This document shows positions 1 to 64,000 of a stretch of 64,000 nt of DNA, piece by piece (positions within the stretch are counted from its first letter, which is position 1; each line of letters opens with the position of its first letter). The notes under the pieces were generated by a model, which ran no database searches, had not been told where the DNA came from, and was given only the letters and a program-made list of their open reading frames with translations. Both the position numbers and the translations under genes were made by a program. Origin of the DNA: Apiotrichum sp. Y4204 (taxonomy: Eukaryota > Basidiomycota > Tremellomycetes > Trichosporonales > Trichosporonaceae); NCBI GenBank assembly GCA_025531455.1, contig JAMYHL010000086.1, forward strand, positions 91,960 to 155,959, given 5' to 3'.

Positions 1-2669
1 GGGAAAGCGAGTCGGGGAACACCTTGGTATCGGCGTCCACACAGAGCATGGTCTCGTACTTGTCGGGTGTAACACCGGTGCAGCGCCAGATAGAGTTGAA
101 GAACTCGTACTCGAATGTCGTCATGCGCTCGTCAAACATGACCTTCTGAAGGAACGACATGACGACAATCTGCGAGTCACGCTTTCCACGGTTACCGGGC
201 TTGGCCTCGTTGCGCTCAAGAGGGTTACCCGTCTTGGCGACGAGAACAATCGGGATACGCTGCTGCTTCGAGGGCTCAACAGTGTCGTTGTCGTACGCGT
301 AGAAACCGGCAAAGACCTTGGCCATGTTGTGGCGCTTGTGGCCGTCGGCAATGGCAACGTACGAGTGGGCCTCAACCTCCTGCTCGGGAACGACCAAGTC
401 CTTCATCATGCTGAGCACAATGTCGGGAGTGTACTGCTTGGAACCAGAGCCACGAACCATGCCGTCACACACAACGAGGATGAGCTTGTGGCTGTTAGGG
501 TAGTCGGTCGTCGCGATAGAGTCGAGCGTGGTGCGGAGACCCTCAATAGACTCCGAGTAGGCAGTGACAAGACAGATCGTGTGGACAAGCGGGTAGCCAA
601 AGGGCTCAAACTCAGGGCCAGGCTGGGGAATGACGTTTGTAAGAGGCCAGGGGCAGCTGCCCGAGTTGGCATAGAGCGAGTCGGATCCAAACGGCAGCGA
701 GGTCGACGAGTGGGAGCCACGGAGCATGGGCGAGCCAGGGGGAGTGTCACGAGCACGGAGGGCACCACCGTACACACTCTCGCCGCCACGGCGGGGCACT
801 TCGAGGTTCTGCATGGTGTTGGAGCGCGAGTTGACCATCTTGGTCTCAGCCTTGGAGAAACGCGACTGGGTGGGGAGGAAGTGGCTGCGCTTCGGGGGAC
901 GCAGGTTGGTGCTTTCCCTGGCATTCGGGCGGAGGTGACCGGGGGCCGCTTTGTAAATGTCGTCTGTCCAGTTTTCAATCTCTTCGGAACGCTTCATGCG
1001 ATCCTTGTAGCTCTCATTCTGGAAGTTGCCCATCCGCCAGCTGAGGAACCAACCGAAGTAAAGGGCCATGACGAACTTTATCAACACGGCACCGAGAATG
1101 AACACGAGTGAGAGGTAGAGCACAATCTCAGAGGCGACACAGCCAATCGTCTTGCTGTCGACATAGCCGACACGAATAATGTCGCTAAGACACTTGCCAT
1201 AGTCGTCAATGCCGGCACGGTTCATGAGCATAGTCGCGTCGCGGTTGTTGTACGAGGCATTTCCGTTCTTCAGGTGCTCGAAAAAGTCGGGGAACTTGAC
1301 AAAGGTGGGGTCGAGCCATTGGAGAAGGGAGAGGTCGAGAACAGCACTGATGTTAGAATAGAACGGCTTATCAGGACTCACCCCCTGTAGACGGTCAGAG
1401 GCCTGGTGGTGGTCCTGACCTGGTCCCAGGTGTAGTAGACGGTGCCCATCTGGTCAACGACCTTCTTCTCATGGAAGTAGGCGCGGGCCTCGTTGGACAG
1501 ATGGCACCACTTGGGCGAGTCGTATCCCGTGGCGTTGACCTGTTCCCAGGACAGCAGGGGACGGGGGGTGCACGGGAAGTACCAGCTCATGGCCTTTCCG
1601 CCGTCGGTCGCGTACTGCGCAGGGTACTGGGGGCCGGCCGACAGGATGCCGAAGCAGTTCTTGTTGACCTCGGTCTGGAACATGAACGAGAGATCCATGC
1701 CACCGACGGCCCACTGGTCCGAGTAGAGAGGGTTGACGGTGCCGTTGAAGATGGTCGACCCATCGACAATGGGATGCTCAAAGGCAGCCAGCTCGTACGA
1801 GTGGCCATTGACGACGACTGTGACGTTGTTGACCCTCTCCGGAGTGATACGGAGTGGCTGACGACCGCAGACAGTCTGGGTGAATCCGAACGTGACGAAA
1901 CCGACAATAGCCATGAGACAGGCACAGATAAAGACGATGCCCATCTTCTCTCGCCACGCACGCTGTGCCTCGGGCGTCCTTTTGCGGAACACCTTGGAGA
2001 TGATAAAGTTGGGGATCCAGCAGGTGATCACAAAGCAGTAGATCATCCAAGTGTCGATGGGGCCCGGAGCAATGCCAGAGCAGCATCCACGGGATTTAGG
2101 GGGAGTGGGAGGAGCAGTTGCTGATGCCTGGCTCGGCCGGGGGTGAGCACGAGACGCCTTGCGGCGGATGGTCGCTCCGCGCTTGAAGAGGTTCAAACCA
2201 GACTCGTTGGTGTTCTCATCCGTGTCACGACCGAGGACTGACTTGCCACGACGAAGGCCGGGAGCGCCACCCTGACGGGGTGCGTACGGGCGGTTACCGG
2301 TAGCTGTGTGTGAGACGGAAGACGCGATGGAAGTGACGGTGGGAGGCCACACGGCTGACTGCACTTACCACTTGGGTGGACGCGGACGGCCTCCTCCGCA
2401 GCGTGCTCGCGATAGTGAAAATGGCGGTGGCCCGGCTCGATGCGCTCACGCTCGGGACGAACCATCGACTTTTTCCGCCTCACATCGGCGCCCGCAGCGG
2501 AGAAGCCAGGGTAGCCAGCCTCTTCGTAACCGAGCGTTGGGACGTTGGACTGGGAGCCCATCGGGTCCTTGGCGGGGACGGTCGGCGCCTGCGCCGGGCG
2601 CTGGACTCGTTGACCCTGCTGCCAGTCATCCTCGAAGGAGATGTTCTGCTGAAAAGGAGGGCGCGACAT
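1..2669 (-). CDS. Class IV chitin synthase, 3' end cut by window edge
   Basis: This enzyme polymerises UDP-GlcNAc into chitin at the plasma membrane. Exons read 2669-2369, 2303-1382 and 1346-1; the introns are 65 and 35 nt and the phases close exactly. About 856 residues are visible. The N-terminal ~170 residues are polar. Hydrophobic segments follow near [14 protein letters not shown] and [16 protein letters not shown], then a cysteine-rich extracellular stretch, and then a third hydrophobic segment after the [19 protein letters not shown] block, which is typical of Chs3-like class IV enzymes. The start of the glycosyltransferase domain is visible: [12 protein letters not shown] and, near the edge, the CVDADTKV motif. 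The QxxRW catalytic motif lies outside the window. ATG at 2669 is chosen because it opens the long N-terminal exon. Family assignment is firm; the class IV call rests on the VGYVDSKT region and overall architecture. Confidence 0.93.
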
Positions 2670-5600
2670 GGGTGGTGGTGGGGATGGGTGGAGAGATGGG
2701 GGTAAGGGCGGGGAACTGGTAAATCGAAGTGGGTAGTTCTACAGGTACAGTGTTTGTCGTCCTGGAGAGTCGTCTATGCCTGCATGGTCCGTGGAGTTCG
2801 TGAAGAGAGAGAGAGAGAGAACTGGGGAGTATCTGTCGATGCAGTCAAGAGGAATCTGAAGGGTGTGAGCAACCGCGGTCGTGATTGGGAGGAGGATGCG
2901 AAAGGAACGGCGTGGGGAGGGGTTGGGTGGATGCGCAGTGTGTGGATTGCGTGTGAGGTGTGGTGTGGAGTGTGACAAAAATGGCTCGCCTGGTGCGAAT
3001 GGCAATGGCAATGACAGTGTGAATGGTGGTGAAGACGAAGAGATGTGTGTCTTTCAATACCAGATGGTTGTGAATGAACGAGTTGGCGCGCAGTAGTAAC
3101 AAGACAAGGCGGTGTTTGTGTTCTTTTGCTCTTGGCCCGACACACCGGACTACTCTGAATCCGCCGCCAAGTGAGACAGTCTTTCTCTACCAATTCCAGA
3201 CCACACGGTACAGCCTACGCGGTGCTGCTAATGACGACGGAGAGGCTGGATGGGTGGTGGGATGGGATGCCGATGGAATGCAAGCGTGTAAAGGTGATGC
3301 GCGCGCGCGCGCGATGGATTGGGACAGAGAGAGTGAAGCCCGAGCAAGCACCCCGGTACGGCACGGGGGGCAGGGAAGGAGGATAGAGAACGCACCCTGC
3401 TTTTTTCTTTGCAGCTGTTACGCGCTGCTGGGCCGGATTGTATCTCTTGAACCGCGAGGTGAGTCGATGCTTCGGGGGGAAGGAAGGAAAGGGGGAAGGA
3501 GGGACCGGGGCGGAGAGGGAGAGACGGAGGAGGGGAAGAGGGCGGGTGATGGTCGGGACTGTTGTGGTGGTGGAGAGGAAGAAAGTGATGGCGTAGAAAA
3601 GAATGGTGCAGGTGCAAAGCAGACAAATTGCGTTGGTGGCCAGAGAGCAGAGAGCCAGACACAAGAGGGATGAAAATGGTAACGCCCACAAGAAACACAC
3701 ACAGAGACACACACGCTAGCAGTGCAGGCCGTGCAGGGGCAGTGACTGTAGACTGAATGGATGAAGGCTTCCCTCCCCAGGCCCAGCCAGTCACTACGGG
3801 GGGACACTACTACTACGGTGATGCGTCTGATGCAGTTCCTGTTGCCTGCCTGGGGTGGATTGACTGCGGACTGTGTGCTCACGGGTGCAGCAGCTGTATG
3901 CATTCATTCTCAGGTGCGATGCGCGTCCTCTACTGGTGCCTCTCTCAAACTGCGAAGATGGTCGAAAAGGGGGAAGAGCAGAGGAAAAAGAAAAAAAAGA
4001 GAAGAGAAAAAGAGCAAGGGCTCCAGGGCAGAGGTAAAGGGTGGAAAAGAGGGGGTGAGGGAGAAAAGCAGGAGAAGGGGGCATGAGGAGAGGGGGTCAC
4101 CACAGGGGGCGCGCGCGGATCGCGGATGCTGCGTCCCACCTGGTGCTAGCCTGTCCACGCGCACTTTGGGCAAGCTACGCTCCACTGCGCCCTGGGAATG
4201 GCTGGTCTGGCTGGGCGCACTGAGTGTGGCTTTTGGCGGGTTCTGCACTTCTGCACTGCGCACTACTGGGGTGGGTGCCATGCACAGTGCAGCGCACAAA
4301 CAAAATACAGTTTCTATAGGCACCGAAAATAATCATCCTTCATGGCCATCCTGGGTAGCTGGATGGGAGCGAGCTACGTCTGGGTGGGGAAATAGCCAAG
4401 CACCATGTCATCCACGATCACGCAGTGGGTGAGTCTATTGGATACATGGGTCTCGATGCAACACAACGTAGGATCAGTTACATCCTGTGACGGGCCTGAT
4501 GGGTTTAATACGAGGCACTGAAGATGATCAAAGAGGACAAAGAACGTTGGGAGGCAGTCTCCATAGAGCATCAATAGACTCTCAGCTTTCGGCAGCTCCC
4601 CTCAGCCATGCAGCGCCGTTCTGCATCAGCGCACTTCGGCACTCCGTCCTCTGTCCTGCAGCAACACCACGACACGCTAGCTCGTCGGATCGTCGGCCAT
4701 CAGGATCGCCAGGGGGCCACCAGAGGATCATAATAGGGGGCGCACAGACCGGCGCGATCGCAGCTAGCAGAATTGGGTGGGGTGCCCCAGAACTCGCAGC
4801 ATGGCGAGCGTGCAGCAAGCCCAGCATCTGCAGGGCTGCAGCGTTGACATCTGGCCATATGACTTGAGCCATACGAGGGTGAGCGGAGATGGTCGGCACG
4901 GGATCGGGGGCAAAATGAGTGGCGAGCATGGTAATATGGTGGTGCACAAAGGGCATCTGCGCCGGAGACCATCTGGCTCCTCTCCTCGGTCCCTGTGCCC
5001 CGTCCCCAGCCATTCCATTCTGCTTGTTCGCTGTGTTGTGCCTTTTGCAGCGGACGTGCCTCGACCTTTGCTTGTGTTCCTTGATCAGACCCTGAATGTG
5101 CCGACACCGGCGAGGCATGCAGTCAGAGGCCCGCGGAAGGGGCATTAGCCCCAGTGCTTGGTGCATGCTGCTGCTGACCCCCGAAACGCACACCACAGCG
5201 ATGATTATATAAATTCTGCTGTTCCCGTTTGTTCTCATGATCAAGGATCTAAATCAGCGATCAGCAGGGCGCACCAGGGGCTAGGGGGCGCAGGGCAGGG
5301 GCGAAATCACAAGTAGTCCGATCCAGGCAGGATGGTTTCGAGTCCAAAGAAAGAGTTAATCCCCCGGGCATTGATATCCTCCGGCCCTTCTAGCTTGCAG
5401 CTTTTGTGCAGCGGATGGTACTTGCATTCAGACTCCATCGGCAGAGCAATTAGCTCTATCGCGCGCACCTAATCTGCAGCGGTGTGCCATGTGCAGAGAG
5501 CACGATGCGGTCTCGGCGGAGGACGGAGCACGGATCCGATGGCTAGTGGCAAATGTGAAGTTCGATCTCCTGGTCTCACAGATGAGGTGACGGTGTGACG

Positions 5601-7565
5601 CTCTCCGTGCCGCCGTTGGAGAGTGAATCAGAGGAACCGGGAACGGCACACGGGACAGTTGAGACGGATATGTGACAGCTGCAGCCCTCTGCGACACGAC
5701 TTTGTGCTGCACAGCCTATGAGTGTCCATCGTAGGATTGTAACATTAACGCGCCAGAGTCTCATATTTCTGAGATCACAGACACACGATACTGCAGTACT
5801 GCAGTCTATATGTGGCGGATCTCGATCTGCAGGGGATTAAGCGAGTGGTGCCTGCCACTACATGTTGGGGTCGACAGTGTCCCTCTTCCGCACCCATTTC
5901 CCATTGCGAGATCGCTTACCGCTTGAGCTTGATGTATTAGACCCTGCGTACATAGTGTTCTGCGTTCCGCGTTCCGCACTGCGTTTTATGGTCTGCGGCT
6001 TTTCATTGACCTGGGCGCGACGCGTTGTGAATGCAGTAAGTGTGGCGCCACAGCCAAGAAAGTGTGATCAAGCCGCGGGGGAGACAGCCATCTCCATTCA
6101 GCTCTGATCCCCGTCGCGCTTCTTCGCTTTCCGTCGGCCTCGTTTGCGCAGAGTTCGGACTCGGAGGATCTTCGCTCAGCCTGGCCACCGGGAGGTGCGA
6201 AATCGTCGGCCGCTCTACTTGCTGTAGCTCGAGCAGCCACAACGTGTGTGGGAGGGAGACGGATGGGTGCAGGGGACTGACCATCAGATCAGACTGGTTT
6301 CCTACCCTTCCTCTGTATCTCTGATGTCTCCGGCCTCTGTTGCACCAAATCAGCAATGCGACCACGCCGACTCTCGGTAATCGTGGCCTCACAGTAATCT
6401 TGGCAGAATGAGCTAAGCCAAGCTATGAGATACGAGATGGCCGGTCGTGGCGCCGCTCCCGCTCACGATGAGCGGATGAGCATGTTTAGCCGCACCAATG
6501 TTGGTGATCGGGGACACACCAGCATAGTGCACAACTGACCTAGGCTACGAGCTACGATCGCGACGAGATGACAAACGCATCTCCATATGTCATGTCTGCA
6601 CATCCCCGAGCTCACAACCGCACTAAGTCAAAATCGAACTACCATATCTCGCCCGCTCGCACTCGGCGCCATGTCTTGGCAGGCCTCGATATATCTAATC
6701 CCGTCACCAATGGCTGATCGTAAACATCCAAAACCTACAATGTGCATTGTGTGGCGGGTGAGGATACGGCGGGGTGGCGTCGTGGCGGATGGCGCGATGG
6801 CGTTGATGAAAATGGGGTGCGCCGGGGGGTGTATACGCGCGGCACGCGGCGCGGCGCGTCATTGACTGCGCGATGCGCGATTCCCGATCTGCGACCTTGA
6901 CACAAGGATCCGCAGGGGTGGTAGCTGCAATCTTCCCGAGTGATGCACTGATCGTCGGCTGCTCAATTGATCGTTGATCGTTGATCGTGTTTGGTGTGCG
7001 CAAGGGGGATTGACATTGTGGCGATCGCGGATTGTTGATGTCATTTGCAGGGGAAGCGGCTGTGCCCGCATCATATCGGCGTGAAAGTAACAAGTAACAA
7101 GGAGCGGAATGTCATGTAGCAGAGCAGAGAGGGGGAGATGGCGTCAGAGTCTGCAGAACATGCCGAGTTGCAAAGATACCGGCGTATACTGGGCAGCTAT
7201 GGGCACGAGTGCACCGCAGGGTGAGGTTTCGCACGTGTGTATGCAGCAGCGTTCAGCGGCCTCCGGGCTGTCGGCGTCCGTTCCTCCTGAGGCCGACAGG
7301 CGACACTCCGAGTTTCGAGGCTTGCGTCTCTGGTACCCGACGAGGTCCAAATCAGCGAGGCGTCGGCTGCGGGGCAATTGCGGTCAAGAAGATTGTCTGC
7401 AGTTTGTGAGTGCGTGCGACTGGGACGGTGATTATTAAGAAAGTGGCACGAACAAGAACAACCACGCCGCCGTGCTATGTTCACGGTTAGTCCCGGTACT
7501 GTAACATTACATACAAATACATACACACAATGAAAGCTCTACACTTCTACACGCCTTAGCGCGAT
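2670..7565. other. Gene-free 4.9 kb upstream of the chitin synthase
   Basis: I see no convincing gene here. The part next to the chitin synthase start (about 2700-4100) is strongly pyrimidine-rich on the minus strand, which is the gene's sense strand, as expected for a long fungal promoter and 5' leader. It carries (GA)8 at 2805-2820 and a GC-alternating run near 3300-3313. The open frames in this part are low-complexity Ser/Pro/Leu artefacts. The section 4100-7565 has short frames in all directions with no recognisable motifs. It contains clustered TGATCG/CGATCA words near 5236-5262 and 6945-6985. Confidence 0.6.
2805..2820. repeat. (GA)8 microsatellite
   Basis: Eight GA units in the upstream region of the chitin synthase gene, reading CT on that gene's sense strand. 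Confidence 0.85.
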
Positions 7566-8606
7566 CTACACAACAGGGGCAACAACATACCGCGACGCAA
7601 ACACCACCTCCCCGCGGCGCGTCCACGGGCCCCAGAGACCAACTTCATACTCTTTCCCAGGGACGAGTGTGCGCGCGTCGACGCCTCCTGGCGGACAGTC
7701 GGGGGGTAGCGCCTGGAGAACCAGCGTGACCCTCTCGTGCTTCTCCATCTTCTCTTCTGCCTCTTTCGGCCACGCAAGCACGTCGCATTCGAGCATTACC
7801 GCCGCATGTGTCCGCCCGCTCAGAACCTCGCGAACGGCAAGCCGTGCCGGTGCGCCGCGCACGTGTCGCAGCGACGAGCCACGGATAGCGTGCGCCTGCG
7901 CAGTGTAGAAGAGCACGAGGGCGGTCGTGTTCGCCGATAGGAGTGTCGCGAGGCGCGTTGACGGCGGGAGTCTGGAGTGAGCTAGCGGGGTGGAGCTTGC
8001 AGCTTACCCAGGGCCCTTGTACTGGATACTCCCCCGGAAGCGGCGCGGGCTGACCCCAACAGCGTCCTCGGCAGGAATACGCTCGCGCTCGCGAATCATG
8101 GGCGGTTGGGGAAGGGTCCCAATCGAGTGGGTCAGCGGGGCGCCTGGGTCGACGCGGAACGGGGAGAGTGCGTCGGTGATGCGCCGCGGGGTCCTGGCGG
8201 GTGACTGCGCGTCGGACTCAGACTTCTTGCGCGGGGTGAGAAGGTCGGAGACTGGGCGGCGGGGAGTCGTGTGTGTTGGAGCTGGGTGGGCGGGTATTGC
8301 TGGGAGTACTGCGCGCTGAGCAGGAACTGGAGACGCAACTGGCGCTGCGGAAAGACCATTTGGGGCGGTGGCGCGCTTCTTCACTGGCGTGAGGGAGAAG
8401 GAAAAGGCCGAGGCGGAGATGGGCGCGGCGCGCTTCTCGCCCTTTGGCGCCATATCGCGGAACTGTAGAGGTGGAGATGGTGGTGAAGAGGACACGCCAT
8501 GCACGAAAGCACATTTGTTGTTGCCACCAGAAAGATGCTTGTGCTCGACGCGGACGCCAGAGTGGAGGTCGATTTTGTACAAGTAGGTCCAGTCATCCAA
8601 AGTCAT
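7566..8606 (-). CDS. Unknown protein rich in S/T-P-x-K/R sites
   Basis: I do not recognise the family. Two exons (8606-8008 and 7971-7566, 36-nt intron) give 334 residues with exact phase. Residues ~55-195 are low-complexity and basic. They hold about seven minimal CDK-type sites (TPVK, TPRR, TPRK, SPAR, TPRR, SPFR, SPRR), as is common in nuclear cell-cycle proteins. The C-terminal ~130 residues look folded, with alternating hydrophobic strands (AAVMLECDVLAW, RVTLVLQALP, KEYEVGLWGPW, EVVFASRYVVA), which suggests a small beta-rich domain. An in-frame ATG at 8453 (MAPKGEK) is an alternative start; the upstream 51 residues look protein-like, so I kept 8606. It diverges from prefoldin 6 across 173 bp, so the two probably share a promoter. 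Confidence 0.7.
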
Positions 8607-8779
8607 TCGGTGGTGGAGGTGCGGAAGCAGATTTCTGCGTCACCGCAGCGTGCACTCTGCATGGCTCTCTGATCGGTCTGAGCTCATTTCGGGTCGACGA
8701 CGACATCCAAAGTCGTGTCCTCTGTCGCTGTCAACATCAGCATCAACACTACCCACACCACACTACTCCCACTCTCAAC

Positions 8780-9372
8780 ATGGCAGACTCAAAGATCGGG
8801 GCCGTGCAGGCCAAGCTGCAGGCGTCCTCCCGGGAGTTCCAGAAGCTCGAGACTGGTGGGTCACGGGGAGCGGGTGACGAACATTTCAGCGACCCGTGTT
8901 GTACTCTCCTCCATTTCCACACTGCAGCCGCGCTGACATGTCCCAGAGATGGCCGGTGTCATCGAGGCACGACAGCGGCTGGATGCGCAGCTTTCCGAGA
9001 ACCAGCAGGTGCTGAAGGAGTTTTCGGGGCTCAAGGCGCACAACACGGTGTACAAGCTTGTCGGGCCGGCGCTCGTCCCGCAGGACAATGCCGAGGCGCG
9101 CGCGAACGTCGAGAAGCGGATAGAGTTTATCAAGGCGGAGATGTGAGTGGTACCGGGGAGGTAGCGGAAGTGTTGCAAGACCTCTTGTCACTTCTACTAG
9201 CGATTTTCCATTGCTGACGGCAGTGCGCGTATCGAGGACCAGATCAAGGAACACGAGACGCGCGCAAACAAGAAGAAGGACGAGGTGGGTGATATTCGCA
9301 AGGAGAGGCTGACCGCAGATCATGGCGCTTCAGCGCGAGTTTCAACAGCTGCAGCCGCCGAGCAAGGCGTAG
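8780..9372 (+). CDS. YKE2: Prefoldin subunit 6
   Basis: This is a beta-type subunit of the hexameric prefoldin co-chaperone, which hands nascent actin and tubulin to the cytosolic CCT chaperonin. Four exons (8780-8855, 8947-9142, 9224-9284, 9319-9372) give 128 residues, the usual size. The protein is two coiled-coil helices (about residues 5-55 and 75-125) around the conserved beta-hairpin stretch NTVYKLVGPALVPQD, which is diagnostic for subunit 6. The C-terminal helix ends in ALQREFQQLQPP. Every intron has a GTGAGT or GTGGGT donor and all phases close. Confidence 0.93.
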
Positions 9373-9688
9373 ACGGCCGTATAGGCGCGAGTGTTACGGA
9401 TGTATGCATAGACGTGGAGCTGTTAAGACCGTTCGCAAGGCCCATTTAACAGGAACCTGCGGGGCAATGGACGATGGCCAAGCGTGTGGGCGATTACTTC
9501 ACTCGCTAGTGTTCTCTAACCTGGTAACTGACGTGTAGTGGCGTAGTGGTGTAGCAAAACTGACGGCTCCAGGCGCGGCGTGGAGGATGACGGACGTGGT
9601 TGACGTCCTCGGCCTTCCAGTGGACTTCCGCAGCTCAATGCCCTTCCGTTGTATCATAATGTCTATCATGCCCATCTATATGTACACT
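9373..9688. other. Convergent intergenic spacer
   Basis: This 316-bp spacer lies between the ends of prefoldin 6 and the beta-helix gene. I see only 3' untranslated sequence for both. Confidence 0.5.
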
Positions 9689-11609
9689 CTACGCGGCCTT
9701 GCGCTCCGACACCCCACGACGCGCAACCACTATGCTGTGCACGCGCAGCACGGCAGCCGCAATCCCCGCCCCTGTGAGGAGGTACGCGACCCGCACGCCG
9801 ATGAGCGAGTGCATGCCCTGCGCCGTCTCCGCCCGCTCCTTCTTCTGCGCGCTCTGAGCCGTCTCCGCCCGTTCTTTCTTCTGCGCGCTGCCCTGCTGCT
9901 CCCTCGGCTTCGCGTAGAACTCCTGCTGTATGTGCAGGAGCACATCCGACTGCCATACCTGTCGTCAGTCCCATTAGCCCCGCCTTCACCGACTCACATG
10001 CGTTTCGGCGAGATTCTCCCGCAGCGCCTTGATCTTCCTCTGCAGCCCGCCCACGCCGTCAAGAATTGTGTTGTGGACACGCCCGATTTGTGCGAGGCGG
10101 GCGTCCACCTCCTCCGTGATGGGCGATGATTCTTGCGGGGTGGCGCTGTGTGTCAGCTATCGCCTCGGATCAAGGGTTCGCTCGGCAGGCCACTCACTCG
10201 CGTTTCCCACTCCCTCGCGCAGCCTCGAGGGCGCGCTGGACGTTGACCCCCAGGATGTTGATCGCCTTGGTCATGCGCTGCTGCACGTGGCCGAGAATGC
10301 CGTCGAGCGCCTCGCTGCCTGTGGAAGTATTGGAGTCTTCAGGCGCAGCGGCAGCGGGCGTCTCCGCCTCCTTTGCCTCGCTGGATTCTGAAGCGGGCTG
10401 CTCGCTCGCTCCGTCAATGCACACGACTGTCGTCAGCAGGAGAGCTCTGTGCGCTCACGCACTGTATGCAAAGTCGCCATCCACAAAGTCTTCCTGAACT
10501 TTGCCGCCTTCGACGGTCGCCTTGTGGTAGAGGAACGGCATTGGGTCGGGGTTGACAATGTCTTCAAAGCACCGCGGGCTGCGGGTGCCCGAGTGCCGTG
10601 CGGTGGACAAGTTGTCGGTGATCGTCCAGTCCTTAAGTCCCGCAGCGGCGATGCTATAGCCCATAAAGTTGCCGCGGAAGCTGTTACTCGTCACGCTTCC
10701 GCCAGCGAGGATCGTCTCAATGTCGTCGGACAGAATACTCAGGCCGATGCCTACACCCACGCGCATAGCCTTGCGGGCCGCGTCGAGGATGTTGTCCCGC
10801 ACCACGACGCCAGAGTAGTCGCCGTCGAACGGGGTCGAGTCGACCATGAGAATCCCGCCGATCGCCGAGCTCCCAACAGTACTAACAGTATTGGAGGCGA
10901 TGAGCGTCCCGGGAGAGCAGTACACGACGATGCCGGCGTCGGTGCAGTCGATAAACTTGTTGTCGCGCACCACGCTGTCCCGGCATGCAATGGAGATTCC
11001 GTCCGCGAGCGGCCGGCCAAGCGGCGACGTCTCGGGGTCGGGCCCGTCTACTGCCGGGTTGTACTCTTCTCCCACCGGTCCAATCTCGTTGCGTTCAATC
11101 ACCGCGCCCTTGCACTGCAGCTTTGCGCCCTCGCGGACATGCACTGCTGTCCATCCACGCGGATTTCGGAGCACGCAGTCACGCACAGTGTGTCCCTCGT
11201 TCCCGCCGAGCAGCAGGAGACCTGGAGCCGCGGGGTCCTGGGAACGGCCAAAGAGCGTCCGCCCCCCATCGATGATAAGGCTCGCAATTCCGACGCGCGC
11301 ACACCGCCGGCAGTCGCCCTGGATCGCCGTGACCGCCAGCTCGCTCGCGATGCGGAGCACAGCGCGGTCCTCACCCGTCGGGTATCCCAGCGTCGCGATC
11401 TCCTGGTCCGACGCGGTGAATATGATGCTGCCAGTGAGGTAGTATTCTGTGCGCGGACAGAGAAAGACCTTTGTCCCCGGGCCGCCATCCGTGAAGCGCT
11501 TGTTGAGGGTGCGATGATCTGCCGTCTTGAGACACTCGGGCGCGGCGGACACGCCGAGAAGAAGGAGGAGAAGGGAGAGCATGGGGAGTATGCTGTGCAG
11601 CCGCGCCAT
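9689..11609 (-). CDS. Secreted right-handed beta-helix protein with coiled-coil and membrane tail
   Basis: Exons 11609-10463, 10426-10198, 10145-9998 and 9958-9689 give 597 residues with exact phases (introns 36, 52 and 39 nt). Residues 1-25 form a signal peptide (MARLHSILPMLSLLLLLLG). Residues ~26-385 are a pectin-lyase-like parallel beta-helix of a widespread fungal family, with landmarks TLGYPTGEDRAVL, NPRGWTAVH, ADGISIACRDS and GGILMVDSTPF. No pectinase catalytic set is evident, so activity is unknown. Then come an Ala/Ser/Glu linker, predicted coiled coils, a perfect 12-residue tandem duplication (AQKKERAETAQ, twice) and a hydrophobic segment (VAYLLTGAGIAAAVL) 20-25 residues from the end. 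The start at 11609 is preferred over 11645 because it has an ACCATGG context and opens directly into the signal peptide. The first splice uses a GTGCGT donor, so the link between helix and tail deserves transcript support. Confidence 0.75.
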
Positions 11610-12079
11610 GGTTTGACGCGACTGGAGCTGATGTAGTGATGCCAAAGAGTGTCTAAAGGATGATGCTGGATAGTATCCTGTCTGCCCATGGCCTCTTTTC
11701 TGTGCAAGCCAAGGCCCCCCCCCCTTTCAATTCACACAACAACTTTGTGACATTTCATCGGCCAAATAAGCTTATGTCTGACTCTTGGGGGATCCGCGGA
11801 TCATCGTCCGCGGCAGGGGAAAGAACATTCTGATTCCGCTGATCGCGCTGATCTTATCATTTGGTGATGTCTGCCCCTTGAAACATGCACTGCAGCCCCT
11901 GGCGCGGGGCCTGGCGGAAGCCGCTGATCCGTTCTGATCCAGCCGATCAACGATCAGCGGGTCCGGTTAGCGTCTTCCTTTTGTCCCAGAAATTTGGCAT
12001 CCCAATTGATTTCTGTTCTTTCTCTTTTCTCTCCATTCTCTCTGTCTCATTCTCTCTCTACTCACGGTACTCTGACACC
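11610..12079. promoter_or_regulatory. Divergent promoter region with clustered GATC words
   Basis: This 470-bp region separates the beta-helix gene (-) and the dehydrogenase (+). At 11790-11965 it holds many GATC-containing words, including CTGATCG, CTGATCC, CGATCAACGATCAG and GGATCCGCGGATCATC. A pyrimidine-rich leader (about 11985-12062) precedes the dehydrogenase start. A regulatory role is inferred from position only. Confidence 0.4.
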
Positions 12080-13591
12080 ATGGAAGACGCGCACTCTGAC
12101 CCCGACGCACCCCGCGTCATGAAGACCATCAAGGATGTCTCGCCCCGAGCACCGAAGCTCTTCCACGACGACAGTGAGTGCGACACACGTGCGCTCCGCG
12201 CTCGTCTCGAGGAGATGCTTCAGTGCTGCCGCCATCTCTCCCGTGGACCTCGCGAAACTCACTCATTACAGTCCTGTGGCTCTTCAACTGCTTCTTCTTC
12301 GTCTTCTCCTTCGGCTTGACAGCGTTCCTCGCCTACACGGGACGCACAACCTTGCTCGCAGGCAGCGCTCCCGCCTCTTGTGGGTATAGGCGGTATTGAG
12401 TTTACTGACCCGCCAGTCTTGGCATACTACTTTATTCTTAACAAAGTCCTCAACCTTCCTCGCGTGGACTGGAACCATGAGGTCGTCCTTATCACTGGAG
12501 GTGCGTTGCACTGTTGCTAGAGATCTAACGCTCAGGAGGAACCGGCATTGGCGCCGAGCTCGCACTCCGCCTCGCCCCACACACCCGCGTTGTGGTCCTG
12601 ACCCGCCAGCCTCCGTCGTATTCTATTGACACTCGTGGGTTGCTCTAAGTTCTGCCTTAACCCACAGCCAATATCTACACGTACACCTGCGACGTGACCG
12701 ACGCTGCGGAGTTGGCAACCACTGCGGTCAAGATCCGCAAGGAGGTGAGCTTTTTGATCCTATGCTGAGCTGACATCAGGTCGGCGAGCCTACCGTAATT
12801 GTCAACAATGCTGGCGTCGTCAAGGGGAAGCTCCTCCTCGACCTCACCCCGGAGGACATCCACAAGTGAGCTAGGCCGCCCTTTGTCCTCAAGCTCACAA
12901 CAGCACATTCGATGTCAACACCATCGCGCCGTTCCTCGTCCTGCAAGAGTTCCTTCCCGCCATTCTCCGCGAGGGAAGGGGACATATTGCCAACATCTCC
13001 AGTGTCATGGGCCTTATTGGCACCGCTCAGATGGGTAAGTTCGATGCGTCCTCCAAGGCATTTCATCTGATAGCAGCCGACTACTGCGCGTCCAAGGCGG
13101 CAGTCGTGACCTTCACCGAGTCCTTGCGGAAGGAGCTAGATTATCGGTAAGCTACTTTTACAAACAAGCTGACACCCAGCTACCTCACGCCAGCGGTCCG
13201 CACCACCCTCGTGCTGCCCGGCCACGTCACGACGGGCATGTTTGGCAAGACTCACACCCCGCAAGGCATGCTGCAGCGCATCGCGCCGTCTCTGACACCA
13301 ACCGAGGTGGTCGACGCCATTGTGGCGACACTGGACGGCGGCCCCGGCGCCCAAGTCGACACTGTCATCCGCATGCCGTTCTACACCCAGTCGGCGCGCC
13401 TCCTCAGCCCGGTCTTTGGTCTTATTCCCAGCCCCATCCTCAGGCTCAGCGACTGGGTAAGCTGCAGAAACCTTGTGGGAGCTAACATTCAGGTTAGCGG
13501 TGCGCCGTGGGCGATGAAGGAGTACGGACCCTCGCCGGATGCTGGCGAGCGCCTCCAGGCTGAGCGCAAGGCTAAGCAGACTACCAACTGA
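12080..13591 (+). CDS. Membrane-anchored short-chain dehydrogenase/reductase
   Basis: This is an NAD(P)-dependent oxidoreductase of the SDR superfamily, similar in layout to retinol and 17-beta-hydroxysteroid dehydrogenases of the ER or lipid droplets. About 375 residues come from ten exons with nine tiny introns, most ending CTGAC..CAG or CTAAC..CAG; all phases I checked close. An N-terminal hydrophobic segment (ILWLFNCFFFVFSFGLTAFL) anchors it. The cofactor motif ITGGGTGIG is at about residue 92-100, NNAG near 164, the catalytic serine in ANISSVMG and the Tyr-Lys pair in YCASK. Substrate cannot be told from sequence; a sterol, retinoid or acyl carbonyl is typical for this layout. Confidence 0.88.
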
Positions 13592-14016
13592 GACCATCCG
13601 GCAGCGTCTGCTCTCAATTCAAAATACATACCCGGGATATAATGTATAGACGTGATAATGCACGCATCCGTGTGCCACTGGCGCCACCTCCGGAGACCAC
13701 ATGCTCTCGGGCTGATATCTTGAGCTCTCGTCTCGGGATGACCGGAATTTCCGCTGATATGATATCGGCTGTCTCTTTTCTGCTTGTAATGACATTCTGG
13801 AAGTTTCCTTATCGCCGCCTCTGGGATTACAACTTGGTACAATCGAATTCAAATTGGCCACTTGACTCCATTAGAATTCCCCCTTTTTTTTTTCCAACGG
13901 GCCACTCAAAAGTCGTGCTGAACAAGCTGAACAAGCGCTGAAACCATCTCTCAACATCTCCATCTCGACCCCGACTTTGTCATCTTCATCATCTCCGGTT
14001 GCTCTGAACACTATCC
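13592..14016. other. Intergenic region upstream of the AAA ATPase
   Basis: This 425-bp spacer contains the dehydrogenase 3' end and the AAA ATPase promoter. It has an AT-rich stretch with a T9 run near 13885 and a CT-rich leader at about 13945-14000. No gene is seen. Confidence 0.5.
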
Positions 14017-17000
14017 ATGAGCATCCGACATCCACGATCAACAATGGTGCTGCGCGCCCGCCTCCTCCGCGTCGCCGCCGCGCCGCCTCTCGCCGCCCTC
14101 GCACGTCCGCTCGTCACCACAAGCGTGCGGCATCCGCGCGCTGGTCGCACGGGGGCACGCACCCTTTCCGCCCCCGCCGGGCCGCCAGACGGAGACGGGA
14201 ACGGAAACGGAAGTGGACCGACACTCACGACTTCCACGCCCTCCGAGCCGGGGTCCTTCGCCGGTGCACCAGCACCCTCCGCCGAGTCCAGTAGCTCACC
14301 GCTTGCCGAGGCGCCAGAGGACCCCGAAGCGCCGGGCAGTGGAGGAGATCCCCCCGCCGGCCCCGTCTTCCCCGCGATCGTGACGACCGTGACGCTCCCG
14401 CCGCCGCCGACCGAGCCGCTCGAGCCGGAACACCACGCGCTCTTCAACCACCTCGCCACGTCGTTCGTGCCTGCCAACCAGCCGTGCGCGCCAAACTCGC
14501 AGGACCACACGATCATGCTCCCCGACGGCTCTGTCACGAGCCCCAAACACCGCCGAGAGCTCGCGCACGACGAGCCCGTCGTCGCGCTCGTGACCCCGTT
14601 TGAAGGCGGAGACGTGTATGTTTCCCGCGCGGTGCACGATGTGGCAGCACATCTATCTGCGGACGTCGTGCGTCTGGACCTTGCGCTGAGTGTCGCGTTC
14701 GACGGATCCAACGCCCCGCTCCGCGAGACTGGTGAGCTGGTCTGACGAACTCAAGCTGACATGCAGGCATCGTCGCCCCACCAATACCGCCAGTTCACAA
14801 CCCCGTGTTCTACATGCCGTCGTCTCAGCCACCCGAGGCGCCAATGCATGGCGAGGAGGACGCCGGTGGCGAGGAGGATGAGCAGGGCATGGCGGGCAAC
14901 ATGCCGGGCATGACTGGGCTCCCCGGCATGCCGAACATGATCCGTATCCCGATCGCGGTCGGCGGTGTGGGCAGCATGCCGGGCGGCATGTTCGGTGCGC
15001 CTCGCCGCCGCTCCGAGGGCGACTACGAGGAGGACTGGGTGCAGTTCTTTAGCGGCATCATCAACATGCAGCTGCCAGAGGATTCGGCACCGCCTGCCGC
15101 GCGGAGGATTATCCTGCTCGAGAGTACGGCCGCCATGTCCGAATCGTTTGAGACGTGGTGGCCTTCACTCCTTGAGGCCGTGCGCCGGCGGCGACGCGGT
15201 CCCGCCCAGCCTCGGCAGAAGGGTAAGCGCGCCCCCGCCCCGACAACAACGCACCCGACGACGATTGTGCTCTCCGTCCCGCCTAGCTTGCTTCTTCCGC
15301 ATACGGCCGAGTGGCGGGCGCCGGACACGGACGACGTCGAGAGCAGCAAGGACCGGATCCGCAGTGTTGTCGAGGCGCTCGGTGCCAATGTCTCCGCCAT
15401 ACATGTTGATGGCGGCGACAAGCACGAGGAGCGGCTTTGGTGGAGCAGCGAGGAGCACGATCACGAGGGACGGGCGAAGCGCGACGAGCGCCGTCTGAGG
15501 GCGATCATCGGCCAGGGGTGAGTACCAGCGTTGGCTCTGCGAACTGGATTCGACAGCCAACATCGCAGTCCGACAGCTAACGCTCAGTGCCGAGTCGCTT
15601 CTACCGTTCTCGACCAACCAGCCTGCGCCGCAGGCCGGGAACCCCATTCTCGACATGATTCTTGGGCGCGGGAAGAAGAAGGAGGAGGGACTGGTGGACG
15701 CCTCGATTGTCTGGAAGACGCTCCCCGTCATTCCCGTCAAGCGCGACCTTGCACTGGAGCAGCACGAACGGACGCTCCGCCGACGTGCAATCAATGCCGC
15801 GATCATGATGCGCGCCGTGGGCCACTTTGGCGCGACCCTGGAGGAGCCGCTGAGCATGCTTGGCGAGCCGGGGTCAAGTCCTGCGCGTGGGCGGGAGCGC
15901 CGCCTCAATCGCCGCAAGGAGCCGGATCCTGAATGGAGCGAGCTCGTCATCGGGTGGAAGGAGGCGCTGGACCTCGCGAGCACAGCTGTTGGGCGCGCCG
16001 CTACGTCCGCCGAGGAGCCTGGGCCGCTAGTGCTCACATGGAAGGACATTCTCGCTGCTCGCGCAGTCACGATCGACCTCGAGAAGCGCGTAGACGACCT
16101 CGTCAGCGCGTACCTCCCCACGCCGGAGGAGACTGCGAGCCCCCAGGCTGAGGACAAAAAGGAGGCCGCGCCTGTGGATACCGTTGTCGAGGCGCTGAAG
16201 AAGGACAAGGGGCTGACAAAGCACGAGAAGCGTCTGCTGCCGTGTATAGTCGACGCGACCAAGCTTGCCACCGCGAGCTTCAAGGACGTCCACCTCCCTT
16301 TCAAGACGATCGACGCCATCCGCACCGTCATCTCCCTCCCGCTGCTCTTCCCCGAGGCGTTCCAGGGCGGTATCCTCAAGGACCACGTCACTTCTGGCGC
16401 GCTTCTGTTCGGCCCGCCGGGAACGGGTAAGACGCTGCTTGCGCGTGCGATTGCCTCTGAGAGCGGCGCGCGCATGCTCGCCATCCAGCCCAGCGACGTG
16501 AACGACATGTGGGTTGGCGAGGGCGAGAAGCTCGTCAAGGCGGTGTTCAACCTCGCGCGCCGGCTGTCGCCGTGCGTTGTGTTCATCGACGAGGTGGATT
16601 CGCTGTTCGGTGCGCGCTCAGCGCGCGACTCATCGGGAGGATCCAAGGCGCACAATCAGATTCTCACCGAGTTTATGCAGGAGATGGACGGGCTGAGCTC
16701 GGCCTCGGCCAATCGCGACAAGCGGGTCGTTGTCGTCGGTGCGACCAACCGCCCCTTCGACCTCGACGACGCTATTCTGCGTCGTCTACCCCGCCGCCTC
16801 CTCGTTGATCTCCCGACACTCGAGGACCGCAAGGCCATTCTCCGCATCCTCCTCCGCGGCGAGACCCTGGCCGACGACGTTAGCATCGACGACATTGCGG
16901 CCAAGACCGAGGGCTTCTCAGGCTCAGATCTGAAACGTGAGTTGTTGGGGATTCCCAAATGACAACTGACAACAGATCTCTGTGTTGCCGCCGCGCTTTC

Positions 17001-17664
17001 GGCCGTTAAGGACATTGTGCATGTGCCGTGGAAGGCCGCGACGGAGCCGGATACATCCTCCGTTGTGTCTCCTCGCCCAACATCGCCGCCAGCTGGTGGT
17101 GCGCGCGAGGAGGTCCGCCTGGCGGTCGAGAACGAGACGCAGCCGGAGCCACCAGTCGCCCAGCCCCTGGCTGACCTGACTGCCGATGCGTCGCCGGCTG
17201 CCAAGGAGGTCGAGGCGGCGTATGTCAAGCAGCTCGAGGCGCGGGCTGAGAAGGAGGCGGATGCGCGGGCGAAGGAGCAGGAACGGGGTGAAAGCTCTCA
17301 GACTAAGACCGAGAAGTCTGAGACGGAGGGGAGCACCGCCCAGTCGCCATCCACAGGCGAGGCTGCGGCTGAGCCCACACCGGAGACCCCGACCCCACCC
17401 CAGCACCAGCCGCTTGCCCGTACCCTCACGGCCAAGCACTTCACCACCGCGCTGAACGAAATCCGTCCTAGCTCGAGCGAGGAGGGCACGCTGCCTGAAT
17501 TGCGCAAGTGGGCGGAGATGTACGGCGAGGGCGGCAAGCAGAAGGGCAAGAAGAGCGGGTTCGGCAAGGGCTTTGGGTTTGGCGAGGAGCGGTTGCAGGA
17601 GCACAAGGGCTTCGGGCGGGTGGACCGCGATGCGGGCACGCAGACGACATCGAGTAGACGATAG
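14017..17664 (+). CDS. Large single-AAA ATPase of the Msp1/spastin clade, probably mitochondrial
   Basis: Exons 14017-14731, 14767-15517, 15588-16936 and 16976-17664 give 1167 residues. The N-terminus is rich in Arg/Ala/Leu and lacks acidic residues for about 60 positions, consistent with a mitochondrial targeting peptide (inference). Regions ~60-120 and ~245-300 are low-complexity, the latter Gly/Met-rich. One AAA domain follows: Walker A GPPGTGKT near residue 763, Walker B VVFIDEVDSLFG near 819, sensor-1 GATNRPFDLDD near 872, two arginines in ILRRLPRR, then GFSGSDLKHLC. The ISLPLLFPEAF lead-in and SLFGAR block resemble the meiotic clade (Msp1/ATAD1, spastin, katanin). The charged C-terminal ~190 residues end in a KKSGFGKGFGFG stretch. 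A second start at 14044 is equally plausible. Likely a membrane-protein extractase or unfoldase; the substrate is unknown. Confidence 0.85.
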
Positions 17665-17796
17665 ATAGAAAACACACACCATCCACTGTAGACGGCATTG
17701 GGCATTAGCATCGCCATCGCCATGCATTTGCAGCATATCATTCTTCCGCACAAAAAGAACAAGATGCAGAACTCTAGTGTACATGTACAGTGTAGT

Positions 17797-18802
17797 CTAC
17801 AAGTCGTCAAAGGTGCCGTCCTCGTCGAGCTCGCTCATCCACTTCCAGAACTGGGACGAGGGGAATCTGGCGGGTTAGCTTCCTCAGCAGGATTATAAAC
17901 CCACCCGACGCAGTTGTCGTAGCTGCCCTCTATGCTCTCGATGAGGAGGCCGCCGTATCCCTGCGTGTTAGAGCGCCACTGAGGATGCAACACGTACCTG
18001 GATAGCAAAGCCGCCCGCGCGGTCAATACCCTCCCCATGCTCAATGTACGCCCGTATCGTCTCTTTCTGAGGGTTAGTCTGGCTATGTACTATAACCCAC
18101 GGGGTAGTCGAAAAAGTTGACAATGGTGCGGCACGAGATGCTCTGCAGCTTGAACCCAGGCGACTCGAGGATGGGGTGTGCTGAGAGTTAGCGAGGGGTG
18201 CACGTTAACTCACCAATGACAACGGCCGTGACGACCTCACAGCTCCGTCCAGCCATGAGATCAAGGAGGCGCAGCTGCTCGTCCTTGTTCGCGGGCTTCT
18301 CGAGAATCTCAGAGTGCTCGCCGTGCGCGTCCCCGCCCTCGGCCGTGTCCTTCTCCGGAGGGAAGATGACCACCGTATCCGCTGCCCGTCAGAGAGAGTT
18401 TATCACGACATCCACGCAAACTCACACGCAATGACAATGTCTGCCGGGTCCTCGTCGTTCTCGCGCATCAGGCGCTCGTACACCTCCATTGCCTACCGTG
18501 AGCTTCGGTCAGGCGAATTAGCTCACCTTTTCACCAGCCGTCGCGACGGGATAGTCCCCCAGCCGTCCCTCGAACGTCGATTTCGGGAGGTCCTCTTCAA
18601 ACTTGGACGGCACGATCTCGGGTTCAAAGCCCTGCGCAGCGAGTTAGCTGCCAATCAGACTGTCATAACTCACGACGTTTGCGAGAATGTCCTTCCTCCG
18701 GGGGCTGGCCGAGGCGAGGACCACGCGCTTGTCCTTAAGCTTTTCAAAGATGGGCCAAGGCATCGCGCCGGGGCGGACGGGGGAGGGGCGCTTGTCTGCC
18801 AT
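17797..18802 (-). CDS. Maf-like nucleoside triphosphate pyrophosphatase
   Basis: This house-cleaning enzyme hydrolyses non-canonical or methylated nucleoside triphosphates to monophosphate and pyrophosphate (family knowledge). Eight exons (18802-18674, 18631-18527, 18492-18426, 18381-18214, 18180-18101, 18066-17998, 17960-17905, 17866-17797) sum to 744 nt and 247 residues with exact phases. The Maf signature VVLASASPRR is at residues 27-36, followed by EEDLPKSTF, the catalytic IASDTVV and, toward the end, GIDRAGGFAIQGYGGLLI. The gene is head-to-head with UTP20. Confidence 0.92.
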
Positions 18803-19132
18803 TCTGAGGTTTATGAGATGAGGTGGGAGGAGAAGAGAAGAGAAGAGAGAAATGGAATAGAAATGTCATCTCGTCGTCGTCTTGTCCCTTGCCTCCACAT
18901 TTCACTGAAAACAAACTCCACGCTGGGCCTCCACTTTTTCTGGCTGAGGAATTGCACCCGTGGGAAAGTTTCAAGATTTCAAGACCACCCGTGACCACTC
19001 TTTGTGTTCAGATTTGCTCGCCATCATCCACTCTTCCCTCACCATCACTCCCCATCTCTCTCTCATCCTCATTACACACACTCACAGAAAGCATAGCGCG
19101 ACAGGACTCTGTCCGCAGCTAATCTGGCCATT
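18803..19132. promoter_or_regulatory. Shared divergent promoter of Maf-like gene and UTP20
   Basis: 330 bp between two divergent starts. It is purine-rich near the Maf-like start (GAGAAGAGAAGAGAAG) and pyrimidine-rich toward UTP20 (19020-19080). No TATA box is seen, which fits housekeeping genes. Confidence 0.45.
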
Positions 19133-22100
19133 ATGTCCGAGCCACCGACAAAACGATTCCGCGTAAGCTGACTTATCCAGGCGAATATCACAGCTGACAG
19201 CCAGTATGCGACGTACAATGAGAAGCTGAGCAGCATCTCGGTGGATGTCGGGAAGCGCAAGGGGATGGCGTGGGAGAAGGAGGAGTTTGGAGAAGAGGAG
19301 CAGAGCGTGAGTTGATTTGCTGTATTTGAACTGACAGCAGAAAACGCCTCTCACGGTTGAGCTCGCACGCCTCGAGCTGCAGGACCTCACGCTGCCGTAT
19401 GTCGGCCTCGCCAACGCGATCTTCCCCCTCTCGCGCACGCTTCCCATGACGCTCCTCAATCTTCCTCCCATCTTTGAGACGTTTGGCGACTTCTTCGCGC
19501 GGCTGAAGGAGGGTCAGACACATGTCGACTCGGGCCTCGACTCGGCCCTCTTCCTCCTCCAGGCGCTCTTTGAGACCGTCCTCGGTGAGGCGGTCGCGTA
19601 CGTTCCCGAAACTGTCGGAAATCTTGTGCGTGTCGGTGCCCTCCGCGCACTAGAGCCCAAGCTCGTGGAGCGGACATACTCGACTCTCTCGCTCGTCCTT
19701 CGCACCATCTCGCCCACGCTTCTGAAGGCCGAGAACGAGCCCAAGCTCCGCGCAGCATGGATTCAGGTCCGTCCCTTCCTTGGCTTCAACAACAAGGCGT
19801 ATGTTCGGAAATGTATTGCCGACGCGTGGTCCGGCGTCATCCGCAAGGCACGCAGCGACGCCCTTCAGCGCCTCATGTCGGTGCTGAACGAGGAGCACAC
19901 GCCCGGTATGGAGGCGGTGTGGACAAGCGCGATGAAGGGCACCACGCACCACCTCCACTCCCGCGCCGTGCCGATCTTCACGGTGCTACTCGATGAGCTT
20001 GCCGCAAACCCCACTGATGAAGCTGTCGCTACCGTCCGCCGCTCAGTCACCGCGATCGTACACCACTGCTCATCCTCCAACACCGCTCCGCTCATCGAGC
20101 TCGTCATCGCCCGCGTCGCGCCGCAGCCTGCTGCGTCGAGCTCAAAGAACAAGGCGGCACTGGGCTTTGATGCCTCTTCTGCCATTCTCGACATTCTCTC
20201 CACCTTCCTCTTCACCCGCAAGGGCAAACGCTTTCCGTCGTCGCAGCTCAAGCCGGCGATGAACAAGCTCCAGACCTTGGTCCCCGAAGTAAAGACCGTG
20301 TCCGAGAGCGACGACGCAAGCACCTGGCGCCGAGCAGTCGTGTCCGCTGTCGTAGGAACCCTCACCGCTGGCCATCTCGCCGAATGGCTCAGCCCCGGTG
20401 TCGCCCTCATCGAAGCGCTGTGGAACGCCCTCAGCACCCCCGAGGCATTCGCCTTTGCCAACATGTGCATTGCATTCAAGTGGGCCGGCGTAGAGCAGTT
20501 CCTCCTAGCGCACATTGCGAAGGCGGCCCTCACCGGCCTCAAGGACGATCCCCTTCCGACTCTTGTTCTCCTGAACAACCTCGCTGCCGCGGGTTTCCTC
20601 ACTGGTGGATTGAGCAACGTGCAGGGTGGCCGCTGGCGTGCAACTCTGGTCAAGGCGCTCGGTGAGCGTCTTGGCGAGATCCGTGAAAGCGCCCTTGATG
20701 TGCCGGAACTTCGCCTCCTTGGCCAGGTTCTCACCCTTGTCCCTCATCTTGCGGGCGAGGGACCACACTTTGCGCCTCACCTCCTCGCGATCCTCGACCG
20801 CGTCACGTCCTCGAAGGGCAAGAAGGCTCATGGTCCTGCGAATGCCGAGGCCGCACAAGATGACTTCGTCAACGCTGGAGTGTGGAATAACTCGCACATT
20901 GTCGGTCATCTTCTTGCCACTCTCTTCCAGCTCGCCCTCCGCGGGCCGACTGCCACTCAAGACGAGATCAAGGCGCATTTTGAGAACCACAAGCTTTTCG
21001 ACACTCTGCTCAAAAACTGGTCGTGGAGCCACGAGGTGCTTGAGCAGACCGCGGAGTTTGTGGGACTTTGGTCGGATTCTGTTTCGTGAGTTAGAGAAAT
21101 AGGAAGAGACAACTGACATCAGTCTGAACGACAGTGTTCACCTCCTTCCCGCAAATCTGCTATCTGCCGATTCGTCGCTGCGGTTATCCTCGCTCAAGGT
21201 TCTTGCCGTGTCGAGTCGCGACGCATCGCCCACTTCCGCGGCCATCTGGGATCTCTGCATCGCGGTCGAGCAGTCCGAGATGACGCTTAAAAATGTCCGC
21301 GAACGCACCACCCACATTGGCCGGCTTGGTCGCTACCTGGCAGGCCAGACAGATCCTACAGACGACGTATCCGCCACAGTGAACGCCGCCATCACATATC
21401 TCATCGCGCAGCTCAAGGTCAACTTCCGGCCAGTGTGGGCAGAAACTGTCACGCAGCTCAATTCTCTCGTCCCAGCGCACGCCGAAAAGATCTGGACGAT
21501 GGTATGGAACGAGCTGCAGAAGACGATTGTGGCCGACAAGGCTGTCCTCCCAGACCTCGGACTGACTAACCCCGCGTGGATGTCGCAAAAATTCGAGGCT
21601 GAGGCCGACGACGGGGACGACGACGAAGAGCATGAGTTCCGCTGCACTGCGCTTGCCAAGGGCCGCGCGGCTGTCACCCGCACCTGGTCCGAGAATAATG
21701 ATACCACCAAGCTCGATGTGGCTGAGATTCCCGTGAGCTCATTTGTGCCCTGATGGTAGCTGACATCAGGCCCAGCGCTCTGCCGACCGTCTCGATGTCC
21801 TCAGCTACGAGACGCAGCTGCTGGCAGTTCTCACTGCTACACCTTCGATGGCAGAGAAGCACACGCGTATGATTGTCCCAGTTGTTCTCGCTATTGCTGG
21901 TGCGGAATCGGACGCCGACGTCGCGGTGGATCACCTCTCCACCCGCCAGCTGCAGAATCGCACAATCAGCTTCCTCGATCTTCTCGCAAAGTTCGTGAAC
22001 CCGAAGGCAGCTTTCCGCTCCGCGGAGCTGCACGAACTATATTTGTCGCTCCTCGCAAAGGGCGAGCCGAAGGTGCAAAGCGTGGCGCTCAAGTGTCTCA

Positions 22101-25100
22101 TGACATACAAGTCGCCGAACCTTACTCCATACGCAGAACGCTTGAGCAATCTGCTTGAGGACTCAAAGTTCCGTGACGAGCTTGCACACTTGGACTTTGG
22201 CGCGGAGTCGGAGCTGATCGAGCCGCCACACCGCCCGGAATTCCTCGACGTCGCGATCCGCCTCCTCTACGGCATCATGATGTCCCGTCGTGCCCGCAGT
22301 AGCACAGCGCAAGGCCAGGGCGCAAGGAAGCAGGCCGTCCTTACTGCCCTCTCTGGCGCTAGCCCAGAGGAGCTCAAGACCCTCGTGGATCTCATGCTCG
22401 AGCCGCTTGGTGGCCTCGAGGATGCGGAGCCTGCTGCCCTCGACAAGGTCACTATTACCGCCCCCGGCCGCCAGCAGCTCGGTTTCCTTACCTTCCTCGC
22501 TGATGTGCTCAAGTACGTTGGCCCGCAGACGTCTCCCTACTGGCCGCGGATTATGGGTGCCACCATTGTTCTTGTTCGTCAGGCGCAGGAGGCGATCGAC
22601 GCCGAGGCGAACATCAAGGATGATGAAGAGGCGGTAGAGGAGGAAGACGTTGACGAGGAGGACGACAAGGGCGCCGCTCCTCTCCGCTCCATTCGTTCCA
22701 TCGGTCTCAAACGCATTGTGCAGTTCCTTCGCTTCAATGTCATCGAATACGACTTTACCCCCTACCTTCCCGCCCTCTTCAAGGGTGTCATCTCGCCACG
22801 TCTCGCTCGCCTAGACGTAGAGAACACTCAGGCACCGAGTGGTACTCTCGACGTTATTGCGGCCCTCTGTGCGTCTCCCGACACGGCCACCGCTCTGGCC
22901 AACTTGGACGAGCGCACCCTTCCCAAGACATTTGCGTGCATGACCGCTGTCAAGGTCAAGCCGCCTGTCATCCTCCGCGTGTTCGATGTTATTGACTCCC
23001 TTCTTGAGGAGGAGGACACAGTGCAGACTGTGCTTCTTCCGCATGTCCGCTCTCTGATTGACAACATCATCGAGCTTGTGGCGTCGCTCCGCGCCAACGC
23101 CAATGAGGACATTATGCGCCGACTCCTCACTATCCTCTCCCGACTCAGCGCCGTCGTCACCGACGGCACCCAGGCGCAGCAGCTTGCGACCCTCCTGGGG
23201 CCCATGCTCCGCCAGCCTGGCCGTCAGGTACCCGAGAAGGCCAAGGTCAACATTCTCGTCACTCTTCAGCGGCTGTACAGCATCTCGCCGGATTTCAAGG
23301 ACCCGACCTCCAAGTTCTTTAGCCAGAACTACGACATGATCTCCAACCTCTTCCAGTCGCTGTATCTCCCCACGTCGAGACGCGCGCTCGTCGCCGCGCT
23401 GGAGACGTTTGGTGAGGCAGACGCATCGGTGGTCGAGAGCATTGCGCTCGTTGCCAATCTGAACGCGTACCGCGTCAAGCGCATGGATGAGCCTGATTTC
23501 GACCGCCGTCTGGACGCGTTCGCGCGCATCAACGATGCCGCAGACGAGGAGCTCTTCACGACTGCCCGCCAATGGCTCCCGATCATCCGCTCAGCTCTGT
23601 TCTTTGTCCAGGATCCCGAGGAACTGTCGCTTCGTACCAACGCGGGCACGCTCCTCCGCCGCTTCATCTCGCTAGCGGCTGGCGAGGAGGGTCCTCTTGT
23701 TGACACCGTCCAGGTCGTCATTCTTCCATCCTTGCGCCGCATCCTGCTCTCTAAGATTGAGCTTGTGCGTAACGAGGTGCTCCTTGTGCTCTCCCACGCG
23801 GTCAAGACTTCGGCTCTCCCCGTGCTTGTCGAGATGAAGCCGCTCCTCGGCGAGGACGACGAGACGAACATTTTCGTCAATATCGCGCACATCCAGGTAC
23901 ATCGTCGTGCGCGTGCCGTCCGCCGTCTGAGGGACATCGTCTCGGACGAGGAGGTGACGATCCGTGAGACTACGCTCGCCACCATCTGGCTGCCTGTGCT
24001 GGAGCACATCATTTCCGGTGCCACAGATGTCACCGATCACCACTTTGTCAATGAGGCCATCACTTCCATTGGTGCCCTTGCTGGCCGACTGTCATGGGGC
24101 CGCTACAACGCACTTTTGATGCGCTTTATCCGCCTCGGCAAGCCTACCTCCAAGCAGCAGAAGTTCTACATCCGCTGCGTGTCAAGCATCATTGACAACT
24201 TCCACTTTGACCTCAAGTCGGATGTGCGTGTCGGTGACGCGGTCGATGATGATGCCGAGGTGGACAGCGACAAGACTCTGGCCGACAGCGAAACGACTTT
24301 GGCCGATTCAGCAACGCTTGCTGCCGAGTCGCTGATTGTTGAGCCGCCCGTGAACCCAGCTGAGCGCATCACCGAGGTCGTCCTCACGCGTCTTCTGCCC
24401 ACTCTTGAGTCGTTCGTCAGCCAGAAGAGCGAGACAGAGGATACGGTTCGTATCCCCGTGGCGCTTGGTATTATCAAGCTTGCTAGCCAGCTGCCCACCG
24501 AGTCGAGCGACAACGAGATCCTCCGCATTGTCACCACGGTGTCGCAAATCCTTCGCTCCAAGGACCAGGACACGCGTGATATCGCGCGCGACACCATCGG
24601 CAAAATTGCCGTTTTCCTCGGCCCGACCTGGCTCGTGCGCGTACTGCGTGAGCTCCGGACGGCACTTCAGCGCGGCCCCCAGAAGCACGTACTCGCAGTC
24701 GCTGCCCACAGCATCTTAGTGCATGCGACAACCGAGGCCGCCGACCGGTTTTCCGACCTCGACGCGGCTATCACTGATGCGGTCGAGATTGCCGCTGAGG
24801 TCATCTGGGGCGAGAGCGGCAAGGACACGGCTGCGGAGGGCTTCAAGACCAAGATGCGTGAGGTCCGCGGCGCCGCTAACCGCGCCAACGACACGTTCCA
24901 GCTCGTTGCACGCCTGTGCTCTCCCAGCAAAATCTCAGCCGTGCTCGCACCCGTCCGTGAGATCATGCACGTCTCGCAGGCCGTCAAGACGATGCTGCAG
25001 GTCGATGAGGTGCTCCGCCGTATCGCGCTTGGCTTGAACGCCAACTCGATGATCGCGCCGCAGGACATTCTCAACCTCTGCTTCTCGCTCATCAACGGAA

Positions 25101-27341
25101 ACAGCCGCTACCTCAAGCCGAAGAAGAAGGAGGCTAAACAGGCGAAGACCAAGGCTGACCGCTTCACTGTGCAGATGAAGCGCAAGGCCGATGACGAGGA
25201 GGACATGTACCCGCAGAACGCGTACAAGTTTGTCTCCTTCGGTCTCGAGCTCTTTGTTACCGCGTTCCGTCGCGGCAAGTTCGACTTTGAGAATGTGGAT
25301 ATTCTCGCCCGTCTGGGGCCGCTCGTGAACGCCATCGGTAACACCCTTTACTCGCCCAAGGCAGACATTCTCATCCTCGGTCTCAAGGCCACCGCCGCAG
25401 TTGCACGCTGCCCGGTGCCGCAGCTGGATTCCGCCCTGCCCGCGTTTGTGACCAACATTTTCAAGATCATCAAGAATGCTGGTGGTACCGCCGAGTCAGA
25501 GGTCGCCCAGACTGCGCTCAAAACCCTCGCCGTTCTCATCCGCGACTGCAAGGCGACGCAGGTATCCGACTCGCAGCTCAAGTACCTCATTGAGGTCGTC
25601 GGCCCTGATCTCGAGGACCACGAACGCCAGTCGGCAATCTTCACCGTGCTTCGTGCGGTCGTCGCACGCAAGTTTGTCGTTCCCGAGATTTACGACCTCA
25701 TGGACCGCGTCTCATCCATTATGGTCACGTCGCAGAGCACGCACGTGCAGGAGCTCTGCCGCGGCGTGCTCATGCAGTTCCTCCTCGACTACCCGCAGGG
25801 CGCTGGCCGACTCAAGGCGCAGATGACGTTCCTCGCTCGCAACCTCGATTATGTGTTTGAGAGTGGTCGTGTCTCAGTCATGGAGGTCCTCTCCGCCGTG
25901 TTCAACAAATTCTCTGGCGAGCTTCTTGCGGAATACGCCGACCTCTTCTTCGTCGCGCTTGTTGCTGTCGTCGCGAATGACGAGAGCGAAAAGTGCAGGA
26001 ACATGGCCGGCGCTCTCCTGCAGCAGCTGTTCGTGACTGTTGACGAAACACACCAGACGAAGATGCTGGGTGTTCTGAAGTCGTGGGTTGGTGGTGACGA
26101 CGACGCCCTCGCTTCCGCCGCGCTGTCCGTGTTTGGTCTCCTGTGTGAGGCCGAGGACGCGCCGGAGGACCTCTTCACCCAAGTACCTGCGGTCATCAAC
26201 CCCGTCCTTCGCTCCAGCGCCACTACGCTCGCCAAGGCCGAGGCGGCAGGCGACGATGACGCTGTTTTCTCTATGGATCATGCCCGGCCGCAGGCTGCGC
26301 TGGCTGTCGCTGCCAAGGCGATGCGCGCACCTCGCGTTCCGGACAGCCTGCGCTGGCCGGATATCGTCGCCCACCTTCTTTTCCCCCACCAATGGGTCCG
26401 CTTTGGTGCTGCACGAGCTCTTGCCATTCTCTTCGCCACTCGCCCTGCCGGTGGTTCCGACCATGACGCCATCTCCCTCCTTGGCCAGGACCTCCTGCTC
26501 GACATTGCGCGGAAGAGCTGCATCCTCCTCGGTGGCAGCAAGGGTGCCGAGGGCGAGGACGTTGTCGTCGATGCCAAGCTCGCGGATCAGTTGGTCAAGC
26601 TCCTCTGGAACATCTCCAAGCACTGGGCGGCATCGGACCAGAGCACCGACGAGGAGCTCAAGGCCAAGCTGGAGGCGGAAGACGATGATGAGGGTCAGGA
26701 AGAGGACCCGCACGCCCGCCCGCTCACATGGCTCATGTCGCGCACGTCCTTCCTCGCCCGGCGCCTCATCATCAACCGTCCCAATGCCAACGACACGCTC
26801 CCAGGACAGCCGCTCGAGTGGACCGGACCCGTCATGTCCATTTTGCGGTTCTTTGCTGGCGTGTTCGAGGCACTCTCGCCCAAGCAATCGCGCCAGTTCC
26901 TCGTTCACATTCTCTCTCCCATTTACCGCATCCTCGACGAAAACGGAGACCTTGTGGGCCTCGAAGGCGCAGGCGGAATTGGTACGTACACAGGTAATAT
27001 ATTCGGAGCAGATACTGACTTTTCAGATGAGCTTCGTCAGCTCGCCACTGAGGTTCGCGACCACGTGCAGAACAAGGTTGGCACCACGACCTTCAGCAAG
27101 ACATGGGAGAAGCTGCGCCGCAAGGTCAGCGAGAAGCGCGCCGAGCGTCGCGAGGCCCGCTCCCGCCTCGCTGTTGCGGACCCACGCGCATGGGCGCTTC
27201 GCCAGGAAAAGCGCAGCGCAAACAAGAAGGAGAGCAAGAAGCGCAAAGTCAACGCGTACATGTGAGTACCTGGTGACGGTTTGCGCTCGACAGCTACTGA
27301 CCATCAGTGACCACAAGCGCGCACGCCCGAAGCGGGCATAA
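19133..27341 (+). CDS. UTP20: UTP20, U3 snoRNP / small-subunit processome scaffold
   Basis: This huge HEAT-repeat protein of the small-subunit processome is needed for 18S rRNA maturation in the nucleolus. Seven exons (19133-19162, 19205-19306, 19341-21085, 21123-21732, 21770-26981, 27027-27261, 27308-27341) sum to 7968 nt, 2655 residues, in the usual range (about 2500-2800). Recognition rests on the FLGFNNKAYVRKCIADAW block near the N-terminus, KRIVQFLRFNVIEYDF, and REMRGAANRAN-like and WLPVLEHII-type segments. The C-terminus is a basic coiled coil with nucleolar-type runs (KKESKKRKVN). The 45-nt intron at 26982-27026 is a multiple of three, so retention would keep the frame; its GTACGT donor and CTGAC branch favour splicing. 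The 5.2 kb exon 5 is the longest open stretch in the window. Confidence 0.93.
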
Positions 27342-28176
27342 ACCCATGCTTGTCATTGCAGGCGCCCGGATCGGTTTTACAACTTAGATAGATACCCAGC
27401 ATAGGATCCATACCGATGTCACTTTTTGTCAACACTTCTGGGCGGCAATGGTGGAGGAGACGAACACTGTCCTCTTCTTTTCAGCTTTCGTCTGCTTGCT
27501 CCTCGAGCTAGCCGAGTTTGATCCTCATATCCTCATATTCTCAGCTGCCTCTCCATAAGATCCAAAAACGCAAAACGAATGCCCCGTAGCCGACTTGAAC
27601 GACTGACCTTGTCATGATCAGATGAATCTCGGATACTAGTGACACGCTCTACCACTGAGCTAACGGGGCAGATGTCGAACGCGAAACGGCGTGACGGTGG
27701 GAATCTGCTAACAGAGGCTGCTTGAAGAAGCTTCTCGTGAGGTTGACCAAATGGATCTGAACAAGTACGACGGCAAGGAGGAATTACAGTACTTATGGCA
27801 CTACTGGGAAGAGAAACACTTCATAATATCGAGGACGGATGTCGGAGTTATCTCGGAAGAACATGACGACCCACCGAACTCCGGCTCGCCACATTTCTCA
27901 CCCCTATTTCTCGGGCTCATTCCCTTCTGTTCTCCCTGCACTGCACTTATCACCTCACCGTCCCCGGCTTCAGTTTGTAGAATGGGCTTGCCAACCTGTC
28001 GTGGTGTGCCGACACCCACGCCGTTCGGTCGGAGCCGACGGCCCGTGCTCCTCCAGTCTAAGGAACTGTGAGGCGTTCGACAATTGATGCATCAAATCTT
28101 TGCACTTTCTCTCGCACTTTTGCAATACAACTAACCTCAAAGTCTCTACTAACCACTGATGTTCGCAGGTCGTCGC
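27342..28176. other. Intergenic region carrying a tRNA gene
   Basis: This 835-bp region lies between the UTP20 end and the end of the Ser/Pro-rich gene. The only supported feature is the tRNA-Thr gene at 27580-27669. A short forward frame from 27751 has no recognisable content. Confidence 0.6.
27580..27669 (-). tRNA. tRNA-Thr (AGU) with an 18-nt intron
   Basis: The minus strand folds into a full cloverleaf. The acceptor stem pairs GCCCCGT with ACGGGGC, and A is the discriminator. The D arm is GCTC/GAGC with an AGTGGTA loop, the anticodon stem is TGTCA/TGACA, and the T arm is AGTCG/CGGCT with the TTCAAGT loop. The anticodon loop begins CT-AGT-A and is interrupted by 18 nt just after position 37, the canonical place for nuclear tRNA introns. 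Anticodon AGT reads ACU (threonine). The mature length is 72 nt before CCA addition. No CCA is encoded, as expected in a nucleus. Confidence 0.9.
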
Positions 28177-29324
28177 TCACTCCTCCATAATGGTCGGCAG
28201 CTGAGCAAAGCATGGCATTGGGTCGACACTGATGCGCGGCCGCGTCCCAGACTTATGAGTGTGGGAGCGGGTGGGAGATGATGGGGAGGTCATGGAGGCA
28301 CTGCCGGTGTCAAAAGGCTGCTGAGGGCTGAGTACCGATGGGTCTCCTTCGCACTCTTCTTCGAAGTCTTTGCAGTCAGCCGTAGCTGTCATAAAGACAG
28401 AAAAGTGCCTCGAGCCGCACTTTCGAGATGACGGTGGGGAAACGGACCCTTTTCGGGAAATACTGCTCATCGGCGTGCAGTCACTGCAGCTCTCAAGATG
28501 AATCTCAGGAAGAGAAGGGCCACGGTATTCCTCTCCCGCGGAGCTCATCTCAATGTCGTCGGTGATGCTTGTCGTCTTTCGAGCGGTAGGTTTAGGCAAG
28601 TCGAGGTGGCCGGACACGCGGTCCAGAACCGTAAATCCAGCTGGCCCGCCGCAGTCATCCACGTCCATGGGCTGGAGGCGCTTTGTGGGCGCGAGGCGCT
28701 GATTGCGGAATAAGTCGGCGTCAAGGAAAGGATTGTCGGCGTCGAGGAAAGGATCGCCGCTGGTGGGAGGAAGGAGAGGGCGGCGGACGCGCTCCAGCTC
28801 GGGCTTTCCATATGTCAAACGGACGCGGACGGGCTTGGGCGGGGTGTTGGGTTCTGAGGTCAGCAGAGTCAAACAGCCTACTCACTGCACCAGGAGGGGA
28901 GTGTGTCCTTCCAGGACTGATCGCGCACGACGTCAGTGCGCCATCCACGAACGCGTTCGGATGCCGAGGCGGAGAGGAGCCGTTCCACAAACGGTGTGGT
29001 GTCTGACGGCCCACTAGCGTAGAACGGGTTGTCGGGCGGGTTGTTGGCGGGGCGGTGGGACTGAGTGGCAAGGGGGATCTGCGACCGCGGAGAAAGGGAC
29101 TGCAAAGGAGAGACAGGTGGCGAGTAAGTCCACCACGGGATGTCTTCAGGAAACTCCGTTGGGTTGTACCGGGCACGCTCTCGAGTCCTGAGCCATGTGG
29201 GCCATGACGAACTCGGGTCGTTGAGAAGTGCACCCCGCATGCGGGGTGAGCTCTGCGTCGACTGGGATCCACGGCATGAGCGGGGAAGGGGTGAAGGGGG
29301 TGTGTCGCGCGGTGACCTGGCCAT
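28177..29324 (-). CDS. Ser/Pro-rich protein of unknown function
   Basis: Two exons (29324-28886 and 28853-28177, 32-nt intron) give 371 residues in exact phase. I do not recognise a family. Most of the protein looks disordered, with many SP and TP motifs. A more ordered, tryptophan-containing part at about residues 40-150 includes PEDIPWWTYSPP and SWKDTLPSWC across the splice. A small internal duplication (DPFLDAD / NPFLDAD) follows near residue 175. Likely a regulatory or scaffold protein, but this is only inferred from composition. The start at 29324 opens the longest frame; no upstream in-frame coding is evident. Confidence 0.7.
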
Positions 29325-30043
29325 GGGGAGGTCTATAATTCCGGCGTCGCTGTTGAGGTAGAAGGGAAGTTGGAGCGAAGCTTGGAGGAGGGATTAAGAT
29401 TGGTGATGATGATATGCGAGGAATGAGAAGATCGTGAAGATTGTCGTTGAGAGCGGAATGCGCAGTGATCAAACAGGCTCACTGTAAATGAGTGTACAGA
29501 CAAACAATGACAAAGGACAAGGTGGGGGGGTGGGGGATTGTGAAAAGGATGACGAGGATGAGAGTGGATGTTTTGATGATGAGGCTGTTGACGGACATGA
29601 CTGGACTGGATGTTTGGTTTGTTAGTGTGTGGGCTCTGTGTGCCTCGTCTAATCCCGTTGGATAACGCCGACAACACAACATACAGCGAGTGTGTGTGCA
29701 TTGCTCGTGAGAAGGGTAGGCTCGACTAGATGCACGATACGATACACACACGGATTATTCAAAGAGATGCAGAAGAAATTTCTTGTGGATGTCATTCTCA
29801 AAAGTCGTTGTTGATATGACGTCATTCCGGAAAGGAAATCTTATCAGCGACGATCGGCGCGAATCGGCGACTTGGCACCGCCCGACGACCTGCTTGCCCC
29901 CCGTCATCCCCGGTGTCAGTGGTGAGTAGGCACTTGGGGCTGCATATGTTCTGTACTGTATAGGCACAAGAGAAAGTCCTTGATCGATTCAGCCAGACGG
30001 CCAAAGCCCGTTACTTCCCGAGCACATGCGGTGAGATGCCTCC
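29325..30043. other. Intergenic region
   Basis: A 719-bp region between two minus-strand genes. It contains the promoter of the Ser/Pro-rich gene, pyrimidine-rich on the sense strand around 29480-29620. No gene is seen. Confidence 0.5.
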
Positions 30044-30508
30044 TCAGAAGACGATGATAGCCAGGGCGGCGCTCACAACGCACATCACAGAAGCTACCGC
30101 CTTGTGACCCTTGTTCTCCTTGGACGCTGTCGGCGTGGGCGGTGAGGTCGCAGACTCGGGCACGGTGGTCGGCGCTGGCGTCGCCGTCTGCGTCGCTGTC
30201 GTCGACGGTGTTGGCGGCGTCAGAGCTGTGGTATCCCAGCGCAGCGGCTTGGGACCGGTATAGTCCCACGGCAGCTCCCCACCCGCGATCGGCGTCGGCT
30301 TGCCATTAGGCATGCCGGTGAGATAGGACGCTGGGAGGGTAAAGTTCTTGTCGCACTTTGGGCCGCTACATCCCAAGGCAACGTAGGGAAACTCGGCAAT
30401 TGTGACTGTTTTGCCAGCCTCGTCGGTGTAGATTTCGACTTCTCGGGACGCGAATACTTGAGTCGCGATGAGGAGAGCTGTCAGGGCAGGGAGAGTGAGT
30501 GAAACCAT
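30044..30508 (-). CDS. Small secreted GPI-anchor-type surface protein
   Basis: A single exon of 154 residues. The start at 30508 (MVSLTLPALTALLIATQVFAS) gives a clean signal peptide; an in-frame ATG 72 nt upstream would bury it. The middle has a short cysteine-containing segment (ALGCSGPKCDKNFTLP), then a Thr/Pro/Ser-rich stalk (about residues 95-130) likely to be O-glycosylated. It ends in a hydrophobic tail (VASVMCVVSAALAIIVF), as expected for GPI attachment. Probably a cell-wall or plasma-membrane surface protein. No enzyme motif is visible. Confidence 0.75.
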   Translation of the reverse strand: MVSLTLPALTALLIATQVFASREVEIYTDEAGKTVTIAEFPYVALGCSGPKCDKNFTLPASYLTGMPNGKPTPIAGGELPWDYTGPKPLRWDTTALTPPTPSTTATQTATPAPTTVPESATSPPTPTASKENKGHKAVASVMCVVSAALAIIVF

Positions 30509-31936
30509 ATTGAGGCGTCGAGTGTGAGGATTGGATGTGAGCGACACTAAGGGAGGGGCCATGGGGAGGATACTCCACATGTTGGTCTCTCTCTTATGTA
30601 GCGTTTGTGGCTATAAAGATCACATGGGGCGAAGTGTCAAGATCTGGGATCAAACATGATGCCAAGCATCCTGTGGCTTATTTCTGGGCAGTGCTCAGAT
30701 CTCATCTTGTCATTACCACAAGATGTCTACCAGATATAAGCAGATCAGATCCGGACGGGAACAGGCCCCTGAAGAACTGTATCGAATGCGCAGCTCACAG
30801 CCGAGTTGTGATGCTGCACACTGTATGCTGTACCTTGTACGCTGTACGCTGTACGCTGTGCACCTGGAGGCTGTCAGATCTCGGGATCTCGCAGCTTGGG
30901 GGCTGATAACAGGGCAGACAGGGACATGAGGACACTGCATCCCCATTTCACCTTCCCGTTTCACGAAACCTGTGATCCTGTAAGTGATAAGTCTCCGACG
31001 ACCAAAAGCATGCGACAGAGGGTCGTCCATGACGTCCGTAACCATAGCCTTCTGGTGCAATATGGGTCAGTAGCGTTAGCGGATGATTTCGGTTTCAAGT
31101 CGCAAACAAAGAGTAAAGATAAAGGAGGATGGTCAGCGATCCATCAGCGTTGAATGATGCAGAAAGATGATGACAAAACAACCATATCTGCAGCTGGCAG
31201 CGTGATTGATGTGTTCGATGGTCCACTTTGAATGTACCCGAGTCGCAGTGTGCAGCAAGATCAGATAGCCATCCACATCCCCCCACAGCCTCTTCGAAAG
31301 CGGTGCTAATTTGGTCGACGACCGTTCCGATCTCCACTGTGCTTACGCATCCTACAGTCAGCGAAAGTGCATGTATTCACTTGTCGGTAACGGATACCTA
31401 CGTCCGTGCGTTACCCTACATGTTGTGCTGTGCTCGCTGTGATGCGTGCCACGGGCGCCGCAAGTTCTTGCGTTCTGAACGGGTAACTTTTACACCGCTC
31501 GTAGTCGGAAGGCATTTGAGTGGTGGAATTTGGCAAACACAATCAGAAGACCCACCTTGTGGTCTTGTAGCCCCGAGCTATGGCAAGCTACGGCACTTCT
31601 GGGCGATGGAGACTACTGTCGGCACGAGATGCTGACTGCTGGCATCCAGCGTTCATCGACCGATGATAACGCGGAAACAGGTGTGTCAGGTGACGTGCAT
31701 CCCCGCACTCGGCCGACGGCTTGGCTGATCATGTGTACGCTTGCCCACTTTGGTCGGCAACTAACTCGGGCCGCGAATGATCTCATCAATGTGTAGAGAT
31801 GTCCGAATGCCGGGGCGCAGCTGATTCGGAGAGGGCTCGTGGGATACCATGCGATGTGATGGGGAGAAGAGGCATAAAGACAGGACATGATAGCTGAAGC
31901 GAGACGCTGGTTGTTCCCTACTCCTCACCACCCACC
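30509..31936. other. Intergenic region with a short tandem repeat
   Basis: A 1.4-kb region between divergent genes. I see no gene. It contains the TGTACGC-type repeat at 30821-30859 and scattered short frames without motifs. Confidence 0.5.
30821..30859. repeat. TGTACGC-like short tandem repeat
   Basis: About five imperfect copies of a 7-8-base unit (TGTATGC, TGTACC, TGTACGC three times). Confidence 0.7.
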
Positions 31937-33095
31937 ATGCCGATCGAGTACCTCTCCAAGCACGAGGACAAGCACGGGTACCGCCCGCTGCAGGTGCCCG
32001 AGACGTCGACTGTGCCGTTCACACCGCTCAAACCGTCTCCGTCGCCGGACGCCAAGTGTAGGGTACACGTTCTGCGGCAGTCGGACCTAACGATGCCGCT
32101 AAGCATGTTCCTGCGCACGAGTGACACAGACGCGCCGCTGCGGCTTCCGGTCTTCACGTTTGTCGTTGAGCACGGTAGCGGGCGCCGCATCGCGTTTGAC
32201 ATGGGCCTCAAGCTCAAGCTTGAAGACCACTCCCCGTTCACGCAAAAGGTCATCGGCGGCGTACCCATCACCTGGCCGCGCGACACGCTGCCTGCGATCT
32301 ACGCGTCGCACGGGGTGGATGCAGACACGATCGAGACGGTTGTGCTTTCCCACACGCACTTTGACCACATCGGCGACATTGGACAGTTCCCCACCAAGAC
32401 CAAGTTAATCGTCGGCCCGCGTACTATGGAGGCGAGTCTTCCTGGATACCCTACGAAGCAAGACGCAAGCGTGCTCGACAGTGACCTCCCCGTCGCCTCG
32501 GAGCGCGAGGTGATTGAACTCAACGACAAGAGCGACTGGACGCAGGTCGGCTCCTTCAAGGGTATTGACTACTTTGGCGATGGGTCATTCTACATCCTCG
32601 ACGCATATGGAGTGAGTGCAGAGTGGATTGCGAGTACCTCCAAGGCTGACCGAACAGCACATGATTGGTCACATTGCTGCACTCGTCCGGACGACGACAA
32701 ACCCTGACACTTACATGCTTCTTGCGGGCGACTCGGCCCACGTCCGCGGATTATACTCGTGCTGCCCCGGATGCTCGCACCCGCCCTTCCGCGCGGGGCT
32801 GTATCCTGCATCTGACGGCTTGTCTCCGTCCGAGGTGGCGCGCGGCGGCCTGCTGGCGATCCACTTCGACCTGCCGGCTGCATACGCCAACATGGCGCGG
32901 ATGGGGCGCATGGAGGAGGAGGACGAGGTGACTGTCATGCTAGCACACGACCTTGAGTGGGAGAAGATCCTCGAGGAGGAGCAGGGCAAGGACTGGGAGT
33001 GGGCCGAGATCACCGACTGGAAGAAGCAGGGCCGTAAGGAGCAGGTACGCAAGGAGTGGGTGTACAAGCAGGTCCCCGATGGCGATGATGTTTAG
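31937..33095 (+). CDS. Metallo-beta-lactamase-fold hydrolase, lactonase-like
   Basis: Two exons (31937-32611, 32658-33095) give 370 residues. The metal-binding motif HTHFDH is at residues 139-144 in the context VVLSHTHFDHIGDIG. The further aspartate and histidine are in LAGDSAH (D250, H253). The order and length fit the group containing N-acyl-homoserine-lactone-type lactonases and related fungal hydrolases, but substrate cannot be read from sequence. No signal peptide is seen, so it is probably cytosolic. The C-terminus is charged (EEEQGKDWEWAEITDWKKQ). It converges with the pyruvate decarboxylase gene across 180 bp. Confidence 0.85.
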
Positions 33096-33275
33096 CTGAA
33101 GAAGTGATCTCATGTGAATGTTGAATGTAAGAAGTGCAGCATTGGCGACATCGTGACAGCTCCTTTATCATTACTTGGTACCCACACACACACTATCCGG
33201 CGCTCCGTGTCCATAAAGGTTCTGCATGCTGACAAAGTACAACCGGAATAATGTGTGATGTCCCAACAACCCCCT

Positions 33276-35694
<2,419 letters not shown>

Positions 35695-37853
35695 AGTATG
35701 CTGTAGAACGGGAATGGGGGGAGGAGGTATGTCGTGTTCCGTTGACGTTGCCCCCTTTGACTTTTTGTATCTTTTGCCTGGGGGGGTGGGCTTGCGTTGT
35801 CGACGATACAAATGCCTGGCAAGGCGGCCCACGGCCCACGGCCTCAGCCGATAACACACCCGCCGCAATCAGCCATCCTCTATCACGGCTCTCATCTTCC
35901 CAGTCGGATCCTGCGGATCTCCAACATCCTGACGCTCAGAAATATGCATCCCAGGTGCGTCTCCCTGCAGAAATTTGTTGCGATGGAACACTTATCCCCA
36001 CACTCATGGTCGTAGGGCGGCAACCGGATCTTCACAGTGTTTCGCTTGGAATACCCGCAGATCGAGTATTCATATGCCGGCAACTCGGTCGACGCCGATG
36101 AAAGACACCTGGCGGGTGAGCGCGCGTGCAAGTCGCGTGCAGGCCATGCACAGCATAACTTCTGGGGGAGTTGAAGATTACCGGCGCTGCAGAGCGCGAG
36201 AGTGACGGACTCCCCGAGACGCGTGAGGCGCGGCGCCCACGGACGTACGCGGCGGAGGACTGGGCCGCTGTCTCGGATGCCATCATAGCTGCAATCATGC
36301 ATCATGTTCCGAGGGAATGAACAGCCTTATACCTGGACGGAACCCCGAAGTCGACCTTGCGTATATCTCACATCTTGGCATATACGATACGATGTGCAGC
36401 GTAGGCGGTGGATGAGATCATGGCCCCGAGGTTCCGAGAGTCGATGTGGATGCCCCCAGACCGCTCAGCATCACGAGCGGGGCCTTGGCGGCTACCTTGG
36501 CGAAGGCCCCCTCCGCACCCCTGCCCAGATCACACTGTCGGCTGCAGTCCATCGCTCGCTCTGTGCCGCCCAGGTGGGTAGCATCGACTTCGTTCCCCAT
36601 CAGCAGCAAAGAGGAAAAAGGTGAACGACGGTCATGTGGGAAGAAAAAAACAAGTCGTGGGGGGCCGACACTATTTGGCAGCATAGATGTCAACACTCAA
36701 ACCGACTTTGTTCCTCGCCCGTCACCAACAGCCATTCCTCACTGGCAGATGCAAGCACTGCACTACCAAGATACAGTTACCGTCACCTAACCACTTGATG
36801 TGCCTGGGAACCATGCGTGTTTTCTGCAGGTGTCGGCGTCCACGCCGACTTTCGATGGACAGATTGCCACTATCTCCTCGCCATCCACTGCGGTGTGCAA
36901 TTTCTCATCGGGGTATTCCTTGTGTGGACCGAGCTCCTACTGAGCAAAGGCCGACCCTAGCTGTTTGATCGTCTGAGTCTCAAGTCACATCGAGGATGCC
37001 GTAGCGCGTCTCTGACCTTTGGTGTGCACTATCTCGAGTGGAGCAGGGTCACATGTTACCAAGTTTGTGGGGTCCACATGGGGCCCATACTTCGGCATCG
37101 CCTCGGCATCGTCTCTTTGACAATCACTGAGCGCTTACTGTTGTCCATCTTGTGATTTGTGGTGTTGCGGAATGACCCATCGGCATGTTTTGTGTACCGC
37201 CAAGAGCACGCTTTCCAATCCAACTGAAGAGCGCTATGAACTGTGAGGTATTATTAGACTCATAGCCGTTGGCCCAACGTAAAGCTTACCATTCTTTTGT
37301 GCGGTCGTTGCCGTTCGCCGCGAACCCACATTCCACTGGACATTCAAGCCGCGATATCTATAGGAGCTCCCGACCCAAGATCGGGCTTGCCCAAAAGACT
37401 GAGCACTCATGCTGACCCGGATATCCTCCCTCGACGCACTCCCGCGCCCTCATAACCGGGGTCTTGTTCAGCCAGAACATATCCGCGGGAGTCAGTTGGA
37501 CCAGACCAGCTGGGTACTAACGCGGTACGCGTCAACGCAAGCTCAATGGAACATTAACCAATCTGCTTGACGTGATGTGATGTCGGCGTTTTTGCCTAGC
37601 GCAACGCGTCGGCATGTGACACCGTTTCTGTTTGATACTACGATCTCGGTATCTCTGTGGATGCTGTGGGGCCCATTGGGGACGATGAGGGCGGAGTTCT
37701 GAGAAGAACTAGACAGTTTACTCAGCGAGAGTGCAGCAATTGATAAGGGACATGGGTCGACCTGTGGGGGACTTCTTCGCCAGCCCCTTCCCCCCCGCCC
37801 TCACCCTGCTTCGTTTACAGTAATCTTCATTTAACCCTGCCATCTCAGCCAGG
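35695..37853. other. Gene-free 2.2 kb upstream of PDC and the OPT transporter
   Basis: A divergent intergenic region. No supported coding sequence is seen. A TGATAAG GATA-type word lies at about 37739-37746, some 110 bp before the OPT start. Nothing else is recognised. Confidence 0.5.
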
Positions 37854-40769
37854 ATGGCGACACTCTCGGTGCCCGTTCTGGAGAAGGAGCAGAAGGGTGA
37901 TGTTGTTGAGCACGTCGTAAGTCCTTTCCTGGTGTCCTTTCCTGGTCTGGGACTTGGGGGCCACACTGACAGCAAGGAAACTGTTCCGGATGAAGATCAC
38001 GAAAAAGTCGACTATGATAAGGGAAGCTATGCCGACAGGCTCCTCGCGAACGGCCACGTCCAAGTGACCGCGGACCTTCTCCACACGCTGGAGGGTAAGC
38101 TTCCGGAGATGCCGGTCGAGGAGGCCAAACGCGTGGGTCACTAATGGGGCTTGATGTGAGCTTACAGCAGATCATTTCCGATGTCTACGCAATTCACTGT
38201 CACGATCCCCGCTACGATGCGAAGACGCTTGAGCGTATGAACATGTTCATATCGGACGATAATGTTACCGCGCACCCAGAGCTCTACGGAGAGCTCATCT
38301 ACGAGATGCGCATCTTCGCCCTACTCATCTCGACTAGCTCGCCCTACCCCGAGGTCCGCGCCGTCGCAGAGGACACGGACGACCCGACACTGCCCTCGCT
38401 CACCATTCGTGTCTGGGTGATCGGCACCCTCCTCTCCGCGATGGGATGCGTCATCAACGCGGTGTTTGCCCTTCGTTTCCCAACCATTGCAATTTCCCAG
38501 ACAGCAATCCAGCTATTCTCCTGTAAGCTGTCCTTGTCATAACCAAGCTAACAAAAGACCCCCTGGGTATCGGCATGGCAAAGCTTCTTCCCGCATGGAG
38601 CATCTTTGGATACAGCCTCAACCCCGGACCATTCAATAAGAAGGAGCACATGCTCATCACCGTTATGTCCGGGTTGGGTATGGCGTGGCCACCGACGCAG
38701 CACCTTATCTTCGCACAAGCCATGCCCCAGTACTTTGGCATGGAGTACGCTCATAATGCGGGATACCAGTTTCTCGGCGCACTGGGTACCAACATGATTG
38801 GTTTCGGCTTTGCTGGACTCACCCGCCGTTTCCTCGTGTACCCCTCGTACTGCGTCTGGCCGTTCTCGCTCTCGACCATTGCGTTGAATAACGCGCTCCA
38901 CGAGTCTGGTGGCAGTACAACTCCAGTCCGAGGACCGTGGGGCACAACCTTCCGCGCGTCTATGTACAAGTGCTTCTGGATCGTTTTTGGCATCCAGTTC
39001 TTCTACTACTTCTTCCCCAGCTACATCTTCCCGAACCTCACCATCTTCGACTGGATGGCGTGGATCAAGCCCACGAATGGAAAGCTTGTGGCGATGACAA
39101 GTGGCAACTTTGGAGTCGGCATTGGCCTCAACCCCCTGCTTACCTTCGACTACAGCTATCTCGTCAACCCGGGAGGATACTACCCCATGTTTATTCATTA
39201 CAACTTTCTCGCGGGGCTGACTCTTGGCTTTATTGTGTGAGTGTCTTGTACAGTGGTGTGATTCTGCTTTAGCGATTCTGACCTTTCCAGTGCCATCATC
39301 TTCTGGTCGCGGAACGTTCTTAACAGTGGCTATCTCATGATCAACTCGCCCAGCACCTTCGACAACAAGGGAAAGCCCTACAAGGTCAAGAACATTGTCG
39401 ACCAATTCGGACGCCTTCTCCCAGACAAATATCAGCGTGAGTCGTTGGCCCGATACCAACTAGCTTTGGCAGTCGCTGACCTACAGTCTACTCAGAACCG
39501 TACATGGGTGCCTGCCGCCTTGTTGCGATGCTTGGCACGTTTGCTTACACTAGTGGCAGTGAGTGCTTGCACAGTACCTCTCCAGTCAATGTCTCACACC
39601 CAACAGCTCTGACCCACACGTTCCTGTACAACCGACACGAGATTATCCTCGGAGTCAAGGGATTTTGGCAGGACTTTAAGCGCTTCCTGGCCAAGCTCCG
39701 CCGACAGTCTGTTGACCAGCAAGAACGCATCCACTTTGGCGACGACGTCCACTACAAGCTCATGCAGGCCTATCCCGAGGTGCCCGAGTGGTGGTTCCTG
39801 TGTGTTCTTCTCGCGTCCATGACCATCAGCTTTGTCTGTTTGGGAGTGTACACCACCGTGTCGCCCGCGGTCGTCATGATGGCCCCGATTGTGACTATTA
39901 TCTTCATCATCCCTGTGGGCATCGTCACTGCTGTGTCCGGCTTGGAACCGAGTCTCAATGTCATTTCCGAGCTAATCGGCGGTGCCTTCGCTGCAGGCGA
40001 CACCATGACGGTGCAGTACTTCCGAATGTTCGGTTCTGAGCCGGTGTACCATGCTCTCATCTACGCAAACGACCTCAAAATGTCGCACTATGTCAAGATC
40101 CCACCGCGTCATATGTTCTGGGTCCAGATGTGGGGCGCGCTCATCGGCACGCTTGTGACTGTCGGGCAGTGGGGCTGGCTCATGAAACTCAAGGACGTGT
40201 GCACGCCTGACGCGCCGTTCCGTCTCATCTGCCCGGCTGCACAAGCCGACTATTCGACATTCATCTTCTGGGGCACGCTTGGAGCAAAGCGTCTGTTCGG
40301 AAAGGGCGGGCGGTTCTCGTACCTCCTCATCGGCTTCCCTCTCGGCATTGCATTCCCCGTGGTCATGTACTTGCTCAAGAAGCGGTTCCCGCGCTCAACC
40401 GTTCTCCAGTCCTCGCACCCGCTTCTCCTGCTGTTGTCGTTCTCGTGGCTCAGCGGGAACAACTGGGGCCAGTATGTCCCTGGTGTGTTTATCAACCTCT
40501 TCTCGTGGAACTTCCTCAAGGTCAAATACCTCGAGTTCTGGTCTCGGTACAACTATGTGACGCTTGCGGCTCTCGGCGCCGCCATCTCAATCAACGCGCT
40601 CCTCACGTTCTGGTCCCTCGTCTTCCCCAACGTCCACTTCCCCGAGTGGTGGGGCAACCCAGCCGAGCAGCCGGGCTGCATCGGTAGCTGGACGAACGCC
40701 GACTGCGGCCTGTACAAAATTGATCCAGTGCGCGGTTTCTTTGGTCCCGAGCCGGGCAACTTCAAGTGA
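37854..40769 (+). CDS. OPT-family oligopeptide transporter
   Basis: This proton-coupled importer takes up small peptides (tetra- and pentapeptides, glutathione or metal-peptide complexes in the family). Exons 37854-38132, 38171-38522, 38558-39236, 39291-39436, 39487-39558 and 39607-40769 give 896 residues if the 5' frame is read through. A possible 63-nt intron inside exon 1 (donor GTAAGT after HV) keeps frame either way. OPT hallmarks: SSPYPEVRAV near residue 145; the NPGPFNKKEH motif; many hydrophobic helices; KIPPRHMFWVQ; and a long C-terminus ending WWGNPAEQPGCIGSWTNADC. It stands alone between large spacers. An upstream GATA word hints at nitrogen control (inference). Confidence 0.92.
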
Positions 40770-43050
40770 TGAGAGGAGAGTGGAAGGAGAGAAAGAAAAA
40801 TCGAATGAGTATTGAAACGGCGGGTACGCGGGTGGCGTCGTCTGGTGCTGTGGGGAGGTCTGGGCCCTGTCAAAGTTGTACGCTTGATGTCGTTTAGGTC
40901 GGTTGAGTAATGTCAGATGATATCTCTTCAGATGCTTGATCCGCTCCGTAAAGGAAATCGCTCACTGCCCACTGAGCGATATCAACTACTGATCGACAAT
41001 GGCGAAATGAGGCTACCGGCTCGAACAGTTCTGCTGGCGTGTTGTTGCTGCGTGACAACGACGCCGGCTCGGCATTCGGCACGGCCTGGTGGCGCAGTGG
41101 CACTGCCTAGCGTAGATAAGCCAGAATCAGGCGCGATATCCATCCTGATGAATGTAGCTGTTGTCATTGGTGGAGCGGGCTCTTCGGCCACCAGCACGAC
41201 AGCGCCAATGAAGAGGCGGCGTGCCATCGCCGGGCATGGCGGAAGGCGCTGTGCGGATGACAGAGAGAGGGAATGCTGGCGTTCAGCTTCGAGTCACTCT
41301 GACACTTTTTAGCACACACTCTGCCCCGCGTTCTCTGCTGTTTGTCATCCCCTCGGCCAATAGCACGGCGAGGTCGGCAGCTCGGAGACAAGTTACTCCG
41401 AATTCAGGTTATCAATACCTCTCACCCTACAAGGCATGACGGCTTTAACATCCTTGATCCAGTCATGCACAGACATCTACCAAGGGCATCTCGAGAATCT
41501 AAGGGTGTGTGCGGAGGTGACAAGGGAACGAAGGCGGAGAGGCAGGGAAATGCCGCGGCTCAAGAACGGAGACGCCGGGTTACAGACGACGATTGAAAGG
41601 AATTGATGACCAGGGATGGCGAAATGTACGACGGCGTGTTACGAGAGCACCACAACACATTCCATGTTGAGACGAGGTTTAGGCGACTTGGCTGTCGGCG
41701 GTCTGCGACGTCGAGGGGAATGCGGCTCGGAACATGTCTCTGTTTTGTTCCAGATAAGAAAACGCGGTCATTACCGCTGCCGCTTTGAGATGTAGCCGTG
41801 GGGTAGAACATCTGGAGATGGAAGTTGTTGCCAGTCGGCAACTATGGTACTATGGTGGCCCCGGGCTTGGCACCCGCTTGGCGGGAGCCGCGGCTGGGGT
41901 AATACAGTAGGGTGTGCGCTATCCTACATACATCCATGAGCTCCCTGTGGCCCTGTGTCGGCAAGACACGGCAGAGGAGCCGCGAAACAGCGGCGGCGGC
42001 GTCGTCAGGGGAGTGCACCGCGTGGGTCCATGTGAGCATGTGAATGTTGGGGCCCGTGGGGATGCGCCGCGAGCAATAGACGCTGACACTTGGATGCATC
42101 CAGCAGGGCCAGCCAGGGCGGCCCTGTTGCGGGGCAGTCTCGACCGTCTCGTGTTCATTGGAACATGGCCAGCGGGCCAGCGACGGATACAGGAACACGG
42201 ACTCTCCGTGTGCATTCAGCGCGACGCAGGCCTTGCACACCAATCAATCCATCCTGATCTGTGGTCAGACTCTGAAGAGCACAGCGCGACCAATCGTTTG
42301 GAGCGGGACACTAGCCGCTTGGGGCGACAGCTGGGCTCTCGGCCTTGAGACTAGAACGTCCATCTCATCCGGGGGTGGAGCCACCTTTTTTTTTGTTCCA
42401 TTGAACTGTAGTGTGGCCATGCCATCTGTGCCATCTGCCCCTCTGCTCTGATGCTGCCGTAGCTCTCCTCTATGCAGCCCACCAAAGCTGCCCAAGAGGC
42501 CAAAGGGCTCGGGCTCGGGAGTTCATCGCGCCGCCGGTCGTTCCTGTTCCTTGCCATGTCCCTTCCCACTCACGGCCGCTGTACCGCTGTCTTTGATCGT
42601 CTGCCTGCTTACACAATGTCCCTCCCTCCCCCCCGCCCCCGCAAGCTCGGCGAAAACCTACTTGTTCCACTGGAATACCCTCAGCCTCCCCCTTCAGCCC
42701 CGAGGAGTGCGATCTGACTCATCGATTCATCTGCTGACCTCTGCCTTCAGCCTAGCGTCTGGTGGTTGTTATGGGGGGGGGCGGCATCTGGAGGAGGGGC
42801 TATAGACGGCCGAGAGCGGGGCCCGCAGTCTCGGGCCGTTGGATACCGAGGCGATATACCCGGAAGGTTGAATCGCATTCTCGTCAAGGAAAAAAAAGGG
42901 GCAGTGGGAGCCGAGCTGGACCGACTCCCCGAGCCATCTCGAGCTCAGCGCCGTTTGTTTATAGAGAGGACCAACTTGTGGAGAACCCCATCTGTCGTCC
43001 CCCTTACTTTGTCATCACTGTCCCCTCCCCCCATAACCCGTGCCGACAGC
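40770..43050. other. Gene-free 2.3 kb
   Basis: Between the OPT transporter and the MFS permease. Short open frames on both strands show no family features or splice-consistent extension. A pyrimidine-rich leader (about 42990-43040) precedes the MFS start. A minus-strand frame at 41842-42243 was considered and rejected. Confidence 0.5.
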
Positions 43051-44929
43051 ATGTCCGACGACAAGCGCGAGCTGGCCGCGGCTGAGGCCATGAACGGAAA
43101 GACCGACGTCTACAATGGCGAGGCCAACGAGTACCTGCAGGAGATTGAGTCGTGGTCGCCCGAGCACCGCGCCGCTTTCGAGAAGAAGCTGCTGTGGAAG
43201 ATGGACATTCGTCTTGTGCCATGGATGACGTGAGTAAAGCGGTGTGGTGTCCACATGTTGTCATGTTGTCTCGCCACTACGCCACTGCCGATGTGTGTCG
43301 TGTTTGGGACGCGTCACATTCCCATAACCCATCGGCCGTGGCGCTTTGTAATCCGGAATGGGGTCACTGACAACAACAGCCTGCTCTATCTCATGTCGTT
43401 CTTGGACCGTGTCAACATTGGTGCTGCCAAGCTCAACACGCTCGAGAAGGATCTCAACCTCCGCGGCAACCAGTACAACATTGCGTCGCTCGTCTTTTTC
43501 GTGTCCTATGTCGCGTTTGAGATTCCCTCCAACCTTGTGCTCAAGAAGCTCCGCCCGTCCATCTACATCCCCGTCACCATGATCGTGTGGGCTATTTTCC
43601 AGATCTTCATGGGCATTGTCAACACCTATGGTCAGCTCGTGGCTCTGCGCTTCTGTCTCGGCATGGCTGAGGCTGGTCTCTTCCCCGGCCTCAACTTCTA
43701 CCTCACCGGCTGGTACCGCCGCGAGGAGCTCAGCAAGCGTATCTCCTTCTTCTTCGGCGGCGCTGTCCTCGCTGGTGCCTTTGGTGGTATCCTGGGCTGT
43801 AAGTGATCGATGTGTTGTCACCGTAAATCTTTTCTGACGTGCCAGACGGCTTCGCCAAGATGGATGGCGTTGGCGGTAAGGCTGGTTGGTCGTGGATCTT
43901 TATCATGGAGGGTATCCTCACCCTTCTTTGCGGTCTCGCCTCCTTCTTCATGATCCACGACTGGCCCGACCGTGCCCGCTTCCTCACTCCTCTTGAGCGC
44001 GAGTTTGTGCAGCTCCGTCTCAAGCAGGACACTGGTCTCGCCCAGGCTGGCAAGTTCAGCTGGAAAACTGCTCTCAACGGCATGTTCAACTGGAAGGCCA
44101 TTGCCTTCTCGCTCTGCTACGTCGGCTGTGCTGAGCCCATCTACTCGCAGTCGTAAGTCCCCATCAGCTCATTTTTCATCAGACGAGTTACTGACACTCC
44201 CAGCCTCTTCTCGCCTTCGATTGTTGCCGCTCTTGGCACATGGTCGCGTCCCCAGTCGCTGCTCCTCTCCGTCCCACCCTATGCCCTCGCGTTCATCACT
44301 ACCATGACCACTGCCTTCCTGTCTGACAAGTTTGTCAAACGTGGTGTCTTTAACATGTTCTGGTCCTCGCTTGCCATTGTCGGATACATCATTCTCCTTT
44401 CGACCTCTCCCCGCGGCTCGTTCATCGGTGCGCAGTACTTTGCCGTCTTCCTCACGACCATGAGCATTGCCCCTCTCATTTCCACCACCATCTCATGGGC
44501 CGGTGGCTCGTTTGGTTCCCACTACCGCAAGGTGCGTACTGTTGTTGCCTTGTCCGTGTTTCTGTGCAAGTATTGACAATGCAGGCGTCGGCGCTTGGTC
44601 TCATGTTCTCGGTCGGTAACTCTGGTGGTATCTGGGCATCACTCGTCTACCGCAACCAGGACGCCAAGAAGCGTCCTCCTTACCAGCCTGGCCACGGCAC
44701 CGCGCTCGCGTTTTCGTCGATGAACCTGATCATGTCCATCGTCATCTGGTTTGGTCTTCGACGGGAGAACCGCCGCCGCGAGGCGCAGTACGGCCCTGCT
44801 CCTGGCCCCGAGGAGAGGCACGACATTGACGACCCCGAGTACCGCAAGCGCTGGGGTCTCGAGGACATGTCGCGCGATGAGATTCTCGCGCTGGGTGAGA
44901 ACCACCCGGCTTTCCGTTTCATTCTCTAG
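43051..44929 (+). CDS. MFS permease of the anion:cation symporter (Dal5/Tna1-like) family
   Basis: A plasma-membrane importer of small organic anions or amides. Five exons (43051-43229, 43380-43798, 43846-44152, 44204-44531, 44585-44929) sum to 1578 nt, 525 residues. Family features: the polar N-terminus, LLYLMSFLDRVNIGAAKL in helix 1, ALRFCLGMAEAGLFPGLNFYLTGWY in helices 4-5, the central KFSWKTALNGMFNWKA loop and the tail with RWGLEDMSRDEIL. Known relatives carry allantoate, nicotinate, tartrate and similar substrates. It is on the same strand as, and 913 bp upstream of, the PhnY-PhnZ fusion gene, so uptake of a phosphonate is a testable idea but not shown. Intron 1 is long for this window (150 nt). 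Confidence 0.9.
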
Positions 44930-44930
44930 G

Positions 44931-44956
44931 CTCTCTCTCTCTCTCTCTCTCTCTCT
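44931..44956. repeat. (CT)13 microsatellite
   Basis: 26 bases of perfect CT repeat starting just after the MFS permease stop codon. Confidence 0.9.
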
Positions 44957-45760
44957 AGCTATCTAGTAGGTTGGTTGGGTTTTAATATAAAATGCGTAGA
45001 TGCGTATACGTATATGCATGTAGGATGTTGTTCGCCACTGTCCATGGCATCTCAAGATCTGACTCTGTCAATCAGCCTTTGCCAGAGACTCACATGCAAT
45101 CTAATCTCTATGCCCCCTGTAATCTCTTCTATCATGCGCCTCCGAAAGCTTGGTCATGCCTGTCGCATTTCCGCATATCCGCAAGTGGATATGTGGTGCA
45201 TGCATAACAGTCGGAAGTGTTCCTCATGTAGGACACGTTGTTTGTGGCCAGCTGGCGTGCATGGCTTTTGCGTGATTGTCAATTCCAGTTTGCTTGAAGA
45301 AGTGGCAATTCCTTGTCGAACAAAGATAAGGCAGTGCCTGGAGACAATGTGACATTTCTGTGTGAAGGGTACTCGGGAACTCGGTAATCGGCGACTTGAT
45401 TCAACAACCCCCCGGCCATCTCATTGTCAACCGCTGATGAAGCTGGATGCAGATGCAGATGAGATTGTTGTGATACCTGCGTTTCGCACGAGTACCATGC
45501 GGTTCATGACATCACAGACACAAACGCTGGTGTCGAGGGCTCCAGCTTGCCGAGCGTGCCGAAAATAAGGCAGAGTGGCTCACAGGATGCAATCCGTCAT
45601 CCCAAAAGGTCAAATAACAACCCAACAATAAGGCAGAATGCTCGATTCCGCCCAAAAGATCTTGAGAACTTGTCACATCATCCAGAGCTCGCCAACTCAA
45701 CCACCCATCATCACCATCTGACACTGCGTACTCACTGCATACGATCGCTGACCCCCGATG

Positions 45761-45768
45761 TATATAAG
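45761..45768 (+). promoter_or_regulatory. TATA-like box of the PhnY-PhnZ gene
   Basis: TATATAAG 75 bp before the start codon. A clear TATA box is uncommon in this window and suggests regulated transcription. Confidence 0.6.
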
Positions 45769-45842
45769 AGGGCCCAAGATGACTCTAGAGAGCATCATCA
45801 TCCCGAAGACTTTTTCCCGGCCCCTTACTTCACTCTTCGACC

Positions 45843-47419
45843 ATGTCGTTCGACAACAAGTACAACCTCACACCCACCCAGATCGCTGCGTTTGAGCGCG
45901 ATGGGTATCTTATGCTCCCCGATGTCCTCAGCCCCGAGGAGACCAAGGACTTGCAAGCCTGGACCGCCGAGGTCAAAGGCTGGCCCAACCGCCCTGGAGA
46001 GCACATGCCATATGAAGAGGTCCGCTCCGACGGCACTACCGGTCTCTGCCGCACCGAGAGTGAGTTGACTGTCACCAACGTTGCCCGCATGAGATTGACG
46101 CAAGACTATGCCAACTTCCATCCCGGGTTCGGCGCCCTGTTCCGCGGCGACCGGCTTACTGGTATTCTCAGTACCCTCATGGGCGAGCCAGCCGTCCTCT
46201 TCAAGGAGAAGATCAACTACAAGGAAGCCGGTGGCTCGGGAGGTTTCGACGCACACATCGACGCCGCGGCGTACAACCATGCTGGTGCCGTGAAGCACCA
46301 AACGTTCCTCATGGCCGTTAACGACATGGACATGACAAACGGTTGCCTTGAGGTCGTCCCTGGCTCTCATAAAGAGAAAATCCCTCTCGGCAGCAACCGC
46401 GTGAGTCTCTCGCTTTCATTTTGGATCACCACTGACCTCAGTGCATCGACCCAGAATGGGAGGCCAAGCAGCAGTGGGTGCCAGTACCCATGCCTGCAGG
46501 TGCCCTCCTGGTCTTTGGCTCCTATCTTGCGCACCGCTCGGGACCCAACTCGTCGCAGAGGCCGCGTGCCGCTATCTATGCCACGTACAATGGTATCTCG
46601 GAGGGCGACAAGCACGACTCCTACTATGCCCACCGCCGCAAGGCGTGGCCCCCAACTGCTGAGCGCGTCCCTGGTGTCGACTACACTGAAGGCGCTCTCA
46701 CGTATGCGTTCGGCTCGCCCATGACTGGCGGCAAGGAGATGATTGACGCAAAGCTCGGGCAGGATAAGGCGACCATTGACAAGCTTTTCAACATGATAGC
46801 CGCGTAAATATCAATCTGCTCCAACTTGATACGTGATGAATTGTTACTGAAGCTCGCAGGCAGGGTGACGCCGATTACATCGGCGAGACAATCAGTCAGC
46901 TGGAGCACTGCCTCCAGGCTGCCGCGCAGGCGGTGTCGGCTGGTGAGTGTGAACATTGGTCCTAGCCTGACGTAAGGTGCCGACGACGAGACGGTGGTTG
47001 CTGCTTTACTTCACGATGTCGGCCAGTTTGTGCCCCACTCACAAGCCAAGGAAATGATGCACGAGGGAGGCAGTCTCGGAAAAATGTCTCATGAGGCCGT
47101 AGGGGAGAAGTACCTTCGCGACCTCGGCTTCCCAGCCAAAGTGTACACGCTGGTCGGCTCACACGTCGTCGCAAAGCGTTACCTTACCGCCGTGCAACCG
47201 GGGTACTACGAGTCGCTGAGCGGCGCGTCACAGGCGAGCCTCAAGTACCAAGGCGGCCCGTTCAATTCTACACAGGTGGATGAGTTTAGGAAGGACCCTC
47301 TTCACAAGGAGAAGGTTCAGCTCCGGCTCTGGGATGACGGCGCAAAGCGCGACGGATGGAAAGTACCAGGGCTGGAAGCCTATCGTCCCGCGATCATGCG
47401 TGTGTTGGAGAAGGCATAA
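45843..47419 (+). CDS. PhnY-PhnZ fusion: phosphonate 2-OG dioxygenase plus HD-domain oxygenase
   Basis: Four exons (45843-46400, 46442-46803, 46860-46942, 46977-47419) close in phase at 1446 nt, 481 residues. Residues 1-~300 are a phytanoyl-CoA-dioxygenase-type Fe(II)/2-oxoglutarate enzyme like PhnY, with metal ligands H138-x-D140 and H217 and an arginine (R226 or R228) for 2-oxoglutarate. Residues ~308-481 are an HD domain matching PhnZ, the mixed-valence di-iron oxygenase. From memory of PhnZ numbering, Y24, E27, H34, H58, D59, H80, H104, K108 and D161 correspond to Y313, E316, H323, H347, D348, H373, H397, K401 and D454; all spacings are identical except a 4-residue insertion before H373. 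In bacteria PhnY hydroxylates 2-aminoethylphosphonate and PhnZ cleaves the product to glycine and phosphate. The HD part has no ATG before its key residues, so it cannot be a separate gene. A TAA spans the second donor, so unspliced RNA would yield PhnY alone. Confidence 0.88.
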
Positions 47420-47602
47420 TGCAGCAGACTTCATGAATGCATTGCTTCGATGCAAAGCATATGGACAGCCGAGGGCTTGGTGCCTTCCTAGTGTCCAACG
47501 AGCAGCTCGGCAACAATGGCCATCAAGAGCGACGCGATGAAGCCTGAGCGCGTCAGCCTCCCTACTCTCATAACAGCTCTATGAACATACCCCATTGGGG
47601 AA

Positions 47603-48875
47603 TCACTGCTTCACCGCACCGGTGCAGCGCGACATACCAGGTTCAACAAACTTGACGCTGGAGGACGACGAAGCTCCCGCGTTGACACCTTGATCGTTGG
47701 TTGCGGAGGTACTGTTCGAATTGGTGCTATTGCTGCCCGGAGGGCCGCCCTTACCGGAGGGACCAGTACCGTTAGGAGGGTTACCACCTGGCCCACCACC
47801 ACCACCCATGTTAGAGTTGGGGTTCGCGACGCCGCCCTCCTCGCCGTACTCCATGGCAGGTTGGACAGTGTAAGCGGCGGTGGAGTTGACACCGACCGAA
47901 ATCCACCCGAAGAGACCGTCCGCAATAGTGTCACCGAGGAGGACGTACTCCATCACGGGATCGATGCCGTCAGACTCCTGGGACATGATCATGTCGTCTG
48001 TGTTGAGCGTGAGGGATTGGTTGTTGGACGAGTACGGTGCGACCGCTGTAACCTGGGTGATAAGATCCTGGTCGAAGAAGAGCTGGCCAACGTGGGAGCT
48101 GTTTGTACCGCCCGTGATGGTGTTGTTCGCAAGCTTCTGCCAAGTACCCGCCGTGTGGGCAAGCATGTGGATGTGAGTTGCACGGCCACTGTAATGTCCG
48201 GGGAACACGGTGTGAAACTGCACTACGCCCTCATCGTTCGTAGATTGAATGCCGCGCAAGAAGGTCGTGTTGGCGTTGGCCTCACTGCCGTCTCCGTTGC
48301 CGTGAGCTACGACACCTGAGTAGACGCCCATCGCGTTGCAGTGCCAAAAGTCGAGGGCGGCTCCCGACAGTGGCTCGCAGGTGTTGATGTCGATCAGCTG
48401 GATGTCGAGATAGAGCTGGACGCCTTCCTGATCCTCCCTCACATCCGAGCGCATGTATTCGCCAGTGACGTCTAGGAGAATGAGCCACTACACTTGTTTA
48501 CTTGCACTTACAGTATGGACCTTGCGTTACCTCGGGAGCCAGCACGCACTGGTGCTCGCTGCCAAAGATCTCGCTTGCCGAGGTGGTGTTTGTAATGCCG
48601 GTAGCATTGGACTTGTGGTTCATGGCGACCACCGAGGCAAGGTCGCGCTTGTCAGCGACCGAGCGCTTCGAGAACTTGTGAAACGCGGCGCGGCGTTCGA
48701 TGTTGCGCTGATACACGCCACGTGCCGCAAGCTTGTCCGTGCAGTGCGACAACGAGCGGCGGCCGATCATGTTGAGGGATTCAGCGCGCTGGACGGCCTC
48801 CAGGGCGTGGTCCTCACCCGGATGGGCTGTGGCCAGCGCCGCGAGCAGGAGGGTCATAACTGGTTGAAAGAGCAT
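47603..48875 (-). CDS. Secreted intradiol ring-cleavage dioxygenase-like protein
   Basis: This family of Fe(III) enzymes opens catechol-type rings; secreted fungal members act on lignin- or plant-derived phenols. Two exons (48875-48512, 48471-47603, 40-nt intron) give 410 residues. The start gives a signal peptide (MLFQPVMTLLLAALATAHP). A propeptide-like region follows, then the conserved core: VLAPEVTQGPYYVTGEYMRSDV with the first tyrosine, DFWHCNAMGVYSG, and PGHYSGRATHIHM with the remaining iron ligands and the arginine. The C-terminal ~85 residues are Gly/Asn/Ser-rich, like a disordered wall-associated tail. It converges with the PhnY-PhnZ gene across 183 bp. Confidence 0.9.
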
Positions 48876-48944
48876 TGTTGATGAGGAACTATGAGTGTCG
48901 ATGAGGGAGTGTGAGTGACTTCATTGTCAGATCATCTAGCGACG

Positions 48945-48953
48945 TTTATATAT
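48945..48953 (-). promoter_or_regulatory. TATA-like box of the intradiol dioxygenase gene
   Basis: Reads TATATAAAC on the minus strand, about 70 bp upstream of the start codon at 48875. Confidence 0.55.
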
Positions 48954-50161
48954 CTTGCCGACGACACCCAACGCCGTCCGGTCAATGCAGTTGGCATACT
49001 ACTCGTTCCGTTATCCAGTTCTCATAATCCACGGTTGAAGAATGTATGTGATAACTCGCGCTCCGCTGACCGCGGCACAGTCTGCCGGCGCGCAGTTATT
49101 GCGTGGGCCGCTATAGCCGCCGATAGCCACTGACATCGTGCTCGCCATGCCGCTACCCGAAAGCGAGTACAGATGAGGTGAGCCAGATCAGAATGTGGCA
49201 AGGGTCGATGTGTTGGGTTTGCAGCTCAGATAAGAAGGTTAGTAGGTTTGTGTTATGCTTTGTCGCGGCGCAGTCCAACGGTTAAAACGCGGTGCCGAGC
49301 GCGGTGAGGAGTCAGTACTGTGGGGAACGATGATCACCGAGCTGCGGGTCGGGCGTACGTTTCGCAGTTGCGTGATAGCCGGTGGAGCTGGTGTTCAAGA
49401 AGGTGGCGTCCAATGGCCGCACGTGAATATCCAAGATGTGGGTGTTTCGTGTCAAGTGTTGAAAGCGACGCGACGTGTGACTGGTATTTTTAGCTGCTCG
49501 ACAACCCGGCGCAGCAAACTGCACCTTGGCATCGGCTTGGCGACCGCGCATTGATTGCGATACTGCGTCGGCCAGAAGCTTGCATTTATGAAGGCAATGT
49601 GAGGGTCAAACAGAAGACGACCCAGAGACATCATGTCGAGGAGCAGGTGGAGCATGCCCGAGTTGGCGGCGAAGGCCTGTCAGCTGGAGCGGTGCTCGAT
49701 TGCGGACGCACAATGTGCAGAGAAGACATCATCGCAACTTTGTTAGAGGATTGGTTTGATTGGACCGATTGAGATCACCAGCGAATGCGCAGCTGTCAGG
49801 CTGCGGGACAGATTGTTCTTTGAGCGAGTCCAGGCCTCTGAGAAAGGGTCGAGAAGTGAGAGGAAATAAACAGAATGTCGCCATCTGCCGGCTGTCGGCA
49901 TTTTTTGAGGTACAACATCGGTGAATTTACGGACAGACTGCACATGGAATTACCCGATGCTCACCAATCCAGCCAACTCATGCAATCCACCTCGTTGACA
50001 GCATCCACATGGCCCACACGCGGCGGGGCGCCAAGCCGGAGCTAACAGTGCTGCCGGCCGAAACATTCCAGGCGCCGAACGCGATTGCCTGATGCCTGAC
50101 CGACTTGACGAACAGGTCCGATGCCAAGACCCACTAGGCGACTCACCATCTCGGCCGCTAT

Positions 50162-50170
50162 CTGATAAAA
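50162..50170 (+). promoter_or_regulatory. ATCTGATAA iron-GATA-type site before the MFS exporter
   Basis: Exact match to ATCWGATAA, the consensus I recall for fungal iron-responsive GATA repressors of the SreA/Urbs1/Sre1 type. It lies 150 bp upstream of the MFS start. Binding is inferred from sequence only. Confidence 0.5.
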
Positions 50171-50319
50171 AGAGAGAGGAAAAGTAGTACGTTGCAGTCG
50201 AACAAGTCAGTGATGACTCAGGTTGATACATGTCTACATGCCCAGGATAAGTGGTACAACGTTCACTGATATGTTTGCATCTCTTCTTCTACTCATACCA
50301 TCTCCATCGACTTTTCCCG

Positions 50320-52252
50320 ATGAGCAGCCGCGAGGGACGGCGCACGAGCGCAACAGACAGCGACCGCAAGTCTACCGATAGCAGGTCCCACAAGTCTTCT
50401 CGCAGTGATACCAATCGTGATGTTTCCGTTTCAGAGACTCCAGAGCTGCGTGCGGTTTCCGCTGCCCCTACAGGGCCACCTCAACCACCAGCCGAGCTAC
50501 CACTCTTGCGTCGAGCGCTACTGGTGGCAATTACCATGTTTGTCATTATTCTTGGTGCAGGTGGTCAGCAGGGGCTTAACATTGCTTTGCCCTCAATGAA
50601 AGAGGAGCTGGGGATTGCCCAAAACGACTTGCAATGGGTGTCCAGTGCCTACGGTCTGGCTTCGGGGTGTTTGGTCCCTCTCTCCGGTCGCCTGGCCGAT
50701 GTCTACGGTCGCAAGACGTGCTTTATCCTCGGCATTGGATGGTACGCCATTTGGAATCTCATAGGAGCTTTCCTCCATAACCGTATCGGTGTCATTGTGA
50801 CACGCGCACTTGCAGGAATGGGCGCTTCCATGGGGTGAGTAGACGTCTTAGATGTTTTGCTGACCACAGCGCACCGTCCGCCTTTGGTCTCATCGCTGCC
50901 AACATCCACGGAAAACACCGTGCCACCGCTTTTGCAATCTTCAGCGCGGGTGCGCCCCTCGGTGCGGGAACGGGCATGGTCCTTGGTGGGGTGTTTACGG
51001 CGTACACGACGCCGACCTGGCGGGCGGTGTTGTGGTTCTTTTCTGGCCTTGGGTTCCTTGCAACTGCGCTCGCCTTCGTTTTTGTCCCCAAGGACAAGAG
51101 GTCAACACACGACGGTCGCATCGACTGGCCCGGCGCGGCACTTGTCACCTCTGGACTTGTGCTCTTTCAGTTCTCAATCAGTTATGGCTCCAGTGCTCCG
51201 AAGGGCTGGAAGACTCCATGTAAGCCGCCAATGTCCGGATGTGGGTCCCCCTAACCTTAGATATCCCCGCCTTGTTCTGCGTCTCAATCCTGCTCCTAGC
51301 TACATTCTTCTGCTGGGAGTATTATCTTACACAGCATACCACCCGCCCTCCTCTAATTCGACTGGCACTCTTCACACGCGCAAAGGGTCGCCTCGCTGCG
51401 ATGTACGTGGTCGGCTTTACAGCCATGGCAGGTTTCGTCAGTATCGGATTCAACGCGACGCTGTTCTATCAGGTGAGCTCAGGCGTTTGTTTATTCTCTA
51501 ACGCTGCTCAGCAAGTACAAGGTGCAAGTGCAATGACAGCAGCATTGCAGTTCTTACCGTGTATCGTCTCAGGCCTGATTGCAACACTCTCCCTGTCCAA
51601 GCTCATCCACATTATTCCGGGACAGATCATCATCTGTACGGGATTCATTTGCACAGGGTATGTACAAAAGGGCTACCACTATTGACACTCAGTATCTCTG
51701 CCACCTTTTTTGCCGTCTCGAAGCGAGACCAGCTGTACTGGACGTTTCCGTTCAACGGCATGTGGCTCATGGTCATCGGCGTCGACTTGCAAGTTCATGT
51801 TCATTAGCTCGGCATGCTGACTTTAGCCTTATGGCAACTGGCGCGACCTTTGTTTCGCGTCTTGCTCTTCCCCAGGAGCAGAGCGTTGCCGCCGGTAAGT
51901 CCACCGAAGTTTTCCCTTGCTGACCAATCCAGCCCTCTTTCAGACAATTATGCAGCTCGGCGGCGCGCTTGGCCTGGCGCTTACATCTGTCCTCGCCACT
52001 TCGGAGCGCGAACGTGCCCTTGCGAGGGGGAAAGAGTTCATCGATGCCCTTCATAAGGGGCTACAGGCAAGCTTTTGGCTGAGCGCTGCACTCAACTTTG
52101 TGGCTTTCCTCCTGGCTCTGGTCGTCCTCCGCGGCATGGGGATCGTTGGAGGGCCGCCCAAAGGGACAGGATCTCCCCCTACTAAAGTCGGACCACAGCA
52201 GCCAGAGACATCATGTGGGGCGGAAGGGTCAAAGGCTGATGAGAAGGTTTAG
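50320..52252 (+). CDS. MFS drug:H+ antiporter-type transporter, candidate siderophore exporter
   Basis: Seven exons (50320-50834, 50870-51219, 51261-51472, 51512-51657, 51693-51788, 51827-51894, 51933-52252) sum to 1707 nt, 568 residues. The N-terminal ~60 residues are Ser/Arg-rich and cytoplasmic. Typical DHA features follow: ITMFVIILGAGGQQGLNIALPSM in helix 1, LQWVSSAYGLASGCLVPLSGRLADVYGRK with the loop 2-3 motif, and about 14 hydrophobic segments. The fifth intron (51789-51826) has a GC donor (GCAAGT); it is the only placement that keeps frame. Export of drugs, toxins or siderophores is typical for the group. The iron-type GATA word upstream and the siderophore synthetase 2.7 kb downstream favour siderophore export (inference). 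It lacks clear similarity to SIT-type siderophore importers, but an importer role is not excluded. Confidence 0.88.
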
Positions 52253-52821
52253 ACAGTGGTCGCATCTTTATGTATGCAACCTTCCCACTTCACATGCGTT
52301 TAACAACATACACAAGCTCTCGGAACGTCCTTGCCGACATCCAACAAGTTCATTTGACAAGTGACTGATTCGCTGAGGCAGCCCAAACGTCTGAGCGCAG
52401 CATTGTTTCTCCAGCATGCTTGGCCCGCCCTTCGATGCTCGAGGTTTATTGAAGTTTGAGCATTACTTATTACAATGCAGCAACAGCCGCACTCAGCAGG
52501 CACCAGGTCTTGGCAAAGCTCCAGACCCGCGTTGCAGTCCTTCTCGTATTCTACATTCGGTGTCGCGTTATTCAAGGTTAAGTTCGTTGTGTTCGTTCCG
52601 CGAGCAATTAACGCCAAAGTCAAGGCCGATGTTGCGTCCCGCGCATGAGGCAGCCTAACCACCTCTTCTTCTCATGTGGCTACGAAGGGACGCTGCTCTT
52701 AAGCTTATTATCTACATGCTTCCTCCCAGGCCGCATTCAAAATGATTGAGAGATCGGTTGTCTATATAAGCCGCCGCGCACGGGACAGCAGAGGCCTCAC
52801 GAGCCACTCTCTCAGATCAGT
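52253..52821. other. Intergenic region upstream of the thaumatin-like gene
   Basis: 569 bp. No gene is seen. It ends with a TATA-like box at 52763-52769, and TAGATAATAA (minus strand) lies near 52708. Confidence 0.5.
52763..52769 (+). promoter_or_regulatory. TATA-like box of the thaumatin-like gene
   Basis: TATATAA about 53 bp before the start codon at 52822. Confidence 0.55.
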
Positions 52822-54345
52822 ATGACAGCGCCCAAAACCGCCGTACTGAGTATCGTCATTGGCCTCTTGGTGGCGCTAAGCCTCGTGCAGGCTCAACGGT
52901 ACAACATACGTGTCGCGATCACCAACAATTGTGTTCGCACCATCTTTCCAGCCCTCAACTTGAGAAACACGGGGTGGACAGCCGACGAACTCCATCCCGG
53001 CGACAGCAACTCGTGGTCTTTGGCAGGCGACGTTACTAATGACTTGCATATCTGGGCTCGCACAGAGTGCCGCAACATCAACGGTAGCTTCAGCTGCCTG
53101 ACTGGCGACTGCGGTGATTCGGCCAGCCACATCAAGTGGTGGTATGTTTTCTCGCAATGGGAAAGTTGAAGCTGATGGCAGCAAAACTGCGCCAACCGGT
53201 CCTCGCACTGAGGGTATGAGATCGTGTTCTTGATACAACTGACGGGCAGTTATTCTGAACCTATCGTCTTTGTCAGCGCCTATAAGGGACACTTACTACG
53301 TATCGCTGCTAAATGGTAAGTTCTCCCCTTTGGGTTCTCGGATTGCTCTGACTCGGCAAGGCTTCAACCTGCCTGTCAAGGTGGAGCCCAGGGGTTCCAC
53401 CTGCCCGATCAAAGGCTGTACAGCAAACGTCAATGCCGCCTGTCCGGCTGAGCTGCGCGCAGCTCTAAGCGCTGGTGGCATCAACTATGGCTGCCAAACA
53501 TCCTGTCAAGCAGGCTGGGGCGAGGACTCCCTAGGTAACAAAGAGTGTTGCACCGGTGAGCTTCACAAGCTCACAGTGGTTGCTCACCTGTCAGGCGCAT
53601 ATGCAATGCCCGCTGGCGCGCAGGCCCAGCGACTATGCAACAATGCATGTGTCGATTACAATGACTTCTGGCGAGAGCAATGTCCCGACGCAATCATGGT
53701 AAGAGAATAAAGTAGTAGCGGCCATTCTAACCACAGTTCCGCGACCAGTTGCAGTGGGAGGCCCTGGACCAGACCTGTGGTGATCCCGTCTTCACGTACG
53801 CCATCACTTTCTGCCCCAATGGCCCCGTCTTTGCCGGCCGAGGCCCAGAGGGGGTATCGGCGACTCGTCCAGCGCTTCCCGGAAACAACACTGCAACTTG
53901 CCACAACTATGGTCAAGGATCGTCGACAGCTGTGGCCGGTACCACTCCAGCTCCGTCCAGTACGGGCACCCGTGTTGTTGAGGATGAGCAGACCCAGAGC
54001 AACCCCGCAGGAGCCAACACTGTAGTAACGGCGACATTCACCGCCGTAGTTGCGACCGACACCGTTGAAGCCTATACAATCATTACGGTGTGCTTGCCTC
54101 CGCCCAATACGGAGTGCTACCCTTCCCTTGCCACCTCAACAACGACGCGAACTCGTGCTCTCACGTGGGTCGCCACCTTGGACGCCAGTGGCAATTGCGT
54201 TGCGTCAGTCACTTTCTCAGAGTCGGTTCCCACACTGGAAGCGTCTGGAGGCGGTAGCGAGACACCGCCAGCTTCATCGTTAGGGCCAACCCAAACTTCC
54301 GAAGCACCACCGGGAAGCACTGGATCCACTCGGGTTCAGTCTTGA
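52822..54345 (+). CDS. Secreted thaumatin-like protein with Ser/Thr-rich tail
   Basis: Six exons (52822-53141, 53182-53213, 53250-53315, 53361-53555, 53595-53698, 53737-54345) give 441 residues in exact phase. There is a signal peptide (about residues 1-24, VLSIVIGLLVALSLVQA). Thaumatin-family landmarks follow in order: ITNNCVRTIFPAL, LHPGDSNSW, IWARTECRN, CLTGDCG, YYVSLLNGFNLPV, CPAELRAALS, ECCTG and EQCPDAIMF, with many cysteines at family spacing. Family members bind or hydrolyse beta-glucans and are secreted or wall-bound. Residues ~290-441 form a Thr/Ser/Pro-rich tail without a clear GPI signal. It sits between the exporter and the siderophore synthetase; no functional link is evident. 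Confidence 0.88.
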
Positions 54346-54902
54346 GTCCCTCCTCGTTGAAGCACGCCAATAGCACTCCGAGCACCTCCGGCCCCCACTT
54401 TCTCCTGAGGCCTCGGAACCAGTTAGCAGCACTGCGTCACCGTCGGACCCGGTCACCGCTTGTCCACATTGCGCCTCCCGACGCGACTGACCAGCTGGCC
54501 CCGTTTGACGGCGAGCTGGCGACACGCCCCGTAGGAGTGGTATTGGCACAGAAGTGTGAGCTGTACGTAGCGATGCGATGTGGTCGGCTTGCTTTCTCGC
54601 TTTTGCTTCCCTCCTGTCCGTGTCGTGATCGCCAAATCGGTAGTAAATGGTTGTAGTAAACAGGAGCAGTTTCATTTGCATGAGATGGTCAGATTTTGAG
54701 GGCAGACAGTCATCCCATACGAGCACTATTGTAGCTTTGATTCTCCTGACTGTGGTGAGGCTTCCCACTATCTCAAGTTTACCACACTGATGACGATGGA
54801 GTGCGAACACCTGAGGCTGCATGGAAACTATGACTGTACGTCACATGTCGCGTTGTGCGGCTCTCAAAAAGGGGACACACTTCATAAACACCCAAACCTC
54901 CA
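54346..54902. other. Convergent spacer
   Basis: 557 bp between the 3' ends of the thaumatin-like gene and the siderophore synthetase. No gene is seen. Confidence 0.5.
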
Positions 54903-57900
54903 TCAAAAGAGCTCCGAGGAACAGTAGAGGGGATTGGCGCAGTCCACGTAACAGTCCCCGGCGGCTGGAACCACGCGCATAGTAAGAAGCGCCTTGTGCT
55001 TGAGGGTCGGGCCCAGGAGGACTTGCAGGTCGTCATCGGCATTCTTGGTGCACTCGGCGTCTGCAACGCTCACAAACGACTTGTGGACGCTCAGGAGTTG
55101 CCGCCGTACACAATTCCAGAGGTTCTGTCGGCTTTTTGCCGATCCGTCGATCAAAGCCTCAACCACTTCGGATAAGTTCCCAAACACCACAGCGTGTGTA
55201 AACTTGTTGTATACGGCCTGCGCGTTGGGAGTAAGAATGAGCGACTCGTGGTGCAGAGTAATGTCGGTGTTTGCGCCAGAGGAATTAAAACGGCCCGTGT
55301 GGACTCGCACTCCACCGAGGTCACGGACTAGCAGCCTCGTGGGGCTTCGATGAGATCCAACGACAATTATTGTGTTCTGCAGGTGCGATTCGAGGGCGAT
55401 ACCATTCCTCCACAGCAATGGAAGCGTTGCCGACCAAACGAGATGGCTGTACCCGCTCAACCATGCAAGGGCAGCCTCCGCTGAAGGCATCGCGGAAGTC
55501 CGAGCCAGGTGGTCAACAAGCTCTTGCACTACTGGTTTTCCTGTAATAGGGGAGACAGCGACGAGGGCAGCACCGCTAATTCCCGTCTCGTCAGGTTCAA
55601 GATGGTTTGTAAAGTCGGAACGAATCACAGCCGACAATCCCCGAGAGCGCTTCTCCGAACCCGCCCCGTCCTTGGGCGAGAAGCAGATACCGGCGAGCTC
55701 CTGGACTGCCGCAACTCGTCCGTGCGTCAATGGCCACGCTGTGAAGAGCTCTGACAGCAGTCGAGTCATCTGGGGGCCATTGGAGATAGTGGCTGGAGAG
55801 ATGGTTCTCACAGTGCTCGTAATCTGCACATCGATTGCTGTCTTGATGGTTAGATGCTGTCCGAGTACTCCGGGCGCGGCCGTTATGAGGGTTCTCGTCG
55901 AGACGGTCGGGCGAAAGGCGATCTGAACTTCCGGAAGCAACACCACTGTCTTTGCGGAGATCTCGTTGGCATAGTCGCGGGGGATTGCGTTTTTGGCTTG
56001 CCATGGGTGCACGGGAATAAACTCGTACTCTACAGCCTCGAGCTTTCGACGAACAAGTCCCTCAGCGGCTGCCGCGATAGTGTGAGGGTAGTGGAGAGCC
56101 AAGACGCCACCGACAGAGCGACCGACATCGTCCTTGCTCGAGGATACCAGCGACCGATGCACGGCCACGAGCTGAAGACCGACCGTTGGGCTAAACTCTG
56201 GGGCATATGCGATCGAGTCGGCGGGTGTGAAGCCGGTCCGGGTGCGTCGACACGGATGCCTGCGGTGTCCTTCAATACAGAGAGAATCAAGATCGATGTG
56301 GAGATCGCTGGGTGTCCTGTTTCTGAGAGTGTCGAGAATGCATTGAGTGTTGAAGACCTCGGCCTTCAGACGCAAGGATTGCCCTTGGAGTTCGCCAGAC
56401 GCCCGAGAAAGAGCCAGTTTGCATGCAGAATCTGCGAGTTCGGCCTGCACTCGTTCCCACTCTGCTGTGTGTCCAAACGCCTCGGCGTCACAAGCATCCA
56501 ACCCTTCCTGGGCCATTGCGCGAAACTGGTCCTGAGCTGTGTCGGCGCGAGCAAAAGGGAGAGCGCTCAGCCAACCTTCCAGCAGCGGAGAACACTCCGC
56601 TTGAAGATGCATCCGCATTCTCTCCTCCGGCGCGCGGTGTTTGATCGAAGGGGGTTCGGGAATCGGTATCGCTTGGACAGCCAATGTGGCGAAGGGATTG
56701 GCCGACGGGGTATACATTTGCTCGGTGACTGCGCCCGCGAGGCGCATGGCGACAAGTGTCTTCCGTTTCCATGGATGCAACAAAAGGGCGTCCGCGTCTG
56801 CCCGTGTGTCTGCCGCTTCTTCGGCACATGTGCCAGTGCGTTCCAGGTAAGAGAATGTGTCTCTCACTACCTGGGCAACAATGCCCCACAGTTCTGTTTC
56901 CTCACAGTCGACCGCATGCGCGATAGCGGAAACGACTTCGGCGAGATGATTCCCGAATAACGGATAGTATAGTTTAGATCGGAGGATGGCGGGATCATCG
57001 GTAACGAGTCCAGTGTCGCCTTCAAGATGAACACTGTAGCCCCGTCTCGCCAGGCGATGTGGCATAACCCGGGCGCCACCAAAGTCTCGGACATAGACGC
57101 TGTGCGGTCGTGCATGTTTAAGGATAAGCACCATGTTTTGAGGGTGAGGCTCGAGTGCAATGCCGTATCGAGTCATGAGGGTAAGGTTTGCCGGAACAGC
57201 GATGGACGCATAAGCGCGAATCCATTCGTAGGCGACCTGGCGTACTGTCGTCCCCACCGTTGCTGAAGCGTGGCATTCCGCAAGAATGTCGGCGATAATC
57301 GTATTGTTGGACGTGCTGAGGGGGTTGCGGGCGAAGAGCGCCGCGATCGGCAACGCAACTTCGTCTGGACCAAGCAGATTCTCGGGATCTTGACGGACGA
57401 GGGAGCCCAGGGCGCGCTTGCTTCCACGAAACGCAATGCCCGCAAGCTCCTGTGCCACATTGAAGACACGTCCGCCATGCTTGTTGACCAGCGCAAGATC
57501 GAGATCGCTCTGCAGGATCCTGGACAAGAGCCGAGAAATACGGGGGCCATTGTGCACGGATGTGGTAGACACGCCGCGGACGCAGCCTGTGAGCTGTACC
57601 TCAAGGGCTGTCTTGATGTGCAGCGTCTGCGCACCCTTAGCAACCATGGAACGCAGTGACATGAGAGGAATGGCGGGAACCGTTGCATTAATGGGAATCA
57701 CAGTGTCGGAAGCGAGTGCATCTGGATGCAAGTGGGGCAGTGCATGCTCGAGTTGGTGCGGATGGGTCGGAATCAGTGCGTAGTCGTCCATGGACAGCCC
57801 GAGGCGGCCAAGTTGTTCTCGACCCGACATCACCACATGTGGGAATGCCGCCGAAAGCAAGTCCATCATGGTATCTGTGCAGCATTGGGGCCCGATAGAG

Positions 57901-58616
57901 CTCGGGTTGGGGTTGCACGACTTTTTCCACTCGCCACCGCTTTCCCCGACGACATGCTTCTTGTGAACCGCGACGAAGCGCAGACCGATGGTGACACCAA
58001 ACTCCGGAGCGAAGCGTTGCGCGTCGGAGACCGACATGCCGATCTTGACCTTGGCGCTGGGGCTCTGTGGATGTCCGTCGATAACCCACTGTTCGAACCC
58101 AGCTAACGCGTGGGGGCCATAACCGGACCGAGTCAGAGATTGAGCCAGAGACGTGAACGGAGCCCCCGGAATCAAAATGGCCAGATTGCGCAGCTGTTGA
58201 GCACGGTGGTTTGCGGAAGCGAGGGCTCTTGCCAGATTCTGGGTACTGTTTGAGACCTCGACACTCAACGTGTCCCAAGAAGCCCACGGCGGGAGAAGGT
58301 CGAGATTGCGAAGGCTTTCCAAAAGGTCGGACGGAGACTTGACACGGCGGTCGTTGATTACAATGGGGGACACGAGACGCAGTCGGCTGACCGTGGCAGG
58401 GGCAATGTTTACGTGGATGCCTTTGGCGGCGCAAGCGCGCAGGTCCAGAAGATTCTCAGTGACGAGTGCAGAGACGAGGCGTTCCACGATTGATTCCTCC
58501 GCAGCGCATAGGTCGTTCGTATTGATCTCATTGTCGTTCTGGCAAGCAACGAAATGTGTGGCGTTGTCCTTGGCGGAACAGCCATTCTGGCCTGGAATGA
58601 CTTTGAACGAAGTCAT
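54903..58616 (-). CDS. Two-module NIS (IucA/IucC-type) siderophore synthetase
   Basis: A single uninterrupted frame of 1237 residues. NIS synthetases adenylate a carboxylate, usually citrate or 2-oxoglutarate, and couple it to an amine or alcohol. Two full copies are in tandem. Module 1 (about 40-645) has GHPQSPSAKVKIG at 181-193, IPTHPHQ at 282-288, LHIKTALEVQLTGCVRGVS at 332-350, HNGP near 355, and the FhuF-like end EPHPQN...VRDFGG at 489-514. Module 2 (about 665-1237) has GHRRHPCRRTRTG at 783-795, IPVHPWQ at 867-873, STRTL at 906-910, LTIKTAIDVQITSTVRTIS at 922-940, SNGP at 945-948 and ESHLQN...VRDLGG at 1076-1102. Module 2 keeps the canonical STSxVR-like ATP/carboxylate site; module 1 has TGCVR there. 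The start at 58616 is the first ATG of the open frame. Absence of introns in 3.7 kb, beside multi-intron neighbours, suggests acquisition from bacteria. No peptide synthetase, hydroxylase or targeting signal is attached. Confidence 0.9.
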   Translation of the reverse strand: MTSFKVIPGQNGCSAKDNATHFVACQNDNEINTNDLCAAEESIVERLVSALVTENLLDLRACAAKGIHVNIAPATVSRLRLVSPIVINDRRVKSPSDLLESLRNLDLLPPWASWDTLSVEVSNSTQNLARALASANHRAQQLRNLAILIPGAPFTSLAQSLTRSGYGPHALAGFEQWVIDGHPQSPSAKVKIGMSVSDAQRFAPEFGVTIGLRFVAVHKKHVVGESGGEWKKSCNPNPSSIGPQCCTDTMMDLLSAAFPHVVMSGREQLGRLGLSMDDYALIPTHPHQLEHALPHLHPDALASDTVIPINATVPAIPLMSLRSMVAKGAQTLHIKTALEVQLTGCVRGVSTTSVHNGPRISRLLSRILQSDLDLALVNKHGGRVFNVAQELAGIAFRGSKRALGSLVRQDPENLLGPDEVALPIAALFARNPLSTSNNTIIADILAECHASATVGTTVRQVAYEWIRAYASIAVPANLTLMTRYGIALEPHPQNMVLILKHARPHSVYVRDFGGARVMPHRLARRGYSVHLEGDTGLVTDDPAILRSKLYYPLFGNHLAEVVSAIAHAVDCEETELWGIVAQVVRDTFSYLERTGTCAEEAADTRADADALLLHPWKRKTLVAMRLAGAVTEQMYTPSANPFATLAVQAIPIPEPPSIKHRAPEERMRMHLQAECSPLLEGWLSALPFARADTAQDQFRAMAQEGLDACDAEAFGHTAEWERVQAELADSACKLALSRASGELQGQSLRLKAEVFNTQCILDTLRNRTPSDLHIDLDSLCIEGHRRHPCRRTRTGFTPADSIAYAPEFSPTVGLQLVAVHRSLVSSSKDDVGRSVGGVLALHYPHTIAAAAEGLVRRKLEAVEYEFIPVHPWQAKNAIPRDYANEISAKTVVLLPEVQIAFRPTVSTRTLITAAPGVLGQHLTIKTAIDVQITSTVRTISPATISNGPQMTRLLSELFTAWPLTHGRVAAVQELAGICFSPKDGAGSEKRSRGLSAVIRSDFTNHLEPDETGISGAALVAVSPITGKPVVQELVDHLARTSAMPSAEAALAWLSGYSHLVWSATLPLLWRNGIALESHLQNTIIVVGSHRSPTRLLVRDLGGVRVHTGRFNSSGANTDITLHHESLILTPNAQAVYNKFTHAVVFGNLSEVVEALIDGSAKSRQNLWNCVRRQLLSVHKSFVSVADAECTKNADDDLQVLLGPTLKHKALLTMRVVPAAGDCYVDCANPLYCSSELF

Positions 58617-59026
58617 TGGCGGGAGAGATGCCGTAGCAGAGGTAAGTCGGGATCGAGTGGTCGTTTAAAAGAGATGAGATTGAACGACGACAGCTCGCAA
58701 TGGCGACAAACGACCGCTGAATGAAGGATACTCAAAGTGCGAGTAGGACGTGGATCGGCCTTTCGTTTGCCACCCGATACTGCATGCCCTGCAAATTGAT
58801 CTGTAAAGCTCGAGGTTCTAAGGCCGGCATCGTTGTCTGGAGCCAATGACAGTGTCAGTGACAGGTTGCTTCGCCGGCCGTACTCTCTACCATTAGAGTC
58901 GGGCATGTCGATGTCCAAACGCCCATCCAGGACAGGAGGCATCACGGCCGACATCACAGGGAGGAGCCACGGCCGACATCGGCGATGTCCAGTTTGGGGC
59001 AGGTGTGCAGATGTGTGTGGGTGTCT

Positions 59027-59042
59027 GTGTGTGTGTGTGTGT
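59027..59042. repeat. (GT)8 microsatellite
   Basis: Eight GT units in the upstream region of the siderophore synthetase gene. Confidence 0.85.
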
Positions 59043-59255
59043 CGTTCGTACTGTGGGTAACCATGTGTGTGGGAGGTCAGGATAGGAGCAGATTTATCGC
59101 GGGTCCACGTTCGCTGACCTTGTTTACCACTTCCGAGTCGATGGATCCAAAGAAGAAAGTCGTCGCCCATAGTAAGCGCTCGGCAAAAGCTCGGCGATGA
59201 ACGCACAAACCCACCTTGTTTCAGCCAACCCGGGAGAGAACGGTTGATATGTCCA

Positions 59256-59264
59256 ATCTGATAA
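59256..59264 (+). promoter_or_regulatory. ATCTGATAA iron-GATA-type site upstream of the NIS synthetase
   Basis: Second exact copy of this word in the window, 640 bp upstream of the synthetase start and on the opposite strand to the gene. Further GATAA words lie 160-180 bp beyond it. Binding is inferred. Confidence 0.45.
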
Positions 59265-60074
59265 GCGTCATGGGCGGAAGAGTAGAGACAACGGGTCGCC
59301 GTTCCGCCCAGCTCTTCCTCGTGCGGATACTGACGGGAATTGCTGTGCATTTTGTTGCGACACGCCCCGACCCCTGTCGGGAGCACTCAGCAGTCGTGAG
59401 ACGAAGCCACATAGATAGCAGGTCTTTATCTGTTATCTTCTTCAATATATTCTCTCATCATGATGCGCGTAGGATATGCGGTTGTGACACCAAACGCTTC
59501 ACAATAAAGTGCATACAGTACAAGCCACCACATTACGCCGACCTGATACGTCCCATGCTCTCAGCGCTGCCCCAACGACCTTTACAAAAGAGTTCGTTAC
59601 GAGACACTGTTTGGAACACCAACGCTCTTCTCAACTGTTGAAGTATGTCATGTTCAGATCGAGATAAAGCGACTTCATATGCTTGCGGAGCACTCAAACG
59701 GTACAGCAGGTGTCCTGGCCACCGTCAACTTGTTTCTTTCGAGGTTGTGCTTGTAAGATAAAGGGTAAGCCGTAAGTGATCCATGCATTTGTCCTCACAA
59801 CGATTAATGATGCAACCTCGTCGACACCGCAGTCCTTTTGAAGCTTCAAGTTTTCAAGATGCAACACTTCAGGACTATGAACTAGTATCATGGCCGCTTC
59901 CCAACAGGCATATGCGTAATGTGTTGCGCCCCCGAGCTGCCCACATTTCTTTGCACTAATATTCCGAAGCGACCTTCAGGACCTTATCACCAGCCTCAAT
60001 AAAATCGACCTACCCTATTGCGATGTCTACTTGAACTGTACGTCATGCCACCTTCTTACTTCTCTCTCCCATTG

Positions 60075-61500
60075 TCAGTGAATGACGTGCTTGATGCGAT
60101 CATGAAGGTGGGAGGCGAGGAGGCCATTGAAGCGAATGGCAAGGGTCTCACGCGCCCAAGTCTTTGGGTTCATAGCACGGTAAGGTCTCATAGTCTGAAC
60201 TAAGAGTATCGATGACCGCTCCGCCACCAGAAAGGACGGCATCCGCAGCCTCCCCGAGAGCGGCCTTGACAGGGTCGCAGACGAGAGGCAGTCCGTCATG
60301 GTCAGCAAACTCAGCGTGCAGCTCAAGCTGTAACATGGATTGCACTTCGATTCTACCCTCGGAGTTCACGAGTTGGGCGAGGATGAGATTGGGGCTCACC
60401 GCAAACCTGTCCTTGTGCTTCAATTCCCTCACTTGCGCCACACCCTCTCTCGTCACTTGGTGAGTGTCGACGACAACGTGATCCTCTTCGGTCCACCAGC
60501 TGAGCCGAGATGAAGCCGCTTCAACAAATTGGATAAGGGCATCGAGCACAGCCGGGCTGCTTGCAAAACCGGAAGCGGTCGCCCAATATCGAGAGGTCTC
60601 AGAACACGACGCCCGGGAGAGGTCGGGTCTTCTATGAGAACCTGAGCTCGAGTGGTCTTGCTACGATCCGATTCGCGATACGTCAAAGTGTGGCAAATCT
60701 CTCTAGCGGCCTGTTTAAACAGCGGAGCTGGGTGGGGCGTCTCCTCGGGAAGCAAGCCGCCAAAAGTGACGTACTTCCAGCCACCCATAAGTTGCACTAT
60801 TGATTACCCCACTTTCGTCTGGCCGATGAGCAAATTCGCATCGCGTTGGCTGAACTGACGGGTTAGTGGGAACCTTCTCAGTAAGGCTGACATGGGTACC
60901 CACACTGAATATCGATGGCATGATACGTCGACACAGGTTAGGAAAAGAGAGAAAAGTGGCGACCATTTCTTCTGCCACTATCTGAAAAACCGCGTCACCT
61001 GGCCATAGCAACACCGCGTCTCTCGTTGTGGTGACGGCAGGAGAATGATCTCGGGTCACCGACTGGATGCCGCCGGATCGCTTCCCCTTTGGGTCACCCA
61101 GCTGCTTCGAGGGAATGCGCTGGAGTTCCACACCAATCGATTCATCGATACCTTCTAAATGGAGATGCAGACGATGAAAATCGCGAGTTGCAAGTAGCCG
61201 AGTCGGGGGACGATATCAGGCCCGTTCCCCTGTGGAGCCCCGCTACGCGTTACGCGTGCCTTGTTACAGTAGCAGGTTTCATGTCGGTCCGACGTTGTGG
61301 ATTCAGCACTCCAACCTACCAGGCACAGTTGCATCATTGTGCCCCACATGATAATGAGGATTAAGCTTACGTGCGAGACAGGCCCCTGTCTTGGCATCCC
61401 AAATGATCGCCAGCCTTCCGCACAGTAACCGGACGCATGCACTTCTCCCAGGCTCGTTGTCAGGCAGTTCAGTGCGAAGATACAGCTCGAGCGGTCTCTA
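60075..61500 (-). CDS. Coding-like region of unknown family, multi-exon or decayed
   Basis: The minus strand carries several protein-like blocks in different frames. From 5' to 3' they include LYLRTELPDNEPGRSACVRL and RLAIIWDAKTGACLA (about 61480-61375), GIDESIGVELQRIPSKQLG and DAVLLWPGDAVFQIVAEEM (about 61155-60945), MGGWKYVTFGGLLPEE (about 60790), RYWATASGFASSPAVLDAL and SWWTEEDHVVVDTHQVTREG (about 60590-60450), LQLELHAEFADHDGLPLV (about 60330-60270), and TWARETLAIRFNGLLASHL before a TGA at 60077-60075. Introns can be drawn that restore frame, but some need weak donors (GTACCC, GTATCG) or a very short intron, so a decayed gene is as likely. The 5' end is uncertain. I recognise no family. 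Base composition and acidic content support coding on this strand. It may belong to the adjacent siderophore locus. Confidence 0.35.
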
Positions 61501-61761
61501 CCGATGGCACTTGACATCATTTCGATGACAGGAAAAAGTAGGCACTGTACCACGCGGTCGATCGGAGACCACCCCAAGACAGGAACGCCGATGTGGAGTC
61601 ATATGGAGTCGTCTGGAGCTGTCCGCAAGAGCGTCAACCTTTCCGCCGAGTGCAATCAATGGGCCTGTGGATGTCCAAATATGGGGAAACATTGCCTTCA
61701 TAAAAAGGCAAGATGTGCAAGCGAGTGGACAAATCTCCCGCCGCCCCCACAGTCATTTATC

Positions 61762-62584
61762 ATGCTCTTCCCTACCGTCCTGCTTCTCAGCCTTCTGTCG
61801 TCTGGTGTCATTGGGCAGAGCGTCGAGGTTCTCCCAGAGGGCATGAGGTTCCCTCCAGCTCAAGGCAACGACACTCAACCAAATCATGGTGCCGTTCCCT
61901 ATCCCGGTACGAAGATCAATCAACCCGGCTTCAAGTTCACGTATCCGACGACAGGAAGTTACTGTAAGATTCGTGATGAGTAGCAGCTGAACGTAGGGTC
62001 AACTCAGGCGGGGAGTGTCGGTCTCTCATGGACTTGGCCAGCCGACGTGGTCTCGGGAAAGGAAAGAATTTACCTGGTCAATGGAAAAAAGCAAGCCTGG
62101 ATGGGTCTGCAATTCTCCCTTCTGAATGTTAACGATTCGACGGACCCTTCTTATCATCAACGACCGGGAACTTTCATGATAAGAGGAGAATGTGAGACAA
62201 GGCGACTGTTGAGCAATGATCTGATCTCACAGGGGCAAGGAACCCAAAGGATGGAACGTATTACGACCGTTTTACCCCACAAAGCCTTGCAGGCGCCAAT
62301 GGCGGTGAGCTAAAGCCTGGCACAGGCTACTTTGTTGCTTTTGGATTCCCCGGAGATCTCGCCAACGTCACTCGTGAGTTGCACTCACCAGCCAGAGTCC
62401 AGCTAAGCGCGCTCCAGAGTATATCGTTTCTGAGCTCTTCGAGATCCGCAACACGTCAGAGTACGACTCAACGTCCCCCGTCCCCGAAAAGAGTGAGGCA
62501 CATGTGGTTCAACCGCGCATGATCGCGGTCGGCAGCTCTGTATTGTTCAGCAGCGTGCTTGGTGTTACCCTTGCCATAGTCTAG
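61762..62584 (+). CDS. Small secreted protein with GPI-type tail
   Basis: Four exons (61762-61963, 61997-62191, 62233-62373, 62418-62584) give 234 residues in exact phase. The signal peptide is MLFPTVLLLSLLSSGVIGQ. The mature part has a beta-sandwich-like pattern (FKFTYPTTGSYWSTQ, VGLSWTWPADVV, MGLQFSLLNVNDST, GTGYFVAFGFPGD), loosely reminiscent of Kre9/Knh1-type N-terminal domains, but I am not sure of a family. The hydrophobic C-terminus (SSVLFSSVLGVTLAIV) fits GPI anchoring. Likely a cell-surface protein. An open frame extends upstream to 61504 but would hide the signal peptide. Confidence 0.75.
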
Positions 62585-63630
62585 GTCAGTGGGCGTTTAA
62601 CGGGGCTTTCATGGCATGGCCGGATTCTTGGTTGTGGAACCTCACGTTCTTGCTTTCTATCGCAGGTCTACGGCCAGTCGGATGCATCAGATCAGAGTGG
62701 GGTTGACTGTGAATGAATTAGGTATATGAACTGCGATCGTCACCGCCCGCACGAGTCAGCTCCATACCTCGGAAACTTTGTGTGAAATCACCCACACCGC
62801 TTTGCGTTCAATAAAATCTCCAAGTAATTCAAGTTACTTGTGTGACTGAGGCGGTCATTCAACATTTTAAGGTTGCAGGGCGCCATATCCGCAACCTGAC
62901 GGTCAGTCTTATAGTCAGAACACAGATCCACAGAAAGAGTAATGTCCCGTGCGCGATGCGGCGTGATGCATTATGTCCTGCCCAGACCCTGAACTTCCTG
63001 TCGTACTACAACAGTTGGCAGCAATCTGCTGAGTATACACTGCTCCCGTTTCCATGAGAGCGGCGGCTGTTGCGCCTCTGACCCAGGGCTACGTCGATAG
63101 CTCGTGGCGCGTCGTTGTATAACTCGGATCGCTGACAGTCAGATAGAAGAAGAACGCGCGTTTATGGACCATCGTTCCTGCCATGGGAACAGTAAAGGGG
63201 TCGTGTTGGTGTAGGACCTGTCCGATCCCTGACTGTAGTTCCCGTAGATGCCCATCCGCAGGCCGCGCGAACCGTCGTCTTGGACGATACGTACTGATCA
63301 TCCGATGTGAGTCGCAGAACTTAACTTTTGCACTGTTTGCTTGCTATGGCTTTCTATTGGGCGGTGATAGATGAGCCCTCGACAGTTGGCAATTGACCGC
63401 AATTGGCCGCAGGCCGCAGCGCCACGCACGGAACGCCGCGTGGCCGCGGGTCATTCCCCAGAAAGAATCTCTGGGGTGGTGACGGGCTACTTGGTACTGG
63501 ATGACAATGACGCGCCTGCTCGGCACCATCCACACATGGTCGTTGTTGTTGCGCGTCGTGACAACATATATTCGCAACATCCTTCACAATTCTATGAATT
63601 GCTTACATCAATCCTCCCTTCTAGTCGCTC
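62585..63630. other. Intergenic region
   Basis: 1.05 kb between two plus-strand genes. No gene or repeat is recognised. Confidence 0.5.
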
Positions 63631-64000
63631 ATGATGGGACTTCTACGGCGGCCCTTGGAGCCACCCACTGCCGTGTTCGACCTCATGCGCCTAGTGGTGT
63701 ACCCACCACTGTTTCTCCTCGGTGTCCCGCTGAACGTCGCTTGGAATATGGGCACCTACGTTTACGACCAGCCTGGGTATAGTCTGCGCCGCCACTTGAC
63801 CGCAGGCCTTGTCCGTTTTCTGGGAACATACATGCCCATATGGTCCGTGTATCCGAAGGACAGGTGGGCCGATAAGATTCCCCCATCGTCGGTTAAGCGC
63901 TATGGACAACTCGGAGACGCGGCGTGTAACGGCCAGGCCCGAATTTTGATCTCCGGATCTTCGGATCTACGCCACGCGAGCATCAAGATCGCCGCGAACA
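63631..64000 (+). CDS. 5' part of a membrane-anchored protein, cut by window edge
   Basis: From ATG 63631 (MMGLLRRPLEPPTAVFDLM) the frame stays open to the window end, at least 123 residues. A hydrophobic segment near residues 20-40 (RLVVYPPLFLLGVPLNVAW) suggests an N-terminal membrane anchor, followed by a soluble region (WSVYPKDRWADKIPP). This layout is common in fungal membrane-anchored alpha/beta-hydrolases, but no catalytic motif is visible before the edge. An intron may lie in the last visible bases. The start could be either of two adjacent ATGs. Confidence 0.5.
   Translation, partial: MMGLLRRPLEPPTAVFDLMRLVVYPPLFLLGVPLNVAWNMGTYVYDQPGYSLRRHLTAGLVRFLGTYMPIWSVYPKDRWADKIPPSSVKRYGQLGDAACNGQARILISGSSDLRHASIKIAAN

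Follow-up and report, generated by a model that had tools for sequence, protein, structure and literature searches.

A tandem two-module NIS siderophore synthetase gene in the basidiomycete yeast Apiotrichum sp. Y4204

The window, that is, the whole 64,000-nucleotide stretch of an Apiotrichum sp. Y4204 contig analysed here, carries an intact, stop-free, single-exon open reading frame of 1237 amino acids with an ATG start (Table 1). Given the base composition, a stop-free run across 1237 codons has a chance of about 6e-19. Pfam locates two stretches of PF04183 (387.4 bits, whole-protein E 3.4e-116) and two of PF06276 (192.9 bits, whole-protein E 6.9e-57) in the protein, PF04183 followed by PF06276 as in the NIS superfamily and both above the curated cut-off. 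The chain is therefore built as two IucA/IucC-FhuF repeats, the layout of CiuE, and not as the single module of Rfs-type enzymes. Between themselves, the modules share 29% identity over 550 aligned positions (gaps counted). The first-pass annotation had read two modules on one polypeptide, and the 1237-residue frame with its doubled PF04183 and PF06276 domains bears this out; the motifs it had listed for each module (GHP/GHR, HPHQ/HPWQ, IKTA...VR, NGP and RDFGG/RDLGG) are likewise present in both, and the profile search it proposed matched both modules, not just one, to NIS profiles. Predicted structures contain an NIS fold in each module and agree with its module limits (residues 40-645 and 665-1237); the full-length model has a pTM of 0.58, so the relative placement of the two modules is not fixed by it. 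Single annotated proteins of 1190-1210 aa in 11 Orbiliales speak for one gene rather than two.

Table 1 Features of the synthetase locus (window coordinates).
Feature	Position	Strand	Remarks
Tandem NIS siderophore synthetase gene	54903..58616	(-)	open frame, PF04183 x2 + PF06276 x2, full-length homologues
Module 1 (residues 1-655)	56652..58616	(-)	IucA/IucC + FhuF-like region
Module 2 (residues 656-1237)	54903..56651	(-)	IucA/IucC + FhuF-like region
ATCTGATAA, SreA/Urbs1-type iron GATA motif	59256..59264	(+)	~640 bp upstream of synthetase ATG
ATCTGATAA, iron GATA motif	50160..50168	(+)	about 150-160 bp upstream of MFS ATG (50320)
MFS transporter, multi-exon, candidate exporter	50320..52249	(+)	exon limits approximate; MFS_1 matches
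Thaumatin-like gene between transporter and synthetase	52750..54342	(+)	PF00314 in 52750-53166 and 53243-53707

The active-site residues S279, R281, K293, R305, E442, H444, Q446 and N447 of AcsD have equivalents in both modules that are invariant or nearly so in relatives: S320, R322, K335, R347, E489, H491, Q493 and N494 in module 1, and S906, R908, K925, R937, E1076, H1078, Q1080 and N1081 in module 2. The counted equivalents are kept in 26 out of 26 rows for both modules, with the exception of E489 (25/26), this glutamate being replaced by G in one Calypogeia protein; R908 and N946 stand outside the 26-row count, and their invariance comes from other comparisons in this analysis. In AcsD, E442 touches the amines of the acceptor; R305 and H444 had been targets of earlier mutagenesis, according to the excerpt of PMC3323832 consulted. 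Both NIS modules are complete and, to judge from these residues, probably active. The top-scoring profile for both was that of the rhizoferrin enzyme FslA (NF041038), with 190.9 and 172.2 bits, neither module reaching the model cut-off of 1000 bits; the whole synthetase scored 358.3 bits. SbnF gave 90.3 and 121.2 bits for modules 1 and 2, and SbnC 84.0 and 75.8. It is the profile scores alone that point to type A', the tree described below holding no characterised type A' sequence.

Full-length, colinear tandem IucA/IucC proteins were found in Orbiliales, Amycolatopsis, Kutzneria, Embleya and Kitasatospora, at about 38-46% identity per module, so that the lineage extends to nematode-trapping ascomycetes and actinobacteria; it also has members in a liverwort (Calypogeia). 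For the Orbiliales and actinobacterial relatives, the database function consists of the family name and nothing further. Our tree comprised 63 of 79 prepared rows, with 8 tandem proteins (16 rows) omitted and without the sequences of Rfs, SfnaB, SfnaD and CiuE. The prepared rows included 12 of 25 actinobacterial background loci plus L020 and L021; excluded were L019, L030 and L047, as well as P0028/P0029 and the fused loci L006-L009; P0025, a partial protein, went unused. Module 1 and module 2 formed separate clades, and the window modules fell each in its own (SH-aLRT 99 and 100), the two staying distinct across all 16 tandem proteins in the tree. A branch with 100/100 support has the window protein together with Orbiliales on one side. 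The alternative placements tested for the window protein, beside bacteria or beside Calypogeia, were rejected (AU p <=6.5e-5, four tests); support of 68/32 does not decide whether Calypogeia lies nearer to fungi or to bacteria. Per-module identities hardly differ, at 37.8-45.5% between the window protein and Orbiliales and 37.7-46.1% between it and actinobacteria.

Orbiliales were the only fungi among the homologue-search matches listed (about 8000 word-sharing candidates scored per search). Annotated Vanrija, Cutaneotrichosporon and Trichosporon proteins are present in the database used for these searches. Split and single-module relatives, where named, are bacterial or archaeal. In Actinopolyspora the modules are encoded by adjacent genes, which, next to the fused gene, puts two states of the fusion on display. 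PF04183 matched in 155 out of 394 actinobacterial genomes, and among the matches listed no pair lay inside one frame, judged by open-frame lengths; known fused loci do appear as single-frame PF04183 pairs in the same kind of listing. A tandem profile, scored on at most 2 candidates per genome, matched in 123 of the 394, exceeding 170 bits only in the genome at the centre of the survey, whose genes are split. No relative was found in viral contigs, where one stretch fitted a pattern yet encoded none. The pSymA stretch intended for the rhizobactin enzymes (L014), which is without annotated features and was left unused, had no frame of at least 300 aa matching an NIS profile at E 1e-3.

The window also carries UTP20, whose nearest named records are Vanrija (71%) and Cutaneotrichosporon and Trichosporon (68%), genera that we take to be Trichosporonales, in agreement with the basidiomycete host proposed initially. 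The synthetase has a GC3 of 0.62, which is not actinobacterial. A second copy of the region, 8.6 kb long and 92.4% identical to window positions 48054-56589, lies on another contig; it retains an open frame for module 2 only, and for this module the copies differ with a dN/dS of 0.23.

Just two exact ATCWGATAA sites occur in the window, one upstream of the synthetase and one upstream of the MFS gene, the latter also kept in the second copy. The same motif occurs 514 times in the 48.9 Mb genome. Four GATA patterns were tested on the promoter, of which [TG]GATAA was barely enriched (2 against 1.03). Motifs of the ATCWGATAA type are over-represented before SreA regulon genes and fit sites of the U. 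maydis orthologue, as reported in the portion of PMC2610380 consulted. In the transporter gene, MFS_1 matches lie in frames 50251-50835 and 50781-51251, with a weak match under the cut-off in 51899-52249; Pfam found none in 50839-51498 and 51502-51804. The thaumatin-like gene has no evident connection to a siderophore pathway. Among the Pfam-scanned frames, a minor part of the window, there was no amino-acid racemase or decarboxylase. The host genome gave 10 short ornithine N-monooxygenase matches, each of them above the Pfam cut-off of 21.3; the best scored 28.3 bits and covered 71 of 339 positions. We read the genome sequence as apparently without a clear SidA, which is short of proof of absence. 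Searches for DUF6533 and HET gave zero matches, and their controls were likewise unmatched, which makes the two results uninformative.

The first-pass annotation had supposed that such a fusion might be uncharacterised. This is not supported, since published accounts present CiuE of C. diphtheriae as a fusion of two NIS domains (PMC7857480, in part), or as tandem repeats with an IucA/IucC and FhuF-like region in each, other candidates being named from Corynebacterium, Acinetobacter, Streptomyces, Shewanella and Methylobacterium (PMC3326035, in part), and the Orbiliales and actinobacterial proteins were already in databases. The architecture is thus an already described one for bacteria; for eukaryotes, no description of a tandem NIS synthetase was found in the open-licence literature among the matches listed. 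CiuE, which acts in the synthesis of corynebactin (dicitryl-lysine), resembles the window protein in having two homologous halves in one chain, a likeness of described layout and not of sequence; unlike it, CiuE is bacterial and clustered with an ABC-type importer. Also comparable are the Orbiliales and actinobacterial proteins, colinear with the window protein and sharing its module 1 and module 2 clades; an MFS gene directly adjoins, immediately downstream, in 2 of 6 actinobacterial loci fetched (L008 and L009), the other four flanks having been scanned in part. DhSip1 of Dactylellina haptotyla (Orbiliales), an NIS protein of 1055 aa whose deletion impairs siderophore production, is likewise a fungal NIS product exceeding one-module length, although the text consulted mentions a single IucA/IucC domain and places the protein beside an rfs-like one of Cladobotryum (PMC13101506). 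Neither homologue search, each with about 8000 word-sharing candidates, returned a Cladobotryum relative, and membership of DhSip1 in the family is only a lead. Rfs of Rhizopus and the Armillaria type A' synthetases also combine IucA/IucC with FhuF in fungi, whereas they are single modules in the account consulted (PMC10700112). SfnaD and SfnaB join two citrates to one diamino acid by two NIS reactions in staphyloferrin A synthesis (PMC3326035, in part), and unlike the fused window enzyme they are separate proteins.

We consider it fairly probable that the gene encodes a working two-module synthetase of CiuE layout and actinobacterial-type origin, iron-repressed and making a bis-citryl siderophore on an asymmetric acceptor. 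Each module would bind ATP and citrate, form citryl-AMP and transfer the citryl group onto an amine, the two acylating different amines of one small acceptor. Both acylations by a single polypeptide, as initially suggested, is the most economical reading of the sequence, and the product would be a polycarboxylate of the rhizoferrin, staphyloferrin A or corynebactin type. An asymmetric acceptor, lysine or ornithine, is more probable than putrescine, because the modules are distinct and kept distinct across bacterial and fungal family members. Synthetase and nearby putative MFS exporter are probably iron-repressed through a GATA factor, and the fungal gene was most likely acquired from an actinobacterial-type ancestor.

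Single-module enzymes can put both citrates on putrescine, so two modules are no proof of an asymmetric acceptor. The product may instead be ordinary rhizoferrin, each module placing one citrate on putrescine and splitting the job of a single Rfs; fungi generally have putrescine available, rhizoferrin is what fungal NIS synthesis is known to yield, and both modules score best against the FslA profile. We hold this unlikely, though worth keeping in mind: modules 1 and 2 stay distinct in 16 of 16 tandem proteins. Moreover, according to the section of PMC7857480 consulted, Ralstonia pickettii makes rhizoferrin with a single NIS enzyme, and a pair is argued to be necessary for unsymmetrical amino-acid acceptors. 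Still less probable is that one module is catalytic and the other structural or dimer-mimicking, or that the product is a citrate-amide other than a siderophore. NIS enzymes are commonly dimeric, making an inactive fused partner conceivable, and both the second copy, with its frame for module 2 only, and the Calypogeia substitution in module 1 fit this; the near-complete retention of the AcsD equivalents in both modules speaks against it, as would the DhSip1 deletion phenotype (PMC13101506, in part) if that lead to kinship holds.

As to origin, the fusion could be a vertical inheritance from an early ancestor of the fungi, lost since in most lineages, without horizontal transfer. The shared 100/100 branch with Orbiliales and the non-actinobacterial GC3 favour such descent, which we nevertheless judge rather improbable, given that Orbiliales are the sole fungi among the matches listed despite the Trichosporonales proteins in the database, that the named relatives with split or single modules come from bacteria or archaea, and that the window protein is about as similar to actinobacteria as to Orbiliales. 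Bacterial contamination or mis-assembly, suggested by the actinobacteria among the relatives, has a negligible chance and is rejected on the fungal UTP20 of the same contig, neighbour genes with domains over several frames, intron-like, and the second copy on another contig; the composition is also unlike actinobacteria.

Fungal siderophores are mainly hydroxamates from NRPS pathways, and the fungal NIS enzymes described in the literature covered are single-module. The tandem layout itself is known from bacteria; the lineage holding the window gene is little-noticed. Its enzyme offers a one-gene, intronless route to what would be a bis-citryl siderophore, directly expressible and assayable. 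Its occurrence in nematode-trapping ascomycetes, actinobacteria and a liverwort besides this basidiomycete yeast would make it a clean case of cross-kingdom transfer of a siderophore pathway. More tentatively, an ancient NIS gene of two modules, whose fusion probably took place in actinobacteria, may have passed to two fungal phyla and a liverwort; in this yeast it may serve as the chief siderophore synthetase, or even the sole one, controlled through iron-GATA sites and equipped with its own exporter, making a bis-citryl amino-acid siderophore of a kind not yet known in fungi.

The gene at 54903-58616 on the minus strand opens with ATG and extends for 1237 codons without stop, a stop-free run with a probability of about 6e-19 from base composition alone. 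Pfam detects PF04183 (387.4 bits) and PF06276 (192.9 bits) in two stretches each, and one half matches the other at 29% identity across 550 positions. The coordinates and module limits of the first-pass annotation, which had proposed a tandem two-module NIS siderophore synthetase, are right. The GC3 of the synthetase gene is 0.62; five of six other window regions checked lie at 0.68-0.76, the sixth, the first MFS exon, at 0.56, and four fused actinobacterial genes at 0.83-0.92.

Both modules retain the equivalents of the active-site residues of AcsD: S320, R322, K335, R347, E489, H491, Q493 and N494 in module 1, and S906, R908, K925, R937, E1076, H1078, Q1080 and N1081 in module 2. The letters of AcsD S279, R281, K293 and R305 were verified on its printed alignment row, and E442/H444 were located in the MEPHLQN stretch by eye count. 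The counted residues are conserved in 26/26 rows, with the exception of E489 (25/26); among further motif positions, Q288 is conserved in 25/26 rows and T926 in 23/26, and R908 and N946 are invariant across 24 aligned rows. E442 of AcsD touches the acceptor amines, with R501 and K563 directed at the acceptor (PMC3323832).

Protein searches, each scoring about 8000 candidates, recovered relatives in fungi, bacteria and a liverwort. The whole-protein query returned 13 proteins: 10 from Orbiliales (1190-1210 aa, 40-42% identity), two from actinobacteria and a weak archaeal match. An alignment of eight sequences returned 27, comprising 10 from Orbiliales (one new), nine full-length and one partial actinobacterial match, two from the liverwort Calypogeia fissa (1282 and 1241 aa) and five the length of a single module, of which Actinopolyspora contributes four. 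Pooled, the searches gave 11 proteins from Orbiliales and 10 full-length ones from actinobacteria. Scanning GTDB genome contigs yielded six loci. Four carry fused genes (two loci in Kutzneria and one in each of two Amycolatopsis), Actinopolyspora biskrensis has two unfused genes side by side, and Actinomadura rubrisoli has a gene for one module only. In the Actinopolyspora locus, the stop of the first gene ends at 9887 of L010 and homology to module 2 begins directly after. In two scans of 394 genomes of the same class the lineage looks rare, judged from the matches listed and, with the tandem profile, from at most two candidates per genome. At L008 14048-17057, the second Kutzneria tandem gene has an L-lysine epsilon-oxidase (LodA) and a ferritin-like protein as neighbours. 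The tandem NIS proteins of Calypogeia, P0021 and P0023, share 96% identity and are encoded on contigs of 46.8 and 25.0 Mb, a case of a siderophore synthetase of bacterial type in the genome of a land plant; in P0023, G replaces the catalytic E of module 1.

In a 63-row tree, one clade (SH-aLRT 99) unites the 16 module 1s with four proteins of one module, among them those of the Actinomadura gene and the first gene of Actinopolyspora; the other (SH-aLRT 100) unites the 16 module 2s with a lone single-module protein, that of the second Actinopolyspora gene. This sorting indicates that the modules are old and distinct, and that the fused and split states share gene order. A concatenated 26-row tree separates the window protein and 11 Orbiliales proteins from 12 bacterial and two Calypogeia rows (100/100). 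Four alternative topologies, which put the window protein among bacteria or next to Calypogeia, were rejected (AU p 4.6e-12 to 6.5e-5), in tests that carried a long-branch warning for the window row and uneven letter composition in several rows; support for the position of Calypogeia, on the fungal or the bacterial side, was low (68/32). The fungal copies therefore stand beside, and not nested within, the sampled bacterial copies. The simplest reading is a transfer whose donor was of actinobacterial type and either early or unsampled, the direction being inferred.

The host assembly comprises 48.9 Mb in 182 contigs, with the window at the end of contig C168. Among the best 120 of 210 matches, the nearest named relatives of its UTP20 are from Vanrija (71%) and Cutaneotrichosporon and Trichosporon (68%), versus 51-61% for named Tremellales and 54% for Cryptotrichosporon, which assigns the host to the order Trichosporonales of the Tremellomycetes (Basidiomycota). 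Contig C179 holds a second copy of synthetase residues 676-1237 at 93% identity, and the 8.6 kb beside the contig end matches window 48054-56589 at 92.4% identity. C179 terminates within this copy in TTAGGGGG-like repeats, and three exact tandem TTAGGGGG units were found at one place alone in the host genome, the start of contig C166. The second haplotype or subgenome thus appears to have lost module 1 where a chromosome end healed. At locus L012 (C179 113500-122131), the telomere-like repeats at the contig end cut the second gene copy so that module 2 alone is left; this module retains an open frame, with dN/dS of 0.23 between copies. Several loci are present as diverged pairs, among them the synthetase region (92.4% identical) and equal kinase matches on C57/C117 and C93/C172; such pairs suggest two haplotypes or a hybrid genome.

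From the synthetase toward lower coordinates follow a thaumatin-like gene and an MFS transporter starting at 50320. Further along, at 45789-47416, a PhyH dioxygenase exon precedes an HD-domain exon of like orientation, an arrangement reminiscent of the PhnY/PhnZ phosphonate pair.

Selected features of the window
Feature	Position	Location	Match
UTP20 gene	21764-27262		
ATCWGATAA	50160	150-160 bp before MFS ATG	exact
ATCWGATAA	59256	~640 bp before synthetase ATG	exact

Shuffles of the window average 0.31 exact ATCWGATAA sites and reached the observed two in 3/100. Genome-wide there are 514, or one per ~95 kb, versus 129 for the reversed control pattern. Four GATA patterns were tried on 1.5 kb of sequence upstream of the synthetase, with the window average as expectation: ATCWGATAA (1 vs 0.05), HGATAR (8 vs 2.4), GATAA (7 vs 1.6) and [TG]GATAA (2 vs 1.0). 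The site at the MFS gene, noticed only after this test, is conserved in the second copy. ATCWGATAA is reported to be over-represented before SreA-regulated genes and to agree with in vivo sites at sid1 of U. maydis (PMC2610380). A host-genome search for ornithine N-monooxygenase gave no clear one, with ten short matches (best 28.3 bits).

The rhizoferrin model FslA is the top profile for both modules, at 190.9 and 172.2 bits, far below its cut-off of 1000, followed by SbnF and SbnC. Rhizoferrin of Ralstonia pickettii is made by one NIS enzyme, and an unsymmetrical amino-acid acceptor is argued to need two NIS components, as in CiuE and the staphyloferrin A pair (PMC7857480). Corynebactin, a lysine bearing citrates on both amino groups, requires CiuE (PMC3326035). 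In Actinomadura rubrisoli (L011, 7947-11019), the lone module 1-type gene adjoins an ornithine/DAP-type decarboxylase on the opposite strand; such a neighbour is consistent with module 1 using a diamino acid as acceptor, though no more than suggestive.

Single-module NIS enzymes are known in fungi (Rfs, Armillaria; PMC10700112), and gene transfer has been proposed for Cladobotryum NIS clusters (PMC10989895). The closest fungal functional report is on a possible relative, DhSip1 of Dactylellina haptotyla (Orbiliales), a protein of 1055 aa whose deletion impaired siderophore production; its paper describes one IucA/IucC domain and a grouping with a Cladobotryum protein (PMC13101506). CiuE of Corynebacterium diphtheriae resembles the window protein in consisting of two halves that both contain an IucA/IucC and an FhuF-like region, and further bacteria with tandem proteins of this kind have been catalogued, so that this layout was published by 2012 at the latest (PMC3326035). 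No eukaryotic tandem NIS enzyme was described as such among the matches listed from the open-licence literature, and the tandem synthetase is thus a further member of the kind known from CiuE, with an unusual host range.
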